The notes under the pieces are model-generated. The model was not told the origin of the DNA, ran no database searches, and was given only the letters and a program-made list of their open reading frames with translations. Positions 1-25,671 of a stretch of 25,671 nucleotides of DNA are shown in pieces. Each line of letters starts with the position of its first letter. Position 1 is the first letter of the stretch. The position numbers and the translations under genes were made by a program. Source of the DNA: a virus. The stretch lies in the IMG/VR virus record IMGVR_UViG_3300023192_002313, positions 1 to 25,671 of that record; one strand, written 5' to 3'.

Positions 1-654
1 GCAAGGTTCCAAGCAAAACTTAGAATATTCAACGAGTCAATATCCATAAGTGAATTTGATGGTACGGTAAGAACAATGTTCCGTGTAATTGATGAAACAT
101 TACAAATTACAAAAACAATTAGCAGACTAAAAGGCATGTTCAGATACTCCAATGACACTATTCAGTCATCTGAATCAGAGAATCACAATATGGATATGTT
201 CAGGGTTAATGATGAGTCACTTTCATTAAGTGAAAGTAAGAATAGATTGATGAATATGGTGAGATACATCAACGAGTCATTATCAATATCAGAATCATTC
301 AACAGGTTGATGAATATGAGTAGGTATGTAAATGAATCAATATCACTATCAGAAATAACATATAAGAAACTTGTTATTATTAAACGTGTATTAGAGTCAC
401 TATCAATAACAGAGTTTGATGGGCAGTTCAGAAATCTTTACAAATATATTAATGAAAGTATACACATATCAGAGGCTAAAAACAGACTTAGTAACATGTA
501 TAGATATATCAATGAGACTGAAAACATAATAGAAACAACTGCAAAGGAAGTATTGGAAGGACTTATCAGACATACAGGCACTATAGCAAAACTATATGCA
601 AGAAGTAAGATAGTGAAACTATTTAAACGAGCAAAGTCAGTTAAAGGTGTATAA
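1..654 (+). CDS. Fibre-like protein made of 20-residue tandem repeats (5' partial)
   Basis: The reading frame is open from the first base, so the N-terminus lies outside the window; the first in-frame ATG (76) is inside a repeat and is not the start. About nine consecutive 20-residue units (60 bp each) are visible, with a core like RYINESLSISE followed by a variable x-NRLxNM segment. After the last unit there is a basic tail rich in K and R before the TAA. Such short Ser/Glu/Ile repeats suggest an elongated beta-structured or fibrous rod, and the next gene resembles a baseplate/tail-accessory protein, so a tail-fibre or surface-adhesion role is inferred. No enzymatic motif is seen. The repeats differ at DNA level, so they are old rather than recently expanded. 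Confidence 0.75.
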   Translation, partial: ARFQAKLRIFNESISISEFDGTVRTMFRVIDETLQITKTISRLKGMFRYSNDTIQSSESENHNMDMFRVNDESLSLSESKNRLMNMVRYINESLSISESFNRLMNMSRYVNESISLSEITYKKLVIIKRVLESLSITEFDGQFRNLYKYINESIHISEAKNRLSNMYRYINETENIIETTAKEVLEGLIRHTGTIAKLYARSKIVKLFKRAKSVKGV

Positions 655-670
655 TCATGAGGTGTGTAAA

Positions 671-1024
671 TTGAGTATGAATTTAACAGGAAGGGCAATA
701 GAATACCGTATAAAAGTAGGTGCAAGGGCAACATTACAACTTACAATTAACGACAGTGGTGGAAATGCAAAAGACCTTTCAAATGACGTAACATATGCAA
801 CAGGTGTGTGGAAGGTATGGAAACCAGACGGAACTTTAATCATTAATGGTGCAATAGTATTTACGACTAGAGCAAGTGGGTTAATATCATATACTCTCAC
901 TGCAACTGACACAGTACTAGCAAACTCTGGAGTATGGGAAGGGGAAGTAGAACTTAAAGATACAAACGGTGATATTGTAGAACAGACAAAAACATATAAT
1001 TTTATTATTGAGGAAAGCTACTAA
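671..1024 (+). CDS. BppU-N-like baseplate/tail accessory protein
   Basis: About 117 residues of predicted beta structure. The order of features matches the N-terminal domain of phage baseplate upper proteins (BppU_N): a polar N-terminus, a DLSN stretch, a KVWKPDGT turn, then GxxxYTLTATDT and GVWEGEVEL strands ending in a T-x-NFIIEE strand. This fold is usually a small immunoglobulin-like tail or neck accessory domain. The start is uncertain: GAGGTG at 659-664 is 6 nt before TTG 671, ATG 677 follows two codons later, and a GTG at 647 overlaps the upstream repeat protein. Position next to the fibre-like gene supports a tail role. The family assignment rests on pattern only. Confidence 0.6.
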   Translation: MSMNLTGRAIEYRIKVGARATLQLTINDSGGNAKDLSNDVTYATGVWKVWKPDGTLIINGAIVFTTRASGLISYTLTATDTVLANSGVWEGEVELKDTNGDIVEQTKTYNFIIEESY

Positions 1025-1161
1025 TGACTCATATAAATATACTAGTAGGTGGAAAATGTGTTAAATGTGGTCATCCACAGCAAACACATGAAGATAACCA
1101 AGGATGTACTTATCCAATCAATGGAGAACCATGTGGTTGTGATTCCATTGGTTCATACTAG
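1024..1161 (+). CDS. Small zinc-ribbon-like protein (45 aa)
   Basis: The ATG shares its A with the TAA of the previous gene. The protein has a CVKCGH knuckle near residue 12, a single Cys near 28 and a CGC near 38, with His residues between them, so it could bind one zinc ion. Function unknown. It is the first of many one-domain Cys proteins in this window. Confidence 0.6.
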   Translation: MTHINILVGGKCVKCGHPQQTHEDNQGCTYPINGEPCGCDSIGSY

Positions 1162-1166
1162 ATAGA

Positions 1167-1178
1167 CTTTTATATTAT
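1167..1178 (+). promoter_or_regulatory. TATA box for the Cas4-like nuclease
   Basis: CTTTTATATTAT is centred about 24-25 nt before ATG 1196, which predicts a leaderless transcript starting at or next to the start codon. No ACTAGTA element is present upstream. Confidence 0.55.
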
Positions 1179-1195
1179 GATACTTTAACCAATAT

Positions 1196-1957
1196 ATGAT
1201 AAAGTTAGATGATATAAATAACGATATTTATTTCAAATTTAGAAGATCACAGGTTGATGCCATGACTACTGAAAGACTTGGTACTATACATGTTTCAGAT
1301 ATTATTAAACCTTGCATGAGAAACGTCATATACAAAAAGATTAGTAAAGACCAAGGATTTAGTACTGAGGATATGAAATCTTTGTATTTTGGTCAAATAG
1401 TTCACTCTAATTCAATGATAGCAAAACCAGAACACCATGAGATGTTCTTAGCATATGATTATGTAAGGGATGAAGCCATATCCTATGAGGATGCCAAAAA
1501 AATACCAGATGATGACCCAAAACACCTTGATATTATATACGGCAGTATAGATGACTTGGTAAAAGTGGGGGACAGGTGGGTTATATGTGACAAAAAAACC
1601 ACTGGTAGTATAGATTATTTCTCTAAAGCCACCAGTAAAGTCAGTGAATCCCACAAAGATCAAATTAACATATACAGAGTATTATTAAAAAAATGCTATG
1701 ATATAGATGCCACCCACGGATGTGTAGTGTACATTTCTAATAGAATTGAAAAGGACAAAAGGGATAAGCCTGTAACAATATCATTTAAACTGCAAGATAT
1801 GGAAACAACTTTACTAGACATGGTAGAAAAATCCAGAATAATCAAAGCATCCTTAACAGAGAAAACTCTTCCCGAAAGAACGAGGTGTTTTCTATGTGAC
1901 GGTATGTGTCCATATGCATCAACGTGCTTCACAGATGAGAGAAAACAGTATGCCTAA
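1196..1957 (+). CDS. Cas4/RecB-like PD-(D/E)XK exonuclease with Fe-S cysteines
   Basis: 253 residues. The PD-(D/E)XK core is visible in order: GQIVH with H70, GSIDDL with D119/D120, VICDKK with D132 and K134, and a QxxxY helix motif with Q156 and Y160. One N-terminal cysteine (C40, in KPCMR) and three or four C-terminal ones (C231, C234, C238, C244) give the layout of a [4Fe-4S] cluster as in Cas4 and AddB nucleases. In Cas4-family enzymes this fold is a DNA exonuclease; in viruses such genes occur without CRISPR and are thought to serve recombination or DNA processing. No CRISPR array or other cas gene is in the window. It has its own TATA box and starts a run of small genes. Confidence 0.85.
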   Translation: MIKLDDINNDIYFKFRRSQVDAMTTERLGTIHVSDIIKPCMRNVIYKKISKDQGFSTEDMKSLYFGQIVHSNSMIAKPEHHEMFLAYDYVRDEAISYEDAKKIPDDDPKHLDIIYGSIDDLVKVGDRWVICDKKTTGSIDYFSKATSKVSESHKDQINIYRVLLKKCYDIDATHGCVVYISNRIEKDKRDKPVTISFKLQDMETTLLDMVEKSRIIKASLTEKTLPERTRCFLCDGMCPYASTCFTDERKQYA

Positions 1958-1986
1958 AAAAATAATTACTGACTGGGAGTTGAGAA

Positions 1987-2235
1987 ATGAAAATATATAA
2001 GAACATGTTCAGTTGTTGGAACGAAAATGAGTATAATAATGAGTTAATAATCACACACACTCCCAAAACAAAATCAGTTGAATTAGCAGACTATATATTA
2101 CAGTGTCAAGTAAAGGCAGATGAATATGACATGTTAATGAAAATCGTAAGTGATTTGACGGCAAGACTAAAAAAATGTGAGGAAAACTCTGAGGAAGATT
2201 GGGAAGAATATCGAAAAATGGTAGAGTGGGATTAA
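1987..2235 (+). CDS. Small acidic coiled-coil protein (82 aa)
   Basis: No known family recognised. The C-terminal half looks helical and heptad-like and ends in EENSEEDWEEYRKMVEWD. A closely similar tail (EENSEDWE ... PEWD) ends the gene two positions downstream, so the two are probably duplicated partners. Short spacing to the genes on both sides suggests co-transcription. Confidence 0.6.
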   Translation: MKIYKNMFSCWNENEYNNELIITHTPKTKSVELADYILQCQVKADEYDMLMKIVSDLTARLKKCEENSEEDWEEYRKMVEWD

Positions 2236-2238
2236 ATC

Positions 2239-2373
2239 ATGGATTGTCACGAATATTTTAACACAAAAACAACTTGTAACAGTTGTGGTTCTAGAATCAA
2301 AGAGGAAAATCAAATAGTTTGCGATTATTGTCATGAGAATGAAGATCACTCTCTAATAGGAGATAAAGTATGA
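2239..2373 (+). CDS. Small zinc-ribbon protein (44 aa)
   Basis: ATG lies 3 nt after the previous stop. Two CxxC knuckles (CNSC near residue 13 and CDYC near residue 32) are spaced as in a classic zinc ribbon; His residues follow the second. Its stop overlaps the next start (ATG 2370). Function unknown; protein- or nucleic-acid-binding is the usual inference. Confidence 0.6.
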   Translation: MDCHEYFNTKTTCNSCGSRIKEENQIVCDYCHENEDHSLIGDKV

Positions 2374-2534
2374 CCACGGTAAGTGAATATTATAAGTTAG
2401 AACAGGAAAATAAAAGACTCAGATTAAAACTAAAGAATTATGAGGAAAACTCTGAGGATTGGGAAAGAATAGCCAATATACCAGAGTGGGATGTAGAAGA
2501 ATCAGAAAGAGAGGGCAGAGAAGATGAGCGTTAA
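2370..2534 (+). CDS. Small acidic coiled-coil protein (54 aa)
   Basis: Starts with an ATGA overlap on the preceding ribbon gene. An N-terminal helix (EQENKRLRLKLKN) looks like a coiled coil and is followed by EENSEDWE and a PEWD motif shared with the 82-residue protein upstream. Very acidic C-terminus. Function unknown. Confidence 0.55.
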   Translation: MTTVSEYYKLEQENKRLRLKLKNYEENSEDWERIANIPEWDVEESEREGREDER

Positions 2535-2637
2535 ACACATGTCACCTGAATGTTATAGACATGATCATGTAGACTGTCCATTAAATGTAAATATATTAAA
2601 ATGTGAATGTATTTGTCATAAAGTTGTTGGTGAGTAG
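2524..2637 (+). CDS. Tiny Cys/His-rich protein (37 aa)
   Basis: ATG lies inside the end of the previous gene. The sequence carries ECYRHDH, a DCP and a compact CECICH cluster, so a single metal site is plausible. It ends directly against the TTG start of the next gene. Function unknown. Confidence 0.5.
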   Translation: MSVKHMSPECYRHDHVDCPLNVNILKCECICHKVVGE

Positions 2638-3033
2638 TTGGTAAAGTGTTCTAATTTTGTATGTCTAAACGAGGTTAAAGGAGGACATAAATATACAGAG
2701 GCATTTTGTAAATCATGTAGATTAAGCTCGTCACCTTTTGTATATGAATGTAATATATGTAAGACAGCATTCACAAATAATAGAAAATCAGGTCAAATAC
2801 CATTATCATGCAGTTATGAGTGCAAAAGAATATGGAGAAGTGTTCTGAACAAAGCAAAGTGGATAAAAACACACCCAGTAAAGAGAAAGAAGTGCCCTTC
2901 GTGTGAAAAGACATTTTCAAGGAACACAAAATACTGTTCGTATAATTGCCATGGTTTTAATCGACAGCATATAAAAAGGGTGAGTAAATGTTTTAAAAAA
3001 AAGATACCAGCGATGACTGTTTATTTAAAATGA
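2638..3033 (+). CDS. Triple zinc-knuckle protein
   Basis: 131 residues from a TTG that directly follows the previous stop; no in-frame ATG precedes the first zinc site. Three four-cysteine sites are visible: C4/C9 with C24/C27, C38/C41 with C58/C62, and C86/C89 with C100/C104. The last two resemble the YCSxxC knuckles of HNH-type and MYM/FCS-like zinc proteins. No HNH catalytic motif is seen between them. The basic C-terminus would suit nucleic-acid binding. Its TGA overlaps the next ATG. Confidence 0.6.
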   Translation: MVKCSNFVCLNEVKGGHKYTEAFCKSCRLSSSPFVYECNICKTAFTNNRKSGQIPLSCSYECKRIWRSVLNKAKWIKTHPVKRKKCPSCEKTFSRNTKYCSYNCHGFNRQHIKRVSKCFKKKIPAMTVYLK

Positions 3034-3785
3034 AAATATTCTTTAATTCAAACAACAAGGCAACATTAGAATCACTGCAACAGTGTGGGGTTAAGAATGT
3101 CCTAGTATCACATAAATATTCTCATAACCTAAAGAACTTCTCTGATTGTTTTGATAATATATTCCTTATAGCAGGAGTAAATGGTGAACCAGATAAATAT
3201 CATAGATTTTTAAAGGATAATAGGAATCTCTACACCAACTCTGCACAATTCTTTGTTAATAACAACATGTCAGAAACCATTAATTTTTTAAAAAAAGAGA
3301 GGGATATGGATCTAGATACAATACCTGTGTTACAGCAGGATTTTAACAAACATCTTAGTCAACTGAATTTACCTGTAGGCTCAGACGTATGTGTCGGAAA
3401 AATGAGTGGTAGATTAGACATGGAAGAATCTATTAGAAGATTACCAATGAACATGAAATACCATGGACTGGGTAAAGGAAAATACATTAACAAGCAGACA
3501 TTTAACAGTATTGATACCAGTCTGTGGATATCAGCAGCACTTGCTAAGAAATTTGATATTTGGACAGGTAATTCAACTATTAATATTAAAATAAACAACA
3601 ATACAACAGATCCAATATTGAAATATTACTGTGAAAAATACAAGGATAATATGGAGATGATAGGTATTAATTACCAAGGGGTGTTAGATAATCATTACTA
3701 TACTATGTTAAAACTTCCAATAGCACTTTATTATATACCTTTGTGTAAATCACAAGGTTCATACACAAGTAACTTTATAAAGTAG
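3030..3785 (+). CDS. TIM-barrel protein resembling viral TGT/DpdA relatives
   Basis: 251 residues. Motifs recall the tRNA-guanine transglycosylase superfamily as seen in virus-encoded members: IPVLQQDF (98-105), VGSDVCVGKMSG (116-127), YHGLGKGK (144-151) and FNSIDTSLWISA (158-169). In that superfamily such positions line the barrel mouth and bind the base or nucleic acid. Relatives called DpdA insert 7-deazaguanines into DNA, but no queC, folE or other deazaguanine-synthesis gene is in the window, so the substrate is open. ATG 3030 overlaps the previous stop. A poorly known viral TIM-barrel family with no base-exchange activity is an equal possibility. Confidence 0.45.
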   Translation: MKIFFNSNNKATLESLQQCGVKNVLVSHKYSHNLKNFSDCFDNIFLIAGVNGEPDKYHRFLKDNRNLYTNSAQFFVNNNMSETINFLKKERDMDLDTIPVLQQDFNKHLSQLNLPVGSDVCVGKMSGRLDMEESIRRLPMNMKYHGLGKGKYINKQTFNSIDTSLWISAALAKKFDIWTGNSTINIKINNNTTDPILKYYCEKYKDNMEMIGINYQGVLDNHYYTMLKLPIALYYIPLCKSQGSYTSNFIK

Positions 3786-3805
3786 TAAAAATAAACTGTT
3801 ATATA

Positions 3806-4321
3806 TTGGGAGATTTATTTAAAATCAAGCCTATAGGAGGTAAAAATATAGTGGTAGAGGATAAAAGGAAGACGGTATCACCTTTTAATAGTGCTAAACA
3901 TTTCAAAGATGCTAACATTCCTGCATATTGTGATCAATGTATGTATCGTTCAATAGATTCTGGAGGCAATGGTAGGTGTCCAAAATATGAATTGGGTGCA
4001 ATCTGTGCAATTAGAGAGGATTTTATCAAGGTTATTAATCAAATAGACACTAGAAATCCAGAGGATGTTAAGGCTATGTTGGATATGATAGCCAAACTAT
4101 CATTTGAAAATGTTTTAATGGCATTAACTCAGGCTAAAATGGACGGCAACATACCAGACAGAAACACAAAATCTGAAATAAACACCTTTCTAAACATTGT
4201 AAAATCACTTACTGATCTATCTACAAAAATAATGATAACCGAAACAACATCATTGGATGATAAGACTGGTGATATTACATCAATATTTAAACAGATAAAG
4301 GCTCAGAAGAGTGATGGGTAG
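3806..4321 (+). CDS. Putative small terminase subunit with a C4 zinc site
   Basis: Directly upstream of TerL and overlapping it, the usual place of a small terminase. The N-terminal third has C42, C45, C58 and C67 in the pattern YCDQCMYRS ... GRCPKYE ... GAICAIRE, which looks like one zinc site. The rest is helical, consistent with an oligomerising DNA-recognition subunit. Start is uncertain: TTG 3806 gives 171 residues, but GTG 3851 is preceded 9 nt upstream by a perfect GGAGGT (3836-3841), and a TATA-like sequence near 3797-3803 would place transcription start between the two. The role is inferred from position. Confidence 0.5.
   Translation: MGDLFKIKPIGGKNIVVEDKRKTVSPFNSAKHFKDANIPAYCDQCMYRSIDSGGNGRCPKYELGAICAIREDFIKVINQIDTRNPEDVKAMLDMIAKLSFENVLMALTQAKMDGNIPDRNTKSEINTFLNIVKSLTDLSTKIMITETTSLDDKTGDITSIFKQIKAQKSDG
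3836..3841 (+). promoter_or_regulatory. Strong Shine-Dalgarno site (GGAGGT)
   Basis: A perfect anti-16S match 9 nt before GTG 3851, unusual in a window where most first genes look leaderless. It argues for GTG 3851 as a real start of the TerS candidate. Confidence 0.4.
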
Positions 4322-5696
4322 ACCTACTACTGAGGAACTTAAAGAAAGACAAAACTTCATGCAAGTGATAGCAGAATGTGCAGATTCTCCAAGTAAATTT
4401 AGTGAGGTATTTCTTGGTCATAAACTATTTCCATACAATAAGAAATATGTAGACTGTAAAGATAGATTTATAATATACAGGTCTGGAAGACAGGTGGGAA
4501 AAACCATGTCTACGGCAGTAAAGGCTATACATTTTGCCTTCTTTGCACCGTTAATGTTAGACACCATTAATAGAGAATGTACCATAGTAATTGCAGCTCC
4601 TACTCAGAATCAATCTGGTATAATGTTTGATAGAATTAGAAGTCTAATAATGGGAAATGATTTCCTTAGAGGATACGTTGTAAGAAATACACAGACTGAA
4701 ATGACTGTGGCTTTCCTAGACAACTCAGGTGTTTCAAAAATTGTAACAAGAGCAACTGGTGAAAAAGGTACAGGTCTCAGGGGTTATTCACCTCATTGTA
4801 TAATAGCAGACGAATGCAGTTTCATTAAAACAGATATACTTAGAGCATTCTTACCCTCTGGTATGGCTACACACGCTAGAGTTTGGTTAACATCTACACC
4901 TTTCAGTAAATCAGGGTATTTTTACGAGGCAAGTATGAACAGTAAACCTAGAAACCCAGACGGGTTATGGACTGAATTCCATGTAAAGTCAACAGAAAAC
5001 CCATTAATTCAAGAAGATCCCACATTTCTAGCAGAGATGAAAAAACTTACCAAGGAGGAATATGTGCAAGAGGTAGAGGGAGAATTCCTAGACATAGGCG
5101 ATCAACTTATACCATACTCATTATTAATGGAGTCAGTTAGAGACAGACAGCCAAGTGGAAGGGTTAAACATTATCTTGGTGTTGATGTTGCCAGAAGTGG
5201 AAGGGATGAAACAGTATTTACAGTAGTATCAATAGATGAAAATGATGAGGTGTTTGTAGAGGATGTGTTTGCAGAGACTCAATCAAACGTTGTAGATGTG
5301 TGTGGTAGAATAGGTGATATGGTAAGAGATTATAGAATAGAGACAGTGTACATAGATGAGACTGGGTTAGGTGGGGGTCTTATAGACCTTGCAAGAGAAC
5401 AAAATATACCAGCCAGAGGAGTAGTGTTTTCATTGCAAGAAAAAGGTTCTATGTACAAAAACCTTAGACTGTTGTTTGAAAACCACAAAATAACACTTAA
5501 AAACACTGATAAAATGATATATCAATTGTCATATTTGAAGAGATCATATACTGAAAACGGTCAAATGAAAATTAAATCGGATGAACATGATGATTACCCA
5601 GATAGTTTAGTGTTAGCATGCAGAGCACTTGCAGGAGGGGATAATTGGTATGTTTTGGATGTAGGAAAGAATTTAAGAGAGGCTTTATTTGGCTAA
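4314..5696 (+). CDS. terL: Terminase large subunit
   Basis: 460 residues from ATG 4314 (a GTG lies one codon earlier). The N-terminal ATPase has Walker A SGRQVGKT (57-64), Walker B IIADE (163-167) and the STP coupling motif (about 194-196). The C-terminal RNase H-fold nuclease shows LGVDVARSGRDET with D291, VYIDETGLGG with D348 and the DDYPDSL acidic cluster near 427-430. This is the motor and nuclease that packages DNA into proheads, which places the window in a head-tailed virus. Length is in the usual range and no motif is missing. The start overlaps the end of the TerS candidate. Confidence 0.95.
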   Translation: MGRPTTEELKERQNFMQVIAECADSPSKFSEVFLGHKLFPYNKKYVDCKDRFIIYRSGRQVGKTMSTAVKAIHFAFFAPLMLDTINRECTIVIAAPTQNQSGIMFDRIRSLIMGNDFLRGYVVRNTQTEMTVAFLDNSGVSKIVTRATGEKGTGLRGYSPHCIIADECSFIKTDILRAFLPSGMATHARVWLTSTPFSKSGYFYEASMNSKPRNPDGLWTEFHVKSTENPLIQEDPTFLAEMKKLTKEEYVQEVEGEFLDIGDQLIPYSLLMESVRDRQPSGRVKHYLGVDVARSGRDETVFTVVSIDENDEVFVEDVFAETQSNVVDVCGRIGDMVRDYRIETVYIDETGLGGGLIDLAREQNIPARGVVFSLQEKGSMYKNLRLLFENHKITLKNTDKMIYQLSYLKRSYTENGQMKIKSDEHDDYPDSLVLACRALAGGDNWYVLDVGKNLREALFG

Positions 5697-5708
5697 AATT
5701 TATATATA
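5697..5708 (+). promoter_or_regulatory. TATA box upstream of the 45-residue ORF
   Basis: An AATTTATATATA stretch directly after the terL stop is centred about 26 nt before ATG 5729, predicting a leaderless message. The region is generally TA-rich, which lowers certainty. Confidence 0.4.
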
Positions 5709-5728
5709 ATATATAATAATAACAGAAT

Positions 5729-5866
5729 ATGAATACCATACCTATTGAACAAGGTAGAATAATTGCAGAAAGACTACTTGAAGAAGCATTATTACGTTTA
5801 GAGATATCACATGAAAGAATTATTGAAGTGTGCACTGTTGTCGGTCTGATTTTATATTGTGGCTAA
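5729..5866 (+). CDS. Small helical hypothetical protein (45 aa)
   Basis: Begins about 26 nt after a TATA box. One amphipathic helix (IIAERLLEEALLRL) is followed by a hydrophobic C-terminus (VVGLILYCG) that could contact a membrane or a partner. No family recognised. Confidence 0.45.
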   Translation: MNTIPIEQGRIIAERLLEEALLRLEISHERIIEVCTVVGLILYCG

Positions 5867-5877
5867 ATATAGGTTAA

Positions 5878-5888
5878 AGTTTATATAT
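5878..5888 (+). promoter_or_regulatory. TATA box for the acidic 82-residue gene
   Basis: GTTTATATATT is centred about 27 nt before ATG 5910, which supports 5910 rather than the in-frame GTG 5859 as the start. Confidence 0.5.
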
Positions 5889-5909
5889 TATCATATCATT
5901 ACTATAATT

Positions 5910-6158
5910 ATGACTACTGAACCAGAGCCTTTAGAAGAAGTATCTGATGGTGAATTAGAAGAAATAAAGAAGAAACCAGAGTTTAAAGAGGCTGGAAATC
6001 AAGATGAATTATGGAAAACATTTTTAGAAAGACGTAAAATGGGTGATCCAAGGATGGCAAACGAACATGAGACTGGTAAAGAGGAAGATTGGGGTAAACC
6101 TGTAATCAGTGAAACTTATATAGGAAGTAAGGGAAAAAAGGATGAAGGCAATGAATAA
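5910..6158 (+). CDS. Acidic hypothetical protein (82 aa)
   Basis: Strongly acidic, low-complexity protein beginning MTTEPEPLEEV. The start at 5910 was chosen because a TATA box sits at the leaderless distance; an upstream in-frame GTG would add 17 unlikely residues. The end overlaps the next gene. Its place right after terL fits a small structural or scaffolding-associated protein, but nothing in the sequence proves this. Confidence 0.55.
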   Translation: MTTEPEPLEEVSDGELEEIKKKPEFKEAGNQDELWKTFLERRKMGDPRMANEHETGKEEDWGKPVISETYIGSKGKKDEGNE

Positions 6159-7659
6159 AATTACCAATACAAGAGTGGGTGACGATATACATTTCTATGT
6201 AAACGGTGTAGAGTCTAGAGGACTAGTAGTAAAAATGAATAATGCTTACATTACAGTTTTTAAAGAGGATGGAGACCTTGAAGATATTCACATAAATGAA
6301 ACATTTTTTGTGAAGGATATAATTTTAAATAAAACGTGGGATCATATGGACGATAATGAAAGATATGATGCACTTATAAAAGCACATGCACCAAGTCCAA
6401 GATATATCACTAAACAATGGGATCAGATACCAGTAGATTTACAAAATCTTTTGACTAAAAACAATTCTTCCAACGTCTCAGAAAAAGATGGCAAGGATGA
6501 TGACATGAATACAACTGTTAGAATATTTGATAAGAAATTTTGTTCTAATTGTGGAGTAAGCGATGAAAAGGTTGCTGAAGATCAAATGATATCAATGGGT
6601 GGTGGTTGTCCAAATTGTGGTCATGGTTCAGCTTACAATACCGATAAGCCTAAAAATACACAGGAAAACAAAGCTTCAAGTGGTGATACTAATACATTAG
6701 AAGAAAGTGATGATGATCAAGCAACAGCAAACGCAATGGTAACTGGTGGTAAAACAAGAAGCGGTGGATTTAAACTTAACACTCCTATAGGAACAGAAGG
6801 AATGACTGAACATGGTGGATTTGGGCATACTCAAATGACAAGACAACATGGTATTAGAGAAAGACCCCTTTCTACAGAAGAACGACCAAAAGAATCAAAA
6901 GGTACAGAACTAACAGAATCAGAGACAGCAGCCAACACTAAACGTCTTGCAGGAAGTAATGTCAAATTATTCAGTGGATATGATGATAAAGGTGAAAAGA
7001 TAGATAAGGCATGGGTATCATGGTTAGCAGACAGGATAGATTTCTTAAATAAAGTTCATGGTTTACATGATCAGAAAGATCAAAAAAGTGATTTTCAATG
7101 GCATAAGGCTGACTCATCAAATTTACTAAGAACAGATCAAGCAGAAAGAACATCTGAAGGTAAAGTATCTGGTGTAAGTGATCATAACCAAAAATACACT
7201 GGAGAGAGTGGTGGCGTATTCGGAAAAAGAGAAAGTGAAGCCCACGGGCAAGAAAGAGTAGGAAGAGCAGATACCATTGCAAATGCTGATGGAAGAAGAG
7301 CACCTAAAGGTGGAAAATCACCAAGCGATTTAGAAAAAGCAATAGAAAAATTAAACCAAATGAAATCAAATGTTGAAAATGCAACCCATGGTGCAGTAGC
7401 AGGAACACCAAACGCAGGAGTTAACACTAACACTAATTTTGATGCACCTAAAGATTATGAAGGTGCTTCACATTCAGGAATCAGACCAGAACAATTCAAG
7501 CATGAGAATAAAAAACCATCAATTAAGAAGGAAAAACTTGCTTTAGGAGACACAAAACCATCAGATACACATGGTGGAAGTAATAAATATGACACTAAAC
7601 AGCAAGGGAAAAATATAAAAGGACGTATCGTTGACCAAAGTAGGGATAGAAAGACATGA
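6142..7659 (+). CDS. Large low-complexity protein with N-terminal beta domain and zinc ribbon
   Basis: 505 residues (ATG 6151, three codons later, is an alternative). Residues 1-105 look folded: a small beta barrel (VGDDIHFYV ... RGLVVKM ... YITVFKEDGD) followed by NKTWDHMDDNER and a PRYITKQW segment. A zinc ribbon follows (C134, C137, C156, C159). The remaining about 340 residues are Gly/Lys/Asp/Ser-rich, probably disordered, and contain the SGD ... ESETAANTKR ... NVKLF ... GEKIDKA block that is repeated in the next protein. Located downstream of terL where portal or head genes often lie, but no portal signature is present. A virion-associated or scaffold-like role is only a guess. Confidence 0.6.
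   Translation: MKAMNKITNTRVGDDIHFYVNGVESRGLVVKMNNAYITVFKEDGDLEDIHINETFFVKDIILNKTWDHMDDNERYDALIKAHAPSPRYITKQWDQIPVDLQNLLTKNNSSNVSEKDGKDDDMNTTVRIFDKKFCSNCGVSDEKVAEDQMISMGGGCPNCGHGSAYNTDKPKNTQENKASSGDTNTLEESDDDQATANAMVTGGKTRSGGFKLNTPIGTEGMTEHGGFGHTQMTRQHGIRERPLSTEERPKESKGTELTESETAANTKRLAGSNVKLFSGYDDKGEKIDKAWVSWLADRIDFLNKVHGLHDQKDQKSDFQWHKADSSNLLRTDQAERTSEGKVSGVSDHNQKYTGESGGVFGKRESEAHGQERVGRADTIANADGRRAPKGGKSPSDLEKAIEKLNQMKSNVENATHGAVAGTPNAGVNTNTNFDAPKDYEGASHSGIRPEQFKHENKKPSIKKEKLALGDTKPSDTHGGSNKYDTKQQGKNIKGRIVDQSRDRKT
6913..6957 (+). repeat. Copy 1 of a 45-bp near-identical coding repeat
   Basis: Matches 8190-8234 at 44 of 45 bases by direct comparison. It encodes TESETAANTKR-x-AGS in both low-complexity proteins. 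A third short echo (GCAGCAGCCAACAC) is near 8622. Confidence 0.85.
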
Positions 7660-8702
7660 CAGTAGGCAAACCAGAATTTAACTTGAACTCTTTTGGTATT
7701 ACATATGTTAAGAAAGCTAGACAAGAAGGTTCCCACCGAGGGGGAGATCCTGATATAACAGCAAAACCAACAGATAGTATAAGTGATGTAGATATAGCAA
7801 CATCTGGATTTGGTGACAGACAAAGTGATTCAAAAGGTGATACTAAAAGAATTGAGGGAGCAACTCAAGGTGGTAAAGATTCAAAAGGTGATTACACACA
7901 AGCTATGACTTCATCAGGTAAACTTGGTGTAAAGACTGGTAAAAAAGTAGGTACTGAGGTTTCACATCGATCTGGAATAGAAGATCCATATGTAGGTCAA
8001 GAAAGAGATGCTTCTGGCAATAAAAACATATATAAATTACCAGAAAGTCAAACCTTGCCAAAAAATGCAGCAATGCAATTAGCAATAATTAAATGTAAAT
8101 TACTTAAAGTAAAAGCATCAAGTGGTGATATTAATTATAAACGACCATCAGCAGAAGAACAGAGGGGTGAGCAAAGAGGTACAGCACAAACAGAATCAGA
8201 GACAGCAGCCAACACTAAACGTATTGCAGGAAGTCCAGTTATTTCTGATATTTCTCTACCTAATGTTAAATTATTCAGAGGAAATGATGATATGGGTGAA
8301 AAAATAGATAAGGCATCATGGACTGGTAGTGGGAGTCCTTATCCAAAACCAGCCGAACCTGAAATAAAGGAAAAGGGTACTGGTGACAAAATTCCTTATG
8401 AGAAACTAGGTGATTTACCACAAGGTAAAGATGACAGGAAGGTGGAATCATCAACTATCGTGGATGAGAAAGGCAAAGAAAGAAAATACCCAAGTCCAGC
8501 AGACAGGTACAAAGCAGAAGTGAGAAAAATGGCAGTAGATGCTATTGATGAAGCTATGAAAAACATTGAAACATTTCAAGATGCAAAAGAAAAAGCATTA
8601 CAAGAAGAATTAATCAAAGACGCAGCAGCCAACACGTCAGACAACGGTTCAGTAAACTTTGTATATTCTGACGTTAAAGAAAAACAAGTAAAGAAGGAAT
8701 AG
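7656..8702 (+). CDS. Low-complexity paralogue of the preceding protein
   Basis: 348 residues, joined to the previous gene by an ATGA overlap. Mostly charged and Gly/Ser-rich, without a recognisable catalytic motif. Residues about 150-225 repeat the block of the upstream protein (KASSGD ... TESETAANTKRIAGS ... NVKLFRG-DD-GEKIDKA). A C-terminal helical region (VDAIDEAMKNIETF, AKEKALQEELIKDAAANTS) could be a coiled coil. Overlapping genes plus a shared block suggest that the two products act together. Function unknown. Confidence 0.55.
   Translation: MTVGKPEFNLNSFGITYVKKARQEGSHRGGDPDITAKPTDSISDVDIATSGFGDRQSDSKGDTKRIEGATQGGKDSKGDYTQAMTSSGKLGVKTGKKVGTEVSHRSGIEDPYVGQERDASGNKNIYKLPESQTLPKNAAMQLAIIKCKLLKVKASSGDINYKRPSAEEQRGEQRGTAQTESETAANTKRIAGSPVISDISLPNVKLFRGNDDMGEKIDKASWTGSGSPYPKPAEPEIKEKGTGDKIPYEKLGDLPQGKDDRKVESSTIVDEKGKERKYPSPADRYKAEVRKMAVDAIDEAMKNIETFQDAKEKALQEELIKDAAANTSDNGSVNFVYSDVKEKQVKKE
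8190..8234 (+). repeat. Copy 2 of the 45-bp coding repeat
   Basis: Differs from 6913-6957 at one base. The surrounding protein block is similar over a longer stretch, although copy 2 has an insertion (PVISDISLP) between AGS and NVKLF. Confidence 0.85.
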
Positions 8703-8737
8703 AAACCTTTAAATATTATAACACTAGCAAAACATCA

Positions 8738-8869
8738 TTGAGAAAGGATGATACTCACTACTGTATAGAATGTAATACTACATTACCGTGGCGTTACAAG
8801 GGAAGACAGAGAATATACTGTAGTCCAACATGTAGGAAGTTATATACTGAAAAAATTAAGAATAAATAG
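8738..8869 (+). CDS. Small FCS-like zinc protein (43 aa)
   Basis: TTG start about 27 nt after the TATA-like CTTTAAATATT near 8706-8716, so probably leaderless. Cys pattern is CIEC near residue 9 followed by YCSPTC near residue 28, as in MYM/FCS-type knuckles. Basic C-terminus. Function unknown. Confidence 0.55.
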   Translation: MRKDDTHYCIECNTTLPWRYKGRQRIYCSPTCRKLYTEKIKNK

Positions 8870-8889
8870 TAGTAGTTGTTATTCAAACT

Positions 8890-9246
8890 GTGATTAAACT
8901 CTATGTAGACGGAGGTACTAGAAACAATAGTATCTGTCTGGTAGACGGGTTTAAAACTATAATAAAGATTCGTAATGGAAAGACAGGAAAACCTACAAAT
9001 AACGAACTTGAATACTTTGCATTATTATATGCTTTAACGTATATTAGTAATAAATATAGTAAAAGAAATGTAAAAATACTTAGTGATTCTATGCTTGTAG
9101 TAAAACAAATTAACAAGGTCTGGAGAATAACCACACCTACACTTACCCCTATATGGGAGAAATGTATGAAATTAATGACTGATAAAATAAAGGTAGGATG
9201 GGTTAGTAGAGAATTTAACAGAGCTGGGTGGGTTCTGGAGAAATAA
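8890..9246 (+). CDS. RNase H-like protein
   Basis: 118 residues from GTG. RNase HI-type motifs are present in order: YVDGG with D7, NNELEY with E39, LSDSMLVVKQI with D66, and a C-terminal WVSREFNRAGWVLE. In classical RNase HI the fourth carboxylate lies in this last motif; here the equivalent place reads NRAG, a variant that I recall from short phage-encoded RNase H-like proteins, so activity is likely but not certain. RNase H removes RNA from RNA:DNA hybrids, for example primers. The 3' end overlaps a convergent minus-strand gene by 32 nt. Confidence 0.75.
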   Translation: MIKLYVDGGTRNNSICLVDGFKTIIKIRNGKTGKPTNNELEYFALLYALTYISNKYSKRNVKILSDSMLVVKQINKVWRITTPTLTPIWEKCMKLMTDKIKVGWVSREFNRAGWVLEK

Positions 9247-9454
9247 CTCTGCTTGGGTATGTTGGTTTAATTTCACTAGACTGGTGCTGTTTACTAAAGA
9301 ATAACAGTATATTGTGAAATAGTACTGCATCAGATTCATACAAATCACCAGTTTTGGTTTTTTTAACAAACTGTGCAAACTGTCTAAATTTCTCTTTATC
9401 TTCCCATGTTATAGATATTGTAGTGTGAGAGTTACCTATTTTTCTTCTAGCCAA
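9215..9454 (-). CDS. Putative ribbon-helix-helix DNA-binding protein
   Basis: 79 residues from a TTG, with a minus-strand TATA box (9487-9476) at the leaderless distance. The N-terminal part (basic ARRK, then a TTISITW strand and a helix WEDKEKFRQFAQFVKK) followed by a second helix (ESDAVLFHNILLFFSKQ) resembles a ribbon-helix-helix repressor. It is the only minus-strand gene amid plus-strand genes here and diverges from the protease gene, so it may regulate the shared intergenic region. Its 3' end overlaps the RNase H-like gene. Confidence 0.5.
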   Translation of the reverse strand: MARRKIGNSHTTISITWEDKEKFRQFAQFVKKTKTGDLYESDAVLFHNILLFFSKQHQSSEIKPTYPSRVISPEPTQLC

Positions 9455-9475
9455 GATATGTAAGTTATATATTCC

Positions 9476-9508
9476 TATTATATAAGCTTTTACTTAAAGT
9501 TTTTATAC
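9476..9508. promoter_or_regulatory. Divergent TATA boxes between the RHH candidate and the protease
   Basis: Minus strand: CTTATATAATAG at 9487-9476, about 27 nt before TTG 9454. Plus strand: TTTTATAC at 9501-9508, about 25 nt before ATG 9529. Neither carries the ACTAGTA element. Confidence 0.5.
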
Positions 9509-9528
9509 TATATAAGTAAAAAAATAAT

Positions 9529-10359
9529 ATGAAGGTAATAACACTATGTGTGTTAGTTTTTAGCATGTTATTACTAGTTGTGCTTGGTTCTGTTGTTGAA
9601 ACTACACACGCAGAACTACCCAGAACCCTTGACGAATTAAAAACATTAAAAGTTAGACAAACCACAAACCCAAATGTGTGTATATTTGAGGTAAATCCAT
9701 CCATCTCAAATAACTGGTACGGTATAAAAAATGCAACACTTGTTGCCATATATTCGTGGCAAGAGAAATTATTTGAAAAATACATTATGGGGGATTGGAT
9801 TATTAGACACACAATAATACCTTGGGAAGAACACGAAAATAAATATGCATATGATTACCCACAATGTAATGTGATGATAAACTATGAGGGTAAAAACAGT
9901 GTTAATAGTAAAGCATTGGGAACAACATCAATTAATTTTAACAAATCAACCCACAAGTTCATGTTTATTAATGTTTATTTAATACAACCAAAACAAATAA
10001 TAGATCTACGTATTAGTAATGTAACTGACAATAAACTCATAATTACCACAAAGGTAACAGATACTGAAATCAGTTTGAATACTATAAGAAACGTGGTTTT
10101 ACATGAATTTGGTCATTCGATAGGTCTTCATCACTACAATATAACAACACCTCTTAGTGTTTCAGAGAAAAGTGTGGATAGATCTGTAATGATACCAAGT
10201 ATTAATCCGTTTAATGAAAATCAAGTACTTAGTATTACAAACCCTGACATGGAAGTTGTAGGAAAACTCTATGGTAGCGATGGCTGGGGTGGAATCACAC
10301 CACCATATAACATAGACAGATGCTCTATTTTTAATCTTATGATTGTAAAGTGTTATTAG
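9529..10359 (+). CDS. Secreted metzincin-type zinc metalloprotease
   Basis: 276 residues with a clear N-terminal signal peptide (basic MKV, hydrophobic core 4-22, likely cleavage after THA near 28). The zinc site HEFGHSIGLHH has H192, E193, H196, G199 and H202 in the HExxHxxGxxH pattern, and a Met-turn follows in RSVMIPS (M221). This is the matrixin/metzincin layout of an extracellular endopeptidase. In a virus it could act on the host S-layer or envelope at entry or release, or process a secreted protein; none of this is shown by the sequence. Four or more N-glycosylation sequons (e.g. NAT, NKS, NVT, NIT) fit an exported archaeal protein. The 3' end overlaps the convergent methyltransferase by 23 nt. 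Confidence 0.85.
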   Translation: MKVITLCVLVFSMLLLVVLGSVVETTHAELPRTLDELKTLKVRQTTNPNVCIFEVNPSISNNWYGIKNATLVAIYSWQEKLFEKYIMGDWIIRHTIIPWEEHENKYAYDYPQCNVMINYEGKNSVNSKALGTTSINFNKSTHKFMFINVYLIQPKQIIDLRISNVTDNKLIITTKVTDTEISLNTIRNVVLHEFGHSIGLHHYNITTPLSVSEKSVDRSVMIPSINPFNENQVLSITNPDMEVVGKLYGSDGWGGITPPYNIDRCSIFNLMIVKCY

Positions 10360-10807
10360 TTTTCCTAAAAATTATACACATGTAAGCATTTCTGCTCATA
10401 AATTCACTAGGTTTGCCATTGTATAGAAATCTAATTCTGCCCTTTATTGCATGATATTCAGCATTATCTTCAATATATTTGTGCCAGTATTTACTACTAC
10501 ATGTGTTTGCTGGTATTATCATTATTATGTTAATGTTATTTTCTCTCCATTCTTCATACGCTTTCTTTACAAAGTCACCAGTCATACTATGAGGAGGGTT
10601 ACACCAAACATCATCATTCCAACTAGCTGTCAATCCATCAGAAACAACATTGAAAAAATCACTACATTTCTTGTTATCAACATTAGCACAAACATCAATC
10701 ATTGGTACTATCTCATATTTTTTACAGATATCACTAAACAGTTTATGAGGTGTTTCATATTCATCACTTAGCGACAAACTACTCCTTGATTTTTTATGTA
10801 ATTCCAC
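10337..10807 (-). CDS. Phage-type DNA N6-adenine methyltransferase
   Basis: 156 residues from GTG. Matches the phage Dam family (DNA_N-6-adenine-methyltransferase) in order: DEYETPHKLF near 15-24, DVCAN near 38-42, SDGLTASW near 56-63, the catalytic CNPPH (NPPH 70-73) and the C-terminal GRIRFLYNGKPSEFMSRN segment. NPPH takes the place of the DPPY/NPPY motif IV. The enzyme would methylate adenine in viral DNA, probably as protection from restriction or to mark replicated DNA. No cognate endonuclease is adjacent. A minus-strand TATA box at 10839-10829 is 27 nt before the start. Confidence 0.85.
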   Translation of the reverse strand: MELHKKSRSSLSLSDEYETPHKLFSDICKKYEIVPMIDVCANVDNKKCSDFFNVVSDGLTASWNDDVWCNPPHSMTGDFVKKAYEEWRENNINIIMIIPANTCSSKYWHKYIEDNAEYHAIKGRIRFLYNGKPSEFMSRNAYMCIIFRKTNNTLQS

Positions 10808-10839
10808 TAGATACTCTTATATGGTAGTAATTTATAAGA
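10806..10839. promoter_or_regulatory. Divergent promoters between methyltransferase and zinc protein
   Basis: Plus strand: ACTAGATACTCTTATATGG at 10806-10824, TATA centred about 27 nt before ATG 10846. Minus strand: CTCTTATAAAT at 10839-10829, 27 nt before GTG 10807. The plus copy is the leftmost member of the ACTAGTA promoter family. Confidence 0.65.
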
Positions 10840-10845
10840 GTTGTT

Positions 10846-11253
10846 ATGGGAACTAAGATAAGTGCAAAGTTTGACGGTTCATGTAAAATTTGTGGGGATG
10901 GTTGGAAAGTTGGTAATGAAATATTTTATCAAAAAACACCAAAGGCAATATGTATAGATAAGGACTGTTTCTTTCAACAAGGAGGAACTGTAAATAGTTT
11001 TCAACAGAAACCATTTGGTAATCCTTCAAACATAATTATTACACAATTACCAGAAGTTAACGTTTCTGAGGATACTATAAAGATCGGTACATTGTGGAAA
11101 CAATACTTTAAAGAGGCACACGAATTGACTAAAAATGTTTATCCTAAAGAGGATGTAAATAGTGATAGGTTTGGAATGATCAGACAGACAGTGTTGAATC
11201 AACTTGTACACCTTGCTGGTGTAGTAGTTGCAAAACAAAATAGTTTGAACTAG
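10846..11253 (+). CDS. Zinc-finger protein with helical C-terminal domain
   Basis: 135 residues. The N-terminal SAKFDGSCKICGDGWKVG with a later CIDKDC gives C13, C16, C36 and C41, a ribbon that resembles small phage nucleic-acid-binding domains with a FDGxCxxCG entry. Residues 70-135 are predicted helical. It stands first in the replication block under its own promoter, so a DNA-transaction role is plausible. No specific family recognised. Confidence 0.6.
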   Translation: MGTKISAKFDGSCKICGDGWKVGNEIFYQKTPKAICIDKDCFFQQGGTVNSFQQKPFGNPSNIIITQLPEVNVSEDTIKIGTLWKQYFKEAHELTKNVYPKEDVNSDRFGMIRQTVLNQLVHLAGVVVAKQNSLN

Positions 11254-11254
11254 T

Positions 11255-11272
11255 ACTAGTAACCCTTATATT
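11255..11272 (+). promoter_or_regulatory. ACTAGTA-type promoter
   Basis: ACTAGTAACCCTTATATT, with the TATA part centred about 26 nt before ATG 11294. It starts two bases after the previous stop codon. Confidence 0.7.
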
Positions 11273-11293
11273 CTAGTAAAATAATAAACAAAT

Positions 11294-11641
11294 ATGAATG
11301 TTTCAGAAGTACTGGATATTTCCAGTTCACAAGGAGGCAACTCAACTCCGCTAGAAGTAGGGGAGAAAATAGTCATTCAGGGATTCAAGGTTAAACACGT
11401 TGAACAACTAGGTGCTGATGTAGCAGAGATTCAAACTACAGAGGGATTAAGACACTCATTCGGAAAAACAGTGGTAGGACAAGCAAAGTCAGACTATTGG
11501 AAGGATGTAGTTGAAAAATGTGTTAAAAAGGATGCCTCTGACGGACTCGACTGTTACGTTGTGGAACGTATCTCGGACAAGACTGATAGACCAATGATCT
11601 GTTTGTCAATGTTTCCAAGAGCACAAAAGAAGCAACAATAA
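11294..11641 (+). CDS. Hypothetical protein, possible OB-like fold (115 aa)
   Basis: No family recognised with confidence. Predicted strands (EKIVIQGFKVKHVE, ADVAEIQTTEG, CYVVERIS, MICLSMFP) around a helix (DYWKDVVEKCVKKDA) could be an OB-like barrel, and its position among replication genes makes a single-strand-binding role worth testing. It has its own promoter and a T8 tract follows the stop at once, so it appears to be transcribed as a single gene. Confidence 0.55.
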   Translation: MNVSEVLDISSSQGGNSTPLEVGEKIVIQGFKVKHVEQLGADVAEIQTTEGLRHSFGKTVVGQAKSDYWKDVVEKCVKKDASDGLDCYVVERISDKTDRPMICLSMFPRAQKKQQ

Positions 11642-11645
11642 CCTC

Positions 11646-11653
11646 TTTTTTTT
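11646..11653 (+). terminator. T8 terminator
   Basis: Eight T residues begin 4 nt after the stop of the preceding gene, with no hairpin before them, as in archaeal U-tract termination. Confidence 0.5.
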
Positions 11654-11659
11654 ATTATC

Positions 11660-11776
11660 ATGAAACAAAAATGTCCAAGATGTGAATTTGAAATGAAGAA
11701 TATTACAGCATGTCACATGATATGTATTAATTGTGGTGCTCATTTAGACTGTTCGGATAAAGGTAGTTTCTGGTAA
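11660..11776 (+). CDS. Small zinc-ribbon protein (38 aa)
   Basis: The pattern CPRC near residue 5, a Cys near 18, CINC near 22 and a final LDCSDKGSFW fits a compact zinc ribbon. The DCSDKGS ending is distinctive and I recall similar endings in small archaeal ribbons. The stop overlaps the next ATG by one base. Confidence 0.6.
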   Translation: MKQKCPRCEFEMKNITACHMICINCGAHLDCSDKGSFW

Positions 11777-12075
11777 TGAAGTGGGAAAAGTTACCAAACG
11801 GTAAATGGAAACCTTTAAAGGAGTTTAAAAAACCTGTTAACGGTAAATATGATTATGATGATCCAATTTACAAGAAAAGAATGAAGGAAAGGATGAATAA
11901 AATTAAACTGTTTTGTCACACATGTGGCACATATACATTATTAAATCCATGTGTACATCATTTACCTGATGGTTACAAAAATGAAGTGAGAAGAAAGGCT
12001 TATAAAAAAGCGATAAAGGAGTCTAAATCTGTGACAGAGAAAAAACCCAATAAAGAATTAACTAGTAACTCTTAA
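11776..12075 (+). CDS. Basic protein with a CxxC...CxHH zinc site (99 aa)
   Basis: Rich in Lys. C47, C50, C59 and H61/H62 form a plausible single zinc finger (FCHTCG ... NPCVHHLPDGY); flanking basic helices would suit nucleic-acid binding. Start overlaps the previous stop. The last codons lie within the next promoter, showing tight packing. Function unknown. Confidence 0.55.
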   Translation: MKWEKLPNGKWKPLKEFKKPVNGKYDYDDPIYKKRMKERMNKIKLFCHTCGTYTLLNPCVHHLPDGYKNEVRRKAYKKAIKESKSVTEKKPNKELTSNS

Positions 12076-12079
12076 ATAC
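12061..12079 (+). promoter_or_regulatory. ACTAGTA-type promoter (consensus copy)
   Basis: ACTAGTAACTCTTAAATAC, identical to the copy before the MCM operon. TATA centre about 25 nt before ATG 12100. It overlaps the 3' end of the upstream coding region. Confidence 0.8.
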
Positions 12080-12099
12080 GTGAAAGTTGTACGATAACC

Positions 12100-12903
12100 A
12101 TGGTGTTTGCAAAGAAATGGAGTATAGAACTTGAGAAAAAAGACGACATTATTCACTTAGAACCATTAAGTGATCTTCATATTGGACATGTAGGTTTTGA
12201 TGAGGATCTTTATAAAAAACGAATCAGAGCCATCTCAAAAAATCATAACAGGTATACAATATTCTTAGGTGATCAGTTGGATGCTATAACTACATTTGAT
12301 AAAAGATTTAATCCCGACATATCAACAGAACATGATATTGATAATCAACGTAAGACTTGGCAAACATTATCACAGCCATTAATAGATGTACATAAAGAGT
12401 CTAACAATAAGAAAATATGTGGGCTGTTACACGGTAATCACGAATATAATATTAGAGAGATAACAAGATCATATATAGAAAATCAATTCTGTGAACCAAA
12501 TGGAATTGACTTTCTTGGTAGTAGGGCAATTATAGGGTTAGAGATAACCTATAAAAAGAAAATACTAGGTCAATGGACTATACTGGCAATACACGGTTCA
12601 GGTGGTGGTAAGCCAGAAAGGATGTTTGATCAGATGAAAAAGAACGTGTATGCAGATATATTCCTCTGTGGACATTTACACCAAAAACGTTATACCCCAG
12701 AAATAGTCAACGATTTTGACTTTGACACAGGCAAGCGTTGGGAAAGAGAGATACATTTGGTAAACGCTGGCACTTTTTGTCACACAGTAGTAGACGATAC
12801 CGATGGGTATATGGACAGGAAGAATGAGATTGTTTATGGTCAAATAGGTACTACAACTTTGTCGATAGATGCATTTAACGGAAAGGTGGTTGGACATATC
12901 TAG
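12100..12903 (+). CDS. Calcineurin-like metallophosphoesterase
   Basis: 267 residues with the whole metallophosphoesterase motif series: LSDLHIGH (D25, H27), FLGDQLDA (D58, D61), HGNHE (N113, H114), AIHGSGGG (H165) and CGHLHQ (H192, H194). Such enzymes hydrolyse phosphomono- or diesters at a two-metal site. In a replication block a nuclease or DNA-repair role (as for Mre11/SbcD-like members) is possible, but the length and the lack of a partner ATPase do not identify a substrate. A consensus virus promoter drives it. Confidence 0.85.
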   Translation: MVFAKKWSIELEKKDDIIHLEPLSDLHIGHVGFDEDLYKKRIRAISKNHNRYTIFLGDQLDAITTFDKRFNPDISTEHDIDNQRKTWQTLSQPLIDVHKESNNKKICGLLHGNHEYNIREITRSYIENQFCEPNGIDFLGSRAIIGLEITYKKKILGQWTILAIHGSGGGKPERMFDQMKKNVYADIFLCGHLHQKRYTPEIVNDFDFDTGKRWEREIHLVNAGTFCHTVVDDTDGYMDRKNEIVYGQIGTTTLSIDAFNGKVVGHI

Positions 12904-12952
12904 GATAATACGAAATGGTAAACGCACACTGGATACCCAGATTCCTTCACCA

Positions 12953-13144
12953 ATGCGTATATCAAATAAAAGTAACCGTGACAAGGTTTTAGATGTTATG
13001 AGAGATTCTAAATGTCCGTTAACTTTTACGGAAATTTTATATGCAACTGAGATGAGAAGTAGTGGGGGACTTGCTAATGTTTTAAGGATGTTAATAATTG
13101 ATAAAATTGTAGGAAAGCATTCACGTTTATATGACCTCTTATAA
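12953..13144 (+). CDS. Winged-helix DNA-binding protein (63 aa)
   Basis: The segment RDKVLDVMRDSKCPLTFTEILYATEMRSSGGLANVLRMLI has the helix-turn-helix-wing order of a small winged helix: a first helix, a CPLTFTEI turn, a recognition helix and a VGKHSRLYDLL strand pair. Start uncertain: ATG 12869 would add 28 residues and overlap the phosphoesterase by 35 nt; ATG 12953 gives only the domain. Likely a transcription factor or replication accessory. Confidence 0.6.
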   Translation: MRISNKSNRDKVLDVMRDSKCPLTFTEILYATEMRSSGGLANVLRMLIIDKIVGKHSRLYDLL

Positions 13145-13162
13145 CTAGTAATTCTTAAATAG
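13144..13162 (+). promoter_or_regulatory. ACTAGTA-type promoter
   Basis: ACTAGTAATTCTTAAATAG begins in the stop region of the winged-helix gene; TATA centre about 26 nt before ATG 13184. Confidence 0.75.
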
Positions 13163-13183
13163 TCTAATATTGTAATAGTCTAC

Positions 13184-13354
13184 ATGTTCATTGAAATTAC
13201 TTGGAAAAACAAAAAAGGTGACACTTTAAAATCATATATAGAGTCAACAAAAGTTCAAGGTTTTATTAACTCATTTGTTGAACTAGACGTAAAGCCAGAA
13301 TTAACAATGCCAGATAATGTGACTTTAGAGACATCTACACCATTACAAACGTAA
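13184..13354 (+). CDS. Small hypothetical protein (56 aa)
   Basis: Leaderless ORF placed exactly at the expected distance from its promoter, which is the main support for it. The sequence alternates strands and a helix (FIEITWKNKKGD, KVQGFINSFVEL, VTLETSTP) and may be a small beta-rich fold. No family recognised. Confidence 0.6.
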   Translation: MFIEITWKNKKGDTLKSYIESTKVQGFINSFVELDVKPELTMPDNVTLETSTPLQT

Positions 13355-13358
13355 TAAT

Positions 13359-13377
13359 ACTAGTAAATGTTATATAC
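13359..13377 (+). promoter_or_regulatory. ACTAGTA-type promoter of the RNA gene
   Basis: ACTAGTAAATGTTATATAC, five bases after the preceding stop. Predicted initiation about 13396-13400, where no substantial ORF starts. Confidence 0.65.
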
Positions 13378-13398
13378 TAGTATTACATATGATATATG

Positions 13399-13548
13399 TC
13401 TATCAGGGATTACCTTAGACGGTAGCCCTCTTAAGGCAATAACCAAAAAAGACGAAAGGAGGATGGATCGGTTAGTCCATAACTGCCTCTGAGTAGGTAA
13501 AACACATTAGGGTGAAAGGTGTAGAGGCACTATCACCCAATTTTTTTT
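13399..13548 (+). ncRNA. Candidate structured non-coding RNA (about 150 nt)
   Basis: A promoter of the virus family lies upstream and a T8 tract ends the unit, yet no ORF longer than nine codons lies inside. Visible stems: AGGG/CCCT (13405-08 with 13426-29) stacked with TACC/GGTA (13411-14 with 13421-24); ATGGA/TCCAT (13463-67 with 13476-80); GCCTCT/AGAGGC (13485-90 with 13523-28) continued by ACAC/GTGT (13502-05 with 13519-22); and GGGTGA/TCACCC (13510-15 with 13533-38) just before the T tract. The last two stems cannot nest, so they imply a pseudoknot or a switch. It does not resemble tRNA, 5S, SRP or RNase P RNA as far as I can see. Confidence 0.6.
13541..13548 (+). terminator. T8 terminator of the RNA gene
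   Basis: Eight T residues come two bases after the 3' arm of the GGGTGA/TCACCC stem, a hairpin plus U-tract arrangement. Confidence 0.6.
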
Positions 13549-13602
13549 AACCAAGTTATCTTTTTATAATGTTACTAAAAAAACTTTTGAGTTAAAATAA
13601 AA

Positions 13603-13697
13603 GTTAACTAAGTGTATAACTAACCTTCCCTTTAAAATGTTAACTAACAATGTTAACTAACTATTTTTTTAACGTGTTAGTTATTAACTTAACTAAC
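13603..13697. repeat. Iteron-like GTTAACTAAC cluster, candidate replication origin
   Basis: Copies: GTTAACTAA at 13603, a variant ATAACTAAC at 13616, GTTAACTAAC at 13639 and 13652 (13 bp apart), CTTAACTAAC at 13688, and an inverted GTTAGTTA at 13676. They lie in a very AT-rich gap (13549-13739) that has no gene, directly upstream of the operon with the RHH candidate and MCM. Arrays of this kind mark initiator-binding sites in many replicons. No typical archaeal ORB element was recognised. Confidence 0.55.
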
Positions 13698-13739
13698 TAT
13701 TATTTCTAAGAACATCACTTATTACTATTGTAATACATA

Positions 13740-13758
13740 ACTAGTAACTCTTAAATAC
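13740..13758 (+). promoter_or_regulatory. ACTAGTA-type promoter of the MCM operon (consensus copy)
   Basis: ACTAGTAACTCTTAAATAC, identical to the copy at 12061. TATA centre about 25 nt before ATG 13779. Confidence 0.8.
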
Positions 13759-13778
13759 AATATAAAGAATAAACATTC

Positions 13779-14111
13779 ATGCAGTTCAAAAGAAACACAG
13801 TAACACTGTCAGTAGGATATCACGCAGCTCCTATTTTTGAATCACTAGACAGGATAAAACCAGATAATATGAGTTTTAGTTTGTTCCTAGCAGTGGTAGC
13901 TGATGATTATGTCAAAAGCAAAAAAAAGACAGCCAGAATAACGGATTTTGATCATGAGGATGTTATTGCAGAACTGCCCCTATTTTATGCAAGTATATTA
14001 AAATGGGAAAAACACATAATCAATCTAAACACAGAGGACTTTAAGAAATTACAGAAGAGGTTTTCTCAACTAGGAAGCCTTATCAGCAAGGAGGTAGAGA
14101 AAAGGTTATGA
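13779..14111 (+). CDS. Ribbon-helix-helix-like protein upstream of MCM (110 aa)
   Basis: N-terminal NTVTLSVGY strand, a helix (APIFESLDRI) and a second helix (MSFSLFLAVVADDYVKSKKK) resemble a ribbon-helix-helix DNA-binding unit, followed by a helical C-terminal half. Its gene overlaps MCM by ATGA and lies directly after the iteron-like cluster, so it is the best candidate for an origin-binding or MCM-loading factor or an autoregulator. No Cdc6/Orc1 gene is in the window. The role is inferred from position only. Confidence 0.5.
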   Translation: MQFKRNTVTLSVGYHAAPIFESLDRIKPDNMSFSLFLAVVADDYVKSKKKTARITDFDHEDVIAELPLFYASILKWEKHIINLNTEDFKKLQKRFSQLGSLISKEVEKRL

Positions 14112-16060
14112 GTATGACTGATTCTGCTGTTCAAGACAAGATTTATACCATTTTAAATTACAGGGAATGGGTTGATAAACTGTCAAGTGTCAGACCAAAC
14201 GACACAATTACTGTTGACATATCAGATGAAAAGTTTGTTGACCTTTACATTTCAAGACAAGGGGACTTTATAAAGCTATTTAGAAATGCAGTAATGATAA
14301 TTCTGGCACAAAAACACTTAGGAATTAACGTTGAAACAACATTCAGCTCATTGAAAATCAAACTTGTCTCTGATGATGAGATTCACATGAGGGACATTAA
14401 CTCTAAAAAAGAGGGTGAAACCATATGCTTCGTAGCAACTGTAATAGCAACTGATGCTCCTAAAACATATATAAAGTCTGCAAATGTAGAATGTCCTAGA
14501 TGTTTTACTACAGAAAGAGTAACATGTTCATTTGATAGGACACTCCCAACACTATTATGTATGAATGCTGGGTGTGGCAGATCTAAAATGGATGTAATAA
14601 AAAGAGGAGTAGAGACAGATGATATACAAACAATATTACTACAACAACCACTAGAATCTGCTGATAATAATTCACCAATACTATTCTATGGTAAATTAAT
14701 AGGTGATAATGTCGGTAATTCTTTCATAGGTCAAAGAAAGAAAATAATAGGTATATTTAGATCAGTAATTAAACCAAAGGATGAAGAACATGAGGTTATA
14801 ATCGATATAGTATCAATCAATGATTTGGATGACACTAGAGATATATTACCTTCCCCAGATGAAAAGATACTACTATTAAAAGAATCAAAAGAACCAGAAT
14901 TCATAGAAAAGTTAATTCATAGTTATGCACCAGACATTTATGGATATGACGATATAAAACTATCATGTCTGTTACAGTTAGTAGGTGGGGTTAAAACTAA
15001 AAAGAGAGGTGATATTAACATCTTACTAGTAGGTGACCCAAGTATGGCAAAGTCAGAACTGTTAAAATATGGCAAAAGTATAACCCGAAAATCAATATAC
15101 ACCAGTGGTAGGGGATCTACAAGTGCTGGTTTAACCATAGGTATGGTCAAATTATCAGATGGTAGAATGGTGGCACAAGCTGGTGTATTACCGTTATGTT
15201 CAGGTGGGTATGCATTCATAGACGAGTTTGACAAAATGAATAAGGATGACAGATCTTCAATGCATGAAGCTATGGAGCAACAAACAGTATCAATAGCCAA
15301 AGCTGGTATATCATTAACATTAGAAGCCAAAACTAGCATCATGGCAGCAGCCAATCCAAAATTTGGTACTTATGATAATGATTTATCCTTAATGGATAAC
15401 ATAAACATACCAAGTCCGCTATTATCAAGGTTTGATCTAATATGGCTCATAAGAGATACTGTAAACGTTACAGAAGATACGTTAAAAGCTAATCACATAC
15501 TGGATGGGTTTGATGAAACTGAGGAAAAAAAAGACTGTAGATTTTCTACTAGGGAATTATCAGCATTCATTAACGAGTCAAAAAAATGTACCCCAAAAAT
15601 AACTAAAGAAGTAAGGGATGAAATAGTAAAGATATATGAAAAACTAAGACAAACATCAGATAACGAGCTTAATGTAGGTATTAGACAACTTGAGGCATTA
15701 ATCAGATTGTCAATGGCTCATGCAAAGCTAAGATTCAAAGAACATGTTGGATTAGAGGATATAAAAGCAGTAAAAAACCTACTAATAAATATGTTCGATA
15801 AATTTGGTATAGATTTAGTAAAGGCAAATACAGCACAATCTACATTAATAGGAAGCACTGGCAAAATGTCAAAACAACAATTATATATACATGTTTGGGA
15901 ACAATGTAAAAATAAAAACGGATGTGTTAAAACAACCGACTTCTTTAAAAGACTTGCAGATGAAGGAATAGATGATATGACTAGACAAAAGTTATTTGGG
16001 GAATGGGAAAAAACAAATCAAATAAAGGCGATGGCAGATGGTACGTGGAAAAGAACATAA
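14108..16060 (+). CDS. mcm: MCM replicative helicase
   Basis: 650 residues, usual archaeal MCM length. The N-terminal domain has a zinc site (C129, C132, C151, C156). The AAA+ core shows the MCM-type Walker A GDPSMAKS (309-316), Walker B FIDEFDKM (D372, E373), sensor-1 AAANP (N416) and the arginine-finger motif SPLLSRFD (R441). A C-terminal winged-helix region follows (residues about 590-650). It is the 3'-5' replicative DNA helicase; a virus copy means that it supplies its own fork helicase and does not fully depend on the host. It lies in an operon between the RHH candidate and RadA. Confidence 0.95.
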   Translation: MSMTDSAVQDKIYTILNYREWVDKLSSVRPNDTITVDISDEKFVDLYISRQGDFIKLFRNAVMIILAQKHLGINVETTFSSLKIKLVSDDEIHMRDINSKKEGETICFVATVIATDAPKTYIKSANVECPRCFTTERVTCSFDRTLPTLLCMNAGCGRSKMDVIKRGVETDDIQTILLQQPLESADNNSPILFYGKLIGDNVGNSFIGQRKKIIGIFRSVIKPKDEEHEVIIDIVSINDLDDTRDILPSPDEKILLLKESKEPEFIEKLIHSYAPDIYGYDDIKLSCLLQLVGGVKTKKRGDINILLVGDPSMAKSELLKYGKSITRKSIYTSGRGSTSAGLTIGMVKLSDGRMVAQAGVLPLCSGGYAFIDEFDKMNKDDRSSMHEAMEQQTVSIAKAGISLTLEAKTSIMAAANPKFGTYDNDLSLMDNINIPSPLLSRFDLIWLIRDTVNVTEDTLKANHILDGFDETEEKKDCRFSTRELSAFINESKKCTPKITKEVRDEIVKIYEKLRQTSDNELNVGIRQLEALIRLSMAHAKLRFKEHVGLEDIKAVKNLLINMFDKFGIDLVKANTAQSTLIGSTGKMSKQQLYIHVWEQCKNKNGCVKTTDFFKRLADEGIDDMTRQKLFGEWEKTNQIKAMADGTWKRT

Positions 16061-17084
16061 GAGTAATATAGTAGATGACATAGATAATAATATGTCTGAA
16101 ACTGTAGAAGAAATACAAGAACCTATAATTGACTTGTCTGTAACTCAACTTGACGGGGTCGGCTCTGCAACCGAGAAAAAATTAACTACGTTTGGTGTAT
16201 CATCCCTGATAGATATCTGCATAAGGGGAGGCAGAGAAATATCAGAAATAACTGGGGTCACAAAATCAAAGGCAGATAGTTGGGTATTCAACAGTCAGAA
16301 AATATTAGAAGATAATAACATGATAAGAAAATCTGATTTAGATGTTATTGACCTAATGGAATATCAAGACAATCTAAAAACAATATCAACAACATGTAAT
16401 GCCATAGACGGATTGTTTGGAGGTGGGGTCAAACCCGAATGTATATATGAAGTTTATGGTGAGTTTGGTTCAGGTAAAACACAATTTTGTAACACATTGA
16501 TAGTTGAAGCTATTAACAAAGGTGACAATATTGTATGGATAGACTGCGAGGATACATTTAGACCTAGAAGAATAATTGAAATATTGAAAGTAAAAGGATA
16601 TGCAGAAACAAAGGAAGAGTTAGAGACTGCACTTAAACGTATAACCTATTTCTATACACCAAACACTGAACAATTATTAGGTACTATAAATGCATTATCA
16701 AAAACAATGGAGAAGAAAAGACCATCACTTGTTATCCTTGATGGATCTATAGGTCAATTCAGGGAAGAATACCTAGGTAGGGGGACTCTTGCAGACAGAC
16801 AAAATCAAATAGCCAGACTAATGACACATATTAAAAACATATCATATTATTTTAGATGTACCGTGGTGTTTACAAACCAAGTACAAACAGATCCGTCTGT
16901 AATGTTTGGAGACCCAGTTAAACCAATAGGTGGTAATGTTGTGGGTCACGCATCAACGTATAGGATATATTTCAAAAAATCAGGCAAGAAGAGAATTGCT
17001 AGAATGGTAGACTCTCCAGAACACCCAATGGCAGATGCAGAGTTTAGACTTACTGCCAAAGGTGTAGAGGATATAGAGGAATAA
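16038..17084 (+). CDS. radA: RadA recombinase
   Basis: 348 residues, close to cellular RadA. N-terminal helix-hairpin-helix region (LDGVGSATEKKL, 38-50), Walker A GEFGSGKT (141-148), Walker B LVILDG (231-236), L1 region FREEYLGRGTLADRQ (241-255), L2 region QVQTDPSVMFGDP (281-293) and a C-terminal ATP cap. It forms filaments on single-stranded DNA and exchanges strands, likely for recombination-dependent replication. The start could also be ATG 16092 (18 codons later); the longer form overlaps MCM by 23 nt, and neither start has a clear SD. Confidence 0.92.
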   Translation: MVRGKEHKSNIVDDIDNNMSETVEEIQEPIIDLSVTQLDGVGSATEKKLTTFGVSSLIDICIRGGREISEITGVTKSKADSWVFNSQKILEDNNMIRKSDLDVIDLMEYQDNLKTISTTCNAIDGLFGGGVKPECIYEVYGEFGSGKTQFCNTLIVEAINKGDNIVWIDCEDTFRPRRIIEILKVKGYAETKEELETALKRITYFYTPNTEQLLGTINALSKTMEKKRPSLVILDGSIGQFREEYLGRGTLADRQNQIARLMTHIKNISYYFRCTVVFTNQVQTDPSVMFGDPVKPIGGNVVGHASTYRIYFKKSGKKRIARMVDSPEHPMADAEFRLTAKGVEDIEE

Positions 17085-17087
17085 TAA

Positions 17088-17097
17088 GATTTAAATG
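17088..17097 (+). promoter_or_regulatory. TATA box for the 36-residue ORF
   Basis: AGATTTAAATG right after the radA stop is centred about 26 nt before ATG 17119, so a leaderless transcript is predicted. Confidence 0.5.
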
Positions 17098-17118
17098 ACA
17101 CCATTACATATTACACTC

Positions 17119-17229
17119 ATGTGGCTAGACTATGAATATAGGGGTTTATTTCACAAAACGTCCTGCCCTAAAACATACAAAGGTTGTTATTCTTTGCCTG
17201 CATTGATGCCACATGGTTTTACTCTCTAG
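17119..17229 (+). CDS. Small hypothetical protein (36 aa)
   Basis: Supported by an exactly placed TATA box. The sequence is aromatic-rich (MWLDYEYRGLF), has two cysteines and ends LMPHGFTL. No family recognised. It could also be a leader ORF for the nuclease genes that follow. Confidence 0.4.
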   Translation: MWLDYEYRGLFHKTSCPKTYKGCYSLPALMPHGFTL

Positions 17230-17260
17230 GGGTTGATACATAATCAATCCGAGAGAACGT

Positions 17261-17584
17261 ATGAGGTTTTCTAACAGGAAAGCAGTATTATGGATGTTAA
17301 AGAACGGTTATGATGAAATATGGTTAAAGGCACATGGTAGACGACAAGATTTAATATATAACAGGGGTGATTGGTACAGAGCATTAGATTTATGGAACCT
17401 TTTTGATGGTATCTGTTTCGACAAACTAGGTAATATAATATTAATACAAATAAAAACTAACGCATGGGCAGCAGAGAAACCCTTCATAGAATTCTTAGCA
17501 GACAAGAAAAATTTAAGGATACTTTCAATCAATGTACGAGGAAAGTTTAAAACGTGGGAAGTTCTAACTAGAAACTATGACTGA
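17261..17584 (+). CDS. Resolvase-like PD-(D/E)XK endonuclease
   Basis: 107 residues. The core LFDGICFD ... GNIILIQIKT gives D49, Q63 and K65, the D-(Q/E)xK arrangement of Holliday-junction-resolvase-like and VRR-type nucleases with Q in place of E. The N-terminal helix (NRKAVLWMLKNGY) and RGDWYRALDLWNLFD segment fit that fold. With RadA upstream, branch resolution or packaging-related cleavage is the natural inference. Ends in an overlap with the next gene. Confidence 0.6.
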   Translation: MRFSNRKAVLWMLKNGYDEIWLKAHGRRQDLIYNRGDWYRALDLWNLFDGICFDKLGNIILIQIKTNAWAAEKPFIEFLADKKNLRILSINVRGKFKTWEVLTRNYD

Positions 17585-17960
17585 AATAATTGGAAATGGT
17601 GAAGTTACCGCTTTATCAATACTAAAAGATATGTATGGTAATGTAATAACATATAGCACACAAATACCCTTTAAAGATCTCATGTCTGGTGAATTTAGGG
17701 ACGGTTTATCAGAAAGACAAGTAAAAGAAAGTGTGGATATAGTATTATTTACTGGGTTTGAACCAATATGTGTCAGGGTTCAAGGCAGAGACCATAAGGG
17801 GTCTCTTAAAAGCATGAGAGACACTGTACAAAAACAAATGCTAGAGTGGTCAAATTGCAAGGTTGTAGATTTATGGTGGTATGACTGTCCTAACCTGTTT
17901 AAAAACAAAAAGAATGAAGAATCAATAAGAGAAATAAAAGAATCTATGGATAGAATTTAA
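17577..17960 (+). CDS. Second small nuclease-like protein (127 aa)
   Basis: Translationally coupled to the previous gene. The central VKESVDIVLFTGFEPICVRVQGRDHKG stretch (D54, E62, Q69, then DHKG) has the strand-turn-strand look of a PD-(D/E)XK core with altered residues, followed by a helix with a conserved-looking DTVQKQ. The C-terminus is charged. It could be a partner subunit of the upstream nuclease or an inactive relative. Assignment tentative. Confidence 0.45.
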   Translation: MTEIIGNGEVTALSILKDMYGNVITYSTQIPFKDLMSGEFRDGLSERQVKESVDIVLFTGFEPICVRVQGRDHKGSLKSMRDTVQKQMLEWSNCKVVDLWWYDCPNLFKNKKNEESIREIKESMDRI

Positions 17961-18110
17961 CTATTCACTTAGTATAATATTGGTCAATAACTCTCTGTAA
18001 CAGTCCAAACAGTATATAGCACCAGTAACACTCACAGATTCTTTCGAGCAGAGCTTACAAGGAGTTAAGATATTAACATCTTTATTATCTGACCAAGGTA
18101 GTTTACCCAT
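17961..18110 (-). CDS. Small zinc-ribbon protein (49 aa)
   Basis: Two CxxC knuckles (CKLC near residue 18, CLDC near residue 34). Ends base-to-base with the convergent nuclease-like gene, and its start overlaps the end of the upstream minus-strand gene, so the two are probably co-transcribed. Function unknown. Confidence 0.55.
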   Translation of the reverse strand: MGKLPWSDNKDVNILTPCKLCSKESVSVTGAIYCLDCYRELLTNIILSE

Positions 18111-18348
18111 ACACTCCACTAGGCTCTTTTTTTCCCTTAGCAGGATTTATTGCATCCTCACTGTGGAGATATTGGTGCATTAAGGTTATTTTCTGTTGTA
18201 ATATTTTATCATCCATTTTAAGAAAAGCCAATTCTATCTCTCCATAACTAATATTATCCTCTTCATATGTTTTATTTATTAATTCGTCCAGAGAATCATA
18301 GAATTTATCTACTATATCTATTCTAATATTTCCACTTTCTTCTGCCAT
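18103..18348 (-). CDS. Small acidic helical protein (81 aa)
   Basis: Predicted mostly helical, acidic, without cysteines or known motif. A GTTTAAATAG box at 18361-18352 is too close to the ATG to drive a leaderless message, so the promoter is unclear. Overlaps the ribbon gene downstream. Confidence 0.5.
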   Translation of the reverse strand: MAEESGNIRIDIVDKFYDSLDELINKTYEEDNISYGEIELAFLKMDDKILQQKITLMHQYLHSEDAINPAKGKKEPSGVYG

Positions 18349-18373
18349 ACTATTTAAACGTTTATAGTGTTAA

Positions 18374-18628
18374 TTAAACTTTATGTCTTACTTTTGATAT
18401 AATAGCCAAGGTAATACCTATAATTGGAATTAACTCTAGCAGATCTATACTATAAAGGAAAAAATCACTAATAGGGTGAACACCAAATAGACCAATATCC
18501 CCATCAAAAAAACACTCAGCAGCAGATATTGTGTGTGGGATCTGAAGGTACAGTATAATACCAGTAATTATAAGAGATCCTGTAATATGCCTTTCATACC
18601 AGTCAAAAAACCTCCTTATTATACCCAT
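18374..18628 (-). CDS. Small two-TM membrane protein, holin-like in size
   Basis: 84 residues from ATG 18628, chosen because the promoter on this strand (18668-18651) is 25-30 nt upstream; a longer frame would start inside the divergent gene. Short basic N-terminus (IIRRFFDWYERH), TM1 about 16-31 (TGSLIITGIILYLQI), an acidic loop with one Cys, TM2 about 56-78 (FFLYSIDLLELIPIIGITLAI) and a basic tail. Size and layout fit a class II holin, but archaeal holins are poorly defined and any small membrane role is possible. Confidence 0.55.
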   Translation of the reverse strand: MGIIRRFFDWYERHITGSLIITGIILYLQIPHTISAAECFFDGDIGLFGVHPISDFFLYSIDLLELIPIIGITLAIISKVRHKV

Positions 18629-18644
18629 AAATATATGACAAACT

Positions 18645-18668
18645 TTAATACATAAAAATCTTTCTAGT
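18645..18668. promoter_or_regulatory. Divergent promoters, membrane protein and mini-zincin
   Basis: Minus strand: ACTAGAAAGATTTTTATG (18668-18651), a degenerate ACTAGTA-type copy before ATG 18628. Plus strand: ACTTTAATAC near 18642-18651, about 26 nt before ATG 18672. The two promoters nearly overlap. Confidence 0.5.
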
Positions 18669-18671
18669 AGT

Positions 18672-18914
18672 ATGGATAATAATGTAACTGTCGATTTTCG
18701 TGTATATGGCACTGACAGAGGTGATTATTATAGTGAAAGTAATAGATGTATTATTAATCTAAATACGCATGAAAGTATTGACGATATATTTAAGACAATT
18801 CAACATGAATTAATACATTTTTGCATAGATGATTTAGGTGAGAATGACGATATGGACGAAGATCAGGAAGAAAGGTTAATTTTTAATATGCAGTGGGCTT
18901 TTTACTCGTTATAA
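18672..18914 (+). CDS. Mini-zincin (HExxH) protein (80 aa)
   Basis: The helix IFKTIQHELIHFCIDDLG has H45, E46 and H49 in HExxH form, preceded by an antiparallel-strand region (VDFRVYGT, NRCIINLN) and followed by an acidic loop and EERLIFNMQWAF, where E67 or E68 could be the third ligand. This is the order of SprT/ImmA-like minimal metallopeptidases, but half their size. It may cleave a regulator or be a non-catalytic metal protein. The end overlaps a convergent zinc protein by 32 nt. Confidence 0.6.
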   Translation: MDNNVTVDFRVYGTDRGDYYSESNRCIINLNTHESIDDIFKTIQHELIHFCIDDLGENDDMDEDQEERLIFNMQWAFYSL

Positions 18915-19098
18915 ATCCATGGAGACCTCTAAATCTAGCCTTATTCCTTACTAACCCATTACAACAAGAACATCTTAACCTACCATTGTTTTTTCGCTCT
19001 CTTTTTAAAAATCTTTTACCTATAAACTTCGCACATCCCTGACAGTAATAATTTAATCCCAACGCCTTGGCAAATCTAATACAAATACCGTTACACAT
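18883..19098 (-). CDS. Zinc-ribbon protein (71 aa)
   Basis: YCQGC (C19, C22) and CSCC (C43, C45, C46) make a likely ribbon with a very basic linker (KRFLKRERKNNGRLR), suggesting nucleic-acid binding. A TATA-like GATAAATATGG on the minus strand near 19127-19117 is about 24 nt before the ATG. Confidence 0.55.
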   Translation of the reverse strand: MCNGICIRFAKALGLNYYCQGCAKFIGKRFLKRERKNNGRLRCSCCNGLVRNKARFRGLHGFITSKKPTAY

Positions 19099-19109
19099 AA
19101 TAACATAAC

Positions 19110-19406
19110 CTACTTTCCATATTTATCATCCCTTAGTTTAAACCCGAGTGGGTCTGAATTGATATTTTTACCATTTTTCTCCGCATATAATTCATATACA
19201 CTAGTAGAAGTCATAGCCTCTTCCTGTATATCTTCATATAATTTTAATATTTGATCCTTATTGAGATTTCTACACCTGTTATGTACAATAGATTCTAACA
19301 TACCCTTAACATCTAATGATCTTCTACCACTCCCCTTACCTTCTATTTCAAGTGTCATTAAGACAGACATATGATAAATGAATCTTTCCCTGTGTGATAA
19401 TGTCAT
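19110..19406 (-). CDS. Hypothetical protein (98 aa)
   Basis: Start overlaps the stop of the 81-residue gene upstream, so it is in the same operon. Predicted helical, with a KGSGRRSLDVKGM linker. No cysteine cluster or catalytic motif; no family recognised. Confidence 0.55.
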   Translation of the reverse strand: MTLSHRERFIYHMSVLMTLEIEGKGSGRRSLDVKGMLESIVHNRCRNLNKDQILKLYEDIQEEAMTSTSVYELYAEKNGKNINSDPLGFKLRDDKYGK

Positions 19407-19648
19407 ACCTTGTTTGCAAGTGTAAATTCATGCATAGATAACTGTCGTTTTAATCCACTGTCATCCATATCTTCAAAATATTTCTTTTCATCTCTATGCA
19501 TCTCTATCCATAATATGTTTTGTAAATCCATTATTCTTTTTATAGTTTTACTCCTACTAAAAACCATCTCTTTTATCAAGTATTCTACAATGTTATTACT
19601 TATAAGTTCTGTGATTTGATCCATTGTTTTTTTTATTTTTTTAACCAC
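19403..19648 (-). CDS. Hypothetical helical protein (81 aa)
   Basis: GTG start supported by a minus-strand box ACTTAAATAG (19678-19669) centred 26 nt upstream; ATG 19624 is the alternative. Mostly helical with a basic N-terminus. No family recognised. The promoter lies in the last codons of the VWA gene, so the pair 81 aa and 98 aa can be expressed separately from it. Confidence 0.55.
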   Translation of the reverse strand: MVKKIKKTMDQITELISNNIVEYLIKEMVFSRSKTIKRIMDLQNILWIEMHRDEKKYFEDMDDSGLKRQLSMHEFTLANKV

Positions 19649-19668
19649 TTAACACATTGAATAATATA

Positions 19669-21303
19669 CTATTTAAGTGTGTCTAGTACAGCTAGTTTGA
19701 ATTTATTAACTAAAATTCGTCCACCGTCAGACATATCTCTTACACTTACTACCTTGCTTTTACCGAACACTTCTTTTAACACATGATTACCCCAAAAATC
19801 TACACCGACAGAGAGAACTACTATCTCATTAGCATATCTTCTCGCTTTTAATACAGCCTTTTTATTCATCTTTAGCAAGGTCTTGGTAGATATATTATAA
19901 TTCCAACTCTGATATTGTGGTTGACCGTCTGTAATTAATATTAATAGTTTTTTTCTACCACTCATTGTCTTTAATATTCTGGATGCGTAATCCAAAGCCA
20001 AGTGGGTAGGTGTCAGTGCAAATCTTTCCTTGTTTTCACATGTTATCTTATCACAGTCATCAATATTATTTATATCAGTAATACCTACATCACCTCTATT
20101 GTTACTAGACCACACATTTGCCTTGATTTTAATATTATCATAATCTTCTATAGAGTCAAACAATGTCGCAACCAAATTTCTTACTTTGGACATTTTTTCA
20201 AAATTTCTCATAGACATAGATCCGTCTATAGATATAACTATAGACAGACCATTCACTATCTTCTTGTCGACAAAACAATTATTAATATCATAACCTCTTA
20301 TTTTACCTTCAATATATGATTCCATGTCTATTTCATCCCCATCGTAACCGATCTTACTTTTTGGCATCTCTGAAACATTTCTAAATAACTTCCTAAGATT
20401 ATGTGATAGTATATTATCTACCTCGTAACTTGATGGTACACGTGTGACAGGTTTTAGATATGTTGGTTTTAGAATATTTCCTCTACTTGTGCCACTCATT
20501 GACGATTTTAATTTATCAATATCATTTTTAGCATCATTTCTTGATTCTTCAACAACATCGCTAAAATCATCTATATCATCTATAAATGTAGTATCATCTT
20601 CAATCATTGAAGGACTGTTCGACATTTGATCTATATCACTACCATCAAGTGGTTCACCAGTAAATTTGTCTATATCTTTTGGTTCCTGTACTAACCACTC
20701 ATCAAGCATTGGTTTTAATTTTTTTAATAATATTAATGCACCAAGCCTGCCGAGACCGCATACATCTTCTAATGCCTGTTTGTATTTTTTATAATATTTG
20801 TGTTTTTTAACCAAGTCATCTCTAAAAAATCTAATATTTAAAATAATATTAACTGGGTTGTTGTTACACTCTTTATGTAACTTACCTCTATTAGTCCTAG
20901 CTCTAACAAATCGTTTTTTATTTGCTAGCCACAATCTAGACATTAATGACTCAATACGTTGATCCTCTAATACATTCATAGTATCCCAATAAAGTTTACG
21001 TTTTTCATCAGATAACTCCTCATCCTTAACCCATCTATCAACAAGTTCTTTAGCCTCTGGTATAGGTGTACGCATGATAATATGTCCTAACTCATGATTG
21101 AATGCCGTGAATTTTTCAATACCTTTTACAGCAGGGGTCGCAACATTAAGAATAAAACCTTTACCGTCAAGTTTTTTATCAATTACCTTGTTGTCATCAT
21201 TCCAAAATACAACATCAATTTTACAACCTATCATATGTTCAGCAATATCGGAGGTTTTTCTAAAAAACTCCTTATCACTAAGTAGATCTTTATCTCTTGC
21301 CAT
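19669..21303 (-). CDS. Zincin plus VWA protein (CobT/NorD-like partner of MoxR)
   Basis: 544 residues. An N-terminal zinc-peptidase-like part has FNHELGH (H70, E71, H74) and a later NVLEDQRIES (113-117), the HExxH ... LEDxRxE pair typical of the CobT/NorD group. A disordered acidic linker (about 210-270) follows. The C-terminal VWA domain has a complete MIDAS: D360-x-S362-x-S364 (SIDGSMS), a threonine in LTPTH near 431-433 and D459 in LITDG. In known systems such proteins partner MoxR AAA+ ATPases for metal insertion or complex remodelling, and the MoxR gene is two genes upstream. No chelatase large subunit is present, so the target differs or is elsewhere. Its ATG overlaps the stop of the zinc protein upstream. 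Confidence 0.85.
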   Translation of the reverse strand: MARDKDLLSDKEFFRKTSDIAEHMIGCKIDVVFWNDDNKVIDKKLDGKGFILNVATPAVKGIEKFTAFNHELGHIIMRTPIPEAKELVDRWVKDEELSDEKRKLYWDTMNVLEDQRIESLMSRLWLANKKRFVRARTNRGKLHKECNNNPVNIILNIRFFRDDLVKKHKYYKKYKQALEDVCGLGRLGALILLKKLKPMLDEWLVQEPKDIDKFTGEPLDGSDIDQMSNSPSMIEDDTTFIDDIDDFSDVVEESRNDAKNDIDKLKSSMSGTSRGNILKPTYLKPVTRVPSSYEVDNILSHNLRKLFRNVSEMPKSKIGYDGDEIDMESYIEGKIRGYDINNCFVDKKIVNGLSIVISIDGSMSMRNFEKMSKVRNLVATLFDSIEDYDNIKIKANVWSSNNRGDVGITDINNIDDCDKITCENKERFALTPTHLALDYASRILKTMSGRKKLLILITDGQPQYQSWNYNISTKTLLKMNKKAVLKARRYANEIVVLSVGVDFWGNHVLKEVFGKSKVVSVRDMSDGGRILVNKFKLAVLDTLK

Positions 21304-21518
21304 TATACTGTCTCATATATACCGTCTCTCACTTTACCAGCATAATTATAATATCTAGGACTTTTATATTTACCAGCCTTGGATAACACCATAAGTGTTA
21401 TGTTCTTTGGGTATATCTTTGGATGTTTTATGACAGTGCATAGCATACATGTACCAAATAATTTCCAACATCTTTTTTTAGAAGATTTAAAACTTTTTTT
21501 ACAATTTTTACATCTCAT
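21303..21518 (-). CDS. Zinc-finger protein leading the VWA operon (71 aa)
   Basis: CKNC (C3, C6) and CMLC (C24, C27) with a basic stretch KKSFKSSKKRC between them. The stop overlaps the VWA start by one base, so the two are translated together from the ACTAGTA-type promoter just upstream. Function unknown; an adaptor of the VWA protein is possible. Confidence 0.6.
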   Translation of the reverse strand: MRCKNCKKSFKSSKKRCWKLFGTCMLCTVIKHPKIYPKNITLMVLSKAGKYKSPRYYNYAGKVRDGIYETV

Positions 21519-21538
21519 ATCTATTACTCATTATAATA

Positions 21539-21557
21539 CTATTTAAATCTCTCTAGT
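21539..21557 (-). promoter_or_regulatory. ACTAGTA-type promoter, minus strand
   Basis: ACTAGAGAGATTTAAATAG read on the minus strand, TATA centre about 27 nt before ATG 21518. Drives the zinc protein and VWA genes. Confidence 0.7.
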
Positions 21558-21564
21558 AATCAAA

Positions 21565-21846
21565 TTATATACCTCTCCACGCATCATCATCATCATCATC
21601 AATATAACCTTCTTTATTACATACTTGACATCCTTCAATACTCCCTTCTTCACCTCTGCTATATTCACAGAATCTCTCACCCTCACATTCAGGACATACA
21701 CCATTACAACCGCAGTTACAAACAATGTCTGCATCAAAATCATCATTTATTTTTAAATTAAAACAATGTAAACACAGTTTAGGATTTGGGGACTTTACTT
21801 CCTCAAAATTATGTATATTTTCACAAAAAAAAGTAGGGGTTGTCAT
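21565..21846 (-). CDS. Cysteine-rich protein with DnaJ-like zinc knuckles (93 aa)
   Basis: CLHC (25/28), CNCGC (43/45/47), CPEC (51/54), C60 and CQVC (73/76): enough for two or three zinc ions, with CxxCxxEG-like parts recalling the DnaJ zinc domain. Overlaps the MoxR stop by ATGA, so it is coupled to the AAA+ gene. A run of six Asp near the C-terminus is encoded by a GAT microsatellite (about 21582-21600). Could be a chaperone-like adaptor; not proven. Confidence 0.6.
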   Translation of the reverse strand: MTTPTFFCENIHNFEEVKSPNPKLCLHCFNLKINDDFDADIVCNCGCNGVCPECEGERFCEYSRGEEGSIEGCQVCNKEGYIDDDDDDAWRGI

Positions 21847-22796
21847 TTGAATGTTATTCCAAATGTCTCTTGTACTCTAGCCTTGATAAGTTCATGCTCA
21901 TTAGGATCTGTATACTTTATCATTATTGTTTCCTTTACGGTCTCCAGTAACACATTACTGATGATATTAGGGTCATCATCATCATAATCTTCAAGTAAAT
22001 CACGATACACATCAACAAACTGTATCAAATCTCTAGTAGATAACACGTATTCAATGTCACCCTTTACTCTTAGACCGTATGTATCCTGTGCAAGTGTTAA
22101 TAATGGATCTTTTACATCGCTCTCAGGTATGTCAGTCCAATCTATTATTCTAGTTACTTGTTTACTGGTTGGATAATCCCATATTCTACCAATGAATCTA
22201 GATTTTAGATCTTCTGTAAGGTTATTTACACCAGCATATTCTATTGGGTTTGTAGTTGCAACAATGGTTAACTTACAATTTTTATTTAAATTATAAGTTC
22301 TACCTCCAGCACTACAGCTATTTCTCTTATCCAACGGTCTGTTTAACCACTTTTGCATGTCATAATCTAACGCACCTATCTCATCAATGTACAGACACAC
22401 ATGACGAAAATGGTTTGCTACCTCGAAAACGGTTGGTAAGATACCTCTCTCAAAATATGAACCTTCCTTGTCAACTTGCAATCTTCCCTCAAGTCTAGCA
22501 TGATTTGTTCCAGAACTACAGTTTAACTCCACCAAAGCATACCCTTTATCTCTACATATGGCATGTATCAATGATGTTTTACCTATTCCTTTAGCACCAT
22601 ATATCAAATATGGCATAGTTGCCCTCTCCATAACTCTCTCTAAACGTTTTCTCTCACCAGCCAAGTCGACATAATCACCCATATCATCAATATTTTCTGA
22701 TGAATATAGATCAAAATCTATTTTGTTAACACGTCCTATTGACCCGTCACGCTCGTCAAGAATTGTATCAAGGAATTTTACGTCATTATTTATCAT
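21843..22796 (-). CDS. MoxR-family AAA+ ATPase (CobS/NorQ-like)
   Basis: 317 residues. Walker A GAKGIGKT (67-74), Walker B LYIDEIGAL (D138, E139), sensor-1 TTNP (N183) and an arginine finger in LKSRF (R200). The order and the short helical C-terminal lid fit MoxR/CbbQ/NorQ/CobS proteins, which act as hexamers together with a VWA partner; that partner is encoded downstream. First gene of the cluster, with a good ACTAGTA-type promoter 27 nt upstream. Related cobS-like genes are known from other viruses, but their role is unsettled. Confidence 0.85.
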   Translation of the reverse strand: MINNDVKFLDTILDERDGSIGRVNKIDFDLYSSENIDDMGDYVDLAGERKRLERVMERATMPYLIYGAKGIGKTSLIHAICRDKGYALVELNCSSGTNHARLEGRLQVDKEGSYFERGILPTVFEVANHFRHVCLYIDEIGALDYDMQKWLNRPLDKRNSCSAGGRTYNLNKNCKLTIVATTNPIEYAGVNNLTEDLKSRFIGRIWDYPTSKQVTRIIDWTDIPESDVKDPLLTLAQDTYGLRVKGDIEYVLSTRDLIQFVDVYRDLLEDYDDDDPNIISNVLLETVKETIMIKYTDPNEHELIKARVQETFGITFK

Positions 22797-22817
22797 TAAA
22801 TAGTAATTATTTTAATT

Positions 22818-22864
22818 GTATTTAAGTCTCACTAGTTGGATAATAACTAATAAATCTTAAATAC
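22818..22864. promoter_or_regulatory. Back-to-back ACTAGTA-type promoters
   Basis: Minus strand: ACTAGTGAGACTTAAATAC (22836-22818) for MoxR. Plus strand: ACTAATAAATCTTAAATAC (22846-22864), 25 nt before ATG 22885. The two 5' elements are only 9 bp apart, so a single factor could control both directions. Confidence 0.75.
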
Positions 22865-22884
22865 CACTAAGTACATAGAAAAGT

Positions 22885-23115
22885 ATGATTAATATTAATA
22901 ATAAACGTAATGGTATGGAAAGATTCATCAGATTGATTCAAGCAGAAGTGGTAGATGATATAAAAGAACATGTGTTTAATGGTGATGCTTCATATGAAGA
23001 CAGTAAAATGGCGTATAACCATCTCTCTACCCCAGTCGTTAACTATATAGTTGCCATGGTTTTAGATAACCTGTTACGAAAAGATCTATTGTTAATGAAG
23101 GATATACATAACTGA
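22885..23115 (+). CDS. Small helical protein (76 aa)
   Basis: Leaderless start at the correct distance from its promoter. Predicted all-helical, amphipathic (MERFIRLIQAEVVDDIKEHVF, PVVNYIVAMVLDNLLRKDLLL), no cysteine site. No family recognised. Only plus-strand operon in this section, with two tiny genes after it. Confidence 0.6.
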   Translation: MININNKRNGMERFIRLIQAEVVDDIKEHVFNGDASYEDSKMAYNHLSTPVVNYIVAMVLDNLLRKDLLLMKDIHN

Positions 23116-23117
23116 TT

Positions 23118-23195
23118 ATGGAGATGTTGATGATGACGAGTGAGAGACCTGAATGGGACTGGTTAACAAATGATGGTGATGACGAATATGATTAA
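23118..23195 (+). CDS. Possible tiny ORF (25 aa)
   Basis: Begins two bases after the previous stop and overlaps the next start. Acidic, with PEWDW, recalling the PEWD endings of the acidic proteins near 2.2 kb. Could simply be spacer between two genes. Confidence 0.25.
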   Translation: MEMLMMTSERPEWDWLTNDGDDEYD

Positions 23196-23373
23196 ATGCT
23201 CATTATGTGATCAGACATTCAACGGTAACGACTCACTATTAAAGGAAAGAAAGGCAAGACATGAGCTAGGACGACATACAAAACATATAGTTGTTTCAGA
23301 ACGAACGGGGAGTAAGTCAGCCCCAATGGGTAATTTTACTTACGGAAAGGTAAGATGGATTAAAACTGACTAA
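23188..23373 (+). CDS. C2H2-like zinc-finger protein (61 aa)
   Basis: MIKCSLCDQTFNG ... RHELGRHTKH has C4, C7 and two histidines spaced like a C2H2 finger. The basic C-terminus (GNFTYGKVRWIK) may aid DNA or RNA binding. ATG 23170 would add six residues. Last gene of the plus operon. Confidence 0.6.
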   Translation: MIKCSLCDQTFNGNDSLLKERKARHELGRHTKHIVVSERTGSKSAPMGNFTYGKVRWIKTD

Positions 23374-23444
23374 AACCGACTAAAATATATTAATATTTAT
23401 TTTATTTTTTTAAATTATGACTGATTATAGGGCTATATAAGCGT
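23361..23444. repeat. Decamer repeats and first copy of a T-tract/GGGCTATATAAGCGT module
   Basis: Three tandem decamers beginning TAAAAC(T/C)GAC (23361-23390; the third is degenerate) follow the last sense codons. Then come a T-rich tract (23395-23414), about 15 bp, and GGGCTATATAAGCGT (23430-23444). The last element read on the minus strand is a plausible CTTATATA promoter. No gene lies in the interval. The tract-spacer-box layout recurs at 25328-25379. Confidence 0.5.
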
Positions 23445-23457
23445 TACAAATCACTCT

Positions 23458-23464
23458 AAAAAAA
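23458..23464 (-). terminator. U-tract terminator of the eight-gene minus operon
   Basis: Seven T on the minus strand, 6 nt after the stop of the last gene of the operon. Confidence 0.5.
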
Positions 23465-23469
23465 TTAGA

Positions 23470-23613
23470 TCAGTCTAAGTCATTATAAGATTCGTATCTA
23501 GAAATCAATACTTCTTGATGACATTCAAAACACATTATATCCTCATTGAGATCATCAATGTTAAACTCTTCGCCACACGAATCACAATTAATAATACTCT
23601 CATCTGTCATCAT
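23470..23613 (-). CDS. Small zinc-ribbon protein (47 aa)
   Basis: CDSC near residue 10 and CFEC near residue 28, acidic between. Last gene of an operon of eight overlapping small genes that starts at 24940. Its start overlaps the previous gene by 14 nt. Function unknown. Confidence 0.6.
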   Translation of the reverse strand: MMTDESIINCDSCGEEFNIDDLNEDIMCFECHQEVLISRYESYNDLD

Positions 23614-23803
23614 GAATCTCTCCTTCTCTACCAAACAAACATTCATAACACATATCTTCTAATGGTAACTTTGAATCATATTCATATACTTTTTTATGAC
23701 AACCACCACATTCTTCATATTTACCATATTTATCAGTGCCTGTTTTGGGTGGTTCATGATACATGGATTCAAGCCATAAATCAATCAAGTAGTCTAGACT
23801 CAT
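23600..23803 (-). CDS. Small zinc-ribbon protein (67 aa)
   Basis: Start at ATG 23803 chosen for its ATGA overlap with the preceding stop; a longer frame would add 17 residues inside that gene. C32/C35 (CGGC) and C52/C55 (CYEC) form the ribbon, after an N-terminal helix. Function unknown. Confidence 0.6.
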   Translation of the reverse strand: MSLDYLIDLWLESMYHEPPKTGTDKYGKYEECGGCHKKVYEYDSKLPLEDMCYECLFGREGEIHDDR

Positions 23804-23994
23804 TTTGATTCCTTCTCCACATGTTCTACTTGGTGTTCCCAACCATCTACACATTCTCCGTCATCATAATCAAATTCAACTTTGCCTTCTTCTGCCATTT
23901 TCTCTGCCTCCTCTTCAGAGTCTGCCTTGACAAATACATCTGCTCTGTATGCCATCGTTCCAAATTCGCTGAGTTGAACTAGATACGTATTCAT
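23800..23994 (-). CDS. Small alpha-beta protein of a common phage type (64 aa)
   Basis: A strand (TYLVQLSEFG), a strand (YRADVFVKAD) and a helix (SEEEAEKMAEEG) followed by a C-terminal acidic strand and helix. The ADSEEEAE helix after a beta hairpin is a recurrent layout of short phage proteins of unknown function. Only non-zinc, strand-rich member of this operon. Confidence 0.55.
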   Translation of the reverse strand: MNTYLVQLSEFGTMAYRADVFVKADSEEEAEKMAEEGKVEFDYDDGECVDGWEHQVEHVEKESK

Positions 23995-24206
23995 GGTGCA
24001 TCCTCTTTTATAAAGATTTTACAGTTACCTCTACTTCCTACTTGTTCATCAATGTCTTCCACTTGCTCCCTCATTTCTTTATCACATCTTATGTGAATAT
24101 TTCGAGAAAGACCACCATTATTATTTACAACAAATGTTTGTAATCTTTCACCACAGAAAATACAGTAGGTAGAAACTCTTTCTCCTACATACCATGTATT
24201 ATTCAT
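23991..24206 (-). CDS. Small zinc-finger protein (71 aa)
   Basis: YCIFCG (C15, C18) and HIRC (H38, C41) form a CCHC-type site. An acidic helix (EMREQVEDIDEQV) follows. Overlaps neighbours at both ends. Function unknown. Confidence 0.6.
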   Translation of the reverse strand: MNNTWYVGERVSTYCIFCGERLQTFVVNNNGGLSRNIHIRCDKEMREQVEDIDEQVGSRGNCKIFIKEDAP

Positions 24207-24463
24207 TTCAATTTCTCCTTTTTCTTATAAGACACGTTCTTAGTTTTTGAATTCTCTAATAATATACGTTGTCTTTTTGAGGCATCATGAATTATTGAAA
24301 CACTTTGAGCATATCTACCATTTTTATCACACTTTGGACATAAAGGTTGTACAGAAAGATGTCCCGATCTAGTAACGTGAGATAATATTGTCTCAACTTT
24401 TGATTTTTTCCCACAGATATAACACCAAAGCAAATCCCCCTTTTTACAATTTTCAGGACTCAT
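24203..24463 (-). CDS. Zinc-ribbon protein with basic tail (86 aa)
   Basis: CYIC (C14, C17) and CPKC (C42, C45) give a ribbon; the Lys-rich C-terminus (SKTKNVSYKKKEKLK) suggests nucleic-acid contact. ATGA overlaps on both sides within the operon. Confidence 0.6.
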   Translation of the reverse strand: MSPENCKKGDLLWCYICGKKSKVETILSHVTRSGHLSVQPLCPKCDKNGRYAQSVSIIHDASKRQRILLENSKTKNVSYKKKEKLK

Positions 24464-24606
24464 TTCAATACAGTCTCCAACACTCTTATTTCTAATCGAA
24501 TCTCATCATAACCGTCATAATCTTCCTCTGCTCCAGATGCTTCCAAATCAGCCAGCATTGCTTTATTATCTGCAATCCATTCAAGAATAACTTTTTTGGA
24601 CATCAT
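24460..24606 (-). CDS. Small acidic helical protein (48 aa)
   Basis: Helix ILEWIADNKAMLADLEAS, a turn with DYDGYDE and a second helix IRLEIRVLETVL: a helical hairpin. ATG at 24606 or 24603. Its start overlaps the stop of the gene upstream. No family recognised. Confidence 0.55.
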   Translation of the reverse strand: MMSKKVILEWIADNKAMLADLEASGAEEDYDGYDEIRLEIRVLETVLK

Positions 24607-24752
24607 TACTGTACAGCCTCACTGTCCATTATTTTAATTAGTTTTTTATTTGGAAAATAGGTTGCACAGTCCAAACAGAAATAAACTCCCTCACGATAAG
24701 CTAATTTTGAGGCAGTACGTGTGTTATTATTGTTACATTCTGGGCAAATCAT
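24606..24752 (-). CDS. Small zinc-ribbon protein (48 aa)
   Basis: CPEC near residue 3 and CLDC near residue 26, the same short ribbon layout as several neighbours. Start overlaps the previous stop. Function unknown. Confidence 0.6.
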   Translation of the reverse strand: MICPECNNNNTRTASKLAYREGVYFCLDCATYFPNKKLIKIMDSEAVQ

Positions 24753-24940
24753 CTTAAACTCCTACGCTTCTCAACACTATCAATACATTCATCAAGTGAT
24801 CTATGTAATATATTTCTAACAGCATCAATCTTCATCCCGTTTATGTTAAGATAATATGCAGATGTTGCACATGTTCTAAAAAATACTTTTTGAGCTTCAC
24901 TCATATCTTTCTCAATCTCTTTTTGTGTAAGTCTTGCCAT
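24749..24940 (-). CDS. First gene of the small-protein operon (63 aa)
   Basis: ATG 24940 was chosen because a TATA box lies 27 nt upstream. Predicted helical with basic C-terminus (LDECIDSVEKRRSLR); an internal helix pair (MKIDAVRNILHRSLDE) might be a helix-turn-helix but lacks clear signature residues. No family recognised. Confidence 0.55.
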   Translation of the reverse strand: MARLTQKEIEKDMSEAQKVFFRTCATSAYYLNINGMKIDAVRNILHRSLDECIDSVEKRRSLR

Positions 24941-24960
24941 TGATATTATATACACATTAA

Positions 24961-24976
24961 TAGTATTTAACAGTTG
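24961..24976 (-). promoter_or_regulatory. Promoter of the eight-gene minus operon
   Basis: CAACTGTTAAATACTA on the minus strand, TATA centre near 24967, 27 nt before ATG 24940. It resembles the promoter of the RNA candidate upstream (ATCAAATGTTAAATAATAG) more than the ACTAGTA type. Confidence 0.6.
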
Positions 24977-24979
24977 ATA

Positions 24980-25107
24980 GTTTAATCCCCACTATGTATA
25001 TCACAAGAAAGCTATTCTTCAACACTACGTGGTTAAGGTAACATCTATTACCATCAGGCTTTATGCATCCCCACTTGAGCCACCAAGTGGTTAGGGTTAA
25101 CCGACCT
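24980..25107 (-). ncRNA. Second candidate structured RNA, minus strand
   Basis: A promoter-like box (25137-25129) predicts initiation near 25107, but no ORF of note follows until 24940. Stems visible: a 7-bp CCACTTG/CAAGTGG (25071-77 with 25084-90), GGTTA/TAACC (25089-93 with 25098-102) and GGTAA/TTACC (25037-41 with 25048-52). The first two share two bases and may compete. A direct imperfect repeat of about 20 bp lies at 25023-25042 and 25081-25101 (both containing GTGGTTA). It may alternatively be a structured 5' leader for the operon. Confidence 0.4.
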
Positions 25108-25125
25108 TATTACATTATATTTGTA

Positions 25126-25145
25126 CTATTATTTAACATTTGATA
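25126..25145 (-). promoter_or_regulatory. Promoter of the second RNA candidate
   Basis: ATCAAATGTTAAATAATAGT on the minus strand. An A-rich tract (minus strand of 25147-25165) lies directly upstream, as also seen before the 25307-25325 promoter. Confidence 0.45.
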
Positions 25146-25164
25146 GTATTATTTTATTTTATTT

Positions 25165-25286
25165 TTAATTAAAATGTACTAAACCTTGTATAGTCTGCAA
25201 ACGTCTTTGCTTTCTATGAAGGCTTAGATTTCAAGGGTTTGATTTTTGAAAGTCTTCTCGATGACCCAAGAAACACTAGACTTGCA
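25165..25286 (-). ncRNA. Third candidate RNA gene, minus strand
   Basis: An ACTAGTA-type promoter (25325-25307) predicts initiation near 25286, and no ORF is found in the following about 120 nt. Stems visible: TTTCAA/TTGAAA (25229-34 with 25246-51) and a 6-bp hairpin with one mismatch in GCTTTCTATGAAGGC (25209-25223); AGTCT/AGACT could close the ends. The 3' limit is uncertain (AT-rich stretch about 25147-25175). Confidence 0.4.
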
Positions 25287-25306
25287 ATTAGTTGATATAT
25301 ATAATA

Positions 25307-25325
25307 CTATTTAAGAATTACTAGT
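25307..25325 (-). promoter_or_regulatory. ACTAGTA-type promoter of the third RNA candidate
   Basis: ACTAGTAATTCTTAAATAG, identical to the plus-strand promoter at 13144-13162, here in opposite orientation with an A-rich tract upstream of it. Confidence 0.65.
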
Positions 25326-25327
25326 AG

Positions 25328-25379
25328 TTATTTTATTTTATTTTTTTTAAAATAGGTAAAAACAGGGGCATATAAGCGT
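25328..25379. repeat. Second copy of the T-tract/GGGC(T)ATATAAGCGT module
   Basis: T-rich tract (25328-25351), 14 bp, then GGGCATATAAGCGT (25366-25379), the same layout as 23395-23444. Directly after it GTGTTGGTA and ACCAGTT occur twice (from 25378 and from 25404). Confidence 0.5.
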
Positions 25380-25393
25380 GTTGGTAACCAGTT

Positions 25394-25401
25394 AAAAAAA
25401 A
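25394..25401 (-). terminator. U-tract terminator, minus strand
   Basis: Eight T on the minus strand downstream of the stop at 25459, fitting the end of the zinc-ribbon gene that enters from the right. Confidence 0.45.
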
Positions 25402-25458
25402 GAGTGTTGGTATGCTAATGAACCAGTTCACATACAGGGAATTTATGACTCATTTCAG

Positions 25459-25533
25459 TCAAAACATGTCCCTCATACATTTCTTGCATATGTTAACATC
25501 CGTTGTCTTATACACAAAGATCTTTCCACATTG
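25459..25533 (-). CDS. C-terminal end of a zinc-ribbon gene (5' part missing)
   Basis: The minus strand reads QCGKIFVYKTT then DVNICKKCMRDMF and a TGA at 25461-25459. The second knuckle CKKC is complete, but upstream of 25533 the same frame meets stop codons. The missing first half is found in the opposite orientation at 25536-25671. The U-tract at 25401-25394 supports this as the true 3' end of a gene. Confidence 0.5.
   Translation of the reverse strand, partial: QCGKIFVYKTTDVNICKKCMRDMF
25500..25533 (+). repeat. Left arm of a 34-bp perfect inverted repeat
   Basis: Exact reverse complement of the last 34 bases of the window (25638-25671), with a 104-bp segment between. The right arm runs to the last base, so the repeat may continue beyond. 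Confidence 0.95.
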
Positions 25534-25535
25534 AA

Positions 25536-25671
25536 AAACACTATAGGGAAAAAGATGAGAATGGCAAGTTAGTTAATAATGTATTTGACGACTTGGAAAA
25601 ACTCAACACAGACGACAAGGGAAACTGTAAATGCATACAATGTGGAAAGATCTTTGTGTATAAGACAACGG
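25536..25671 (+). CDS. Inverted N-terminal part of the same zinc-ribbon gene (3' partial)
   Basis: Open frame reading ENGKLVNNVFDDLEKL, NTDDKGNCKCIQCGK and IFVYKTT up to the window end. No ATG start is available: upstream it runs back into the left repeat arm and a stop at 25494. The CKCIQC knuckle together with the CKKC encoded on the minus strand at 25459-25533 would make one full ribbon, so the two pieces look like halves of one gene split by an inversion or a chimeric join. Confidence 0.5.
25638..25671 (-). repeat. Right arm of the 34-bp inverted repeat
   Basis: Pairs base for base with 25500-25533 and ends exactly at the window boundary. Confidence 0.95.

Follow-up and report, generated by a model that had tools for sequence, protein, structure and literature searches.

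The 25,671-nucleotide window analysed here, a 25.7-kb IMG/VR virus record, encodes a MoxR-type AAA+ ATPase together with a VWA protein that carries a zincin-like domain at its N-terminus, and this MoxR/zincin–VWA system is genuine and well conserved. The gene order of the pair, its motifs, the fold models and the similarity to both NorQ and NorD are established. An earlier note on this DNA had proposed a CobS/CobT- or NorQ/NorD-like pair, and a remodelling pair of the NorQ/NorD type with an N-terminal zincin is supported. We consider it reasonably probable (roughly 0.6) that the pair would serve as an ATP-driven machine that remodels protein or nucleoprotein complexes belonging to the element, and perhaps also clips them. 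The finding matters chiefly because it casts doubt, of a testable kind, on the cobalamin label given to viral CobST.

The operon and its conservation

The window contains genes for a terminase (4311-5696), an MCM helicase (14108-16060), a RadA-like recombinase (16038-17084), a phosphoesterase resembling DNA-repair exonucleases (12100-12903) and a PD-(D/E)XK/Cas4-like nuclease (1196-1957, plus strand), a combination that identifies it as an archaeal tailed virus; this is a marine archaeal virus. No RNA families or tRNAs were found in the window. Elsewhere on the plus strand are a matrixin-like metalloprotease (9529-10359; PF00413, E 2.9e-6) that is probably secreted, given its N-terminal hydrophobic stretch, a protein built, by eye, of 'YINESLSISES.NRLMNM'-type repeats (76-654), perhaps a fibre or adhesin, and a 118-residue protein (8890-9246; N-terminus VIKLYVDGGTRNNS) that looks RNase HI-like by eye.

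The four open reading frames reported between 19669 and 22796 are all present there on the minus strand: the MoxR ATPase (317 residues; 21843-22796), two small Cys-rich proteins, Cys93 (21565-21846) and Cys71 (21303-21518), and the zincin–VWA protein (544 residues; 19669-21303). The four-gene operon that had been claimed thus exists, but it extends further, as these genes are followed on the same strand by p81 (19403-19648), directly 3' of the VWA gene, by p98 (19110-19406), a conserved small protein whose gene overlaps that of p81 by 4 nt, and by a second CxxC protein of 71 residues (18883-19098). The AT-rich divergent intergenic region 5' of the MoxR gene (22797-22884) is the probable promoter region, as predicted from its sequence. 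Translational coupling of the Cys-rich genes, also proposed previously, is visible in the DNA as start/stop overlaps: at the MoxR/Cys93 junction, the MoxR stop TGA overlaps the Cys93 ATG by 4 nt as ATGA (..AAATGACA..), and at the Cys71/VWA junction, the stop TAA and the VWA ATG have one base in common as TAATG (..GTATAATGGCA..). Past the operon, on the opposite strand, lies a gene for an 80-residue HExxH protein (HELIH; 18672-18914) with weak M78/SprT similarity, which is kept in nearly all of the related archaeal-virus contigs.

The ATPase is assigned by its matches to Pfam AAA_5 (E 7.7e-13) and to PHROG 249, labelled 'porphyrin biosynthesis' (E 4.2e-17), and by a complete set of MoxR-type motifs: the Walker A motif GAKGIGKT, the DE box, the sensor-1 residue N182 and the Arg finger R199 (in SRF) are invariant across nine relatives in the MoxR alignment, A2 (residue numbers in A2, and in the corresponding VWA alignment, A1, exclude the first Met). 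The best structure matches of the A2 profile are midasin, CbbQ and NorQ.

Relatives were collected in searches that used the two proteins, VWA and MoxR, as well as an alignment of each. The gene order is maintained in the close relatives (L003 and L005-L009), and wherever ≥3 kb of sequence upstream of the VWA gene was available (29 loci), a MoxR gene lies upstream of it on the same strand and within 3 kb, although these loci are not all independent (the numbers for L031 and L033 are identical). Four viral contigs lack a MoxR gene, and all four begin either <2 kb upstream of the VWA gene or inside it. The earlier note called for a survey of related viral genomes for synteny of the four genes; conserved synteny is supported for the MoxR–VWA pair.

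The two Cys-rich genes are less constant. Both are real genes, as their products are 66% (Cys93) and 72% (Cys71) identical to counterparts encoded in the same order in L003. Cys93, with the motif CPECEGERFC...GCQVCN, appears from its sequence to resemble half of a DnaJ-type zinc finger; it has neither a J domain nor a Pfam match, and the four CxxCxGxG repeats of DnaJ are reduced to two motifs, both imperfect. A Cys93 gene stands between MoxR and VWA in the closest clade only, and a Cys71 gene in that clade and in L018 and L020, whereas MoxR and VWA are directly adjacent, with neither gene between them, in L010, L011, L022, L029, L031, L032, L050 and L051 and in the bacterial-phage loci. By contrast, homologues of p81 are found 3' of the VWA gene in nearly all of the related archaeal-virus contigs, including L010, L029 and L032. 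The core of the system is, therefore, MoxR–VWA, with p81 a regular third partner in archaeal viruses and the Cys-rich genes lineage-specific accessories; the suggestion that the latter encode integral zinc adaptors is weakened to this extent, despite their conservation in the close clade.

The zincin-like and VWA domains

The 544-residue protein had been described as joining HExxH and LEDxR motifs to a VWA domain with a complete MIDAS, and this description is accurate: HExxH, LEDQR, DxSxS, T430 and D458 are invariant in A1. The VWA domain (19684-20250) matches PF00092 with E 5.6e-9 and has its MIDAS formed by DxSxS, Thr and Asp (D359, T430 and D458 in A1). The N-terminal zincin-like domain (residues 1-208; 20680-21303) is recognized through its model and weak matches to metallopeptidases. 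It contains two motifs, the HELGH active-site motif (H70, E71 and H74; 21082-21096) and NVLEDQRIE (N110, E113, D114, R116 and E118; 20950-20976), the latter probably holding the third zinc ligand, which would be either E113 or D114. All of these residues, together with R158, are invariant in 32/32 aligned N-terminal domains from archaeal viruses, bacterial phages and a Candidatus Nitrosopelagicus chromosome; thus, the combination of HExxH and N..ED.R.E admits no variation across this set.

When modelled alone on the 32 sequences, the zincin domain yielded a confident model (m5501dfa8f0c7), with pLDDT 93.7 and pTM 0.88. Its matches to solved peptidase structures are weak (best Foldseek E 0.62; VIA Z ≤6.0), and the leading ones are zinc metallopeptidases, namely, abylysin, BlaR1, Ste24/ZMPSTE24, jannalysin and ArdC; families missing from the match lists were not counted as evidence. 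Against viral models, the matches of the domain are to phage and halovirus proteins named VWFA or 'CobT'. A search of PDB sequences with the zincin-domain profile found no peptidase. The DUF2201 (PF13203) metallopeptidase–VWA proteins have, like the window protein, an HExxH followed by N..xD and then a VWA-like domain; kinship of the zincin part with DUF2201_N was considered and rejected, as the hhalign probability is 1.8%, which is not significant despite the similar-looking HExxH...N..xD.

The full-length model (m16fdd871ab7c; pLDDT 75.9) finds its best match in NorD of the NorQD complex (9qh6), with a Foldseek E of 1.2e-7 and a VIA Z of 18.6 over 226 aligned residues (rmsd 4.7). Generic VWA domains follow closely (VIA Z 16-18), such that the VWA fold alone sets NorD little ahead. 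However, the assignment gains support from the strand that precedes the VWA domain in NorD (DGxxLDLDAVV), as this also aligns with the viral protein, at YDGDEIDMESYI. NorQ/NorD thus shares with the viral pair the same MoxR group, the NorD-like linker strand and the VWA-MIDAS. In contrast to the window protein, the NorD proteins that we examined, which are from plasmids, lack HExxH, and their loci adjoin nitric-oxide reductase genes; none of the latter were found among the window ORFs inspected, in agreement with the earlier claim that a reductase subunit is missing.

Proposed mechanism and client

The published mechanism of NorQD (PMC13036017, PMC9976466) provides the model for our proposal, in which we infer complex formation, pore insertion, proteolysis and the client. 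The MoxR protein would form an ATP-driven ring, to which the zincin–VWA protein would be a dedicated partner of the NorD kind. As in NorQD, the pore of the ring would accommodate a finger of the VWA domain, the MIDAS metal would hold the client by an acidic residue, and the client would be twisted or pulled against the N-terminal domain as ATP is turned over. The zincin domain might then clip the client, or itself, or serve as a counter-grip; the metallopeptidase-like fold of the model and the unvarying catalytic residues suggest that clipping, of the client or of itself, is probable. The client would most likely be an element-encoded protein or nucleoprotein complex, involved in replication/recombination or in assembly; host enzymes that contain cobalt or another metal are unlikely clients. 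The operon lies on the minus strand, convergent to the MCM–RadA block, and the replication genes are outside it; that the pair is not co-operonic with them counts against our proposal.

The MoxR–VWA pair is not new to viruses, and the earlier note's view that a viral remodelling machine of this kind would be new is not supported, as such pairs have already been published (PMC7824862, PMC8651126, and p618/p892 of ATV in PMC4124505), and two of these precedents favour a chaperone–protease for virion assembly, which would remodel and process capsid or tail proteins. In the group 2.2 jumbo phages, a MoxR gene accompanies a VWA protein fused to an N-terminal metallopeptidase domain, as in the window (the comparison is by description), and a role in virion assembly has been proposed (PMC7824862); these are bacterial phages, unlike the virus studied here, and no Cys-rich genes are described alongside the pair. 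In ATV, the support comes from protein interactions: p618, which is present in the virion, binds a tail protein, and the VWA protein p892 stimulates its ATPase. This MoxR–VWA pair has been linked to tail development (PMC4124505). Again by description, this is an archaeal-virus MoxR with a VWA partner, as in the window, although the virus is two-tailed and spindle-shaped and the pair is reported to lack a peptidase domain (PMC7824862). Set against these parallels, the window operon is beside MCM/RadA and ~14 kb from the terminase gene, and related zincin–VWA/MoxR pairs are also found in an archaeal chromosome and on plasmids, which have no virions. An assembly role for the pair is, overall, a serious possibility that falls short of an even chance.

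The plasmid homologues have three components. Two of them are shared with the window, namely, MoxR and a VWA protein in which both HExxH and an ED motif are present; the third, a DUF3150 protein, was not seen in the viral operon. In four plasmid lineages (IncC, Halomonas, Methylomonas and E. coli T159A), the pair is beside genes for Bet/RecT and/or a lambda-type exonuclease. Profile comparison lends modest support to homology of the zincin part in three of these lineages, IncC, Halomonas and T159A (E from 2.6e-5 to 6e-5, for a set of 10,000), whereas the support is not significant in Methylomonas. Two further plasmids (L111 and L112) keep HExxH and lack Bet/RecT or exonuclease neighbours, while in a third (L113) HExxH is degenerate. 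A family with members on plasmids, which form no virions, cannot have assembly as its sole role, although these homologues are remote, and their client may therefore differ. A bolder proposition, which we advance tentatively and regard as rather doubtful, is that viral and plasmid 'CobST' are not cobalamin enzymes but one mobile-element-wide family, an ATP-dependent remodelling protease that acts, in the manner of midasin, on DNA recombination/replication complexes of the element.

The chromosomal homologue, in Candidatus Nitrosopelagicus (L057), has a gene for a Cas4-like nuclease on one side and one for a DnaJ-domain protein on the other, and a CARF gene is close by; the two stretches of the contig that were read contain ordinary chromosomal genes. 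The Cas4-like and CARF neighbours, and the presence of the pair in many mobile elements, would suit a protease for counter-defence or host takeover that targets host proteins. PADLOC, however, gives a generic AAA similarity for the MoxR protein and nothing for the VWA protein, and the strictness with which the pair is conserved among virus families is more readily explained by a core client than by an arms-race target, so that we regard such a function as improbable, and the preferred reading remains that of a machine working on the element's own complexes. Taken as a whole, the L057 cluster, which comprises CARF, Cas4-like, MoxR, zincin–VWA and DnaJ genes and one for a large TPR protein (5182-13211), may represent a type of accessory or defence island that has not been described. 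A Cas4-like gene is also seen by eye upstream of the pair in the archaeal contig L081, whereas that of the window is far from the operon. L078 and L079 are two contig ends from one archaeal genome, each holding half of a zincin–VWA gene, and have virus-like neighbours, including a HerA/FtsK-like ATPase by eye.

The cobalamin annotation

Virome studies read viral cobS/cobT as auxiliary metabolic genes for B12 (e.g. PMC8651126, PMC8725595), and for the haloviruses it has been proposed that viral CobS and CobT join the CobN of the host and so raise B12 production (PMC8651126); the PHROG 249 label of the MoxR protein is in keeping with this, but for the present pair the cobaltochelatase reading fits poorly, and we consider it very improbable. 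CobN (PF02514) was not found in the 14 virus records searched, as the earlier note had claimed in reporting no chelatase subunit, although the records may be incomplete. Moreover, CobN was found in 0/200 genomes of the Nitrosopelagicus family, in a search that did detect it in archaeal controls. The virus is linked to this family indirectly, by the chromosomal homologue in L057 and by a terminase with 50% identity that one of these genomes carries on a short contig, and the test would lose its force if the host were another archaeon. The notion, also in that note, that the pair perhaps acts on host metalloenzymes is unsupported; CobN is lacking from the genomes searched of the presumed host family. 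Additionally, an invariant HExxH is not needed in a chelatase subunit, the similar pair on plasmids is beside recombination genes, and the window VWA protein matches neither of the CobT families PF06213 and PF11775 (the latter being matched in L010 only, below the cut-off). When plasmids were searched with tblastn for a cellular CobT, there were either no matches or matches to NorQ/NorD and the plasmid modules.

If the VWA partner is indeed an active zinc peptidase coupled to a protein-remodelling motor, in a host lineage without CobN, these viruses would not merit the B12 label. This can be tested directly in the homologues from plasmids and cultivable phages. A tblastn search with the VWA protein found no relatives in an annotated phage collection; the annotated relatives that are known include 'CobT-like' genes of Gordonia phages and gp57 of HVTV-1. 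The latter belongs to the cobST cluster that is reported to be widespread in archaeal and bacterial tailed viruses, whose cobT is said to be usually mis-annotated as a peptidase (PMC8651126). HVTV-1 gp59/gp57 is the same gene pair in the same order as in the window, and gp57 also contains HECGH, NAAEDGAIE and DxSxS; the invariance of the zincin residues argues against the view that 'peptidase' is an annotation error.
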